Origin: Prostheceraeus crozeri
Lineage: Eukaryota; Platyhelminthes; Polycladida; Euryleptidae
DNA: 64,000 nucleotides
Reading direction: 5' to 3'
NCBI GenBank assembly: GCA_907163375.1
Contig: CAJQUW010004409.1
Span: forward strand, 159,484 to 223,483
The notes below the pieces were generated by a model. That model searched no databases and was not told where the DNA came from. It saw only the letters and a list, made by a program, of their open reading frames with translations. Shown here one piece after another: positions 1 through 64,000 of this stretch; within the stretch, counting starts at the first letter, position 1, and each line of letters opens with the position of its first letter. A program made the position numbers and the translations under genes.

Positions 1-2415
1 AAACGACGTAGCATATATATTGGGACAGGAAATGACGAACAATTGAGTAGTACTTCAAACCTATGTCCGAAAATGGTAGTGTCGCTCACGCATATATTTC
101 TCAAGATATATCTAAATAGACAAGCGACCTTTCTAAATCAAAGTACATTTGAATGACAACTAACATAGCCGGGAAAGATCAAGTAAGAATAATCTTCACT
201 CGTGTTTTGTGTTCAGAGATATAGACCTTTGAATTCACAATTGTAGTGTCGCTCACAATTTGGAAATGGCCAGAAGTTTCCGAAAATCTATTATTAAGTG
301 AAAATAACACGAGGACTAATGCGAGAAACCTTGAAAGAAGAGAAGAATGCTTACAAAAAGTTTGAATCGATGCATAGATTCACTGAATTATTATATGCAC
401 TCATCATTAGAGTGGATGAGTTGACCGAAATGGCGGTAACTACTACACGTAAGTGGAGCAAAGCTTGACAACACTATGACTTTAAAATTTGCCGAAGTGA
501 AAGAGTGTGAAATAAACTGTACTGATATTAAGCATAAATTGCTGCACTCCCGAGTTTACTTAAGTGTTTCAGTTTACTACAAGGGCATGCCCGACAGTCT
601 AATTTAAGACGATGGCACATGCAGGAACTTAGTAAGTGGGCAAAAAGGAATTCCTAATGCCTTGCTGCGATATGAAAAATACGTGCGTTGCTTGGGGATT
701 GCTGTAAATTCCTTCAAAATAATTGGATTCGAAGAATACCAGTCCTTGCGCACTTGATTTCTCGATAGTGTTGGTCCGTCAGATTCTTTGTTTAGAAGCT
801 GACAGGCGTTAGAAATTGAGTTCACTTAGTCTCTTCGCAGAATTCATCTGTGAAAGGAACTATGACAGCAATGTGGTATGACTCCTCCCTTCTACGAAAC
901 GAGGACTATAAAAGAGTTGTCTAATTCTGTGGCTGTAATATAGCATTGTCATGTAAGATCACAGTTAAGTGGTCGCTTCTTCGTTACGCCTCAACAAAGA
1001 CATTACCGGAGCAGCTTCCTGTAATAGGCACTGCTGACTGTGGAGTTAGGAAGCAGATGATGAACCGCAATAATGTCGTAGGTCACAATCAGTATGAAAA
1101 CTGCCTGAAACGGCTTTTTAATCTTAAAAATTTAAGGGTAACTTAATAGAAAAGCACGATGATGCCACCGACTGCTTTTTCAACTCTGGCTCGAAATACC
1201 TTGTCAAGTTTCATACAAATTTATGATTCTGTGAAAGATGGCATCACCTTTCTCATGACGTTTTTCATGATAACAGAAATAGCTCAAATGTACATGGTGC
1301 TTCTGTTGCTCCTCTATCAGGCAATGTGGAACCGATCGAGTAGATGTTGCGTGTGCTTAGTCAGTTTCGCGAAGACGGATGTTGTATCACGACAATATTT
1401 GACAATTGCATTTGTACGACCTCAAATATTTTAGTACCGCATATTTTTGTCACCGCATCTGGGCTGAGCTGCATTTGGTCAAAATCAAAAACTTTCAAAA
1501 TCTATGTGATAGGACATTTAGTCTTTATACTCACCAAATCATCCATTTTGACCTTCACCGGCCATTTAACTTAAATCGCATGTCACTCAAGGGCCGCTCA
1601 AGGGATTGTCAAAGGAAAGTTGAAAGGGGACAACAAAGTATGCCAATTCCCTATGAAATGACCAGCAATTTCACCGTCGTGCGTAGATCACGAATCTACT
1701 GTGATTTTAAGTTTACAAATTAGTCACAAATTTATGTGGGCGCTTTGGAGCTTCATGAGGGCAAATTTGAGGATTTTCATGGCGGCATTTTTGAGAACGG
1801 GGAAGAGCTACCCCTTTATACCAATGTTTTTAGAATTTAACCATCTAAGTACCATGAAAAATTTAACGTTAATTACCGCTGGGATTGCTAGCGACCCCAA
1901 ATGTTTTGCTGCACAAGGATGCACGCCAAACGCACAACCTGACCGGAACTCATCACTGACAGTAGACACATTAATTATATAAGCATAAACTAATTAAATC
2001 TTGGAAAAATATGAATGTTGCATTTTTTGGATGACTATAAATGCACTCAATTCTTATGGAAATATGCACAATGATAGTAAGTAGTCCTACATCTAGCAAC
2101 AGCATGTCCTTGAGTGTGCCTGTACACTTGTAGGAATAAGTAATTCAATCCTCAAATATTCTTTTGTAGGTCACCTTACCACATGCATGGTATCTTTCAT
2201 TTGTCCTACTACCTAGGAAATGCATCACAGCGAGCTCCCTTTTTGTGAACGACTTGCAAACACGATCGCCTTCCTCATTTGTACATGTAAGAATGACCAA
2301 ATGTTCAGAGTCTCATTCGTTATGAAGCAGGAAAAGGAGGCAAAAGGAAAATCGCAGTCTTATTACAGTCCTGCTGTTTGTCGTACTAAATAAACAGATA
2401 AATGAATGCATCATG
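1..2415. other. Non-coding region, nothing recognised
   Basis: I see no gene, exon or transposon end here. All open frames are short (the longest about 105 codons) and none resembles a known family. A 14-base string, gtagtgtcgctcac, occurs twice near 67 and 244, which may be chance or the edge of an old repeat. Confidence 0.5.
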
Positions 2416-2779
2416 CAGGGTGTCCGCGCAAATTTGAATGAAAATTTCCAGGTATTTTCCACAATTTCCAGGGTAAAATTCATTTTCCAGGAAAATACAT
2501 CAAAAAGGGGGTCAAATTTGAACGAAAATTTCCAGACTTTCTGCAAGGGAATTTTGTTCAAATGCACGCGTCAAATTTAAAAATTTCCGGGAAAAATCTA
2601 CCCAAAGTTCTGTGGCTAAGGAGCTTACACACCATATAATTAATATGATTGACGAAATGAATTGAAAAGTGGCGTGAGATTGGTTAAATTTTTAAGGCGC
2701 AGGTGATTCTAAATAAAAAATACCAATATATGCATCAGACGTCTACAATATACATGTATATGAAATATAATCGATCGCA

Positions 2780-2929
2780 ACAAAATAGAAAAAGAGTATA
2801 ACAATATATAACAAAAAATGTAAGACTTAACAATGAAATGTAACATTAACGGAATATCTGTAAAGTCACATTCATTGTTAAGTCTTATATTTTTCGTAAT
2901 TAATTGTTATACTCTTTCTCTATTTTGTT
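2780..2929. repeat. Foldback (long hairpin) repeat
   Basis: Two imperfect arms of about 60 bp (about 2780-2842 and 2871-2929) are inverted copies separated by a loop of about 28 bases. The outer arm carries acaaaatagaaaaagagtat and the return arm its near complement. It lies inside the TIR element above and may be a small MITE nested within it. Confidence 0.7.
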
Positions 2930-3284
2930 CTCCTACTTGAACTGAAGCATTGCAGTGTGAATCCGTGGAAGGTGGAAGACCAAGAGCCAGAAAGAGGAAC
3001 ATAATGGTTGATGTGCTACATATGCATGAGAGTAATCACAATCAGTTTAAGAGAATGACACAGGGAAGAATTGACCGAGGAAAGCTCATTGGCGCACGAC
3101 GTGTCGGGAATAATATATCTACATATTGAAAACCTACTTGAAATGTGTTGGAAAATATTCGATATTAGCCTAGGATCAGTCGGAACAAGCCTGGTGCCTA
3201 AATAGTTTATATGTTCTGTACCATTCTGCGTCAGTAGATTCTGGCACACGGCAATCAAGTGTGTAATAGCATTAATCGTAGATA

Positions 3285-3575
3285 ACGGCTCCTAGTTCCC
3301 CATACCACACGACGTTAATGAGGGAGCCTACAACTCAGAGTCCACCATTACACACGACGTTCATGAGGGAGTTTACAGCTCATAGTTCGCCATTCCGTAC
3401 GTTAATAAAGGAGTTTACGGCTCCTAGTTCCCCATACCACACGACGTTAATGAGGGAATTTACAACTTTTAGTTCACCATACCGCGCAGCGTTTGTGAGG
3501 GAATTCACAGCTACTAATTCACCATACTGTACAACGACTAGGAGTTCGACAACAGTTCATAGTCAACCATACCAC
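3285..3575. repeat. 45-bp minisatellite, about six diverged units
   Basis: Units of about 45 bp follow the pattern cacacgacgttaatgaggga / tttacaactcatagttcacc. Because 45 is a multiple of three, an open frame runs through the array (3318-3635), giving a 15-residue periodic peptide with the core MREFTAxSSPYHTT. I treat that frame as a by-product of the repeat rather than a gene. Confidence 0.75.
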
Positions 3576-3914
3576 GCAGTTCAGTCTCATTCATGTTGTA
3601 TACGTTATGATAGGAGATTGCAGTCACTGAAATAGTCTAAAAGCAAAAAATTGTATGCGAATGAAGGCTATAATTGTAACAAATAAGTAGAGATATGAAG
3701 AATAAAATCTGGAAAAATAGAAAACACTTCAACCATGGAGTATGACTTCAACAACTTGCAATTAGTGTTTTAATTAGTCTCAATATTTCCAGGAGTTTTT
3801 CAGGATTTCCAGGTTTTCCAGGGTAAATTTTCATTTTCCTGGAGTATTCCAGGTTTTCCAGGATAAAATTCATTTTCCAGGTGTTTTCCAGGGGGCGCGG
3901 ACACCCTGATCATG

Positions 3915-5170
<1,256 letters not shown>

Positions 5171-5262
5171 TCATCACACTATGTTAACAATTATTTGAAA
5201 AATTGAGAGCACTAAAATTGATATGTTTAAAATGCAACAATTGTGCACACACATGCGCTTAC

Positions 5263-5394
5263 CACAAATTTTCAGAGGTGCTTCAAGTTCCAAAAGAATT
5301 GGCAGAGAAAGAAATATTTCCCGAGACCTCAAACAAAGTCCTCGGATTTCGTCCTCACTCATGTTGACTGTTTTGCCAGACCGACATCCTCTCA
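5263..5394 (-). CDS. PP1 catalytic subunit, upstream exon
   Basis: This is the exon before the one at 4921-5151. It encodes the stretch ending in [12 protein letters not shown], preceded by [15 protein letters not shown], which matches about residues 20-63 of PP1 catalytic subunits. It has an acceptor (ttgcag, AG at 5395-5396) and a donor (gtaagc, GT at 5261-5262); joining it to the next exon keeps frame and rebuilds the GDxHG metal motif across the junction. The intron is 111 bp. The N-terminal exon should lie at higher coordinates but I could not find it before the mobile elements begin. The lack of any frame defect argues for a functional gene. Confidence 0.92.
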
Positions 5395-5818
5395 CTGCAA
5401 TAAAGAAATTTAAGCATGACTACATAGCAGCTCGAAAAATTTCAAGCAGGTACATACAACCAAAATTAATCATGCTCTGCTACTTATTGATACGAGAAGA
5501 CAGTTCTTGCATAAAATACACCATTTTCTAACGTGTTTCTTAAAGATTACTTAGGCGTTAGCTTGACATGATCTGTTACTTAGGTGTTCACTGTTCATTC
5601 CACATGTAATCTGTAACGCTGGCGTGTGCGTCTGTTTAATAATCCACATGTTTGATTGTTTTTGTCTGTCTATATATCTATGTCCTTCGATATTCGTGGA
5701 TTGCTTGAATTAGTGATAAGTCACTAGTTCATCAACGGTCCCGATTTTACAGGAAGTACAACTGCAATTGTTGCTACTGTGGCAATATTATCTTCTAATT
5801 TTGCATTCCAGCAGTGAC
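5395..5818. other. Presumed PP1 intron or upstream DNA, no feature
   Basis: On the minus strand this lies upstream of the first visible PP1 exon. No further exon, promoter motif or repeat end is recognisable. Confidence 0.4.
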
Positions 5819-6101
5819 TAACCGGTGAAAGTATAATTCACATAATATATGCGGAGTTGGCTGATAGGATAGTTCAGTTAGCTAAGGGCCGCGCTTCAGT
5901 ACCCAAGTGATGAAAGTCAAGGGCTCGAGACTGTTCGCCTCGGGAGGCATTACCGCTTTCACTAGAGGCTGCTAGCCCTAACCTAGTGAGAATTGCGAGT
6001 GTGTGTGAAAGCTGCCCTATCCGTAGCTTTCGGTAGAAAATATAAAAGTTTACAAATATGCGATGTTAAGTTCCGATACGCATTTCATCGATCACCGGTT
6101 A
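5819..6101 (+). mobile_element. tRNA-headed SINE-like unit bounded by inverted repeats
   Basis: The unit contains an A-box-like string (TAGTTCAGTTAG, 5870-5881) followed about 40 bases later by a B-box-like string (GGCTCGAGAC, 5922-5931). This is the spacing of an internal RNA polymerase III promoter in a tRNA, so the head looks tRNA-derived. The body to about 6045 is GC-rich and unrelated to coding sequence. Unusually for a SINE, the unit is bounded by a perfect 10-bp inverted repeat, TAACCGGTGA (5819-5828) and TCACCGGTTA (6092-6101). It could be a SINE inside a MITE, or a MITE that captured a tRNA-like promoter. Confidence 0.55.
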
Positions 6102-7447
6102 ATATAATCATTGAGTATAAAAAGATGACTTCATAAAGAGAATAAAATTACTACTGCTAAGCGTCGACCAGAGTTTGGTCGAATTTTTGACTTTGTCTTA
6201 ATACGAACTCTGTCTCCTCCTGTTAAACGGGACACCTGTCGCCATGCCAAGTAGCGTCCTTGCGAACAGCAGGCGAAAACAGGATTGATGATGACGTCAC
6301 TACGGACAAACCAATCATACGCCGCTTGGTGCTGCAGAGAAGGTTACAGCAAGGCGTTGAATAGTGCCTTGAGACTGCACACGGAAGTAAAATTCATTTA
6401 CTCATTGTCCGTGAACATTCGACTACCACCAAGAGGCAGTGTTGCGCCCCTAATTGGAAGAATAAGAGAGATAATAATATCAATAATATATGCTTCTATA
6501 AATCTCCAATAGACAAGAAAATGCAGAAATTTTAAGAGTAATAAAATTGAAAGAGCGGTGTCAAAAAGCGAACAATGCACACTAAAGCCTGCTAGTTCCA
6601 GTACATATGACAAGTGAACGGAAACAGCAATTCCTACATGCAAAGCTGCAGCTTTCTGGCGAATGCCAGTAATGCTGCACATAAGGTACCGGTACCCTAA
6701 ATCATCCATTCTTTCGTTGTAGATGAGTGGTATAAGTGATGTATCTCACACAAATCAGGCCAGACACAGATTACAACTTTCTCGTATACTTCGAATTTAC
6801 ATTTCCGACTCTGCATGAGTCTCCAAAAATGCATGGAACATCGTGCAGCAAGCGTAATGTTACATAAATATGTTCCAAGTTTGGTCGTCTATACCTACTT
6901 GAAAATTGCAGAACAAATGTCTATTGCAATCGCAGAAAGTTCGCACCGTCATTTGGAGCAGCACCAGCACCTTTGTCAAGCAAAAGCACTCAAGACGCGG
7001 CCGGCTGGTCTGTTCCACAAGAGGCAATACGTGTGATAACCTTCAAACATTGCAAAACTTCACAGACAATGAGTCTAAGGACGTCTATACGACGCAAAAC
7101 CGTGACTGGAGATTCAAACGTTCTTACCAGTTACGAGATGCATGCAGACTATGGATATATAATTGAATGTGTTCACGCAAACGAACGCAAACAAATAATA
7201 TCACTTTCCGGAAATAGGAGACGACACGGAAAAAAGCAAGAAGTTGCAAACAATCCCAATTCATCATTGCATTTGCCTCTGCATGTTAAAAGAACTTTGA
7301 TGTGCGTTATATCATGCATTCAGAAATTAGAACTACATTTCTGCATGTTTTTGTAATATGAATGTGCAAATAACTATCTTCAAGACACAATAATACTGTA
7401 GTAGTATTGTTTTACTATGATAATATTGATTACGTGACACTTCAAGG
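6102..7447. other. Non-coding region before the Gypsy LTR
   Basis: Nothing here resembles a known gene or element. A 103-codon minus-strand frame (6398-6709) is rich in hydrophobic residues, lacks recognisable motifs and is probably chance. Confidence 0.4.
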
Positions 7448-8341
7448 AAACTATAATGTTAGTTTCGTTTTTAAATGGCATGAAAATGTGTACATTTAAA
7501 TGTATTACTTATGCTTATTGATGGTACTGGGAAACAACGAATTATATATAGTCATGATATATATAGGTGCCGAATAATAGAAGGCATGCAATATCCAAAT
7601 GATTGCCAATAACAAAATGAACGACGCTGTCGTTTAAATATGCTTTATAAGTCGATTTAATAAATTTGGTGAACTCTGTTCACGACTAGAACGAAACAAT
7701 CAGTAACAAAGTATACGGCAAAGTGGTATGTGACTTGTCCGGTGTGATTGTGTTATATGTTTATGTATAGAGAATAGTTACACATTTGTTTATTAAATAA
7801 ATTGTATAGTAAGTGTAGTGGCCGAGTAAACTTATAACTTCACGAGTTGGGTTTGCTCTGCTACATAAGTTAAATATAATAACAACAAACCTATAGCTCT
7901 CCGAGTTGGGTTTGCTATTTCACGTACATAGTATTAATAATAATAATAATAGACCTATAGCTCTTCGGAGTTGGGTTAGACTTAAAGTCATTCACGTGTT
8001 AATAATAACTAGCTTATAGCCTTCGATACGGTTGGTCTGGTAATTTGATATTGTCCTACCTATATCCCCTTGGGTTGGTTAAAATTAGTGCCGTGAATAA
8101 TACCTATAGGCCTTCTGGTTTGGGTATTGTTCTCAGAATAATAATAAATAATCTTAATAGTGAACTACTGCTGCTCCTGCTGCTCCTGCGACTGCTTCTA
8201 CGACAAGAGCTAAAGGATTGGAGACTGCTGAGGATTCAAAGGACACCACTGGCAGCAATCGGTAGGTTTATAACGTAACACTTACAGTACGCGCATCATA
8301 CCTATCCAACTAATTTACATCTACTAGCTCGCCCCGTTACA
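7448..8341 (+). repeat. Gypsy 5' LTR, 5'-truncated
   Basis: This matches the 3' LTR from its position 26569 onward and ends in the same CCCGTTACA terminus at 8341. The first ~190 bases of U3 present in the 3' LTR, starting TGTAATGTACGCGC, are missing, so the left flank and its target duplication are lost. It includes TATA-like sequence (atatatata near 7545-7565) and AATAAA-type signals (near 7668 and 7795). The two LTRs differ at scattered positions and in the number of short AAT and CTG-type repeats. Confidence 0.9.
7807..8180 (+). repeat. Degenerate ~45-60-bp repeats inside the LTR
   Basis: About six diverged units, each with a core resembling cctatagctcttcggagttg then ggttt, follow one another and are separated by AT-rich spacers with taataataata. 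The same array is present in the 3' LTR (about 26946-27280). Several cores can pair internally, for example the ctcttcggag part. It lies in the R-U5 part of the LTR, so it would be in the transcript leader. Confidence 0.65.
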
Positions 8342-8343
8342 CT

Positions 8344-8356
8344 TGGTGGCAGCGGT
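8344..8356 (+). promoter_or_regulatory. Primer binding site, tRNA-Leu type
   Basis: TGGTGGCAGCGGT starts two bases after the LTR end. It complements the 3' end of animal tRNA-Leu of the AAG/TAG group, which ends in ACCGCTGCCA plus CCA. It would prime minus-strand cDNA synthesis. Confidence 0.75.
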
Positions 8357-8387
8357 ATAGAACCGATCAATATTCCATTAGGCCCCT

Positions 8388-8630
8388 ATGTCGCACTATG
8401 GCTTTGGTTCGACGGAGTTTTCAGCTACACCATTCCGGGGTAGGAGTCAGCAGGAATCACGTGTCAAAACGGATGGTGAACCTGTTTTGAACGCTGATGA
8501 CCTTGATTTTTTTACTAGACGAGAAGCAGAAGGGAAAGGTATTGCAAACATGAACTTAACTTCTGACATAGTCCACGATCTGGCTAAGCTCCAGACAAAA
8601 ATCGATACCATTGAACACAAAAGCACCTCT
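8388..8630 (+). CDS. gag: Gypsy Gag, N-terminal part, interrupted
   Basis: This is the first ATG frame after the primer site. It encodes about 80 residues (start MSHYGFGSTEF, then a Q/R/E-rich segment) before running into the 3' end of the inserted LINE A; the apparent last residues, LLNFHP, are LINE sequence. The frame resumes at about 16.02 kb beyond the insertions. No motif is visible in this N-terminal part; assignment rests on position between the primer site and the Gag core. The insertion separates it from its own C-terminal part, so it cannot make full Gag. Confidence 0.75.
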
Positions 8631-8656
8631 TTATTTATTTTTTTACTGAATTTTCA

Positions 8657-8694
8657 CCCCTAGCACAGCTATGAGCCATGAACGAAGCTAGGGG
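8657..8694 (-). other. LINE A 3'-terminal stem-loop
   Basis: The arms CCCCTAGC (8657-8664) and GCTAGGGG (8687-8694) form a perfect 8-bp stem just before the poly-A tail of LINE A. The same stem-loop is kept in copy 2 at 18829-18866. In CR1/L2-type LINEs a 3' stem-loop is the template recognition site of the reverse transcriptase, and that role is inferred here. Confidence 0.7.
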
Positions 8695-8766
8695 TTACTC
8701 AATTAAAAGTAAAAATTGTATTATTTTAAATAAATAAAATAAAAAAAAACAGATCTTCTAATCTGA

Positions 8767-11661
8767 TTAAACTGTCCCCATCAGAAACATGTTCGCACGC
8801 CTCTTGAAAGTATCAAGATTGTATTGGTCAGGGAAAGTGGTCTGGGGAAGCTGATTCCAAAGCTGTGCCGTGCGAACAAAAAAGCTTTTCGAGCGACTCA
8901 CAGTACGTGCGCGTTCTAAGCTCACATTATAGCATGTGAGTGCATTAGCTCTGCGTGTGCTTCTGGAGAAGATCTTAGGTTTGGGTACGCACTCATTTAC
9001 TGCAGAGCTGCTTCTACCGAAATAGTACCTGTAGAAGAGACTGAGTGAAGCAACATCCCGTCTGACGGAGAGCGGCTGCAACTTGCTAGCAAGTTTTTCA
9101 CCCATGAGATTCTTGACACGTTTCTCAACCCGTTCAAGGAGGTTAAGATGCGTTTGTGGGGCGCCTGCCCACAGATGACAACAATACTCCATCAGAGGAC
9201 GAATAGTGGACTTGTAAAGATAGCAGACAGTCTGTGGTGGAAGATAGCTGCTGGCACGATAGAGACTACCAATGCGTTGAGCTGCCTGCTTGCTAATGGA
9301 TTGGATGTACGGTTTCCATGACAAGTCTTTCGTAACCGCCAATCCAAGGAAGGAGATGGAATCTTGTTCTCTGATCCTATTATCTGACATCTTAATGCTA
9401 TGATCATCATCTCCTTTAAGTCGTGAGTGCAGAATACTCTGAGTTTTTGAAGGATTGAAGGAAACAAGCCAATTGGCGCCCCATTCTGAGACCCTGCGTA
9501 AGTCTTCATTAAGAACGTCGCATAGCTGCTGACGTTGCTGAGTGTTCTTAGCGAGTCGCTCATTGGAATTGAAGAGTGTTGTGTCATCTGCATACATCAC
9601 CAATTTACTCACTAGACAGTCTGGGAGGTCGTTGATGTACAGCAGAAAAAGAGTGGGTCCCAAAATTGACCCTTGAGGAACTCCTGCATTGACAAACTTG
9701 GTGGAAGACTTTTGGCCATCTAAGACGACAGATATCTGCCGGTCAGTAAGAAAAGAAGCAAGAAGTTTGTGGAGTTGATTAGCAACTCCATAGGACTTGA
9801 GCTTCACAAGGAGTCCCTGATGCCAGACTTTATCGAATGCCTTGGAAATATCCAAGGCAACTGATCTCGTCTCACCTTGTCTGTCAAGGACACGACTCAC
9901 ATGTTCAGTGACATATGAAAGAAGATCTGCAGTTGATCGAGAGTGCCTGAAGCCATACTGTTCTTCTGATAGAAGGTTCTGAGTTTCAAGGAAGTTAACA
10001 ATGTGTTGGTTAATCACTGCTTCAAAAATCTTGCCAGCAATTGGAAGCAGGCTGATAGGACGGTAACTAGATGGAAGAGATGAGTCAGAACCTTTCTTTG
10101 GAACTGGAATCACGGAAGCTACTTTCCAACAAGAGGGAAACTCACCGGTGAATACACATGTACTGAACAGTTTAGATAAAAGTGGAGAAAGCTCAGGTGA
10201 GAGATGCTTGAAGACCGAAACCGGGATGCCATCTGGTCCACTAGACTTAGAGCTATCGAGACCGGCGATGATCTTTTTGACGTTTCGGACTGTGACTGAA
10301 GGAGGACTAACTGTCTCATCAGTGCGCGTGGGAATTGGAGGTGGAATTCTACCTCCATCGTCTAATGACGAATTCTTCGCAAACTCTTTGCAAAGAAGCT
10401 CGGCTTTGTCTGCTGAGGTTGTCGCCATAGAAGTACTGACTTCGGCATGACGGAGTGCTGGGATGGAGGATTTGTTCCTATTGGTGACACTGTTGTAAAT
10501 CCTCCAGAAGTCCTTAGAGCCAAGCTTTTGGGTAGCAATGGATTTCCGTACATACAAAGCGTAACGGCTTTTGGCCTGATGTATGGTTTCCTTGCAATAT
10601 CTACGTGCGGTTTTGTACAATTCAAGATTGCCAGCGCTACTGTCACGCTTATACTTATGGAAAAAGTGGTCACGCTGGCAAGTTGCAGCTGCACATTCTG
10701 GTGTAAACCAAGGTTGTGAGTGGGGCTTCATTTGGAAAGTACGGTGAGGAATGTAGGCCAACATCCCTATCTGAAGCCACTCTGTCAGTTCTTGCGCCGA
10801 CTTGTGGACGTTCTCGCTCAGAATCAAATTCTCAGCTTGAACTTGACTAAGAAAAGTGCGGAAGCCACACCAGTCTGCTTTGGAGAATTGATAAACTGTT
10901 CTATGGAAGGGTGCAGACGGTGTGGAGCAAACTTGTTTGCCAGAAACTGTGATAACACAGTGATCAGACGTGCCGAGGGGAGAAGTAACCTTGTGTGAAA
11001 AACAAGTTGGATTTGAGGTGAGAAACAGGTCAAGGAGATATCCAGTATCCCCAGCTCGGTCAGGCACTCTGGTAGGACAAGTGACAATTTGACTAAGGTT
11101 GTGAGAGACAGCGAAATCCTGGGCTGCCTGACCGGAGAGATCGGTGGTGCGTGAGTGCACAAGCCAGTCAACATTGTGCACGTTGAAGTCACCAAAATCG
11201 GCAACTTCAGCGCTGGGATACTCTTGTAGAAGAGAATCGATCTTGTCTGAAAGAACATTGAAAATATCCGCATTAGTTGATGGAGAGCGGTATAGGAAAA
11301 ATAGAAGAAGTGTGGTCTTCTGCAGCGGCGCAATGAAGGCAAGATACTCATGCCTTGGATCCTCTGAGCTACAAAGCCTTCTCAAGGGAAGGCTTGTCTT
11401 GGCATAGATTCCAAGACCATGACAAGGTGCTTTATCCATCCGGTGAAATATGTATCCATCAGGAGTAACGTCGCTTGATGACACACTGGGATCTAACCTG
11501 GTTTCCGACAGGGCTAGAAGATCTGGTGACTTACCTTGCAGGAAGATGTTGATGTCGTCGTAATTGGACCTCAGTCCTCTTACGTTGCTGAAGCTGATCC
11601 TGAGAGGGGTTTTGAGCTTGACGGCTTGACTACGTTTCTTGTGTGTCTTTCTCATTTTCAT
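8767..11661 (-). CDS. LINE A endonuclease-reverse transcriptase, intact
   Basis: A 964-residue uninterrupted ORF2-type protein that nicks target DNA and copies its own RNA there. The N-terminal ~240 residues are an APE-type endonuclease, with SFSNVRGL, the acidic SETRL, GDFNVHN and the terminal SDHC. The reverse transcriptase follows at about residues 450-730, with [35 protein letters not shown] and the catalytic YADD. The C-terminal part (about 760-960) is the thumb and connection region typical of CR1/Jockey-group LINEs. The ATG at 11659-11661 is preceded by A/T-rich leader. No RNase H domain is seen. The full open frame suggests recent activity; I could not identify a separate ORF1 with confidence. 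Confidence 0.93.
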
Positions 11662-12235
11662 AATTTCTCATAGAATATCAATCAAATAAACGAAAATTAT
11701 ACTGTACAACAAAGTGATACAAGAAACTTTGGAAGGCATCAGAAAAACGTAAATAATAGCAACAAAGCTGCAATAAATAATACGCAAAAAAAGACACTTA
11801 TAGGCACAGTTCATGTCGCAAAAGCTTGAAGAAACCCAAATGAGAACCCCTTTGCCGTAACAATGGGTACAAGTCAGGTAGGCCACAGAGGAACCGGATA
11901 CAGCTACACGGGCTAAACCCCTCAGTAAAGCTACCCACGCATGTCCGTGGCAGTGGAACTGTACCGCCTTTTTTCGAGCAGTTGACCGGGCCTGCCTCCC
12001 AAAGCATTACCAGTGGGTTCGGGACCCTCGAACTACCTGACGCCCGTATGCCGTGAATACGTTGGATCTGTCACACCTTAACCTGCAACAAATGGGGAAG
12101 TGCAAAAGAGAGCAGTGGAAGGAAGTTCGATCACAAATGAGCCAAATAAGTGCCATGCCCAAAAACCTGATTCAACAACATGAAACATCTGATGACTGTT
12201 CATATCTTATATTTTGTTTGCAGAATCGGGAATAA
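11662..12235 (-). other. LINE A 5' region, possible ORF1 remnant
   Basis: On the minus strand this lies directly upstream of the LINE A ORF. A 69-codon frame (11798-12007), with cysteines and a basic start, could be the tail of an ORF1, but I recognise no domain. I take it as LINE A 5' sequence because it continues without a break into the ORF leader. Confidence 0.4.
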
Positions 12236-12273
12236 TAGCGTATGTCTCTCGCGCAGACTCGTCAACCGTGTGA

Positions 12274-12326
12274 TGGTCTAGCGGTACAGTGCCCAACTCA
12301 CCCGCGGAGGTTTGACTGTTCGATCC
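12274..12326 (+). promoter_or_regulatory. tRNA-like A box and B box before LINE B ORF
   Basis: TGGTCTAGCGG (12274-12284) fits the pol III A box and GTTCGATCC (12318-12326) fits the B box, at the spacing found in tRNA genes. Flanking bases do not pair into an acceptor stem, so it is not a functional tRNA gene. It may be the internal promoter of LINE B or an unrelated SINE fragment. Confidence 0.55.
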
Positions 12327-12490
12327 CCCTTTTTGCCATCGAGAACAGTCTTGTTTTGCTCTACGCGTTCTCTCATTTGCATGTCTGCACAGCACCCTAC
12401 ATACAGATACTTTTCGATCGTTCGCAGTCAGAGTGAACAGTCGGATGGTTAGCGCGCCTCCAGCCGTTGTTGCTTCTACCTACAATCGTC

Positions 12491-15400
12491 ATGTCTGTCC
12501 GTTATCGGTATAAAATCGATGATCTGCGTGACTTTCAACGGAAGCCGTGTGTCTGTGTATCAAGGCAGACAAGACGCCGCCTATGGTACTACGGCATCTA
12601 TATTAGACATATTCCATCTCACACAACGTACAACCATGCTAGTAAGAATTCCTTGTCGTCAAATGATCCGGAACCTCGTCGACAGCAATTTTTGAGAACA
12701 TTGCAAAGAACTCATCGCCATATCTTTTCCCCGAGCAAATATCTGACTTTTGGTATGCTCAATGTTCGATCCTTACATCACAAAGTGGATGATGTATTGC
12801 AACTTCAGCGTGATAGTGGTATAAATGTATTCATGATGGTAGAGACCTGGCATGATGACGATTCGGTCTGTATTCGGAAATTTGCACAACATGGGTTTTC
12901 TGTGGTCCATCAACCAAGAGTTCGTGCTAATCCGTATATCCTGACAGTCAACCATGGTGGAGTGGCCGTCGTGAGCACTGGTGTCCGACTTACACGCCTA
13001 CAAATTGGTGTAGATACGAAATCCTTTGAAAATGTATGTGTGAAGATCACGAGTGATTCATTTACTGTCATCATTCTCGTTATTTATCGCACTGGTTCAT
13101 TATCTGGATTTTTCTCTGAATTATCATCATTGATGGATCAATTGAGCACCTTCTCTTGTTCAGTTGTAGTGACTGGTGACTTGAATGTTCATTTGGAGAA
13201 ATCAGATGATCGTAATACACGGATGTTAGTTGATTTGTTCCAATCATATGGCTTCGAATGTCAAGTTCATAATGCCACTCATAATAGAGGTGGCATGCTT
13301 GATGTTGTATTCTCAAGATCTGACGCTCAGCCACTCAATGTTCAGATATCGGATCCTGGAATTTCCGACCAGAGTCTACTATCTTGGACATTACCAATTC
13401 ATAGGCCTGCTCCTTTGTATGAGGAAATTCGTTTTCGAAAATGGCGACAGATTGACGTTTCTCACCTGCGAGCGTCACTGATGGAGACTAAGCTGTGCGG
13501 CCCTGCTAATTGGACTGATTGTGATGTTGATCAGCTCGCTCTTCTGTTTGACTCCACCATCAAGTCTATCGTCGATCAAATGGCTCCTCTTAAGGTGGTC
13601 AATATTCGACGAAGGTCGTCTGATCCATGGTTCGATGAGGACTGTCGGGTAGCAAAGCGCAGTGTTCGACAGCATGAACGTCGTTTCCGATCTCTGCAGC
13701 GATCTCTTCCATCCACGGATCAAAATACTTTGCTGGTTTCTGAAGCTTTCTTTAAGTGGAAGCAAGTGACCAAGTCATACAGAGAAATGCTCAAATCCAA
13801 ACGCCAATCTTTTTGGTGTGATAAGCTGAAATCCGAGTTAAAGTCACCGAAAGAACTCTGGCGGTCCATCGATAGTATCATGGGTCGTGGTCGACCCAAA
13901 CCTAACCCAAATTTAAAGGCAAGTGATTTTCTCAATTATTATGATCAAAAGATCTCGATGATCAGGCAGCAGACTGGTAATATCTGTCCAGGAATTACTT
14001 CGCAGACTCCAAACTCTATCTTTGAACGATTCGACCCTGTATCGATTGCAGATGTATTCGACGCTTTCCGTGGTCTTCCGAACAAGAGCTCTACCAGTGA
14101 TGCTCTACCTGTGAACCTCTTGAAGGACTGTTTGGATATCGTGGCTCCGTTCATTACTTATCTATACAATCTTTCGTTCTCTACTGGAGTCTTCCCACAA
14201 TTATGGAAAGTCACTGTCATCACACCTACACTGAAAAATGACAAAATGGATACATCACAAGCTGCATCGTACCGGCCAATTTCAAAACTTAATACCCTCT
14301 CTAAAGTCATAGAGCGAATTATATCCAATCAGTGTCGAACTTATTTGTTCTCAAACAACTTGTTTCCTGACGTGCAATCGGCTTATCGGAGATATCATTC
14401 AACGGAAACATCGATACTGAAATTATCCACGGATATTCTCTCGTCATTGGATAATGGTGAATTGTGTCTTTTGGCTTTTTTGGACCTTACCGCTGCGTTT
14501 GACTCCATTGACCATGGAATTCTTACACAACGCCTGAGACTATCCTTTGGTTTTTCTGGTCTAGTTATTTCATGGATACAATCATTCTTGAGTGATCGAC
14601 CAGTGTCTGTTCGTGTAGGCGCTTCAACTTCCGATTCCAAGATGTGGAACTGGGGTGTTCCTCAAGGCTCAGTGATGGGGCCGCTTCTTTTTGTTTTGTA
14701 TATGGTAGAAGTTATCAATGTTGTTCGTGATCATAACTTCAAGTTGCATATTTACGCGGATGATGTGCAGATTTATGGAGCGTGTTCGCCAAATGCGACT
14801 GATGATCTAGCTGCCGAGATGGCATGTTGTCTAGATGATGTTGTTCAATGGTGCAGTGCAAATCGTCTTCTATTGAATACAGAGAAAACTGAATTTCTAT
14901 GGTGTCACTCAGGCAAACGTCGGCGTTCTGTCCCAACAGCGCCCTTGAGAATAGGATCCTCTCATATCCTTCCATCAAATTCAGTGCGCTGTCTTGGAGT
15001 ATTCTTGGACTCAGAACTTTCATTCAAGCTAAATATCTCGAAATGTGTGTCATCGTGCTTTGGGATGATGCGCCAGATTCGCAGTATAATCCCTTATATC
15101 CCACGTGATCTACTCCTGACATTGATTACTTCCATGGTCATCTCAAAGTTGGATTACTGCATTCCTGTCATGTATGGAATCCCTGAGCAACAAGTGAAGC
15201 GATTACAATCTGTGCTAAATGCAGCCGCCCGTATGATTTACGGCACTTCCCGCTATTCGTCAATAACTCCTTTGTTAAATGAATTACAGTGGCTGCCTAT
15301 TCGTCAACGTATTGCTTATAGACTATCATTTCTGACCTTCTGTTGTCGTCGAGAGTGTGCTCCTGATTATCTCAGCTGCTCCCTGGTGGATGTCTCCTCT

Positions 15401-15607
15401 ATGCCTGGAAGATCCCGATTGCGGTCTGCAGATTCATTCTGCATTGCGGTCCCATCTTATCGATGCCCAACTTTTGGTGGTAGATCATTTCCGGTAGCTG
15501 CTGCGAGGAGTTGGAACTCACTTCCCCAGAACTTGCGAGCGATTGACAATATGCGTTCCTTCAAGAAACAAGTGAAGAAATACCTTATCGATCTTACCTA
15601 TAAATGA
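12491..15607 (+). CDS. LINE B endonuclease-reverse transcriptase, intact
   Basis: A single open frame of about 1038 residues from the ATG at 12491 (the frame itself is open from 12467, but from a TTG). After about 85 basic residues comes an APE-type endonuclease, with FGMLNVRSL, the acidic VETWH, GDLNVH and a late ISDQSLL where families usually have SDH, so the catalytic His is replaced. The reverse transcriptase has YRPISKLNTLSKVIE, LLAFLDLTAAFDSIDH, GVPQGSVMGPLLF and the catalytic YADD. LDLTAAFDSIDH is typical of the L2/CR1 group. The C-terminal region has the usual LQWLPI-type motif. The frame is intact, but the changed endonuclease site makes independent activity uncertain. Confidence 0.92.
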   Translation: MSVRYRYKIDDLRDFQRKPCVCVSRQTRRRLWYYGIYIRHIPSHTTYNHASKNSLSSNDPEPRRQQFLRTLQRTHRHIFSPSKYLTFGMLNVRSLHHKVDDVLQLQRDSGINVFMMVETWHDDDSVCIRKFAQHGFSVVHQPRVRANPYILTVNHGGVAVVSTGVRLTRLQIGVDTKSFENVCVKITSDSFTVIILVIYRTGSLSGFFSELSSLMDQLSTFSCSVVVTGDLNVHLEKSDDRNTRMLVDLFQSYGFECQVHNATHNRGGMLDVVFSRSDAQPLNVQISDPGISDQSLLSWTLPIHRPAPLYEEIRFRKWRQIDVSHLRASLMETKLCGPANWTDCDVDQLALLFDSTIKSIVDQMAPLKVVNIRRRSSDPWFDEDCRVAKRSVRQHERRFRSLQRSLPSTDQNTLLVSEAFFKWKQVTKSYREMLKSKRQSFWCDKLKSELKSPKELWRSIDSIMGRGRPKPNPNLKASDFLNYYDQKISMIRQQTGNICPGITSQTPNSIFERFDPVSIADVFDAFRGLPNKSSTSDALPVNLLKDCLDIVAPFITYLYNLSFSTGVFPQLWKVTVITPTLKNDKMDTSQAASYRPISKLNTLSKVIERIISNQCRTYLFSNNLFPDVQSAYRRYHSTETSILKLSTDILSSLDNGELCLLAFLDLTAAFDSIDHGILTQRLRLSFGFSGLVISWIQSFLSDRPVSVRVGASTSDSKMWNWGVPQGSVMGPLLFVLYMVEVINVVRDHNFKLHIYADDVQIYGACSPNATDDLAAEMACCLDDVVQWCSANRLLLNTEKTEFLWCHSGKRRRSVPTAPLRIGSSHILPSNSVRCLGVFLDSELSFKLNISKCVSSCFGMMRQIRSIIPYIPRDLLLTLITSMVISKLDYCIPVMYGIPEQQVKRLQSVLNAAARMIYGTSRYSSITPLLNELQWLPIRQRIAYRLSFLTFCCRRECAPDYLSCSLVDVSSMPGRSRLRSADSFCIAVPSYRCPTFGGRSFPVAAARSWNSLPQNLRAIDNMRSFKKQVKKYLIDLTYK

Positions 15608-15722
15608 CTTTCCTTTGTATCTCTTTTATTTCTATTTCTTATATTGTAAATTGTAAAGTGGCCTTGAAGCCTCGTAGCATAATGCCACTCTAAATATAGT
15701 GCATATTTGAATTGAATTGAAT

Positions 15723-16020
15723 CTCGCAAACCAGGGGGTGGTGTTAATTGGGACGGCCGAAGCCTACCACACATTTAAAATAAACAAACGTGGAGAAAAA
15801 GAATGAAAAATTAATCAAACATAAATAAATTCAATGACCAGTAAAATAAAAATAATATTCCAGAGCCTGCTAGTTAGCCGGAGCACGGTCACAAACCGCC
15901 GACAATAAACCTTTCCGACAAGGTAGAACCCAAAGAAGCATGAGCTTCAGACGACAAAGCCTTATTGCGACTCCGTTTTCACCCTTTCACCGCTTTGAGG
16001 CCGCAGGTTGAGTGAGAAAG
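15723..16020 (-). other. Probable 5' end of LINE A beyond LINE B
   Basis: This 300-base segment lies between the LINE B tail and resumed Gypsy gag. On the minus strand it begins with ctttctcactcaacctgcgg, GC-rich as LINE 5' ends often are, so I infer it is the outermost 5' UTR of LINE A. Just beyond it, ggaacatttattac is repeated (16020-16053), which may be part of the target duplication. Confidence 0.4.
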
Positions 16021-16021
16021 G

Positions 16022-17011
16022 GAACATTTATTACATTTATTGGAACATTTATTACAGAATAAGCCATCAAATACAAGTAAAATCCCGGATGATTTAAATG
16101 CTTTGCAAAAATTTGATGGAAAATTAGCCTTTGATCGTTGGCTCAGGGTCTTCGAGTTGCTCGCCGATAACTTTTCAGATTCACGTAAATTGCGTTTGTT
16201 ATTGATCAAAACCGTTGGTAGGCCTAATGAAATTGTTGTGGATCGAGCAGATACCCACACTTACGCAGAAGTGATCCACGAATTGCGATGTAGGTATTGC
16301 CCGTTTGCAACAAACGTAGAGGCGGAAGCGGCGTACGAGTCGCGCATGCGGACGAAAGATGAGACAATCCGCGATTACGCTGATGTACTTCTGCGCATTG
16401 GCAGACACGCATTCCCAGATTTGCGTACGGATGACTTGGAGCGTCGAGTTTTGAATACGCTAATGTCACGAGATACAAGTAGGGATGTTAAATTGTCAAT
16501 GTGCAGGTTTCCACCAAATTCATTGAACGACTACTTGGATGTCGTCACTCGATTTGAAAGGGTAGATGCAAATGTTCCCCAGACACGGACTTCTACTATT
16601 TCTGCTTCTAATTCTTCCATACGTTGCTATAAGTGCAATAACTTTGGCCACATTGCTGCCTCCGGTACTTCACCGTTCCGATCCATTACGTCGGCAACGA
16701 CTCCAGTAGAGCGTCGAAATTTTCGACAACCAGTGTATCAATATGGTTCTCGAGGCGCTCAGTCGTCACCACAACATCAAATATGGCCAAACAATGTCTC
16801 TGTACCTTGGCGCTCTGCATCACATGATCGCCAGATAAGACAATTACCGCTTATTTCTCAAAATGTTTACACACCTCCACAGGGTAGACAATTAGGTTAT
16901 TCTTCACCAACCTCGGCTGTACACAGGACGAGCGACCTTCCAACTACAGCACAACCCCATGTTGACGTGCCTACAATTTCTAGGTGGTTCATCACTTGGT
17001 TTACTTATTGA
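16022..17011 (+). CDS. gag: Gypsy Gag, core and C-terminal part
   Basis: Continues the Gag begun at 8388, after the LINE insertions. It holds the Gag core (LQKFDGKLAFDRWLRVFELL, then repeated basic helices), typical of Ty3/Gypsy capsid, followed by a nucleocapsid-like region near 16621-16670. There the zinc knuckle reads CYKCNNFGHIAASG: the CX2CX4H part is present but the last cysteine of CCHC is replaced. The frame runs without stops to 17011 and overlaps the protease frame by about 50 bases, with Gag-Pol in a different frame, so pol expression would need a frameshift. Confidence 0.88.
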   Translation, partial: EHLLHLLEHLLQNKPSNTSKIPDDLNALQKFDGKLAFDRWLRVFELLADNFSDSRKLRLLLIKTVGRPNEIVVDRADTHTYAEVIHELRCRYCPFATNVEAEAAYESRMRTKDETIRDYADVLLRIGRHAFPDLRTDDLERRVLNTLMSRDTSRDVKLSMCRFPPNSLNDYLDVVTRFERVDANVPQTRTSTISASNSSIRCYKCNNFGHIAASGTSPFRSITSATTPVERRNFRQPVYQYGSRGAQSSPQHQIWPNNVSVPWRSASHDRQIRQLPLISQNVYTPPQGRQLGYSSPTSAVHRTSDLPTTAQPHVDVPTISRWFITWFTY

Positions 17012-17925
17012 CACAGGAGCTTCCATGAATATAGTCGATGAAGAGACATGGAACAGGCTGAAGGATAGTGGGATCCACTGTGAGTCGTGGAAGGTTGAAA
17101 ATGAAAAGATTTACTCCTATGGTCATCGAGAGGGATTGAATGTTAAAGGTAGATTTACGACCAAGGTCAGTGTAGGTGACAGATCTGTTGACGCTGAGTT
17201 TCTTGTATTCGTCGGAGAAGACATACCTATTTTAGGGAAAAGGACAGCCAGCGAACTAGGACTTGTTTCGTTAAATGTCAACTCTGTGGGAAGGAGCTCT
17301 GATCTAGATAACATGCTCTTAAAGCATGAATCATTATTCTCAGGATTAGGAAAACTGGTTAATTATCAGCTAGATTTATCCATCGATAAAACAGTTAGTC
17401 CTGTAGCGCAGAAAGTTCGTCCAATCCCATTTCAGCTGCAAGAGCAGGTTAAACAGGCACTGAACGAGTTGGTCGAGGCCGACGTCATAGAACCCGTGAA
17501 CAAACCGTCTAAGTGGATAAGTCCAATAGTCGTGGTACCGAAGTGTGACGGCCGTGTACGTATCTGTGTTGACATGCGACAGGCTAATAAGGCAATAGAA
17601 AGAATCAAGTACCCATTCCCCTTGGTAAATGACTCAGTTACAAAGCTTTGCACAGGAAAAGTTTTCTCCAGACTTGATATGAACCTAGGATTCCATCAGA
17701 TTGAATTAGCTCCAGAGTCACGTAATATAACCACGTTCATCACCCCATTCGGTATTTTCCAGTACAAGCGACTTATGTTTGGCATCAATGCCGCACCAGA
17801 AATATACCATCATATCATAAGCCAGCTTCTTGCTCAGTGTGAGGGTGTTGTAAGCTACATGGATGACATAGTGGTGTTCGGCTCGGATGAAAAGGAACAC
17901 AGGGAACGTCTGGAGAAGGTTTTAA
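16959..17925 (+). CDS. pol: Gypsy protease and reverse transcriptase, 5' part of pol
   Basis: The first part is a retroviral-type aspartic protease, with LLIDTGASMNIVD as active site and ILGK in the C-terminal half. After a linker comes the reverse transcriptase: EPVNKPSKWISPIVVVPK, RICVDMRQANKAI, FSRLDMNLGFHQIEL, FITPFGIFQYKRLMFGINAA and the catalytic YMDD. In Ty3/Gypsy elements these release Gag proteins and copy the genome. The frame stops just inside the piggyBac inserted at the TTAA at 17922-17925; the RT thumb continues at 23839. The sequence before the junction is free of defects. Confidence 0.93.
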
Positions 17926-17941
17926 CCCATTTTTGACCACA

Positions 17942-18307
17942 GTTCCAGAAGTGGAACAAAATTTTAAAATTAAGTTGGAGAGGCAATGAAAACAGATTGT
18001 ATAAAAATTTGTATACTAGACATAATAATTGAAGCAGCCGATGATATAAAATCTAAAACATGACATTCTTCATAACCACAATGCTTCTGAAATGCATGAA
18101 TACATGAGTTATTCCAAAAATTTCATAAGATAAAATACGTCTTTTTCTTTTTGTTCCTAATCTGATATAAAAAATATGTTTAACAACGAAATAGCACTTT
18201 AAATGTATTGTTCGCATCGAGGTTGTCATGATTTAATGCAATCTCAGTCTTGAAACAGATCCTACGCTGTTAAATTTGAAATTCAAAATTTGTTCCACTT
18301 GTGGAAC
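17942..18307. repeat. piggyBac left subterminal palindromes
   Basis: GTTCCAGAAGTGGAAC (17942-17957) and GTTCCACTTGTGGAAC (18292-18307) are near-perfect palindromes. Related copies are at the other end of the element. They are candidate transposase binding sites, by inference. Confidence 0.6.
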
Positions 18308-18604
18308 TGTGGGCATGACAGGTATCAGTACTTTCGAAACATGATATTATCAACAGCTACTTCTGCTGACTCAGCGATCGTTGAAAGATTGAATAAAATC
18401 AGTTATCACACGTGCAATATCTACGCCACAGATGGAATAAGCCTTTCGAAACTCTCATAGGTGCATGGATATCTTCCCTTCATATGACGTTGGAATCTGA
18501 CGTCTGCCACCACAGCGCTTGTTGAAAGAAATTACCTGTCACTCGATAGCCAATAGGTGTCACTGCCGTGCATAAACGCTATCTATCTTCATTTTTTAAC
18601 TAAG

Positions 18605-18804
18605 ATGTCGAAAAGATACACGCTCGATGAAGTTGTCAGCATTATTAAAAACGACGATGATATTGCTAGCGCCCAGATTATAATGGAACCGCCAGGTGAC
18701 GGCCAAGAGTCTGATGAGGACAGTGGGAGTGAGGATGAGTGTTTTAGTGTGAACAATTTATCAAGACGACAACTGACTGCTCCGGTTGAAGGACATTTCT
18801 GTAC
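18605..18804 (+). pseudogene. piggyBac transposase, N-terminal exon-like segment
   Basis: Starts MSKRYTLDEVV and runs into an acidic stretch, DGQESDEDSGSEDE, typical of the poorly conserved N-terminus of piggyBac transposases. It is cut by the 3' end of LINE A copy 2; the final residues of the open frame (LLNFHP) belong to the LINE. The frame continues at 19638. Confidence 0.8.
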
Positions 18805-18809
18805 ACGAT

Positions 18810-19632
18810 TTTTTTTACTGAATTTTCACCCCTAGCACAGCTATGAGCCATGAACGAAGCTAGGGGTTACTCAATGAAAAACTAATAAAATGTATTACTT
18901 TGAATAAATAAAAGAAAAAAAACAGATCTTCTAATCTGATTAAGCTGCCCCCATCAGAAACCTATTCGCACGCCTCTTGAAAGTATCAAGATTGTATTGG
19001 TCAGGGAAAGTGGTCTGGGGAAGCTGATTCCAAAGCTGTGCCGTGCGAACAAAAAAACTTTTCGAGCGACTCACAGTACGTGCGCGTTCTAAGCTCACAT
19101 TATAGCATGTGAGTGCATTAGCTCTGCGTGTGCTTCTGGAGAAGATCTTAGGTTTGGGTACGCACTCATTTACTGCAGAGCTGCTTCTACCGAAATAGTA
19201 CCTGTAGAAGAGACTGAGTGAAGCAACATCCCGTCTGACGGAGAGCGGCTGCAACTTGCTAGCAAGTTTTTCACCCATGAGATTCTTGACACGTTTCTCA
19301 ACCCGTTCAAGGAGGTTAAGATGCGTTTGTGGGGCGCCTGCCCACAGATGACAACAATACTCCATCAGAGGACGAATAGTGGACTTGTAAAGATAGCAGA
19401 CAGTCTGTGGTGGAAGATAGCTGCTGGCACGATAGAGACTACCAATGCGTTGAGCTGCCTGCTTGCTAATGGATTGGATGTACGGTTTCCATGACAAGTC
19501 TTTCGTAACCGCTAATCCAAGGAAGGAGATGGAATCTTGTTCTCTGATCCTATTATCTGACATCTTAATGCTATGATCATCATCTCCTTTAAGTCGTGAG
19601 TGCAGAATACTCTTGAGTTTTTGAAGGATTGA
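18810..19632 (-). mobile_element. LINE A copy 2, 5'-truncated
   Basis: About 820 bases that match the 3' end of LINE A copy 1 (8640-9460 region) nearly base for base, including the 3' stem-loop and tail. It encodes only the C-terminal ~230 residues of the ORF. A short direct repeat, ACGAT (18805-18809 and 19633-19637), is the likely target duplication. One extra T, relative to copy 1, lies near its truncated end. Confidence 0.92.
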
Positions 19633-19637
19633 ACGAT

Positions 19638-20580
19638 CACATGAAATCAACGAATTACCTTCGGTTCATACGAATGCTGATGTGCCTACATGTGTGTCAG
19701 AGTCGGTGATCTCCTGGGTCAAGCGTGACCTAAATCCAAAAGAGCGGGGACTTTTTCCAACTGAAAATTCTTTGCAGCTTCCAAATAATCCTGTTGAATG
19801 TTTTGAATCGGTGATGACTGATGAAATGATTGAGTAGATAGTGGACATGTTCAAAATCGATGCTGCGCAGCGCTACCATGATTTTACGTTTCAGACTGAC
19901 AAGGTCGAAATTCGTGCTTTTCTCGGAATTCTTTTTATCTCCGGTTACATCAGTGTTCCACGATGGAGGATGATGTGGCAAGATGATACTGAAACAACAA
20001 ATTCCTTCGTTTGTAATGCGATGTCCAGAGCTCGTTTCGAACTGCTGAAAAAGTATTCACATTTCAGTGACAATGATCAATTGGATAAAAACGACAAGTA
20101 TGCCAAAGTTCGTCCTTTATTCGACAAGCTGAGAACCATTTATTCAAATTTAATCAAGGATCACATTCCAGAAAACCTGTGTGTTGATGAAGCAATGGCA
20201 AAATATTACGGCAAACACAGTGGTAAGCAGTACATTCATAATAAGCCTCAGAAATATGGGTATAAGATTTGGTGTTTATGTGACTCGAAAGGTTACTTAA
20301 TTGATTTTGATCCTTATCAAGGTAAATCGCAGATTGATCCTGAGCTTGGATTGGGAGCAAGTGTAGTTTTGCGTTTGTTAAAAGGTGTACCAGATCTTCC
20401 CTGCAATATTTATTGTGATCGTTTCTTTATTTCGCTGAAGTTATGTAATCGACTTCTCCGGCAAAATATTAGTTTGACAGGTACCATCATGTCGAACAGA
20501 ACAACGAAATGCCCATTGAAAGATCAAAAGGAACTTAAAAAAGAACCAAGGGGCTCTTTTGACTATCGTGTTAACACTAT
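19638..20580 (+). pseudogene. piggyBac transposase, main catalytic part
   Basis: Resumes the transposase after LINE A copy 2. There is one in-frame stop (TAG at about 19834), followed by an open stretch from 19841. Family motifs include the string with the first catalytic aspartate, ENLCVDEAMAKYYGKHS, then KYGYKIWCLCDSKGY, and the second catalytic aspartate in NIYCDRFFIS. These correspond to the DDD RNase H-like core of piggyBac (DDE_Tnp_1_7), which cuts and rejoins at TTAA. The frame is then broken at about 20580 by the Tc1-like element; apparent extra residues such as SEIQFLIRE are translated terminal repeat. Confidence 0.88.
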
Positions 20581-20598
20581 ACCATTTCCAATCCAATT

Positions 20599-22777
20599 TC
20601 ACATAAGTGAAATTCAATTTCTCATTAGTGAAATTCAAATTCTCATTCGCGAAATCCTATTTCTCATTCGCGAAATTCGAATTCTCATTCGTGAAACTCA
20701 ATTTCTCATTCGTGAAACTCTATTTCACACTTTATTTTTTAGATAATGTTTTCTCCATTTTAATGCATCTGAATCCTTTCCTAGTCACCAAAGTTAGCGT
20801 TGCCTGCTTCAAATAGACTTCAGCGCACTTTTGTCATTACTTTAAAGATGTCATTGCGGCATGTTGTGACGTTAACTTGTAAAATCTTCGGGAAGACCAT
20901 CAAAATCACACGAGTGACGGTATCCGCCCAGTCGCATCACTGTGACGTACTGATGTGCAACAATATACGCCTGAACTTAAAATCAGATTTCAATATTTCT
21001 GCTGATGAAATAATGTCTCTTCCGCCTGGTTACGAATGGATTGGCTGTAGAATATAACTATGGCTGTTCATTCTTCGTACTCATGATTCCACTCGCATCT
21101 ATTCTGAAGATGCCTCGACAACGACGGTACAACCGTATCAGTCAAACAGTTAGAGAAAAGGTCATGAAATGTTATGAAATGAAGGAGACTGGAAATTGAT
21201 GTACCGTGTATTGGATGTTAACACCAGAACCGCATACGAATGGATTAAGAATCAACAAGATAAGCCAAAGCCGAAAGCTGGATCAAATGCAACAAAGAAG
21301 ATACCTGAGATTATGGAAAATTTGATGACATGGATTGAAGACGAACCAACGATGTGTGTTGACCGTATTCAGCAACAATTTCACGTCATCGTAGGTAAGA
21401 ACACCATCAAAAATTGGTTGGATTGTAAACTCATTTCCCTCGAGAAATTGAGACCTCTTGTTCACAATGTCAACAGCGAAGAAAACAAAGCTCGTCGCAT
21501 GGTTTATACTGAACGCCTCATTGAAGCAAGATCGAGTTGTCGAACAATTATTTGGTTGGATGAAGCAAATTTAAATTTATTTTGTGGTCGTACCGAGGGC
21601 CGTTCGAAGATCGGATCGGATCTTGTGTAGTTACATCCTACTTGAAAGGAAGTAACTTGCACTGTATTGCAGCTATGTCGAGTTCCCAGTTGCTCAATTT
21701 TACTATTAGGCGTGGTTCATTCAAGTTGGAAATTTCAATGAATGGTTTCGTGGACTGATCGACTTATGCAACGTTCAAGGCATTGAAAACCTTACATTCG
21801 TGATCGACAGCGCCCTTGCTCGAGCGGAGAATGTGGTGTGCGTGGATGAAAATGTTCAAGTTCTTCGGTTGGCTCCATACTCGTATCTCTTAAATCCCGT
21901 CAAGCTGGCATGATTGTATTTAAATCGGCAGTGAAGAGAAAATTACGAGAAGCAATGCCCGAAATTTTGAACTGTATACGACAAACAAATGGTCCAACGA
22001 TCGCTGAATTCCGGATACAAACTATGGAGGGCATCGCCATGGAAGCAAAGGATACATTGACAGGTAATAAACTACTGGGGTTTTCCAATCAAGTCGAGAA
22101 ATATTATCCACGTGTCATTCGGATTGATAGTTTATCTGACTTGTGAATCTTCTGATAATGACACGATTATTCTGTAAAAATTGTTATAATAATAATAATA
22201 ATGATAATTTATTTATCATTAATTGTTATGAATATTGCGTCAACTAATAGACACTAATAGATAAGAACGAACACTACTATATTAGTAATTTATACAAAAA
22301 AGTGGCCTTAACATCTTGTATCTATGACATATGTAACTTATTATATATATTTGTTAATATCCAGCGCTTGTATTTCAATGTGTTAACTAAATAAGATGAA
22401 TAAGTAATCAAATAATTTATAGTCCATGAATTGTACTTAATTGATTATTGGTGCTCTTTTCTAAGTATATTTTTAGAAGTTAGCGCCACAACAAGCCGCA
22501 ATGACATCTTTAAAGTAATGACAAAAGTGCGCTGAAGTCTATTTGAAGCAGGCAACGCTAACTTTGGTGACTAGGAAAGGATTCAGATGCATTAAAATGG
22601 AGAAAACATTATCTAAAAAATAAAGTGTGAAATAGAGTTTCACGAATGAGAAATTGAATTTCGCGAATGAGAAATAGGATTTCACGAATGAGAAATTGAG
22701 TTTCACGAATGAGAATTCGAATTTCGCGAATGAGAAATAGAGTTTCACGAATGAGAAATTGAATTTCACTGATGTGA
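20599..22777 (+). mobile_element. Tc1/mariner-like element with minisatellite TIRs
   Basis: Inserted in the piggyBac transposase. Terminal inverted repeats are about 280 bp (20599-20886 and 22470-22777). The outer part of each (about 20606-20735 and 22630-22770) is a tandem array of a 21-bp unit resembling atttctcattcgtgaaactc. The inner part includes tttaaagatgtcattgcggc. Outer ends pair as TCACATaAGTGAAATTC with its complement. The interior encodes a broken IS630/Tc1-type transposase. The exact target duplication is not clear. Confidence 0.8.
21110..22144 (+). pseudogene. Tc1/mariner-like transposase, broken
   Basis: Begins MPRQRRYNRISQTVREKV, a helix-turn-helix-like start; one stop or frameshift near 21200 separates it from the next part, which has a second DNA-binding-like region (VDRIQQQFHVIVGKNTIKNW). 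The first catalytic aspartate is in TIIWLDEANLN. After a frameshift, the second is in the region FVIDSALARAENV. The third acidic position, normally in an NPIE-type motif, lies in PYSYLLNPVK and has lysine instead, so the DDE triad is incomplete. The frame continues to a stop at about 22144. This is a dead transposase. Confidence 0.75.
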
Positions 22778-23360
22778 CCATCGTAGTTGTTTTTAACGAT
22801 AATAAAGTTTTTCACGTCGTCAGCACGGCACACGGCATCGAACCTATGTCTGCAGCTTCCCGATGGTCAGCGGCGTCGAAGAAGAAGGTAGCAATAAAAC
22901 AACCACGATTGATCCATGAGTATAACAAATACATGGGGGGTGTAGACAGGATGGACCAATGTCATATTACGCCACTTCCATTCGTTCAAAGAAGTGGTGG
23001 TGGCCGTTGTTTTTATTTGCGATAGAGTCGGCGATGCAAAATGCATGGCAATTACATCGAAAATCTGGACATGATCTGGATCAACTTGCGTTTCGAAGAA
23101 ATATCGTTCAGAATTATCTGTCTCTGGCGCGAACAAAACGACCATATCGAGGAAAACCTCCACAAGCAAAGCACATGAGCCTCGAAAAACGAGTGCCTTT
23201 GACTTTGAGGAAATCCAATGTGGGTGATCATAACATTGGACCAGCATTTAAACAGAACAGGTGTGCTATGTGTCGAGCAAACATTGAGAAGATGTGTTTG
23301 AAATGCTCAGTGAATTTGCATGAAAGATGTTTTGCTGATTTTCATTCTGTTGGAAACTAA
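22778..23360 (+). pseudogene. piggyBac transposase, C-terminal part
   Basis: Resumes with VVVFNDNKVFHVVST, then EYNKYMGGVDRMDQ, containing the third catalytic aspartate. A frameshift at about 22955 moves the frame to the one read from 22959, with KKWWWPLFLFAIESAMQNAW, typical of the family. It ends in a cysteine-rich segment (CAMCRANIEKMCLKCSVNLH), the C-terminal zinc-binding tail of piggyBac transposases, and stops at 23360. Confidence 0.87.
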
Positions 23361-23597
23361 TTTTGAAGTGAACTTTTAAAACCTGAGTGTTAGTTTGTGT
23401 TTATTCTTGATTCTGTTGTTTCATTGAAAAAATTAAGTTTGATAATGGTCTATTGATATTTGAAAACTGAATTGCGTTTCATTGATTATAATGTGTTGCT
23501 TTTCACCGTCTGTGTTGCCTCTAAGCAATCAATAAATTTTGAAAATTTAACGTCAATGAGAATATCTTTGAATTGACTGTTCCTTCAGAGCTCATAG

Positions 23598-23702
23598 TTC
23601 CACTTGTGGAGGACAAAGTGAATGTTACCTTTCATGCTCACAGTTTCACTTGTGGAACAAAGTGAATGTTACCTTTCATGCTCACAGTTCCACTTATGGA
23701 AC
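23598..23702. repeat. piggyBac right subterminal repeats
   Basis: Three copies of a GTTCCACTTGTGGAAC-type near-palindrome begin at about 23598, 23643 and 23687, separated by acaaagtgaatgttaccttt repeats with a period of about 44 bases. They mirror the palindromes at the left end. Confidence 0.65.
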
Positions 23703-23834
23703 AAAATTTGAATTTCAAATATTGAGCGCAATAATGAAATTCCGAAATAAATAATAGTGAATTCGGTATGTACCAAGGTAAAATATATCAAAATTACTGC
23801 TAATATAAAAATCAAAAATTCGGTCAAAAATGGG

Positions 23835-24686
23835 TTAAGCAAGCTTAAGTCGTCAGGACTCACTTTGAATAGAGATAAGTGTCTTTTCGGATCTAAATCT
23901 TTCGACTTTCTTGGCCACAAGATTTCTCCTGGAGGTATTTCTGTTACTGAGGACAAGGCGGATGCCATAATCAACTGTAGAGCTCCAAAGGACGTGTCTG
24001 AACTACGCTCATTTCTAGGCCTGATTAATTACTGTGGGAAATTTGTTCCAAATTTAGCCACCATCTCTGAACCTCTTAGAAAGCTTCTGAGGGGCACCCA
24101 GTTTTCTTGGGGTATTGACCAAGAACGAGCTTTCAAGACTGTCAAGGAAGCTATAGGACGTGACGTGAAGCTCACTGCTTACGACCCGAAATCTCCCAAG
24201 ACGCTGATAACTGACGCTAGTAGGGTAGGATTAGGGGCCGTCCTCATGCAGGATGTAGGAGGTGAACTCAGACCGATCGCTTACGCAAGTCGCGGATTAA
24301 CTGAGGTTGAGAGGCGCTATTCAGCTACTGAGAAAGAAGCTTTAGGAATAGTCTGGGGCTGTGAATACTTCAAGACATACCTTCTCGGAGGTCCCTTTCA
24401 TTTGAAGACTGATCACAGACCACTAATATACTTGTATTCTCCAAACTCCAAGCCTTCTGCACGTATTGAGCGATGGGTTTTACGACTTCAGTGTTTCCAA
24501 TTCACGGTTGACTACATTCCTGGCCATACGAACATTGCAGACTTTCTTTCTCGTTCTTCGAGCAAGCCGTCCAGAAGCACTGATAAAGACGACTACATAT
24601 ATTTTGTTGCACAATCTGCCGTCCCGAGAACCCTAACTCCCAGAGAGATTGAGGAAGCCTCTGCTGTCGACGAAGAGTTGAAGTAG
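23835..24686 (+). CDS. pol: Gypsy RT thumb and RNase H
   Basis: Continues the pol frame after piggyBac. It has the RT C-terminal motif CLFGSKSFDFLGHKIS and FLGLINYCGKFVPNLA, then the RNase H domain with TDASRVGLGAVLMQ, EKEALGIVWGCEYF and TDHRPLIYLY. The junction with the upstream part is exact when piggyBac and one TTAA are removed. The segment after RNase H reads to a TAG stop at about 24684-24686, just before the integrase region, which reads in another frame; this is a likely inactivating change. Confidence 0.93.
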   Translation, partial: LSKLKSSGLTLNRDKCLFGSKSFDFLGHKISPGGISVTEDKADAIINCRAPKDVSELRSFLGLINYCGKFVPNLATISEPLRKLLRGTQFSWGIDQERAFKTVKEAIGRDVKLTAYDPKSPKTLITDASRVGLGAVLMQDVGGELRPIAYASRGLTEVERRYSATEKEALGIVWGCEYFKTYLLGGPFHLKTDHRPLIYLYSPNSKPSARIERWVLRLQCFQFTVDYIPGHTNIADFLSRSSSKPSRSTDKDDYIYFVAQSAVPRTLTPREIEEASAVDEELK

Positions 24687-24697
24687 TCAGAGAAGCA

Positions 24698-25468
24698 GTG
24701 TTAGCAGATGATTGGGATTCCTCTCTTGTCCCTCCTTCTTATAAGGCAATTCGGAATGAATTGACCGTCTTAGGTCATCTTTTACTCAGAGGTACCCGCT
24801 TGATAATTCCAGCTAGGTACCGGCAAAGGATCTTAGAGATCGGTCACGAAGGTCATCAGGGCATCGTCAAAACGAAGCAGCGCCTACGCACTAAGGTATG
24901 GTGGCCTGGTATTGATAGGGAAGCTGAGAAGATTTGCAAGTCATGCAAGGCATGCGTTCTTGTCTCTGTTGAAAGGGCTAACGTTGAACCTTTGTGCCGT
25001 AGCAAGTTGCCAGTAGGACCTTGGAAAGCCGTCTCCATGGATTTTTTAGGACCCTTTCCAGATGGAAACCGACTCCTTGTTGTCGTTGACTATTTTAGCC
25101 GGTGGTTCGAGGCCAAGTGGATGGTTTAAGACGACCAGTGATGATGTGATAAGTACCCTTGATGAGATATGGGCGATGCATGGCTACCCAGACACTATCA
25201 CTTCTGATAACGGTCCACCTTTTCTCTCAGAGAAGTTGCAAGGCTATTTCAGTACCATAAATGTCTATCATCACCATACTACACCTTTGTGGCCACAAGC
25301 CAACTGCGAGGTAGAACGCCAGAATCGTACTCTTATGAAGTTCTTAAGAATTGCCGATGCACAGAACCTTGATTTGAAGCAAGAATTGAATAAGTTTCTC
25401 CTGATCTATCGTACCACTCCTCACTCCGTGACCGGACAAGTCCCACCATCTGTCATGCTTTTTAAGTG
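24698..25468 (+). pseudogene. pol: Gypsy integrase, frameshifted
   Basis: The first part (24698-25129) has the HHCC zinc-binding motif (HEGHQGIVKTKQRL then CKSCKAC) and the start of the catalytic core, with MDFLGPF and VVVDYFSRW (first aspartate). A frameshift at about 25100-25120 moves the frame to 25062-25468, which continues the core with TITSDNGPPF (second aspartate) and NCEVERQNRTLMKFL (glutamate). A stop follows at 25467-25469. All DDE residues are present but the coding frame is broken, so no active integrase would be made. Confidence 0.9.
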
Positions 25469-25469
25469 A

Positions 25470-25781
25470 TCTCTGAAGACGAAATTACCTGAATTACAGG
25501 CTGTTCAGGAACACGATCCATGTTTTGATAAGACTTTAGGCAGTTGCGCTGAAGGAGAGGTTAGAGATCGAGACTCGTTGTCGAAGGAAATGGGTAGGAT
25601 GTACGCAGATTCAGCCCGAAATGCGAAACACGTTGAAATGCCAGTAGGATCGAAAGTTCTACTAAGGAACGAGGTCAAAGGTAAACTTGAGCCACGTTTT
25701 GAAAATATGGAGTACACTATTGTTAAGGACGAGGGATCGAAGAAGACAGTTGTTTCCGAGACGGGAAAAGTAAAGAGTTAG
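25470..25781 (+). pseudogene. pol: Gypsy integrase C-terminal tail
   Basis: Reads from the stop at 25469 into a 67-residue open frame (25578-25781) with VLLRNEVKGKLEPRFENMEY, similar to the GPY/F-like C-terminal DNA-binding region of Ty3/Gypsy integrases. No chromodomain is recognisable. Confidence 0.65.
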
Positions 25782-26212
25782 AATTTATCTGTAATGAAAC
25801 CGATTCCTGAGCCTTCAGATTATTCCCAATCTTTAGTTGATTCTCCACGAACTACTGATACCCCAATCACATCGCACGACAGTGATTGTCCTCAGAGTCT
25901 CCCAACAGAACCTTTGATAGTTTCTCCATCCATTCAGCGGATAGACGGTATCCTTTGCGAACTAATAGGTCTCGCCCAGCAAGATTCAACAACCATGAAT
26001 TATACTGATGTGATATAACGAATTGCATAGTTTTCCAGGTTTCTCTTGTTTTATTCTTGAGCTGTAAGGTCTACTTTTTTTTATACTTTATGTAACCTAA
26101 TCGTAATTCAAGTTAGTAACTAGTGTAAATAGAGTAAGTACCTAATCGTTGGACAATGGACTATCGTGAGGACCTCGGAATGAACGAAGACGAAGATTGT
26201 GCGCCGCCGGAT
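25782..26212 (+). other. Gypsy 3' region before the repeats
   Basis: A 74-codon frame (25794-26018), proline- and serine-rich, follows pol. It could be a pol tail or a small accessory frame, but no family is recognised. Confidence 0.35.
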
Positions 26213-26335
26213 GTGTATTCGAAATCTCAAAGAACTGTGTATTCGAAATCTCAAAGAACTGTGTATTCGAAATCTCAATGAACTGTGTATTCGAAATCTC
26301 AGAGAACTGTGTTTGAAGTTTCAAGAAACTGTGTT
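26213..26335 (+). repeat. 24-bp tandem repeat upstream of the PPT
   Basis: Five units of about 24 bp with the core ctgtgtattcgaaatctcaa, the last diverged (ctgtgtttgaagtttcaaga). The array ends about 30 bases before the polypurine tract. The period is a multiple of three, so an open frame crosses it, but I treat this as incidental. Confidence 0.75.
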
Positions 26336-26363
26336 AGATAAGGAACCCCTTCACGTCTTCATT

Positions 26364-26376
26364 AAAGGGGGAGAGA
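26364..26376 (+). promoter_or_regulatory. Polypurine tract
   Basis: AAAGGGGGAGAGA lies immediately before the 3' LTR. It would prime plus-strand cDNA synthesis. Confidence 0.85.
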
Positions 26377-27449
26377 TGTAATGTACGCGCTATCTATGGC
26401 TGCGAATATTTATGTTATTAACCATCTCAAGGTCACGCTTGTTTATAACAGCATTGAATCTGAAATAAAAGGTATCACAATCGCTTACCGTGTGATAGTG
26501 AAACGATGTGTTTTTACTTACCGCATGTACTTTGATAAGTGTATAACCACTCGTACGGCACAACTTCAAGGAAACTATAAATGTTAGTTTCGTTTTTAAA
26601 TGGCATGAAAATGTGTACATTTAAATGTATTATTTATGCTTATTGATGGTACTGGGAAACAACGAATTATATATAGTCATGATATATATAGGTGCCGAAT
26701 AATAGAAGGCATGCAATATCCAAATGATTGCCAATAACAAAATGAACGACGCTGTCGTTTAAATATGCTTTATAAGTCGATTTAATAAATTTGGTGAACT
26801 CTGTTCACGAATAGTACGGAACAATCAGTAACATATTATACGGCAAAAGTGGTATGTGACTTGTCCGGTGTGATTGTGTTATATGTTTATGTATAGAGAA
26901 TAGTTACACATTTGTTTATTAAATAAATTGTATAGTAAGTGTAGTGGCCGAGTAAACTTATAACTTCACGAGTTGGGTTTGCTCTGCTACATAAGTTAAA
27001 TATAATAACAACAAACCTATAGCTCTCCGAGTTGGGTTTGCTATTTCACGTACATAGTATTAATAATAATAATAGACCTATAGCTCTTCGGAGTTGGGTT
27101 AGACTTAAAGTCATTCACGTGTTAATAATAACTAGCTTATAGCCTTCGATACGGTTGGTCTGGTAATTTGATATTGTCCTACCTATATCCCCTTGGGTTG
27201 GTTAAAATTAGTGCCGTGAATAATACCTATAGGCCTTCTGGTTTGGGTATTGTTCTCAGAATAATAATAAATAATCTTAATAGTGAACTACTGCTGCTCC
27301 TGCTTCTACGACAAGAGCTAAAGGATTGGAGACTGCTGAGGATTCAAAGGACACCACTGGCAGCAATCGGTAGGTTTATAACGTAACACTTACAGTACGC
27401 GCATCATACCTATCCAACTAATTTACATCTACTAGCTCGGCCCGTTACA
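26377..27449 (+). repeat. Gypsy 3' LTR, complete
   Basis: 1073 bases beginning TGTAATGTACG and ending CCCGTTACA, the TG...CA ends expected of an LTR. From 26569 on it matches the 5' LTR. U3 is present here but missing from the 5' copy. It has TATA-like sequence (near 26670-26690) and AATAAA-type signals. The flanking base group after it is atac. Confidence 0.92.
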
Positions 27450-29418
27450 ATACAAGGTGATACAGGACTCCATTTATTGTTTTACCTTTAAGTAATCGAG
27501 AAATTAAACTATCGACGTTCAGATTCGCCTCAGCCATTAATAACTAGCTTACAACAAAAAATGGGAACGTAGTAAAGACGTATTCGACTTTGAAAACGCA
27601 TTTGCAAATGTTTAGAAGAATGTTCCATGATTGGTCCGTTTTTTAATCAGTAGTATCGTTTATTTACGGAATTATTACGGAAAACTTCAAATCATCTGAT
27701 AAATTAAACAACTACAATGCAAGTAATTTTTCTCTATTATTCAAACAAAGGTACTTACATAATAAGCCCTAATTTTTGCAATATTTGAGTTCAGAGAAGC
27801 AATAAACTCATATGATGGCACCAAAATGAAAAAATTGAACCATCCTACTCCTTCTTGACTGGCTTCAAAAACATCTACCTGCAGCCAGCTTATGCCCATG
27901 CTCCCTGCCTTTGCGTATGCTTTTAACAGTGGCACATTCGAATACCGGTCATGGGGCGCGACATTCAGGCATGGGAAGGGGAAATTGTCTGAACATGGCA
28001 CCTGACATCACCAATGCTTATTTTGCAACAGTTTCAGTGATTGTACAATTGCAGACATCTGAGCAGAATCAGCGTGATGCAGCATAAATAGTAAGGAAAA
28101 AAATTTCATCTGCAGAATTTCAATTTTTAGGATGTGAATGTTCTTGAAGTACCCCGGGCTTTGTTAGCAGAAATGGTGCATCAATGCTGGCACAGTCACG
28201 TAACAGCAAATTTAGATATTAAGATGATTATTCAGTGTTACATTAATGAAACTCATTTATATCGTGCAAAACTCACCATTTCTCTCAATCAAATTGCAAC
28301 AGCAAGTTAATTACTATGAATGATGATCATACTCTAGTAACCAGACGTTGGCCTGAGCCATGGCATTGTGGTACAAAAACACGTTTAACTCTTTCCTACG
28401 ATATTTTGTGGTGTGTTGTTTTGGCTAATGTGCAATAATAGTAATTTGCAGCAACGCGCTCTTGTTGTATTTATAGTCTCTAGTTTGTAAGGTGCGCAGG
28501 TCTGGGATATTGTTACAGCGGTTGGAAGGAAACTACTTATCTGTAAACGGCGTGTTGTGTGTGCGGTGTCCCTTTATCTGGCTCTAAAATGGGATGTTAG
28601 CATGGTATGTTGCGGAATGTAATTAATGTGGTCGCGAGAGGTACTTGTGGGGGTCAGGTTGTGTTAGGGAGGCAGTTTTGAGTGTGGCTGTTCAGCTCTT
28701 TTGTAATTTGAGAATTTCTTCCAAAAAAGACAGGGGGTAAGTGAAAACACAGAGCGTTAGTAATGGGTGCAGGTCAGCATAGTTTGTCATTGCCTATAGG
28801 GTAAGTGTACCAATCTACTTTCTTTCTCGGTTGGGGCCTCCAATCTGAGCTCAGCGGTCCAAGGATTGGTTTTGCGGGTCGGTACATGTTAATTCAACAC
28901 AACGCGGTGTATTATGGGTTTATCGCGAGCGGAGTTGGGTTTGGACAAAAGTACCATGGATATTCGGGGATGTTATATTTCGTTCGTTTTAGTATGAATA
29001 ATTTAAAGTCAATTGTTGTCTTTCGCTACTGTGGCATCTCAGTGTTGCAATTGTAAAAAATAACGATCTTTGAAAGGATTGCCGAAAAATATTACAGGTA
29101 TAGTCGTGTTCGCTCAGGCCTGCGGGGGGTGGAAGTACACTATTTTGGCCAATGTCTTTATCACTAGTTACCAAATGGTTGATGTGGGTGGCTTTGTTTT
29201 GGTGAATCAGTTTAAGTGTTAGGTACGTTTATCAAAGTTCATTCCTTTTTAGACTCTGCTAACGTTTTTTTGAAACTAAGGCCAGGACCTCCAGTTAGGC
29301 ACAGTATGAGGAAATCATGAGCTGCCAAAGTCATTGCTAAAGCGTTTTTCTGCGTATATGCATGATACAATCAATAGTTTTCGGTATTACGTTTTCCTAG
29401 CTCATAATCGTGCTGTTA
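27450..29418. other. Non-coding; one candidate exon
   Basis: No gene or repeat end is recognised except the candidate exon at 27759-28001. The DNA from 28.4 kb on becomes GT-rich. Confidence 0.4.
27759..28001 (-). CDS. Candidate exon, unknown protein
   Basis: An 81-codon open segment lies between an acceptor-like CAG (AG at 28002-28003) and a strong donor-like gtaagt (GT at 27757-27758). An alternative donor follows CTGCAG at 27879-27884. The predicted peptide, with PCLNVAPHDRYSNVP and AKAGSMGISWLQVD, looks protein-like in composition but matches no family I know. It could be a host exon or an old transposon fragment. Confidence 0.28.
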
Positions 29419-30190
29419 ACATGGGGAAAATGAGTTTCACGTCACATATGTTAAATGCGTTTTAATCATTCCTTGTGCCTTGTGGCATTAGGAATAACTG
29501 TCGGTTCTGGTGAGATTTCTGCGCAGTTGTCGCGCATTATGAGTTATAATTTTCTGGTCGTTACAGGTTTCTAGGATTGCTCTGCGTTCAGGTTACAAGT
29601 GGAAATTGATTTCACTTCACAATTTACTGCGTTGAAGTCTATTCTTGTGCCTTGTGGCTGTGGGAATTCATTGGCTTTGGACAATGTTGCGTTGGTACGG
29701 CGCGGGGGAGGGGGCGATGTGGATTTATGTAAGGTTTTTCAAGGGGTTAAAGTGATGCACTTTGCATTTCTCTCAGGAGTCTGGAAACATGTGGGAAAAT
29801 GAGTTGCATCTCTCGAGATTTAAATGCGTTTGTTGAGTGGATTGGGGGGGACTTCGGGCTGTGGAATGGTACATGGCTTTGTCTTTATCAGATGGTTCCA
29901 TGGGGCGCGTTTTCATGCGCATTTGATTATCGATTTGTAGTTCTTGGTTTCTGGAGTCTAGGCTGTCTCATGTTCAGTAATCAAGTGGGAAATTGTAATT
30001 AAGGTTTCACTATCATTTTTAAATGCGTTGAGTGATATTCGGGTGCCATGTGTGATTGGTATGTCCTGGAGTTGTATGTTTCGGGATGGGGGCACGGCGG
30101 CTGGTGGGGGAGTATGTGAGTATTATCTTGTTTTACATGTGTCATATATTTCTCAGGATTCAGTATAACAATTGGAAAATGTGTTTCACA
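29419..30190 (+). repeat. ~190-bp satellite, about five units
   Basis: A motif resembling gtgggaaaatgagtttcac, followed by atttaaatgcgttt, recurs near 29419, 29595, 29788, 29988 and 30173, spacing 176-200 bases. Between motifs are a further cttgtgccttgtggc-like part and a tctcaggattcagt-like part. Two more units are at 41506-41790 with a 186-188-base period. Units are strongly diverged. Confidence 0.6.
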
Positions 30191-30289
30191 GATCAGAGTT
30201 TACGGGGGGGCGGTTGAAGGATATTCTTTGGCATTTGAATTCCGTCGTTGTCATTATCGTGGGTGTTCGGCGAGTTTTCTGGAGCGTGA

Positions 30290-30410
30290 CCGGACAACTG
30301 GGCCCGTATAACTGCCCAAAAAAAAGTACAAAAAAGACAATATGCGCTTTTTTGACATGAATGTGTTGCAGCAGACTCTGCGGTACACATAAATGCACAC
30401 TTTCGATTAC
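30290..30410 (+). repeat. Dispersed repeat X, copy 1
   Basis: Begins near ctgggcccgtataact and ends near gactctgcggtacacataaa. The complement of a related sequence is at 41330-41480. Both copies lie next to the ~190-bp satellite. No coding content. Confidence 0.5.
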
Positions 30411-31976
30411 TACAATGTCCTTGTCTAGGAAATAAACTAATTTTTTTGACAAAAATCGCAATTCTGTGTGTGGGGGGGGATCTGTTAATATAGTGGCCTG
30501 TCTTCAAAGGAGTTTAACTTTTTTCTAAATAGATTCATAGCATGAGTTTGGAATGTCTGGGACTGTGTTCAGGTGGTATCCTTTTTTAGTAGATTTCGAA
30601 CCTTATCTTACTGTCTTTATTTTGGGGTGCACTTGTGGTAATGTCTGAAACGGACCCTGTCTCATGGCTACCCGAAGTATATTCTACTTATGCGGTCGAA
30701 TTTTAACATCAAATATTGTCTTTTGAGTCAAATAATTGGAGTAAGGTGCATAGGTCTTCCAATCAGAAGCATGTTTTCCTACAATTTTCAACCTTAAAAA
30801 TTGCATAATTCCGTAAAATACCTTTGTTGATCAAAATTATCATAATTCATTTCATTTTAAGAAAGTAATAGCATGCATTGTAGACGTTATTTTGTACAAC
30901 AGTCAGGGCTCTATCATTAACTCTATGTCGACATTCATTTGGTTCTTTTAAAATTTGTCAAATTGTGTTGAAACTTTCATGGAATCACTTAGCATTGAAT
31001 AAAAGAGTTAGTAAGGCATTTCGAAGTTCTAACCCACAATCCTTGTGGTAATTTACCGTTAAGCTTCAAAGTTATGTATTGTGCTTGTAAATGGGGGGAG
31101 TGTGGAGCTTCATATGTCCTTGTATGTGGCCACATTTGTTTATCAAGCGTAAGTGTATGCCTGCATGATGATACGCATTTGCAGCGTTAATACCATAACT
31201 ACCGTCCTAGGATTCAGGTGGGGTTTCGATCTTGTATAACAATTTGTAAGCTTTGAATTTGTATCTTAAACGGACGACTATCTTAGGATTCGAATTGATG
31301 TTAGAGTGTATTCAGCGATGGGGAATGTGAATTGGTGGGGTGCAATTTGTATAATAGATGAAGTCCTCATATTGACGTAGGTTTTGTATGATCTACCGGA
31401 AGTATGGTATATAAAAGATGTCATTTATCCAACTCAAACTTGGTGGGAAATTAATGGTCTTGCATGAACTTGTTGTGCAGTCGAATTGACAAGAAAACAA
31501 CAATTTTTTAACCAGTGCATTCAGATGACACCAGAATTGTAATTTATCATGCTGATAACTAATGATGATTAACTTCTATGAAGAAGACATCAAACTTTTA
31601 TAAGGCAACAAGGAATTTTGTGAGCAAGTTATACTGACAATTTTGGGTGCACATTTTAGTAAGTATACATGAGAGTCCATTGAACATTGAACTTATAGAT
31701 GTATATATATGTCAGATACTTTATCTTGAGAATAATGTAGGATGAGGAAACTAAGTTTTTTGATATATCTATACATTCATGTTAATGGGTGGATCAGTTA
31801 AGATGGATCGTATGTTTTGTTTTTAAGTATTTTCGATATTTATATTCCTGGATTTGTTCAAAATCTTCATTGAATCACCACAACTTTCAAACCTACTTTG
31901 GTATTACTTAAGGCTCATCAAGTTTAAAACGAGTTGATACGGAGATGACGATCTGGTATGTAGGTGTAGGAAGTTT
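30411..31976. other. Non-coding, nothing recognised
   Basis: AT-rich single-copy-looking DNA with G-runs (for example near 30473). I see no gene or element. Confidence 0.4.
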
Positions 31977-34740
31977 TTTTGGCGGAAAAGGGAAGGGACG
32001 TCCTGAGGTGCCAGTGTTTGTGGGGAGAGGTTCCATCGCCAGTGCGGTTCGGGCCTCTCTCGCCCCCGAGTTTTTTCGCGCGGCCTCAGGAAAGGTAACT
32101 TATTTGGTTTATAACATATTTAATGTGATTGAATTTTTAAAAAGCACGTTGAGGTCTATAGTAATTTCTATGAAGATATGGTTCTGAAAACGGAAGGATA
32201 TGGAGTGATGGACGATTGGATACATCTTTCAGTATATTACATCTTCGAATTTCCGAAGGGAAATTGTGAAGATAATCATGTACAGTATCTTATGAAAATA
32301 TTTGGCAATGAGCATAATCTTATACTACTCAAAATAGCGAATTTTTCATTAGAATTTTTGGTTATTATTATTCATTTTATGACTTCAGGAAATTGTGGGT
32401 TCAATGTTCTATGCGGGCGTGACATGGAAGGTGCTGTTTGTAATTGACAGACTCACACTTAAGTGTTCGCCCTAAAAAAACACCCTAACGGTTGGGGGGG
32501 CCCATTGGGGGAACTTCATTGACTGGTTACTTTTATTGCTAGAGGTATTAAGCAATGATTTTAGGGCAGTATGAAAGTGTGTCCAGGCTCTAGATTCAGA
32601 GATCCATAGTAAAAAGCAGGAACTCACACGACTGTACCTTCACTTTTTTTTAACCAACATGCTACTGGGCAAAGTTTAGGGGCGGCCAGATGTGCCTAAC
32701 ATGTCCACTGTCCGTGTTTCAGTCATTGTGTTTACCTTATGTAAGCATGATAGCATTATTCGTGTCCTCCCTAAACTACTTCCACCAAGGCTTAAAAATG
32801 CCACTATAAAAAGTGTCTACATAGGATGAATTTTCTTACCTATCAGATGCAGGCCTTGTGAAAACACTGCAAACAAAAATTGGCTATGAGGCCCGTAAGG
32901 GATTTAACTGAATTACACGGGGGGGGGGGGTCAATTTCGGAAAGCTATTCCAACGCTCATTTTTTTCTCAACCTTAAACAATCAAGGTGAATGTAGGTCT
33001 TGTTTTACACAAGAAGGTTACGAGTAAGTTGTCTAAAGCAAAGAGCATACTATCGAGGATCACACACTTATTGATAATTCCAAAAATAAAACCATACGAC
33101 TTTTGATCCTTCAATGCGATACCATATAGCTTCACAGTGCTGCCTTTCATTTTCCTTTCATTGTTCAAAATTAAATATCCTTGATACAGTGCTTCCAAAT
33201 GTCGAATAAGAAACATGCATATGAAATATTCAGATGATGCATAAAAAAACAGTACAAATTTTAGTGGTTCAAAGTTAGGCGAGGTGGACAATGTTAGGGT
33301 GTTTTTAACTGTAAGAAGCGATTCTTTTCTATATGAGAGTCGTGCATATCGCAGCATCAACCTATTATGAATCAAGGGTGGCAAGCCCCCGAATTTCCAA
33401 CTGTTGCCTTGCAGCGAATATTGTGTTAACGTTACTTTGGGGGAAATGAACATTGATTTCAGTACTTTGAAGCGGAACCGTGGATCTAGTATTTAGGGAA
33501 TGTACCGATTTTTAAAGGAAGCAATGGAACTTTCAAGCAGTGACCTTGAAAGTCAAATGGTTAGATTCGTGTAAAACTTATGTTCGTGTTTTCCTGAACC
33601 TCCCCCTCGGCCATTGTTTTTCTGATTCTGAGTAGATATAACTTTGTTTTTTTCTGCAGTGACGACCTTGAAAGTCAAAAGTTTTGATTCTGGGTAACAC
33701 TTATTTCGTGTTCGTGTTTTCTGAAACCTCCCCCATCGCCAATCGCAGACATCCTTGATAATTTCCACATGTTCTCTTCGAGATTTTTTGACTTTCCATT
33801 CTGGTTAGGGTATTTGTCTGTAAACAAAGTTTGTGTTTGATTTAAGGCCAACGAAATTGAGTTATTGTAAAAACACCTTCTCCGCGCCTTTTTTCAGGAT
33901 ACACTTACAAGATTGTGGAACATGTGTGGGATGCGTATCGGTGATCAGGTGAAGGTGGCGAGTCAGGCCACTAGGGTGGCGGGTAGACAGACGACAGAGG
34001 AGTGTGAGGATGTGTCCTAAAGTGGTGGAAGGTTGAAGTTGGAAGTCAGCAGATGGTGTCCGTAGGACATGGATGAAGATAAGTGGAGAAGTTATTGGAT
34101 AGGTTTATACGAAGTTAAGCTTGAAATTTACTAAAATGAACAAATACAAAAGAATTATAGCCATGTTATTATTTGTAAAAGGAAATGTAATAGTAAATGT
34201 ATTCATTAAAGTCATTGAGTAGAACCACTTTTTTCAATGTTATTAGTTATTGTTATTCCAACAAATTTCAAAATCATCCGTCGGCTTTATTTTTTGGCAA
34301 TTTTTCGAGATGAATATGTCTATGTAAGAGTATAACATTATTTATATTTATATTTCCACAGTATCTTTAACTTTTTATTTCAGTACGAAGATGTTACTCT
34401 ACTAGAGCGGGTTCGAGCAGTTATGAATAGGATTGGAGAATTCGTTGCGGACTCAAGTGGTAGCAGCTCACTGATGGAAGAAGTGAGATAATTTGCGTAT
34501 TTTTTAGCACATAGGGATCAAATTAACATTAAACGTAATTGAAATGCGACATATTAATTACGGGATGATTTATATTATTTCAAAATTGCATAATACACAT
34601 TTAGTATAACATGAATGTTGTTCTTTTTTCTAGTTGATGCCGCCGTGTTGATGGAAAGACTTTCGGCAGCGTGGGCATCAACGAAGGACCAGGAGGCAAG
34701 AGATCGGAGATCAATACCTTCAAGCCCATGAAAGAAAGAA
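31977..34740 (+). other. Series of exon-like segments, possible host gene
   Basis: Several short GC-richer open segments with splice-like borders lie on the plus strand in AT-rich DNA. The first ends at 32094 before gtaact and encodes a Gly/Arg/Ala-rich peptide (FVGRGSIASAVRAS). The second (33898-34020) follows ttttttcag and reads DTLTRLWNMCGMRIGDQVKV to a stop. The third (34384-34482) follows tttcag, is followed by gtgaga, and reads YEDVTLLERVRAVMNRIGEF. The fourth starts at 34634 after ttttttctag and ends near 34740 before gtaaga. The first two join in phase but the second ends in a stop, and the third-to-fourth join does not keep frame. No family is recognised. It may be a decayed gene, alternative exons or coincidence. 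Confidence 0.25.
32974..33453 (-). other. 159-codon open frame, unidentified
   Basis: The longest open frame in this part of the window. It resembles no family I know and has no clear domain or signal; hydrophobic and aromatic residues are common, as expected of AT-rich chance frames. It overlaps the possible intron between exon-like segments on the other strand. Confidence 0.15.
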
Positions 34741-35030
34741 GTAAGATAATTTTATTCATGCCACCTTATCGAAAGGAGAAATATGTTTTTTGAAAGCAAT
34801 GTATGAAACTAGAATTTTGAGACATTATTTAGCTTCAATAAATATCCTTCCAAATGCAACATCTGTTAAGTCTTTGTAATCATTTTATTTAATAATATTT
34901 ACTAAATATCTTTCCCGTTATTTTTTTCAATAGGATGCTGATCATGGGCTGTGTACAGCTGTTGAGGTCTCGGAGGTAGAGGGGGAGAGAAGAGGAGATA
35001 TGAGAGGAAGGGAGAGGGGTGGTGGGTGTG

Positions 35031-38000
35031 GGTGAGAGAGAGTGAAGTGTGAGAAAGAGGTGTAGTAGAAGTTGGGTGTGGAGCAGTAGAGAATAGCGGT
35101 CGACGCGACAGGTGGCGTGCTATGGTAAGAGTGGCGCGTTGGGTCGAAGTTGCATCCCAACGTGGGAAGGGACTTTCTTAGTCAGTGGAGGGGTATGGTT
35201 TCGCCTAAGAAAACCTAGATCAAGACAACGACATGGAGATGCTGCAGAAGGTCAAACGAAAAGGTGTCAAGCAAACCAGTCCTCGCTTCCTCCGAAGGCG
35301 TTGTCCCCTCTAACCTGTCACATCCCTCACAATCATCCTCCCCGAGGCTGAATAGAGTACGCCGGTTTACAAGGTAAACAGTATATTGCTTTATTATTTG
35401 CTATTAATCTATTCAATTATAAATAATAACCGGAGTTTCAGAATATTCAGGAACAGGGTTGCCACTTGGGCTGTATTCACAGACTTTGCAGTCTGTAATT
35501 CTATCTGACAATTTATCTTTCATTGAGACTGATTTTTCTAAATCTATTATTCATTCTCAATTAAAAGCATAAATTTATGATTGATAAAGATTTATGATTA
35601 ATTTGCTTATTTTTGTTGAAAATAGTGCTGTTTAGTGCCCTAAATTAACACAAACATTCTTATTTTGAAGAACCTCCCGCAAAATCCTATTGACTGAATT
35701 TATATATAACGATTCCCATGTCATGTATTGGACTTTACTAATACTGGCTATTACACCACATCCATAAAAAACAACATCACTAGTTGCTTTTCCAGTGCAG
35801 TCCTGGATAGCTTGATATGAGATTCGGTAGCCGTTCTGAATACCAAGTCCCATTATGTAATGGACTTTGAGAAAGCCATTATTTGCAAGCTTGTAAGGCA
35901 GTATTACCGCTAATCGGTAAAGAGACAAAAACGGTTGTTTTCTGTCACATTGGACACAAGCCGTGATGGAGGAAAGTCCAGGAATAATGGACCTTAACGA
36001 TTGATTACCGTATGTGATCATTTCGGTTAGAGCGTTTTGTCCATTAGGCAACATTTTATGGCTTTAACCTTTTGTTGCCCAGCAGGCCGCATTCCACAGG
36101 TATTCAGACCAGCTGTTATAGACGCTCTCCAAGCTCAAGTATGTTGCGTAAGTTGGTATCAGTTTACAATAAAATATAAAATTCACACTCATAGCAGTAA
36201 AATAGATAGAGGGGCAGGAATATAAAGATGTAACGAAAAAATAAAAAATACAAAATTGAAAAAGAATCATACGCTTATAATGTTATCGAGGGTGGTTACG
36301 GGAGACTCAAAAGAACTTGCACATAAGAGATGTTTCATAAGAATTGGATAAACAAAGGGGTTCCTATTTTTGGACCAAGTCGACAGGAGGTGTGTCTACA
36401 AGCTCACAATGAGAACGAACAATGATGTGGAAGGGTGGCACTACAGCAAACTCAATCGTAGAAACATCTAAGACCAAAGCCCTCCTTTTTATGATTCCTT
36501 GTGTTTACTATTCTTCGCAAGCGAAAATAGACAAAATTCAAATTCAACAAGGGTTTTCTCAATGCGGGAAGACCTTCCGCAAAATCAATAGGAAAGGGAG
36601 GTATGCCGGAAATTAGTGGCAAGATCAGTGACTTTTGGACTAGATACGCTGCAAAGCAATTTGGTCCCCAGAGAACTAGTTTGAGAAATGCGCCAGCCTC
36701 TTTATCGTTAGCAATCAAATTTCTTAATGTCATAAGTTTCTTCCTTCTACTTCTAAATCTTTACATAGTTTGTGTCATCCATCCTCCTATGTCGTAGTTC
36801 ATCCATATCGCTGAAGTCAATTTCCAATTCTTATGTGTTATTGAGCACATTAATTTGTGAGCACAATAAGTGCAATTTTAAATTGCAAAAAGTAATTTGC
36901 TTTCTTTTGTTTCGTTGCTTTTTGTTCTTGCATGTCTTCACTGTCATTTATGACAGGACCCGTCATTTGCAGTGGGATGAAGTATGTAATGTATATACTA
37001 ATTCATCTATTTACAACATAAGCCTTAATTCAATTTTTCTATTGTCTATCATCAAATGAAATGGTCTTCGTAGTATAAATTTATAAGGAACATATTTATA
37101 ATCAATGAATAGAATATCATGTTCAGAATTATGTGTGAGTTCCCTAAAATTAAAGTTACACCAATCGAGTTACCGCATCTAACCACATCCAGTCCATAAT
37201 ACATATCCTTGTTCAAATTGTTATGAAATGTTTATCAATCACTTGTTGATATCTAAACAGTCCGTTTCCAAAATCGTTGCACAACCCGCGAAGCTCTTCT
37301 CTTTTTTTCATCGAAATTAACCATTAGCTGCTTAAGCTTATATAATTGATTACTGATGTTTTTTAATTGGTCATCTGAAACACTTGCTTACTTCAGCAAA
37401 CATAGTCGTCTGTCAAATTAAATGAAGTAATTAGAAGTTTGTTGAAGTTTTTTAGAAGTTTAGTGAACTCGCACATGTGACTGATGCTCACTCATGACGT
37501 AATCATAAACGCTTCCTTTCCTTACGATCAAAACTTAACTAAAAAAATTCCTTGAAATGATATTAATATAATCCTCATACATTTGTTTCAAATATAATGT
37601 TAGTAAAATCAGTATACGCCTGTTCGACTGTTGATGTATTGATAATTTGCAGTATCAGTAATTACAGTTGATTTATTTTCATTAAAATTTATTATAATGT
37701 TCACATTTTTTGTGATGTATCAAATTCTAATTGTATTGAATTTACTATCAATCGTGACACCGACCAGGTTTTATTTCCAGGTGCTGTTCCAACTATTCCG
37801 CGAACTGGGCAACAATGAGTTGGGTGGCGCCCAATGAAACCCTCAATCATCATCTAACTATTAATTGATTTTGATGGTTGGATTTTGATTGGTAATACCG
37901 ATTAAATTCGGGGGGACTCAGTGCCATGCGTGATCAAGTGACAAATAATTTTGTTTCCTACGAACGTCACCGTGAGTCAAACTGGATGTTGACCTTCAAT

Positions 38001-41000
38001 TTTCGTATTATACGTGCAGTTTCAATAAAAATTGTTGTAAATTTATTGTTGATCTTACGTTATATAATAAAATTTTATTCTTCGAAAGAAATTCATGTTT
38101 TCATTAATGTTTGGATTCAATAAATAGTTATAACGGATGTAAACATTTTACAAACATGTATGTGAGGCTATTCTAATAAAATGAATGATATAATTGTATG
38201 TGTATTTCATTCTATGCTGAGGTTTGTTTTCCATCATTCCAGTAGTAAAATTGGAATGTACACGTAATTAAAGGAAGGCAGGGTCTACTATGGATCAATT
38301 TAGTTTAATAAATGGGACATCTATATATAAGGACATTCACTCTAAGCCTACAGCTTTGCGCCATTGCGATTTTACATTTTTCTATTATTATGAACGTCCT
38401 CCGGAAAACCCGTCAATCTCCTATCTGTCCATATGGATTATCATAAAATTGCTTGACAAATTGCAATTAATCCCTTGAGTATCGGAGATGTTTTCGCGTG
38501 CCATATTCCACCAAAATAGTTTCCTTTCTTCTATTCATATCATGTTGAATGGCATGCAGGTCAATTTCGTCTAGTGAGGCCTCACGTAGCTATAAACATA
38601 ATTCCATGCGGGCATATAACCAAATGCTGTATACATCTTCAGTTTTTCCAAGCTGATCAATGACATGTACAATTTTTAGGGACTATTTTGATATCTCTTC
38701 AGTAGATTTTTCACAGGCGCGCAAACCTACGATGAATAGGTTTGTATTAACTGAACATTATAAAATATGTTCAAACAATTTGGAATGGGACCCATATACT
38801 TCCGACTCACTGGCATAATTTTATTGATTACAACTGACCACTAATTCCGTTTTACAATATGCTAGCGGGGTTATGAGTTCATTCTATCAACTAACGGTCC
38901 TGTCATATCACTTAGGCCATAGGATTCTGACATGTAGCATATGCATAAATAAAAACAGTTACAGCGTTGTAGATTGGGGTCTTGCTAAAAATATGAACTA
39001 AACACCTAACCTTTACGTAATTCGTACTTCGTGGTAATCTTTAATTCAGCTGATATTCCTTACCATATCACGAGGTGTTTAAGGATATACTGGTCCATCA
39101 AATATCTAGCACGACTCTCATTATTTTTAGAATTGGTTAGACTTACTTGTTTAGAAGTTGAACATAACAATCTGTATTATGCAGATGGATCATCTACATT
39201 TCCGATACTATCTTTCAAATGATCAGATAATATCGGTTCCATACTCTTGGCCTGGATTCCATCAGCCTATTCAAGTTAGGCATCATGATATTTAAAGTCA
39301 TTACATGTAATGTTTGGATTCTAAAACAATGACCCATCTTACAAAACCTTAGGCTTACATATACTTCAATTGCTTCTATATTTACTCAGGATTCAGTGTA
39401 TCCATGCTTCAGTTTCTGGTATTGCGCAGGGGGTCGCATAGCCTGAAACCTTACCTCAGCAGATAATCGATAGTTTGTATTATATGTTCTATAAATTTTT
39501 AGTTATTTGTTAGACCTTCTTTAGGTACTGACTGTGAGGGTTTTTATCAATTTGCCACTATATATTATCATTTAGGTATGTGTAATAACTATTGGTTTAA
39601 ATTATACGGTTGTAGACGTGACATGCGCTCTGTTGATGTTAATTAGACTACGCTACGACTAAATCTGTATAATATGAATAATATACAATCCTTTAACCAA
39701 GTGATCAATTGTTCCACGAGCTGAATTTTGACATTTCCTTCTCAATACAGTGGCTTTAAAGACAAAATATTTATATGTGCAAAGCGCATAAAAAAAAAAT
39801 TTTCCTATATGCATCAATACGTGTAAATAAATGCGGGTAAATTATTATTCGAATGGATATGGTTAAAATCTTCTTACTTAAAGAAGATAATATTTCCAGG
39901 TGGTCCGATGTCTGTCTTCAGCGGCTTATTTGATTGAAATGGTGGCTTCTACATAAAGATACTAGATCGAAATTTGTATTAGTATAATACTACCTTTATC
40001 TGCACTATTTCAATCAATCTTTAACTGTAGAAATTTTTAAATTATACTTATGGATCTTTTGTTTATTTACTAAAATAGTCACCTCATAATTGTCATATAA
40101 CTGCTCACAAATGCCTTTGTTGACATATAAAAGTTTGATGTCTTCTTCTAGGAAGTTAGATCTCTTATCTCAGCATGATAAATTACAATTCTGTGGCATC
40201 TGAGTTCTACTGGTTATAAAATTGTTGTTTTTCCTTGTTCATTCGCTGCACAACAAGTGTCAGCAGGACCAGGTTATTTTTCATGCTTGGTTGTGGAGGG
40301 ATAAATGGAATCGTTTTTCATAATACTTCACGTAGATCACTCATTAACCTGTTTTATGTGGACTTCATCTTTTATACTAGTGTCAACAATGGTTTTAATT
40401 CTGTATGCTTGAATTCATATCTTTCCTTTCAATTCCGAGTAGGGGTGTGAGTACGGTTTATGTAAAATTCTAGCTTAAAATTGTTTTAATTGAATCGGAA
40501 TCAATAATGTTACGAGGACGGTGTTGTTTGCGTATTTTCGTGCAATGCTGTTTTTCATCTGATAATCTAGATAGATTGTGATAAATTTGGGCAAAATTAA
40601 TGAATTTGATGCTCATTCACATCCATGATATAGCACAATACTGGAACGGGGCTGGGAGTAGGATTATACCTCATATTGGAACAGTTTGGAACTTCCGAAA
40701 TGCCTCTAGCTAACTCTTTTTGCGTAGGCCTGAAGTGATACTTGATATAGTTTTCGTCAACAATTTGACATTTTTTATTTGTACGAATATTGTCGAAATG
40801 TGTTTGATCTGTGACGGGGTCTGGGGTTTATTTTGTAACTCTCTCATTCTAATGGCAATGTCTATTATATTTTCTTAATATGATTGTGAATATGAGTTTT
40901 TGGGGTGATAAAAATTGTATTTTACGAATTTTTGCAATTTTTAAAGGTTGAAAATTTAGAAAGACATTCTCGATTTGGAATGGACTTGAAAATTACTCAG

Positions 41001-41329
41001 TATGTGACCTTTAAAGTAATTTTTTGATGTAAATGTCTACCGGAAAATTGAATGATTCCCGGAGCTTTGTGACTGGGTCCAGTTTTCAGTCTTACAAATT
41101 GAAAAAAAATTTGTTTTGAAAGTAAGTAGGTCGAAATCTCTAAAAAAAGTACAAAATTGATAACTGCTTGTATTCCTTTATCATGGCATGTTTATATGTA
41201 GAAAAAAAAGTTTTATTCCGTTGGAAGCACTTGGGCCCTTTTTAAAAGTTACAATCAAAAAGATGCGATTTTTTGTCTAAAAATAGAGTTTATTTTATAG
41301 ACAAGGTAACATTGTAGTATCGGAAAAGT
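35031..41329. other. Long non-coding region
   Basis: AT-rich DNA with no recognised element. A 140-codon minus-strand frame (35632-36054, ending NVCVNLGH) and a 93-codon one (36452-36733) look protein-like in composition but have no motifs I can name; they could be exons of an unknown gene or chance. Confidence 0.35.
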
Positions 41330-41480
41330 GGGTCATTTATGTGTACAGCAGAGTCCCGTGGCAAGCACAATATTCCCCCCCCCCAAAAATATTGTTTTCC
41401 ACCCCCCCCCCAAAAAAGTGAGAGTCATTTTGTTACTTTTGTTTTGGGGGGCCAAGTTTAACACCGGGCCCAGTAGTCCC
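41330..41480 (-). repeat. Dispersed repeat X, copy 2 (inverted)
   Basis: The complement matches the repeat at 30290-30410, from the gggcccagtag end to the cagcagagtc end. This copy contains two poly-C runs (about 41375-41415) absent from copy 1. Confidence 0.5.
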
Positions 41481-41505
41481 TACCCCGTTTCCTGCACATT
41501 ATTAT

Positions 41506-41790
41506 ATGATAGGATTTATCATGTTTTACATTATTCTATTCATCCTCTCCATGATCAGTAACTATGTGAAAAATGAGTTTTCACTCACATATTTAAATGG
41601 CTTTTATGGTCTATTCTTGGTGGCCTCTGGCATAGGAATACCAGTCGTTTTCATTATCGATGTTCTGCGCGTTTCCTGGTGCGCATGATTATTATGATAG
41701 ATTAAGTCATGTTTTACATTATTCTATTCTTTCTCTATCAGTAAACGTATGGGAAGATGATTTCACTCACTTATTCAAAGATTTTTAACA
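41506..41790 (+). repeat. ~190-bp satellite, two units
   Basis: The string tcatgttttacattattcta occurs at about 41519 and 41707, 188 bases apart. Each copy is followed by an atgagttttcactcac-like or atgatttcactcac motif. These match the units at 29.4-30.2 kb. Confidence 0.65.
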
Positions 41791-44700
41791 CTACTTGTTT
41801 ATATGTGCGAGCTAGATGGGAACATTTATTCAATTTATCGTGGACACCTCTCTCGTTGCCTAAATAGACCTGGCAAAAACATACGAGTATAGGGACAATA
41901 ACCGGTTTTGTTTGCAACTGCCTAAGGGGTTCACCGAATCACGATCCCGCGGTTTTTCTTTTCACATATAAAGAGAGAATAATGGTGGTGCTTAAAGTTG
42001 TGTTGTCGTTCATGTCAGAACTATAGAAATCGTTGACATTTTTGAGTGAAACAAGGGTCAAATTGCATTTTTGCAGTTCTACAGTGTTTTTTGCGAGGGC
42101 ACGATTTTGTATTTGGGTTCATGGCATTTTGAATTATCAACCTAGTTTATCATTTGGAAACGTTTGGGTGGATTTTACTGTGTGTTAATTAGGTGCGAGA
42201 ATTATTTTACACATGGTTTTTCCTCGGAGTTATGATTTAGTTGTTTAAATTAAGCCACGTGCCTTTGCGACAATGGGTAATGTCCATAGGGTTTATTGCT
42301 GATAGAAATTTAATTAAAGTTTGATGATTAGTTGATGTAGTCGATTTTTAAGGGCAGTAGCTAGTACACTCGCTTGGGCCGTTACAACTTCGGTTTGGGG
42401 CTAGTGCAACCGGCTGAGCTTGAATCAACACTACAACCATGTCTGTTGTTCCAACCTCGTGTTTCCACAGCTGTTAAAGACGTGACCAAGTGAGACTTAA
42501 TGTAGCAAGAAAGTATGGAATCAGTGATTGTGACCTGATTCTATATCTTTGTCTCTGCCTTCAGCCTTAGAGGAATTTTGTTAACCCATTCGTGGAAGCA
42601 TATTACCTATAGTTTTGAACTACTCCAAAACAACTAAAAGAGACCCTGTTTGTGATCATTCTTATTTTTTTTTTCTAGAATCTTATTCTGTGGTTGATGA
42701 GTTTTGTGTACAATTTGGTGTAGATGTTTTCTAACTTTTCACTTGTGAATGCGATCTCAGTCTTCCCTCAGTCGCTTGTAGATACTCAACGAGAACGAAA
42801 ATTGGAACCGGACTCAGCCGTTGTAGCAGCCATCCACTGCCTTTCATTTTCTTGTCTTTTCAATGTTGCTTTCTTGACTTTGATTCCCAAGTTATATGTG
42901 GGGCCTTAATTTTTGTGTTAAATGTTTTCCGCAAATTAGTTTCTATTTCAACAAATAATCATTCAAGTAAATACTTGAGAGGCAGTAATAGGACGACATT
43001 ACTCGTACATCGACAGGCTACATTCTAGTTGAGCATGATTACAGTTCCTGTTAGATGGGTGATAAGTTTCCTTCATGTTAAGTACCCCCACTTTGTCTTC
43101 CGAAAAGTGGGGAATCGTGTCAATTAATGGAGGCGGACTTTAGACGTCTAAATAATAGCCTACGTCAATCCACTGTAACAGACATGATTTGCCTCCTCCA
43201 GTTCACATGTTCTATGCTGATTTCTAAGCACAACAGTTGGTTCTTGAAATCCTAATATCGAGCATTTTACTCATCATTTGTAAAATACTTGTTAATTGAT
43301 GGTTTTTTTTATCCATTTCAATTTCATTCCAAATTCTCAGTAAAGTTGTCAAATGTAAAGAACAAAATAATAAGATCTACTCTGAGCACGTTTCTACAAG
43401 TCAGGATTCCGGTATTATTTCTCATCTCCTCCTACTGTTAGTTCTTATACAATTTCGGGGGTTTTGTGGGACTGGGTGTACAGCCCGTCCGACGTATCTA
43501 CCTTCGCTCCTCTCGAATGCCATTTCACTAGTCAACCGAGTAAATTTCAATTTTAGGTTTTTGGATCTCTGCCATTCAGGCAAATACGACCTCGAGTGCC
43601 AAAACTTCTTGTACCCCGCAGATAATCAAGAGTTTTGGCACTCATGCCATCCACTACACATAGTTTAGCGCCGAATCTAGGATTCAGAAAAATGTCACTC
43701 ACCTATATATTTTCTTTTCGGTGGCAAATTCTCTGAAATTTACGATTAAACCGATGAAAATCAGTCGAAAATCATCTTGAACGGGTAATTCTAGACACCT
43801 CAACACCTCTAACGGTAGTTGTGGTGATGAGTGCGGTGAAGCTGCTTGTTTATTAACAATTAGAAGGGTAAATTTTTTACAAATTTTATGCAATCTTGGA
43901 CGGAAAATATTGTGAAGACCACCCCAAAATGCCACCCTGGGTCATTCGTCCATGAGTTTGAATGGGAGGAGATGGCCTAAACTCACTTAAAATTGCCCCA
44001 CCAGTTGGGATTATATTTGCATGAAGTACTCCCTGTTTATGTATTATGTTATGTCGTTTCAATTTGCTATTTCACTGCATTAAGACTTCTCAGATGCACT
44101 GCCACTAGGGAGTTGGCCTAAGTGCAGTTTCTTAACTCTAGTAAGATTAAACGGGTTACCCAGGTGTGGCGGCCTATTGCGAATTTTGTTTGTCCGGAAA
44201 TCACTCTAATATGTTTAGTGAAATACCATTTAGGTGGCTCTGAATACACGGCTATGCCATTGAGCTGAAAGTTCTGTGGATTTCAACAGTTATGAGTATG
44301 GATGTTTTCTAGGCCCACTATTCTATTTAAAGTAAAGTGCATCTAGTTTTCGGTTGGAATTTCGAAGTGAAATTCATGACTAACTAAGTCAATAGATTCG
44401 AAGCCTTAACAGTATATCATGAAAAGAAGGCCGACGGCTTAAGTATCAACGGGGCTTTCGTATAGACCACTGCTTCCAAGTGTCCGGTCGCTGATTTGTA
44501 TGGAACCATCCGGAGCTTCTCTGCGTAAATGATTTGCTCTCTGATGGCGGGGCCAAACAATACCAATATTACGATGGTTTTATATCTTAATATGTTAGTA
44601 TTTATTCCCATGGGTTTGGTGTGATTTGTAAACAGTCCATCCGAATTTTCGGTGTCGATTATTGAAACAGGCCACTCGCGTTATAAGGGCACATTCATGC

Positions 44701-44880
44701 ATGCGCATTAAGTCGCACATGAACGATAGTCTGCGAGCCGGTCACTGACAGTTCGGGACTCGATAACAATAGCCGCATTGTCATAAGGACAATGCGACAA
44801 CACACCATTCATCCCCTCCTCAATTTGAGCAGATCGACTCATACATATTGGAGCTGTTATTCCTCAAGGTGGGACTCCTG
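41791..44880. other. Non-coding region
   Basis: No gene recognised. A short hairpin (CCCCACTTT with AAAGTGGGG, about 43087-43112) stands out, function unknown. Confidence 0.4.
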
Positions 44881-44899
44881 GTTGTCTCCCGATCCGTTC

Positions 44900-45815
44900 G
44901 TCTTCGGCATGTCGCGGGGAGATTCTGGTGATGATAGGTGGTAGGAGATTCTTCCTCGTACCGCCTGCATTCTCCTGGCATTCCACTGGTTGCCGGCCGA
45001 TGTTTCTTTATTCCTCGACCCCGATACTTGTGATGACTGTCAGCGGGTGACGCTCCAGGGATCCGTCCTTTCGGAGTGTAGGTCGCCTCACTTCCACGTA
45101 TCTCCGACGTGATATAGTGTCTTATCCATAGACCTTGTCGCAGACTCTCTGCCCGATTCTCCTCTTCTCGTGCGAAAACGAACTATCTGAAAGTTGGATT
45201 GTCATGTTTGTCGACCGAGGAAAGCTCAGCCGGACTCTTCTCATGCAGATTCTTGACTGGTACTCTGGCGGTTTTTGAGCCTATAATTGATTCAGAGTTC
45301 TTCCATGATTGATGACTAGCCGATACGGTGGAACGCCAGTGTGTTTGAGATACCTACTGAACGAGTCCTCGAATGCATTCTGTTGAGTGTATAGACAGGA
45401 GTGAATTCTTTGAAAAATGTCTCTATCCTGGAGGAAATTCTTTATAATTCTTGCGCGGGAATTGGGTCCGTTGTCTGTAATTATTTTCGAAGGATTCCCA
45501 TATCTTGCAAAAATGTTGACTGAGCCATGATTTGATCCCTTTCGTTATATTGTCGTTGGACTTAAGAGTTTCAGAAGCGTGAGTAGTTATCTATGATCTC
45601 CACCATATGTTTCATATGACTTGGAGCATTTGAAATGGTCCGTGATATCCCTTAGATCGCTCTTCCTTGCGTGCGCTGACACTGTCAGGACATCAGTTGG
45701 GGATGATGGAAGGGGGGCGGGGTTTCTTCGCTGAATCAGTGCAAAAGGGTTAGACATTGGTTTATCAGTTCGGGTTTCAGACTCCTTGTTCAAACCTTGC
45801 CACTGTAGTATATTA
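44900..45815 (-). pseudogene. pol: Second Gypsy element: integrase catalytic core and 3' part
   Basis: Read on the minus strand, shifting frames, this encodes the catalytic core of an LTR-retrotransposon integrase: IIDNYSRF (first aspartate) near 45585-45610 and ARYGNPSKIITDNGPNSRA (second aspartate) near 45465-45525. After it comes SKTARVPVKNLHEKSPAEL-like sequence, then a possible C-terminal part with LYHVGDTWK near 45110. Several frameshifts make it a dead fragment. Its missing upstream part, the RNase H and zinc-binding region, is on the same strand at 62425-62992, on the far side of the Polinton, so the two pieces are probably one element split by that insertion. Confidence 0.75.
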
Positions 45816-45821
45816 GGGGGT

Positions 45822-45869
45822 AATCCGGCGCGAACGCTTCGCTTTGCATCGCTTCGCGTGCGCCGGATT
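45822..45869. repeat. Near-terminal 48-bp palindrome of the Polinton
   Basis: AATCCGGCGC (45822-45831) and GCGCCGGATT (45860-45869) form a perfect 10-bp stem, with further pairing of gcttcgc-like strings inside. It is a sharp GC peak in AT-rich surroundings at the left edge of the element. The right end lacks it. Confidence 0.7.
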
Positions 45870-45879
45870 TCACACGTTT

Positions 45880-46260
45880 TGCAGGGTTTTTTTGTTCAAA
45901 AAATCAAATAGTCCTTAAAGGTTAGGTTCGTCTATTGTCACGGTGGCCAGAAGGCCCAAGGGGGGAAATTTTTGTAGTGGACAAATTTTCAAAAAACAAA
46001 TTTCAAAAATTTTAGCCGGTCCCTGAATATCACTAATCTCAAATTATGTACAATTTTCATGCTTAAATCATGAACGTCAAGGACACCAAAAATCATATAA
46101 GTTGAGAATATTCGAATTCATGAATTTTATTCCATCTGTCAGTGTGTTAAAATATATCAGGTGGACGAATAATATTTCTTTAAAAGTGGAAGAAACAAAA
46201 GTGGAAGAAGCCGCAAGAATATATCCCTCAATATCATATGAACGTAGTTTCACTACCCCC
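45880..46260 (+). repeat. Polinton left terminal inverted repeat
   Basis: The segment 46070-46255 matches the complement of about 61745-61915: aaggacaccaaaaatcat, ttgagaat, attcatgaattttat, aatatttctttaaaa, gaagaaac, aagaatatatcc and atgaacgtag all align in order. Weaker similarity extends outward to about 45885. Confidence 0.85.
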
Positions 46261-47479
46261 TCCCTTCTAACTTCTAGGGGTCCCGTCTGTACTTCGAGGG
46301 TCCCTTAAATAAGAAATTTTTTTTATTAAAAATGATCTAACATTTATGATGGTTAAAAAATTATATGGAACGCAAACTAAACAAAATTCGTCCTAAAGAA
46401 ATCGCAAAAGAATTAGGAATAAAGAATTTTCATGTTTCTAATGAGATGTCGTATGGACAATTCCTAAAATAGAATGCCACAGAAACATGCAGATCCCGGA
46501 ACTTAGTTGACTTCAAGTTTCTGCAAATTTCATACAAATCTTCATACGTCAGATTGAAAAAGGTTACATTGGTCAGCAGCGTTTTAAAATCATCAAGCTG
46601 AACTAATATTTTGACCGCCCGAGGCTGAGAACTATTGGTTCGACTCATACGTTTGCAACACAATTGGATGTACAAGAATTAATTGTACGGGAACTTTAAT
46701 ATTCGTGCAATTCAATTCACATTGCAATACTATTGTGGGCTATTTGGTGATACGTTTTGTACATATTACAAAAAGAGTACCATTTCTAGATATTATTTTA
46801 TGTGTTTAACTATCTATAACTCAAGCGAGAGCTAGCTACGCCACCTAAAGGTTAAAGCTCTGTTTTCTGTATTCATTTGGGGAGAAAAACGCCTCTGATA
46901 TTATTAGTATTTGTGTAGATTTATTTGATAGAGGTAAGGTTGGTGCTGATATCATATGGAATTGAGGGTTAGTTTATGGGTGGGTTTAGTTTATAGTCTA
47001 GTATATTTTTTGTAATATTTATATTTATTTTGTAAATTTTCTTTTGATATATTGGTATTTTATTGTAATATTCAAAGCACGTTTAAATCTCTACAATGGA
47101 ATAAAATTACTTTGTACGAACACAATTAATCCACAAATCAATAAGCATAATACACACATCACTCCCACTAAAGATATCAACATCCAATTTCCAAAATGAC
47201 CATATTTGGATCTACCTAACAACAATTATAATATGATAAAAAAAGTAATAAAACAACCAGTTTCAATCCATATGTATCCCACATTATCTTAAATCTTATT
47301 CATAATTAAATCGATAAGTTTAATTACGTATGCAAACAACAAAAATTCTTTAATACCAAAACCCACAAACCTTTTCAAATTAATTCTTATATTTAAATAT
47401 TCTAGAACTCTATCTCGCAATCTTAATTTCGGCTTACTTTTCTGCGAAATTCGATTACTCTCATGCACATTATAGTTCT
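46261..47479. other. Polinton interior, unassigned
   Basis: AT-rich. An 81-codon minus-strand frame (46430-46675), with VQLDDFKTLLTNVTFFNLTY, could be a real small gene but is not recognised. A GC-rich patch with tagctacgccacctaaaggt lies at 46830-46850. Confidence 0.35.
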
Positions 47480-47985
47480 CGAATATTCTTTCGTACTAAA
47501 TCTCAGGTCCTCAAAGCTTCTTTGGAGTTCTTCAATACCAGAATGGGAACTTTATTAGTGTACCTTCTACCACTCCTGTGATATTTTTTAACCATTTATG
47601 ATTGTCTTTCTCATTTACAATTTCTTGAATAATTATTTGTTAACGACCGATTGAATTCTTTCTATCTCTTCGTCCTTCCACTGCATTGTTCAGATGAATA
47701 AACGAGCCGTGGCGAGACTTTCGGCTGTTTCAAATTGTGGCTGGAACGTTTCGTTATAAAATTCCGATCCTGTTATCTACAAACAATTTCCTTGGCTTTC
47801 TATTACTTTCTTTAAAAGATTTCTTCAAACGGACATATTTAACTGATAACCCACTTTATTTTTTAAAAGGCTTTACCAAGCGTATCCGTGTATATAAATC
47901 TATAACGGTCAATGCGTATTTGTAGTCCTTTCTTTCGCATTTAATTAATATCAGCATCCAAGTAAGCATATTTTATTACATACAT
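47480..47985 (-). pseudogene. Polinton integrase (retroviral type), broken
   Basis: On the minus strand, frame shifting, this encodes the integrase core: KDYKYALTVIDLYTR (first aspartate, about 47886-47930), SFKESNRKPRKLFVDN then GSEFYNET in another frame (second aspartate, about 47730-47820), a degraded region where the glutamate should be, and DNHKWLKNI then a VLKNSKEAL-like stretch, matching the C-terminal YNN...TPKEA part of Polinton integrases. It would join the element to host DNA. The N-terminal zinc-binding part is not seen. At least three frameshifts are needed to read it through. Confidence 0.85.
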
Positions 47986-48045
47986 TTAACTTTCAATAAA
48001 TATTTATACGCCTTCTGTATCTTATGATTTGCAGACGCGGTAAGG

Positions 48046-48160
48046 TTCGAGCGTTGCTCTCAGAGTTTTGATTCGAGCGTTGGCGCTCAGAGTTTTTAGT
48101 TCGAGCGTTGCGACTCAGAGTTATTATTCGAAGCTGTTCCCAGACAGCTTAGCTGTCATC
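48046..48160. repeat. Cluster of four short hairpins
   Basis: Three tandem units of 26-28 bases begin TTCGAGCGTTG (48046, 48072, 48100) and continue to CTCAGAGTT. Each can fold, the second perfectly as GAGCG-ttgg-CGCTC. A fourth hairpin follows, AAGCTGT-tcccag-ACAGCTT. They sit upstream of the integrase frame. Confidence 0.75.
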
Positions 48161-48269
48161 AGTAAACCCTGGCCGAATAATATTTTAGCGTGGTAAAGGG
48201 CTTTCTAACAAACTTTCTTCAATTTTTCTCTAAAATGTATGATTTTGAATATTATCTAAATTCATGAAT

Positions 48270-48440
48270 CATCTCTTATCATCTTCATGACGAGATTTTA
48301 GGTCAATGTATTCGGTTAAGCAATGCTTGCCGTATGCTGCGGCTTCGTACTCTAATTTTTCGTTATTCACCTGTTTTCGGGATTATTATCTCATCTAGTC
48401 TTATATTCGTAATCGAGTTTCCTGGACCAGTATAAGATTG
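48270..48440 (-). pseudogene. Possible PLA2-like capsid segment
   Basis: Minus-strand reading gives SYTGPGNSI (about 48413-48437) and, after a frameshift, EYEAAAYGKHCLTEYIDLKS and RHEDDKR (about 48270-48350). The order, a YxGPG calcium-loop-like motif followed by an AY motif and a DLKxRHxxDK-like stretch, recalls the phospholipase A2 domain of parvovirus-type capsid proteins and similar proteins in Polinton or adintovirus elements. The catalytic HD is not clearly present. This is a tentative call. Confidence 0.35.
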
Positions 48441-51036
48441 ACAAGAAGATGTTTTTCTTTCGAATATTTACTCCAAATAAATCCGTAAAGTTTGCTATGT
48501 TTTTGTATGTCACCACCGAGGTAGTTAGCCAAACTTTTGTTTGTCGTCGTTACCTATTCATGAAATTTTACAAGTTTGAAGTTTTTATTTTTTTTTATAG
48601 TATAATTCATATATCTAGATTAGAATATTTTAATTTAGGTTAAATTTTCCGAGAATTTTGTAGAATTCATTTTAAAAGATAAAAAAAGATTTAAAGTATA
48701 AAATAAAAAATTGTTTTACGAAAAGACCAAAGTTCTGAGTTATTACCTATCATACTAGGAACTTAGATATTTCCAGAACCATCTTTAGTTTCTTTAATTG
48801 CAATTATCATCAACATGTGGAGAAGTATTTTTTAAGGAACTCGTTTTCCTCATTCAGACTAATTTGAATTTACGAATAATATTATTCTACTATTCCTTCT
48901 CGCCCTAGCAACTTTCTCGTAACCTCTGTTAGGACGTTTTTTGTTCTTCGAATGCTGGCCGTCTCTGATTTATATTTTTATATACTGCTTGGAACAATAC
49001 ACTGTCCCACCTGCAACACTTCCTGCACTGCTATGCCACATATTATTAGTGGATTACGGGAGTATAACCGGCCAGGCTGTGCGCCTGTATGTAATATTCT
49101 CTTTCATTGTTTTCTTTTTTTTAATTTTTTGGTAATCGTTATAGTTTGAGGGGGTATTTTTTGGTCATCAATATTACTAATTTTTAATTCAAAAGTTGTG
49201 ATTATTATATACTTTTCTGCTTGCGACTGTTTTAATATAAATAAGTTTATGTTACGAAAATTTTAAAGTGAAGAATTTTTAATCTATTCTATTATGGAAA
49301 ATTATTTTAATGGTACGAATAAAAATTTTAATCTATCTTGTTATCAAAATTTTAAGGTTACCCAAAAATTTTAATCTATCTAGTTATCAAAATTTTAATT
49401 TCAAAAAAATTATATTTAATTAAACGATACGGAATCATGGGCTTTAGGCATATCGGACCAAAGTTCCTAAGGTTTACTAACCGGATCCGAGACAACTTCC
49501 CCATTAAGAAATTCAAGTAGATTTTGTTTCATCTCTAGCAATTAACCATTAAGCCACAATGAAGTTGTGTAATTTCGTTCTTCAAATATTATGTGTTACG
49601 ATCTCAGACCGAGTCTTGATAATATCGTCAGATGGTCCGTTAATCGGATACATAAAACAGGAGTTAAAGTCTCCAATCTCAATGGAGTTAATTGGTGGTT
49701 CTACTCCAAGATTCTATAGCAAAGATTTCGATAAGAATCATTTCGCCTTGCCGTAAAGTGAATTATTGCTATCGTAAAATCATAATGGATCAATTGGATA
49801 AACGGGGCTTGATTTTAATGAGACTGTAATCTTCGAATTGTAGTAAGATAAAAAGATTGTTGTGTCTTTTCAAAACTTGAGAATATTTATTGAAATGTAG
49901 TTAATAATTATCTTGGTGGATTCGCAGTTCTAGTAAAAATGCCAGTTAATATCTTTGGTTCGAAAAAGTTACTGAACTAGCAGTACGCGTTAGAAAAGAA
50001 ACTGGAATTGGTTGTTAGTATTTAATCTTTTTGCAATAGCTGTTTAACCTCTAAACGAGGAGGAATATGCTTTATCCACCATTCAAGTCGTATCAATTTT
50101 AATTTTCGTTTGGCCAGCTTACCAAAAAAGTTTTTGCATTATTTGCTGTGTTCATGAATTATTAATTTAAATTTTAGATTGTTATTATATTTTTCTGATT
50201 CTAATTAGACGAATTTATGGGATGATCAATGTCATATTTAGCTGTCTGGTGTGACTTTGTTTGTTTATTGCAATCGTCTTCTTTATAGACGTCATTATTT
50301 GGTTTTATTAAATGTTTATGCAATATTATGTCTACATCTTTCGCAATTACATAGGGCTTCGGTGCCTGGCGTGAGTTTAATATCATCTAACAATGTATAA
50401 TACATCTGGTGTTTCAGTGGATAACAAACCTTCGAGTGCATTCTTTTTTTTATTTCTACCTTTGTTACAAACTAAGGCAGGTTTCTTTTAAACCTGAGAA
50501 TCACTTAGTTGTTTCTATATTTGAGTTGGCAACATCTAAAACGCATTGTGTAAAGTAAAGCTTGAAAAAATTTTATTCTCTAGTGCAATATTTATTCGGG
50601 ATGCTGGGGTATGGTGGTGTATATTTGGGCTCTACTCGATCTAATATTTTCAACAGTGGGTATAAAGGTTCAGGGTAGATATAAATTACTCTGCTGATTT
50701 CACTATCAATATTTCTAATCTCCCCTGGTTGTTCGCTTAGGGAAGATTCCGGGATTCAAGCAATTCGTATAGAGTCATTCTTTTTTTGATGTAACTGACT
50801 TACGGAGGTTCGTCTATTCTATTTTGTTATGTTCGATAAGAGCGAAAACATTTTTTATATAAAATATAATTTTGACTTTTTGGTTTTTTTCTCACAGACA
50901 AAAATAAATTTTACCAAAATATAATTTTAGCATTTCAACCAAAAAAAATTTTTACCAAAATACTATTGCTAAAAAATTTTTCTAAAAAATTTTGCTAAAA
51001 AAAAATTTTACTAAAAGACAGAACTTTAGAATTTTG
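48441..51036. other. Polinton interior, unassigned coding-like DNA
   Basis: No gene could be assigned. A 65-codon plus frame (49559-49756, with SDGPLIGYIKQELKSP) and a 61-codon minus frame (50201-50386) look hydrophilic and protein-like. At 48.9-49.1 kb the minus strand has a basic segment, KKRPNRGYEKVARARR, that could be a DNA-binding core protein. These may be broken capsid or accessory genes. Confidence 0.3.
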
Positions 51037-51070
51037 CTAAACCAGCTCCGCTTACAGCTTGCTGGTTTAG
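51037..51070. terminator. GC-rich hairpin in Polinton interior
   Basis: CTAAACCAGC (51037-51046) and GCTGGTTTAG (51061-51070) pair perfectly around a 14-base loop. It lies in AT-rich DNA and resembles the other hairpins in this element. A terminator role is a guess. Confidence 0.4.
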
Positions 51071-53337
51071 ACCGATAGGTTGCTACGCCACGCCATTTCG
51101 CTTATTCTTCTAGGGTGTTTTTATATTTTTTTATTTTCATTATGTTTTACTATTGATACGACTCTAACCTCAAGTTGCCCCTACAGCTATGTTAGCATTT
51201 TTGTTTTGTTGTTCCGCTGAAAGTTTTTTAAATGTTTAGGTTCTTCGATATCATTCCTATGTTTACGAATAGCTTCTAGTGTGTTTTATATTCGGTTTGG
51301 GAGACTTGTCAGCTGTGGATATTGCACTGCGGTACTACCTAATAGCACTGCTGCTTTTGGCTCAGAATTGGGTTAATCAAATCTTTTTATTTTTATTGAA
51401 GGTAACGATTCTCCAATACCAGAAAAGGATGCAACCCCTTCGTTTTTGGAACGGGCTCCTGCGGTCCTAGGAACTTTTGTGTTCCAAAGTTTCTACTCTT
51501 GCTAATGGTACACAGTTTGCTTGAGGGATGGTTCATGAAGAAATTTTATGTATTTGATGCAAAATGTTTGAAGATTGTTGTGACAAATTAGATCATGTTT
51601 TAGGATTACAAAGTTGACTTTTGGGTTAAATATCTACGTGTGTTACAGATGTTTCTTGTGTATGGACCAAACAACTTCGGAGTAAATTTATTATTTGACT
51701 TTTGGCACTATCTATTGCGTCAAGCAGCGTGTGGATGTACTTAGTAATGTCTGTTCGTTTATTATTGCATTTTCATCCTGAATCAATCTTTCACCGCCGT
51801 TTAAGTGTAAATTTAACTAATTTTAAATCATCTAATTGCTTTTGAACAGAATCTAACTGTGCTTTATTGGACGTAGTAGTTGCTGTAATTGTGCTTTAAG
51901 TCTTTTGCTTATTGAGATGTTCATGATGGTCCATGTGATCTTCTTTTTCGATTAAGTGAGTGTTACTCCATTTATATTATCTATTCATCTTTTTCTGTGG
52001 TTGTGTAAGGTTAGTATCTTAATTCTTCAACACTTTTTTGGGAATGTAGGTTGTAACGGCAGTTATATTTTTTTTTATATTCTTTCAGGAAGTTGTTTTC
52101 TATTTTCTTCTCTATTGGGCTTGGTACTTTTTCTGATGTGTATTGTAATGACTGCAGATTTGAACTTGATAGAAAGTTATATTAAAATTTTTGATTTTGT
52201 TCAGAAATTCTTTTTAAAAAGTGTTGCTTATATCCTTCTTCTACTCCTATCCCTTTTTTATCTAAGTTTAATATGTGTCGTTGGATTGATTTGGTCATTA
52301 AGGTTGCAAACTTGTATAGTCATGCATATGTGAACAAAACATCGTTTATATATTTTTCTTTTAAGTCAATTGATACTGTGTATCAACAGATTTTTATTTG
52401 TTATACTCTGTATTTTGTTGCGAACAAGAAAGATCTGGGACCATTGAAAACTTCGCCAGTTTTCAAAAATTATGTTCCTCTATCTCTATTTCTAATTCAC
52501 TGATTATTCGGATAAATGCACCTCCACCATATTGGTATCAGCATTTTTTATTTAAAAGAAATAAAAGTTTTTCTAATAAAATATAAAAAAAATAAAATTT
52601 TTTTTTTAATAAAATAAAAAATTGAAAATCCAAATTTAAAAAAGTTGTATTCGCCCGACATCATCACTTATATTCTTATTCGACGTATCAACGGGATTTG
52701 AAAATACATGTTTTGATAATAATAATAATCCATGTAAATAGAAGTTGAATATTTGTGTTGAATTACATCCGAAATATTTAGAGGAACAGAACAAAAGGGT
52801 TTTTACCTTCTATAGAAACTAATTATTGTTATTTCCGAACCCATTAGTTAAATTATGGATTATTGGTTAGTAAAATATAATGGATGTATCTTATGTGGAA
52901 TAAAATAGAAGAGAATTATGGTTTATAATAGGTCTTAATTATGTTTTAATTAGATGTAATAGAGCAGTGTTACCAATAGTTAATACTGATTGGATAGAAA
53001 CTAAAATTATTTATATATCAATATTAAGAATAGTTAAAAAATTAAATCTTTTTCGGAAAAAAAAATAGATTATTTGTTGACGATCAAAATCAATTTAACA
53101 TCACGATAGTATAAAACATAATCAAAATTATTTGATCAAGTTATTATAAGACACAATTTATAAACAAAAACATAAGTAATACCGCAAAGTAATTATGATG
53201 ACGATACGTAATTGGAATTATATTCAAACTTAAATAATAATTTGTTAAAATCTTCCATAATGGCTTAGCGCATAAAGTAAAAAAGTATATGTTCAACACT
53301 ATACTATGTAACAATGACCCTTACATCAAAAAATTCT
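51071..53337. other. Polinton interior, unassigned
   Basis: The plus strand has a 125-codon hydrophobic frame (51956-52333), but the same DNA on the minus strand reads as a lysine- and asparagine-rich protein-like segment (ILNLDKKGIGVEEGYKQHFL), with few interruptions. The minus-strand reading seems more likely to be the coding one. Function unknown. Confidence 0.3.
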
Positions 53338-53367
53338 GAACCGAAGGTTCTAAAGGGCTTTTGGCCC
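53338..53367. terminator. Double hairpin in Polinton interior
   Basis: GAACC-gaa-GGTTC (53338-53350) is followed directly by GGGC-ttttg-GCCC (53355-53367). The GAACCGAAGGTTCTA string recurs at 54712-54726. Role unknown. Confidence 0.4.
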
Positions 53368-54299
53368 ATCGAATGGATTCTTATGATAATGAAGTGTAGT
53401 CTGTAACATCTGAAAAAGGTGTAAATGGTAAAAAATGATTATTAAAAATATGTAGTAATTATAAGAATTTGATCTAAATTTCCAATTTCTTAAAATGAAA
53501 ATAATAATGATTGTTTTATAAATTAAAAAAAAAGTAAAAAAGTTAAGATACTGTTTATCTTATATTGTCTGGTCTACATATGTTAAATGAGGAGTTACAT
53601 CGATAATCTAATTTATTATCATTTACTCATCTTTAATAAACTAAAAACGTGATTCATATTATGGTGTGTTTATTTAAATTTCCAAAGAGATCAAAGACCA
53701 GATATTTTTTCTCTATATTATATTATATATTATCAGATAAAAAATGTACTTTAGATTATATATTCTAATAAGAGAATGGTATCCTATCTGGAGAGGGAAT
53801 CTCTATACCAAAAAGTCATAATTTATGATGATGAAGAAACAATTTATGATGTTGAATGATGATGAATCAATAGTTAGTGAAAGTAAATTTAAATTATATT
53901 TTTGAATAAAACATTATATGATGAAATACTTAATATGATGAAAACTTAATGGTGATAAAGAAAAAAATAACTAGAAGAACGTGAAATATATAATAATATA
54001 AAATAACACTCAAGTCCTAGATATTAGAATGTTTTATCATCTATAATTAAAACGACAAATTTTTTCCTCCTAAAATAATAAAAAAATAGGAAAATACCAA
54101 TTTTATTGTGTCTTATGTAAAAAAAGTTTCAAATCAAAAAGAAGTTATCAAATCTCATTTAAATAGTAAAATATGCTATTTACAAAATGTAGAGAACGAG
54201 GTTTAAAAAAAAAAAAAACAATGAAGGAAATATATAAAATTACAATAGTTATATTAAAACTATCTAGAATAAACACATTGCCTACTGATAATAAAAGTT
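53368..54299. other. Polinton interior, unassigned AT-rich DNA
   Basis: Very AT-rich, with short fragments that read as hydrophilic protein on the plus strand but no recognised gene. Confidence 0.3.
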
Positions 54300-54470
54300 A
54301 CAACCCCCCCCCACACACCCCCCCTCCACCACCCCCCCCCCCCCCCCCACCCCCCCCCCCGCGCCCCCCCCGCCCCAACCCCCGCTAAGCAGCCGTCCCA
54401 CCTCAACCCCAACCCACGAACACCCCCCACACACTCCCCCAATCCACCAGCACACCCCGAACCCCCCCAG
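54300..54470. repeat. C-rich low-complexity tract
   Basis: Long runs of C broken by A, G or T, about 170 bases, in otherwise AT-rich DNA. The complement would be G-rich and could form quadruplexes. Runs of this kind also arise from consensus errors in long-read assemblies. Confidence 0.7.
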
Positions 54471-54949
54471 AAAATGTTTGAATGATTATTCACATCGAAT
54501 ATAAAAAATTGTTTTTAATAGTGAAGATAGAGCCCCACTCACCAAACCGACAGGATTCTAAGGGCTTACCCGCCCGTACCCCAGATGTAGCATATTTATG
54601 ATAGCCGGGATTACTGATGAATTTAAACGAAATAGATGAATTAAACGGAATTAAAAAAACAGATGAAGCGGTCACAGATATAAAAAATATTTATTTAATC
54701 AGTTCCAGTGCGAACCGAAGGTTCTAGGCTTCGCCCGTTTGAACAAAATGAAACCGATGAAACTTTTTATAATGTTTTTTGAAATTTTTGAAAAAACTTT
54801 TTATAATATATTTATAGAAATCATTTCAGAGGCGCAACCAGCAGAGAAATACAAACGGGGGGGAAGTCAACTGATGGGGGTGACATTAATTAGAGAAAAA
54901 AGACGCATATTATCGACCTATTATGAAAAGAAATGCTAACTTAAACCAT

Positions 54950-55822
54950 AAACTAAGGATTGGCCATGGATTTGCCAGGACAATTGCAAAGATGTCCAGC
55001 TTACCAGTGAACTCGGACTCAGGAACGCAGACCCCAGCTATCGATGACCCATCTACTCAACTGAAGATGACTCCGATGACTGGGAGTAGGAACTGAGAGC
55101 CAGTCACACACAACAGCCAGACGCCCGAAGAGAGTGACCGAGGAAGACGTTACAAACCCAGAGGCGACAAACTCAAGTGAACACCTTTCACTTGAGGAAA
55201 CACTAGCAGCAGTTAAGAAAGATTCATCAGACTACAACCGTCAGTTCCATTCTACAGAAGACGCAATACCATCATATCACCGAACCTTGAGCAGCTAGTC
55301 GTAACAAAAACGTGTCCAGAGAAGAAGTAGACCAGTCCATAGATAGCTTCTTACTGAAGTGATCTAAGGAACTCATATCCTTAAGTGCTTCTTTACAACA
55401 ATTTTCCGTAACGATTTGGGGGGGGGGGGGTTTATTATCGATTTGTTTTTTATGTGACTCGTCTTATTATCGCATTTGCTTTCCTGTCGACTCGTAATTG
55501 GCAACAAAAAAATACATTTCTCAACCCATTGTTTTATTTACCAATGCAAGGTAATTTTATCGGTAAAGTGTATACATGGTACAGAAAATATACAACTTTG
55601 CATGAAGTAAAGACTACAATGTACAAATATATAGATACTCGCAACAAATATCACATAAACAAACAAACATCCACCATGTACGAGTGCGTATTTGGTTAAT
55701 ACATGTCTGCAACGCATCTTAAGATGAGTACTCAAGACACCTAAAGACTAAACCGGCCACCCCTCTAAACTGGCCATTATTTCCGGTACGGCCGGTGGCC
55801 GGTTTACAGAAGTTTCACTGTA
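54950..55822 (+). mobile_element. Tigger/pogo-like transposon remnant
   Basis: The right terminus, read as complement, begins cagtgaaacttctgtaaacc, the CAGTG-type end of Tigger/pogo elements, next to a TA at 55820. Inside that end is a 13-bp inverted pair, TAAACCGGCCACC and GGTGGCCGGTTTA (about 55748-55805). At about 54957-55400 a frameshifted transposase C-terminus includes SLEETLAAVKKDSSDY, like the acidic tail of Tigger/CENP-B-type proteins. The catalytic part and the left end are missing or not recognised. Confidence 0.65.
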
Positions 55823-55825
55823 TAT

Positions 55826-58065
55826 AGAGGTGCAGCACATAATTCTTGTAATCTTAATGCTAATAAATTTAAATATAACTTTGTTCCTTTATATTTCTAT
55901 AATGGTTCTAAATATGATTTCCATCTAGTAATGAAATGATTTATTTTCCATCTGAAAAATTACAACAACAACAAATAAATGGACGATGTAAAACAGAAGA
56001 AGAATATTTTTCAATGCAATTAAAGGGTGTTTGCAGTTCTGAATTTTGGATGCAGTTTAGATTGTGTTTTACCTCCTTATTCATTGGTAGAATGTTATGG
56101 GAAAAACTTTGAAATCTGAACAATGTAAAATATTAAATAAATATAAATTTAATAACCTTTAAAAGGAATCATTTTCCGTATGAGTATATTTAACTTGGTA
56201 GATTTTAAATATCTGGAATAAAATGTATGGAAGAAGGAACAACTCTTTCCTCCAATAAATAAATTTAAATCAACATTAAAACAATCATAAATTATCTGAC
56301 GAAGACTATGCAGAAGCTGAAAAAAATTGGAGAGAGTTAAATTGCGTAAAGACAATGTATGATTATAACAATGAAATATCTACAGATAGATGTATTAATA
56401 CTAGCTGATCTTTTTGTAAAACTTTCGTGATATGTGTTTAGAATATTACGGAATAGATCCCATGTTTATTGTGATTCTACACCAGGTTTAACATGGTTAG
56501 CAGGATTAAAACATACAAATGTTAAACTTAAACATTATAAAGGAAAAAAATACATATGATAAATTATGATTTTTTGAATCTGGAATTAGAGGTGAGTTTC
56601 ATCAGTTTTAAGGTAATAGATATAGTTTTAAATGTTATACATAAGAAATGTAAATAACACAAGAATATGGTATAATGAAACCTTTTATCTACCAGAAGAA
56701 ATATAGAAAAAATATTTGAATTCGTTCGAACGAAACGAGTAAGGAGTATGAAACGAATATAAAGCAATTGATGATTCATGAGAGAAAACTATTTGTTATA
56801 TTATGATTTTTAAGTAGCTTATATTCTTCCTTGCTTGATACAAGAATTACCAACAGGTGAAATGTCATCGGTGTAATATTTCTAGATTATCAAAAAACAT
56901 ATGATGGAAATTATATTCATAGGTTTATAATATATGAAGTTGATTTAGTAGAATACCCTGATGAAATTAAAGATACTAACAATAATATTTTCCATTTCTG
57001 TCCCGAAAACAAAATTCCTAATATAGAAGATTTTTCAGATTATCTAAAAATCTTTAATTCCTAAAAAATACAGACAACAAAAAAACATTATGTTAAACAC
57101 AAAGCAATAAAGGAAAGTATGTTGTTGAAGGAAGAATGCTAGTTTGGTATTTAGAAGATCTGGAATGGATTCTCACCAAAATACAAAGAAAACTATTTTA
57201 TAATAAATCTAGTTTGGTTAAAAATTATAATAGAGTTCATATATTGAAAAACGCAAAATAGCTAAAAGAAATAAAGATGATTTTGGAAACGTGTTCTTCA
57301 AATTAATGAATAATGCATTTTATGGTAAGACTTTAGAAAATGTGCGTAATAGACAAAATATTGAAATAGTTTATGATAAAGATAGGTTTCAAATTTTAAC
57401 AAGGAAACCTACATATAAAAGAACTACTAGATTTAGTGATGAACTATGGGCTGTACATTTACGTCGAATCAGCGTAAAACATGATAAGTTTAATTTCAAT
57501 TGGTTTTCATCAATATTAGAAATAGATAAACTATTTTAGATGGTGGTATAGATTTATATGTTGTTTATGTAGCACCTGCTTAGGGGCAAAAACTAATTAA
57601 ATTACACTGTTAACAAGATACCGATTCTTTGTTCTTAGAATTAACAATACCGTATAATTCTACACTTGATGAAGAAATTTAATTAAATAAAAGATAGTTA
57701 TTGCATCCTTCTGATGGTTATGTAAAGTAAATAAGATGAATTAGAAGGAAAATGTTAATTTTCATAACATGAAGCTTATATTTTTAAAATGCTAATGTTA
57801 CTTGTTTATGATACAACTAATATTATTAAATACCACAATAAAAACATTAAAAGGAATTCATCAAAGGCATCATTGGCTAGATATACAAATAACATTTCAA
57901 GATTATAAAAATGCATTATTTAATAATGAAATAAAAACAGACATGTAATTATAGACTTATTTCAAAAAAAAACATAACATGTATTATAAAAGAAGAACAT
58001 AATTAGCTATTAGATCCATTTGATGATAAAAGAAAAATTTTCACCCTGTGATGGACATAACTACT
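55826..58065 (+). pseudogene. Protein-primed-type family B DNA polymerase, broken
   Basis: The replicative polymerase of the element, seen in several frames. In order: the exonuclease II motif in FYNGSKYDFHLVMK (about 55890-55936); FRDMCLEYYGIDP and STPGLTW (56424-56500); motif A in FLDYQKTYDG (about 56880); VDLVEYPDE and HFCPENKIPN (56940-57020); motif B in FFKLMNNAFYGKTLENVRNR (57291-57360, inside an 82-codon open frame); motif C as DTDS (57617-57628) in a shifted frame; and a C-terminal DYKNALFNNE then DPFDDKR (about 57890-58035). It is the family (PF03175-like) found in Polintons, adintoviruses and linear plasmids. The catalytic aspartates are kept, while many small indels break the frame. 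The N-terminal part is lost or lies beyond the Tigger insertion. Confidence 0.9.
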
Positions 58066-58208
58066 GAACCTTTTTTAATTTTCTAATTTCTAAGATAGAC
58101 AAAGTTTGATATATATATATATATAAAGATAAAATAATATTGTAAACACTAATATTTGTTATATTTTTTGTTCGACTCAGTAAACAAATCTTACTATCAG
58201 AGTTTCAG

Positions 58209-58244
58209 TCGGGGGGGCGGAAGCCCCTCGAGGTCGAAGCCTAG
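58209..58244. terminator. GC-rich hairpin between convergent genes
   Basis: GGGG-cggaag-CCCC, followed by CTCGAGG and CGAAGCCTAG, lies between the 3' ends of the plus-strand polymerase and the minus-strand ATPase. The position suggests a transcription end signal for both, by inference. Confidence 0.45.
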
Positions 58245-58589
58245 TCAGTGAACAATTGTTTTCTCTATAACTCTATCAACTCTATCATGAATTTTTTTTA
58301 TCAATATTTAATTGTGGATAACTATCCATTATGCTTTTGACCAAGCAATTGTTACAATCGATTGTTTAAATTCATCTTTATTTCTTAAACCATAAATCTT
58401 TTTGATATTAAATTCACGTATAAAAGGGGGATGCATTTATTGTACAAATAGTATAAATTATATTTGGTACATTCTTTCTATAACACTATCCGTCTAATGA
58501 ATACATACTGTTGTGTTAAATAAAATACACCTACAGTTTTTATGTCTACCTCTTGTGAAATAATTTCCTCTGAACTGACTGATTTCTAT

Positions 58590-59060
58590 CATTAACCACA
58601 ATCATAAGAAATTAGTAAATGTTTTGGGGGTATTGGTTTTATCTAGTTACTTAGGATCTTGACATATTACCACCTATCATCTATTAATTGGGTATCTTTA
58701 TTATGGTTTTGTTTATTAGAATTACTACGTAACTGATTTATTTTTTTTGCTGCTGTCTTCACACCACGAACTTATTTCTTCTTCATCTTCAGTATTTTGT
58801 CATATTCTTTGAAATAATGGAAGCAATTGCTGCTTTTTTAAGATTAGTTTTCAAATGCCATATTTTAAAAATTGATTAGACGAGGTTGTTCTGCCAGTTG
58901 TAGTGTAATAAATTATAAATTGTTATAATCAAAAAAATTTGGATGTCCGTTAAAATTTTAAATAATAGATATGTTTTTTTCCACCACTTCCTGGATGCAT
59001 TCCACATCTTAATAACTGACAAAACTTTATTTAGAAAATTTGATGATGATTGAAATTTAA
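58590..59060 (-). pseudogene. FtsK/HerA-like packaging ATPase, broken
   Basis: Read on the minus strand with frameshifts: a Walker A-like string GMHPGSGGKKH (about 58980-59015; one codon longer than the usual GxxGSGKT), then NGHPNFFDYNNL, then EDEEEISSWCEDSSKKNKS (about 58755-58790), and a Walker B-like KHLLISYDCG (58596-58628). The spacing and the SSWCEDS-type segment suit the genome-packaging ATPase of Polintons and adintoviruses, which would drive DNA into a capsid. Its partner capsid gene appears to lie directly upstream on the same strand. The identification rests on my recall of these families and needs a profile search. Confidence 0.6.
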
Positions 59061-59179
59061 GTTTTTTTTTATTTATATGGAGGTAGTTCAAACTCAATTT
59101 TTTAATAAATAAAAATATTATTTTTTTTTATATTTTTTATTTTTATTTTAAAGAAGAAGAAAATTAAACTCTCTAGCTA

Positions 59180-60060
59180 GTCGCGTGGGAGTTTATACCT
59201 AACCGAACCAAATTAGAGATCTATCATAATCATCTTCAACCTCCAAATATTTATTTCTTGTAATTTTTCATCAGTGATATCTAAAGCCAATGTTGTTAAT
59301 AGTTTTTCATTGGGTAAGTGGGAAATATATTAATGTTGTGTGATGGAATTACATTTTAATCTATAACTCAATGGGCTACAGTAATTGCTGGGAAAACTGA
59401 ATTTTAAATTTGATAAGTTTAACCATTTATAATATCACTATATAGTCCTTCAATTAATGTCACAATGTACACAACAATTGAATTTATTATCAGTTATTTT
59501 GGAATCTTCGTACTACCTAAATTGATATCGCCTTTGACTATAAGTTTGTTTATTAAATCCTAATAGCTTTTGACAATGATCTATCAGTGATTAATAAACA
59601 ACTTTGATGATTTTCGTCTAAAGTAAGAGAAAATTTATTCTTGCACGGTTCTAACTGTCAAAATGTAATTGATTTCTTATCTTTAAATGATATACCTAAA
59701 GGCAGAGGTTAATTCATGTTGGGGATATTGATTATCAACTTTCGTAAGAACCAGGAAGAAAAGTTAGTTATTTTTCCATGTTTGAGTTTATCAGGTAGAA
59801 TATCTAAATTGGTCATATCACATCTTATTTGATAACGTTTTGAATAGTGTTTAAATGTAAGAGAAACTAACTTAGTCAATGCAATTTGAGATAATGGTTA
59901 TTTTGTTCCAAATGTAGAATGGGTTCTATATTGTTACAAGTGTGTGATGAAGTAGTTTGCTATAATGTTTTAACGTCCGTACTAAAGTTTTGATGAAACC
60001 CAAAATCTCTGTCCAAAATTTTCTAAATGATTATTAATTTGTCTAAAATCTGCTGAACAA
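59180..60060 (-). pseudogene. Minor capsid (penton-like) protein, broken
   Basis: On the minus strand, with several frameshifts, the order is: PGSYE-like motif (about 59740), NHQ and FINH-type stretch, LLGFNKQTYSQ (about 59555), then VHCDIN (about 59460), SDIING (about 59435), VFPAI (about 59395), and a C-terminal DITDEKLQEINI (about 59270). This LGF..., INT/CDI..., SYING-type layout is characteristic of the single-jelly-roll minor capsid proteins of Polintons and adintoviruses, as far as I can judge. It would form capsid vertices. It sits just upstream of the ATPase on the same strand. Confidence 0.55.
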
Positions 60061-60138
60061 ATTTTTAAACTAAAAAAAATTAAATAAATATTTTTTAAAT
60101 GGAAATTTTTTTTATAAAAAAATAAAACAACAACATAT

Positions 60139-60160
60139 TTCAGCTACGGGGCGAAGCCTA
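60139..60160. other. GC-rich island with shared CGAAGCCTA motif
   Basis: GGGGCGAAGCCTA here shares CGAAGCCTA with the island at 58235-58243 and with the complement at 54725-54733. It marks the upstream edge of the minor-capsid-like gene. Confidence 0.5.
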
Positions 60161-60179
60161 AAGACATCAGAAGATGACC

Positions 60180-61735
60180 GGTTATACTTTTATAATCCAT
60201 TTCATTTAAATCTTCTTTTCAACAGTCTTTTCAATCTACATGAATTTCATTGAAACTAGAATTATGTCCGTTCGCTTTTATTGCAGATATTAAAATATTA
60301 ATCTATTTAGTAATTCTTGTGATCATCTGGTATAAATACAGTGTTTCAGTTTTGCCTTTCCTGTTTTTCAGATAAACTTTTCCCTACTTTAGAACTCCCT
60401 TGATATTAAATTTTCTAATTGTTTATAACGTCTAAGAGATTACTGCACCAACTCTGTCTAACATAGATTATATTTTATGAGATCTTCTACAGCATAATTA
60501 TTATAAAATCTGCACCTCTTAAAAGATTAACAAATTTCTATCTAAATTAAAAGGAGAATTATCTGGTGAAAAAAATTATCACCTCAAAAGGTTGTGGAAA
60601 TATGTCTTTTTGTCCGAGATAAAATCTAGGTATTTTTTCCATCTATAAATGAAATAAATGTGAAATTGCATGATTTGGTAATTTATATTAATGTTTGATT
60701 CTAAGTAATCCATAGTCCATCTAATATAGTTGTGCTCTGGATCGTTATATCAATTTGTTTATCATTATTTGTACTTTCTTTTTCAAGAGTTTTAATGTTT
60801 CCTAGTTTTTTCAAAATCCACTTTTACTTTGCCGGTTGCTGCAATTTTTTCAAACATATCAGATTGAATACCAGCTTTTTATCATATCTATGTTGAAGAT
60901 GATTTTCTTCATAATAATTTCTTGTTTTATTAACTCTTCTAATTGTTTTATTCTTTTTAAAATTATCAGCTCTAATTTTTATCCATTTTTAAATATAATA
61001 TTGATATTTTGTTGGTAACATTGGAATACAGCAGAAAACATTTTACTGACAAATTTTTTTATAGCTTTGTTGTTTGACATCTTTTCGGTTTAAAGTTTTC
61101 TCTTTTTAATTTTGTTTAATAAAGATTTGCTTAAATTTTCGCATAAAGTTTTAGCTCTTCTAAAAAAAATTTTATCATTTTTCTTCCATTAGAAATTTTT
61201 AGACATCACTCAGAAATTTTGCCATCATTTTTATTTTTATCATAAACTTTTCTGTCTGTGATTGAAATGATATTTAGATTTACTTCATTAGCTATTGATC
61301 AAATTTTTCAATCTCATCTAACGTAATAACATTATCATCACATACTCTTTGAAGTAGTAATGTAGTTTTATCATAGCCTTTCTTTTATATGTAAATGCTT
61401 AGTTTTAATGATATTTCGTTTCTTATTAATAAAGATTTATCTAACATTGTAACGACAAGTGAAGTGCAAAAACACACCTACCTGTTAAAGCTGTAGCAAC
61501 TACTGGAATTACTAAAAAACACCTGAAGATATAACAATTGTCAAAGCACCTAAACTTATGTTATGAATATGCCAATTCCTTGTGTTACATTCTTAAACTT
61601 TAGTCCATCTCTTACTTCTAATTGTTAGTAATGCTCTAATCTTAATAATAATTTGAATTCCTTATCTTTCATATACCTAACTCTATCTTTGGTTTTTAAT
61701 TTCATTTTTTCAATGTTAATCTTTTCAATGTCCAT
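60180..61735 (-). other. Polinton interior: unassigned minus-strand coding-like DNA
   Basis: Three stretches read like broken proteins on the minus strand. At 60.2-61.0 kb there is a segment with YNDPEHNYIRWTMDYLESNI. At 61.1-61.39 kb there is YDKTTLLLQRVCDDNVITLD then IEKF. At 61.4-61.73 kb, beginning MDIEKINIEKMKLKTKDRVR, a hydrophobic stretch (SLGALTIVISS) may be a membrane segment. None could be assigned. The major capsid protein could be among these, but no motif decides it. Confidence 0.35.
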
Positions 61736-61739
61736 TAAA

Positions 61740-62424
61740 GAAGAACTACGTTCATAAGATAACGAAGGATATATTCTTGAGGTTCCTTCCACTTTTTGTT
61801 TCTTCCATTTTTAAAGAAATATTATTAGTCACATGATATATTTTAAAAACCTGAAAGATGGATAAAATTCATGAATTTGAAATTCTCAACTTTTATGATT
61901 TTCGGTGTCCTGGAACGGTCATGATTTTGGCGGTGGTGAAAATTGTAATTCTCAAATTTTGAGATTCTTAACTTTTATGATTTTTTTCGGTGTCCTGGAA
62001 CGGTCATGATTTTGGGGGTGAAAATTGTAATTCTCAAATTTGAGATTTTGAAAAATTTGAAAATTGGGTATTTGTAAAAACGCCCAAAATTTGGTGAATT
62101 AGGTCTTCCATAACTGAAAAGGTTCAAATTCATGAATTTATGTCGTTTTTAAAAAGTACCCATTTTTGAAAAAATGGTACTTTTTGAATGGGACAAAATT
62201 CATGTATTTGGTCTTAAAACCTGAAAAATGGTTCAAATTCATGAATTTATGTCGTTTTTAAGATAACTATTTTTTTGAATGTTAGGTGCCTGGAACGGTC
62301 CTACAATTCTGTATTTAGGTCTTAAAAAACCTGAAAAAGGTCTAAATTCAGAATTTCTGTCGTTTTAAAAGATACTATTTTTTTGAATTTGGTGGTGTCC
62401 GTGGAACGGTCTTTTTGCCCATTA
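61740..62424 (-). repeat. Polinton right terminal inverted repeat with tandem units
   Basis: The inner part (about 61745-61915) pairs with the left repeat at 46070-46255. Outward of it are tandem units: an 81-base unit (starting about 61881 and 61962) holding cctggaacggtcatgatttt, and about 110-base units (from about 62100, 62210 and 62320) holding attcatgaatttatgtcgtt. The cctggaacggtc string recurs at about 61910, 61995, 62290 and 62403. The repeat array is longer than the left end. Confidence 0.8.
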
Positions 62425-62992
62425 CAGGATTACTGGCCACCTATAGAGCTCCCTCAATTTCCGCTTAAACCATCACTATTCATGGATGTCCATTGAGAGC
62501 CTTTTTCAGAGAACTCTGCGCACTGATTGAGGAACAAGAATTCCGTTTTCTCGCCACGAATAATATTACCATTTTCTATTGCCAATTCATGCCACACCGT
62601 AATTTACTTAATTGCTGTAGATCTTGGCTGCTGTCTTTAGAGACTTTTGGACCGATCCGTGTAGTTATGAATTTACAAACTTGCTGCAGAAGCGGATCAG
62701 ACGATGTCGCATCTTTGAATATTTTGGCAGAAAAACCCTCTTCATTTATTTTCCGGAGTCTTTGCAATTGTTCTTCCTTATCTGTTTCAGTTGAACCATC
62801 CAAAAGTCGAGAAATTGCGTCAGGAACTATATTATTGACACCGCTTTGGTATTGAATTGTGAAGTCGAACTCTGATAACCGGTCCATCCATCTTCCAAAC
62901 TTCGCTGATTTTCTTCTGTTATGAGCATTTTGCAATATTCCTGACAGAGGCGGGCGTATGTAGTGCCTACACCGAAATGCAAAAAGCCACAA
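62425..62992 (-). pseudogene. pol: Second Gypsy element: RNase H and integrase zinc-binding part
   Basis: An open minus-strand frame (62576-62992) reads RPPLSGILQNAHNRRKSAKF then RLSEFDFTIQYQSGVNNIVP and DAISRLLDG, the RNase H C-terminus and its linker in Ty3/Gypsy pol. Below it, with shifts, KALNGHPWIV and RKLRELYRWPV (about 62440-62500) match the HHCC zinc-binding start of integrase, then homology stops at the Polinton edge. The catalytic core of this integrase is at 44900-45815 on the other side of the Polinton. Its upper edge is cut by LINE C. Confidence 0.85.
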
Positions 62993-64000
62993 TTTACTGA
63001 TTACCGACCATCTCTATTTTGCCTGTTCTGGCCAAAATACTTGAGAAAATCATACTGAAGAACTGGTTTCATTCCATCTTGCCAAAGCTTTCAAGTGATC
63101 AATTTGCATTCATACCAAGACATGGACAGGGGACTGTTTGTGCACTAACCTATATGGTCAATCGTATCTTGTCTCATTTGGATTCACCTGGTGCTATCAG
63201 ACTTCTTATGGTGGATTTCACGAAAGCGTTCGACAAAATACCACATAACGTCATCATAAACTCGTTGTATTCACTTGCCGCTCCTATTGAACTCATTAAA
63301 TGGATTCAATCATACTTTGATTCTAGAGTACAATGTGTGAAAACAAATGGACAACTTTCTTCTTGGTACCCAGCTATTAGTGGAGTGCCCCAGGGAGGTG
63401 TCTTATCAACTCTTCTGTTCGCCATAGCTGTTAACGATTATCATGCTCAACAACCAAATAGCACTCTCCTAAAATTCGCGGATGACTTTTTTATTATCCA
63501 TGCCCTACGGCATGCCAGCGAAGATCTTAGTTCTGAACTTGACCATCTGACTTATTGGTCTGAATCTCATGGATTCAAACTTAACAACAATAAGACGAAA
63601 GTGATGAACATACAAACGAAACGGTCCATTGTTTTGGCTCCATTGGAAGATACAGCATCTAATTGTGAAATTGAAGCAGTAAAGACGGCAAAAATCTTGG
63701 GCATTACATTTGATGATCAGCTAACGTGGCACCATCACATTGAGAATGTCTTGAGCCGTGCCAGGAAAAGACTGTACATGCTCTACTCTCTTAAACGGAT
63801 TAACGCTCCTCAGCGCATCATGTGGCTGGTATACTGTACACTCATACGATCGGTAGTCAGCTACAGCTTTCCTGCATGGTGTAGCGTTAACAAAAAAACT
63901 TGTTTCCGGCAGTTAACCCAATTTGAAGAACGTGTTTTCCGATTTTTGTGACTTGAATATGGCAAGACGCCTATCAAGTAAAGCGATGTGCCCTCAGCAT
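62993..64000 (+). mobile_element. LINE C, 5'-truncated, runs off the window
   Basis: Starts within an RT motif (DYRP at about 63000), so it is 5'-truncated or joined to the Gypsy piece by insertion. The main frame is at 63019-63951, with a one-base loss before it. Its 3' end is beyond the window. Confidence 0.8.
63019..63951 (+). pseudogene. LINE C reverse transcriptase, partial
   Basis: A 310-residue open segment of a non-LTR reverse transcriptase: MPVLAKILEKIILKNWFHS, LLMVDFTKAFDKIPHNVI, GVPQGGVLSTLLFAIAV and the catalytic FADD, then the palm end HGFKLNNNKTKVM and the thumb region IEAVKTAKILGITFDDQLTW. The A, B and C motifs are intact. A stop (TGA) at about 63949 follows FEERVFRFL; sequence just after it (LEYGKTPIK in the same frame) still looks like the family, so the stop is probably a mutation. 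The family is CR1/Jockey-like and clearly different from LINEs A and B. Confidence 0.85.

What the first reader, a model, noticed from the sequence alone, without database searches (positions are those of the whole stretch)
45816..62424. A ~16.6-kb Polinton/Maverick-like element with long TIRs and a recognisable gene set
Inverted repeats at 46070-46255 and 61745-61915 flank an integrase, a type B polymerase (exonuclease motif, motifs A, B and C), a packaging-type ATPase and a minor-capsid-like gene. Open-frame tracks show almost nothing here because every gene is frameshifted, so it is easy to miss. Family facts: Polintons are self-replicating, possibly virus-like DNA transposons of 15-20 kb with long TIRs. 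The gene calls from short motifs are inference.
Basis: partly seen in the sequence, partly recalled or inferred. Interest (0 to 1): 0.92.

Follow-up and report, generated by a model that had tools for sequence, protein, structure and literature searches.

The report
Abundant animal Polinton, badly sequenced copy
This is one copy of a virus-like jumping element that exists in thousands of closely similar copies in an unnamed animal's genome; the copy looks broken mainly because this stretch of the assembly is poor, and the family's real interest is that its two types of DNA-copying enzyme mostly travel with their own type of DNA end.

Summary
The element is real: one insertion, 45,804-62,434, with a 6-bp target-site duplication, inside a repeat whose uninterrupted copies show the empty site. 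It is a Maverick-Polinton (PolB, integrase, A32-like ATPase, double-jelly-roll capsid, inverted repeats) of a family with 6,595 exact termini, about 3,300 copies if both ends count.

Its "decay" is almost certainly unpolished sequence. Indels reach 5-7 per 100 bp; errors continue into the host repeat on both sides and stop at 62.7 kb, after which 1,245 bases match one other repeat copy exactly.

Unexpected: the family has two nearly unrelated PolB genes. Terminus type follows PolB type in 35 of 36 complete elements with a PolB call, while sampled capsid-side and ATPase-side genes are not partitioned by type. This suggests exchangeable replication modules on a shared chassis; gene conversion limited to shared stretches is a live rival. 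Integrase and a phospholipase A2 domain share one frame, as in 99 of 120 listed public proteins.

The window copy has one terminus of each type: a rare recombinant or an assembly patchwork, unresolved.

The parts
45798..45803 (.). left target-site duplication, read TGCCAC (empty site GGCCAC)
45804..46249 (+). left terminal inverted repeat; outer part type I-like (family type I starts AGTAGTATATAG, here TGTAGTATATTAG)
46309..46800 (+). protease-like gene pieces (adenain-like His/Asp/Cys motifs recognised by eye from recall; no profile match)
   Evidence: E 1.5e-15 to L011 frame; negative
47299..48703 (-). phospholipase A2 domain + rve integrase, one reading frame in other copies; pieces in three frames here
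   Evidence: Pfam PF08398 and PF00665 in L013
48748..49244 (-). small hydrophobic protein; weak adenovirus protein X resemblance (E 0.028, below cut-off)
49494..50888 (-). double-jelly-roll major capsid gene pieces
   Evidence: E 1.6e-29; PF21738 E 1e-18 in L013
51029..51600 (-). gene E, unknown (glycine/alanine-rich)
51650..52604 (-). gene F, long coiled-coil-like protein, unknown
52557..53902 (+). gene G, unknown; none of 7914 candidates of the protein database scored E <= 0.001
54491..54814 (+). PolB (type 2) N-terminal piece
   Evidence: E 2e-5
54827..55823 (.). fragment (about 909 bp) of another repeat, lying where about 1.9 kb of PolB is missing compared with C3665
55820..57984 (+). PolB (type 2) C-terminal pieces, including the NAFYGKT motif
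   Evidence: E 1e-61, 2e-57, 5e-9; PF03175 E 4e-12 in L014
58278..59076 (-). A32-like packaging ATPase pieces
   Evidence: PF04665 E 1.7e-5 in L014, above cut-off
59216..60112 (-). minor capsid (penton)-like gene pieces; identity inferred from recalled motif and position
   Evidence: relatives P0121-P0135
60171..61055 (-). gene K, unknown
61111..61868 (-). gene L, with a long hydrophobic stretch, unknown; starts inside the right TIR
61744..62434 (-). right terminal inverted repeat with tandem 82- and 109-bp units; outer part type II-like (family type II starts AGTAATGGGCAAAAG)
62435..62440 (.). right target-site duplication GGCCAC
41769..62699 (.). error-rich (probably unpolished) stretch: covers the element and parts of the host repeat; left edge not found, right edge sharp at about 62.7 kb

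Best explanation
Window 45804-62434 is one insertion of a very abundant, rather young Maverick-Polinton family in an animal genome, represented here by sequence of raw-read quality. Shown: a 6-bp-duplicating insertion into another repeat; TIRs; a gene set of PLA2-integrase fusion, DJR capsid, PolB, A32-like ATPase, protease-like and penton-like genes and unknowns; thousands of exact termini in the genome; two PolB lineages that follow two terminus types although the genes sampled between them do not. Inferred: it works as an integrating linear dsDNA virus-like element. PolB with its terminal-protein part primes copying at the TIR ends, so each PolB needs its own terminus; the ATPase packages the linear copy into a DJR capsid; the PLA2 domain helps entry; the integrase inserts the linear DNA with a 6-bp staggered cut.
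For: TIR alignment far beyond shuffles. Empty site and TSD. Perfect 6-bp TSDs at the three other copies whose both ends I read: AGCATG, AACATA, GAACCT. Domains: PF00665 8.7e-10 and PF08398 3.7e-9 in one 495-aa frame, PF21738 1e-18, PF03175 4e-12 and 8e-32, PF04665 1.7e-5. Twelve genes found as pieces in the window. Error artefact: 5.07-7.12 indel events per 100 bp in the window copy (6 comparisons) against 0.33-1.35 between other copies (7 comparisons). Host repeat: left flank 43342-45803 at 83.5% identity to L031, right flank 62433-63944 at 98.4%, while two other copies agree with L031 at 98.3-98.5%. 19 events in 62433-62699, none in the 1245 aligned bases of 62700-63944 against L031. The same A>T and T>G excess in left flank (57 and 45 of 180) and left part of the element (239 and 190 of 940). 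Nested repeat: 54 insertion events to 1 deletion. Copy number: 2210 type I and 4385 type II exact termini, 1666 PolB1 and 3400 PolB2 exact 24-mers, reversed controls 0. Linkage: 35 of 36. No partition of the sampled genes between.
Against: Raw reads were not seen, so 'unpolished' is inferred from the error pattern. The strand asymmetry is strong only in the left part; in the right part A>T and T>A are even (61 and 59), though T>G still exceeds A>C (33 and 12). The left part has more substitutions (12-13%) than the right (5-6%), which alone would look like a chimera of two ages. PolB carries a 0.9-kb foreign fragment in place of about 1.9 kb, which may be real damage. The window copy has type I-like left and type II-like right termini, whereas 0 of 41 complete elements were mixed: it is either exceptional or a patchwork. 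Protease and penton calls rest on recalled motifs. The linkage rests on the first places listed per pattern, not on all copies. No virion, expression or replication was shown.
Confidence: 0.88

Rival explanations
1. The window copy is a truly old, decayed Polinton fossil, as its frameshifts suggest.
For: Every gene is broken and the copy lies 12-13% (left) and 5-6% (right) in substitutions from other copies.
Against: The same kind of errors fill the left part of a host-repeat copy whose right part, from 62.7 kb on, is identical to L031 over 1245 aligned bases. The substitutions are poor in transitions and, on the left, strand-asymmetric; indels are several times to about twenty times denser than between other copies.
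Confidence: 0.05
2. The window 'element' is two different elements, or reads from two loci, joined at about 54.3-55.8 kb, which would explain the two terminus types and the two levels of substitution.
For: Type I-like left and type II-like right terminus; 0 mixed of 41 complete elements; change of error profile near 54.8 kb; none of the 40 scored of 845 candidate places, other than the window itself, spans the junction at 54827.
Against: Both ends abut the same host site with a matching 6-bp duplication (5 of 6 bases), and a pattern for the left junction at that site found no other insertion with up to 1 mismatch (the right junction was not searched). Error levels also vary within the host-repeat flank alone.
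Confidence: 0.35
3. The PolB-terminus linkage is not functional: gene conversion or recombination between integrated copies mixes only the segments that the two types share, while PolB and the termini, having no similar partner, stay as they were in two founding clones.
For: The PolB1 and PolB2 pieces compared are nearly unrelated (20 of 48 identical in the best stretch); the outer termini differ; copies descend from few founders, so they are not independent.
Against: Discordant elements exist: C3665 and C62:386628 with type I ends and PolB2, C4529 with type II ends and PolB1, so whole-module exchange happens yet was rare in the sample.
Confidence: 0.45

Closest known systems
Maverick-Polintons (class Polintoviricetes)
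   Same: Size, TIRs, 6-bp TSD, AGT-type ends, PolB, rve integrase, A32-like ATPase, DJR capsid. Vertebrate Mavericks have 5'-(AGT)2, (AG)3 or (AC)3A ends, 6-bp TSDs, 16.9 kb on average and TIRs of 46-1,447 bp (PMC8097293, passages and section 8).
   Different: Copy number: vertebrate Mavericks reach 287 per genome (axolotl, all defective) and at most 38 intact (PMC8097293 section 8); here 6,595 exact termini. I found no figures for invertebrates. Thousands are known from protists: 2,224 and 4,841 capsid genes in two Trichomonas assemblies, 3,251 in Paulinella (PMC10120064, passages).
Adintoviruses (Alpha and Beta)
   Same: Same gene logic. Mixed hexon/PolB pairings (AB, BA) were reported, i.e. 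PolB lineages can be exchanged between capsid lineages (PMC11071296, passages).
   Different: [quoted passage not shown] no chromodomain was found in the integrase frames here. The passages seen do not discuss terminus type against PolB type.
Insect Mavericks Sf Maverick 1 and 2
   Same: They carry a PLA2 domain, an integrase, a PolB and a weak A32-like ATPase match (PMC5803895, passages).
   Different: There PLA2 lies in a separate capsid-like protein (CAP) and the integrase has a chromodomain; here PLA2 and integrase share one frame, as in 99 of the 120 listed public proteins.

Membership tests
Maverick-Polinton | one integrated unit of about 15-20 kb | tested here: met
   16,631 bp in the window; 41 complete elements span 10.7-23.1 kb, medians 17.1 (I) and 17.9 kb (II)
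Maverick-Polinton | terminal inverted repeats | tested here: met
   in the window only the inner part of the two arms matches
Maverick-Polinton | 6-bp target-site duplication | tested here: met
   window 5 of 6 bases, with empty site; 6 of 6 at three other copies
Maverick-Polinton | protein-primed family B polymerase | tested here: met
   PF03175 in other copies, pieces in the window; protein priming itself not testable here
Maverick-Polinton | rve integrase | tested here: met
   PF00665 8.7e-10; pieces in the window
Maverick-Polinton | FtsK/A32-type packaging ATPase | tested here: met
   PF04665 24.8 bits, cut-off 22.8; PHROG 2666 2.8e-8; pieces in the window
[quoted passage not shown]
   PF21738 E 1e-18; pieces in the window
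[quoted passage not shown]
   conserved gene with 15 public relatives; no Pfam family above cut-off and no NCBIfam family; PDB profile search gave only weak sialidase- and dispase-inducer-like hits; structure prediction switched off
Maverick-Polinton | Ulp1/adenain-type cysteine protease | tested here: inconclusive
   no protease match in Pfam or PDB; motif by eye only
Adintovirus | integrase with C-terminal chromodomain | tested here: not met
   no PF00385 match up to E 0.5 in the three integrase frames scanned; one of 120 listed public relatives (P0103) carries it
Adintovirus | PolB with N-terminal OTU-like domain | tested here: inconclusive
   no OTU family in the Pfam scans of the six PolB frames; remote folds not testable
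Adintovirus | hexon recognisable by BLASTP against reference adintoviruses | not tested
   no reference sequences to hand; the defining paper is not held

The most novel reading that the evidence does not exclude
In this animal, Polintons behave as a modular virus population: two replication modules, each a PolB (with its terminal-protein part) plus a cognate pair of DNA termini, ride on one freely recombining capsid, packaging and integration chassis, so that terminus recognition by the polymerase is the chief barrier to recombination. It has spread to about 3,300 copies, nearly 3% of the assembly.
Probability: 0.45. Interest if true: 0.82.

Novelty: new variant of a known kind. Interest (0 to 1): 0.6.

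Why it matters
The window copy by itself is an ordinary Polinton in poor sequence, and a warning that a 'fossil' called from frameshifts can be an assembly artefact. The family is more valuable. Thousands of similar copies with natural recombinants in one animal genome make it possible to ask which genes of a protein-primed DNA virus must travel together. The first answer is that polymerase and terminus do, while sampled capsid-side and ATPase-side genes do not. That would make a long-assumed rule of protein-primed replication, polymerase-origin matching, testable in Polintons, for which virions had not been observed as of PMC8097293 (abstract).

Tried and rejected
Two-age chimera from the left/right divergence step: dropped as proof of age, because steps in error density and, on the left, the same substitution bias occur in the host-repeat flank; a patchwork remains possible. 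TSD by eye from GGTGGCCAG near 45943: wrong, replaced by the empty-site comparison. IMG/VR scan with the PolB piece: 10 pattern matches, none confirmed. Gene G as a sliding clamp (idea from reading it): no homologue at E <= 0.001, one weak PDB match to a thioesterase; dropped. eL39-like stretch in the capsid protein: taken as chance. Host name: not found; Wnt genes show an animal; the cuticle-domain search found nothing, but its control was silent too. Papers: adintovirus with phospholipase A2 and integrase, 0 papers; at least two of polinton, phospholipase A2, integrase fusion: 7 papers listed, of which passages of 2 were read. The listings (titles and starts of abstracts) show no account of PolB-terminus linkage. 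PMC8097293 does tie end motifs to protein-primed replication ('jumping-back') but the passages seen do not set end motif against PolB lineage. This is not proof that none is in print.
Full report
OBSERVATION. The inverted repeats are real: the best local alignment of the two ends (46035-46249 and 61744-61966) scores 255, the best of 100 shuffles 35. In 45.8-62.4 kb no stop-to-stop frame exceeds 125 codons; the longest PolB piece, 57234-57536, matches DNA_pol_B_2 at only E 0.013.

THE FAMILY. The window's own genome is held: 2.05 Gb in 14,165 contigs, the window being the end of contig C3662. The TIR has many relatives there (40 scored of 1297 candidates). Copies on contigs C4870, C4529 and C3665 were read in separate stretches. 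Their open frames give the gene set: a PLA2 domain (PF08398, 3.7e-9) and an rve integrase (PF00665, 8.7e-10) in one 495-aa frame; a double-jelly-roll capsid protein (PF21738, 1e-18); PolB (PF03175); an A32-like ATPase (PF04665 1.7e-5, PHROG 2666 2.8e-8); a protein weakly like adenovirus protein X; a protease-like and a penton-like gene recognised by recalled motif only; and several unknowns. Each of the twelve genes is found in the window as stop-ridden pieces in one to three frames. The PLA2-integrase fusion is no oddity: 927 public proteins match at E <= 1e-3 (7994 candidates scored), and 99 of the 120 listed carry both domains. In the 24 that I aligned (of those 120), the putative PLA2 His is kept in 24, the Asp beside it in 23, and the putative integrase D, D, E in 24 (which residues are catalytic is recalled). 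The penton-like protein has 15 public relatives among 584 candidates, one of 98% identity on a 1.1-kb metagenome contig.

INSERTION. The element sits in a repeat with 40 scored places of 44 candidates, the window among them. In the uninterrupted copy L031, the left flank (window 43342-45803) matches 1-2364 and the right flank (62433-63944) matches 2357-3861. The site reads CCTGGCCACC once; in the window TGCCAC precedes and GGCCAC follows the element. So this is most simply one insertion, 45804-62434, with a 6-bp duplication. The three other copies whose ends I read have perfect 6-bp duplications: AGCATG, AACATA, GAACCT. A pattern for the left junction found no other insertion at this host-repeat site with up to one mismatch.

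WHY IT LOOKS BROKEN. The window copy differs from other copies by 5.07-7.12 indel events per 100 bp, mostly single bases (6 comparisons), while 7 comparisons among other copies give 0.33-1.35. Its substitutions are poor in transitions (218 of 940 left, 111 of 346 right, against C3665; about half among other copies) and, in the left part, strand-asymmetric (A>T 239, T>A 95; T>G 190, A>C 35); in the right part the asymmetry is weak (61, 59; 33, 12). Most tellingly, the host repeat shares the fault: its left part in the window is only 83.5% identical to L031 (180 substitutions, 94 insertion and 50 deletion events), its right part 98.4%, while L033 and L037 agree with L031 at 98.5 and 98.3%. Errors end sharply: 19 events in 62433-62699 and none in the 1245 aligned bases of 62700-63944 against L031. 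The left flank shows the same A>T and T>G excess as the left part of the element (57 and 45 of 180). The repeat fragment inside PolB, 54827-55823, has 54 insertion events, 1 deletion and 31 substitutions against L025, with which L026 and L027 agree at 98.9 and 99.7%. Mutation of the element alone cannot do this; unpolished long-read sequence, such as a filled gap, can. I infer this without having seen reads. The left edge of the poor stretch lies at or before 41.77 kb. The true state of this copy is therefore unknown; I have not tried to restore it.

COPY NUMBER. Exact counts on both strands: type I terminus 1091 + 1119, type II terminus 2152 + 2233, PolB1 marker 847 + 819, PolB2 marker 1772 + 1628; reversed-pattern controls 0 in all four. 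If each element has two exact ends this is about 3,300 elements, near 58 Mb or 2.8% of the assembly at an assumed 17.5 kb each. That the family is rather young is inferred from exact termini, long open frames and 1.7-8.4% substitutions between the copies compared. Wnt genes show that the host is an animal (30 matches; none in 14 control genomes). In vertebrates Mavericks reach 287 per genome, all defective in that host, and at most 38 intact (PMC8097293, section 8); some protists hold thousands of related capsid genes (PMC10120064, passages). I have no figure for invertebrates.

TWO MODULES. PolB1 (C4870, C4529) and PolB2 (C3665, C2757, C3175, window) share almost no similarity beyond motif B in the pieces compared (20 of 48 residues), although the flanking genes of C4529 and C3665 are 92-94% identical. 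The tool lists the first 100 places per pattern. I used those on contigs up to C315: 47 of 100 type I, 100 of 100 type II, 39 of 100 PolB1 and 86 of 100 PolB2. Among the 147 termini, 41 adjacent inward pairs 8-26 kb apart were found: 13 I-I, 28 II-II, no mixed pair (43% mixed expected under random pairing). Of the 13 I-I, 11 hold the PolB1 marker, 1 PolB2, 1 neither; of the 28 II-II, 24 hold PolB2, none PolB1, 4 neither. Over single termini, 31 of 47 type I point to PolB1, 3 to PolB2, 13 to none; 65 of 100 type II to PolB2, 1 to PolB1, 34 to none. The genes between were sampled in 7 of the 11 I/PolB1 and 7 of the 24 II/PolB2 elements plus C4870. They do not follow this division: capsid-side distances within and between groups are 0.0410 and 0.0433 (15 sequences, 89 of 105 pairs with enough overlap; 465 of 2000 label shuffles reach the difference; nearest neighbour of the same type in 10 of 15), ATPase-side 0.0220 and 0.0218 (13 of 15 sequences, two without overlap dropped; 892 of 2000; 6 of 13). 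With so few sequences a weak partition could be missed. Exceptions to the linkage exist: C3665 and C62:386628 (type I with PolB2) and C4529 (type II with PolB1). The plain reading is that polymerase and termini form a replication module. The rival is that gene conversion mixes only shared stretches; copies are also not independent, so the tests overstate significance.

THE WINDOW COPY carries PolB2, a type I-like left end and a type II-like right end. With 0 of 41 mixed elsewhere, it is either a rare recombinant or a patchwork of reads; the matching TSD speaks for one locus, the change of error profile near 54.8 kb for patchwork.

HOW IT PROBABLY WORKS. From the family's gene set and established knowledge of Polintons (PMC11071308, passages; PMC8097293, passages): protein-primed copying from the ends, packaging by the ATPase into a DJR capsid, integration with 6-bp stagger. 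The PLA2 role in entry is inferred from parvoviruses (PMC5803895, passages). None of these steps was tested here.

MEMBERSHIP. It is filed as a Maverick-Polinton. I do not file it as an adintovirus: the chromodomain named in PMC11071296 was not found, and reference sequences were not to hand.

Noticed in passing
41769-62699: Error-rich, probably unpolished stretch; long open frames occur elsewhere in the window, so the gene-free look of this part is partly an artefact.
   Followed up: yes
L013:5390-6754 (capsid frame, residues 268-316): A stretch resembles ribosomal protein eL39 (best E 6.4e-4); probably chance.
   Followed up: no
penton-like protein, P0121 about residues 75-93: Conserved S-x-D-x-G-x-T-W (Asp-box-like) motif; weak matches to sialidases and dispase autolysis-inducing protein.
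   Followed up: no
P0121: A 98%-identical penton-like protein on a 1.1-kb metagenome contig: host DNA or particles in the environment.
   Followed up: no
54304-54376: C-rich low-complexity run between PolB pieces, unlike the rest of the element; may be read junk.
   Followed up: partly
61874-62387: Tandem units of 82 and 109 bp inside the right TIR; TIR length differs among copies, partly through such units.
   Followed up: partly
8770-11667 (-), 12437-15604 (+), 63001-63951 (+): Long open frames, retroelement-like by eye; the last is a reverse transcriptase (PF00078 2.2e-27).
   Followed up: partly
52557-53902: Gene G of the element: none of 7914 scored candidates reaches E 0.001.
   Followed up: partly
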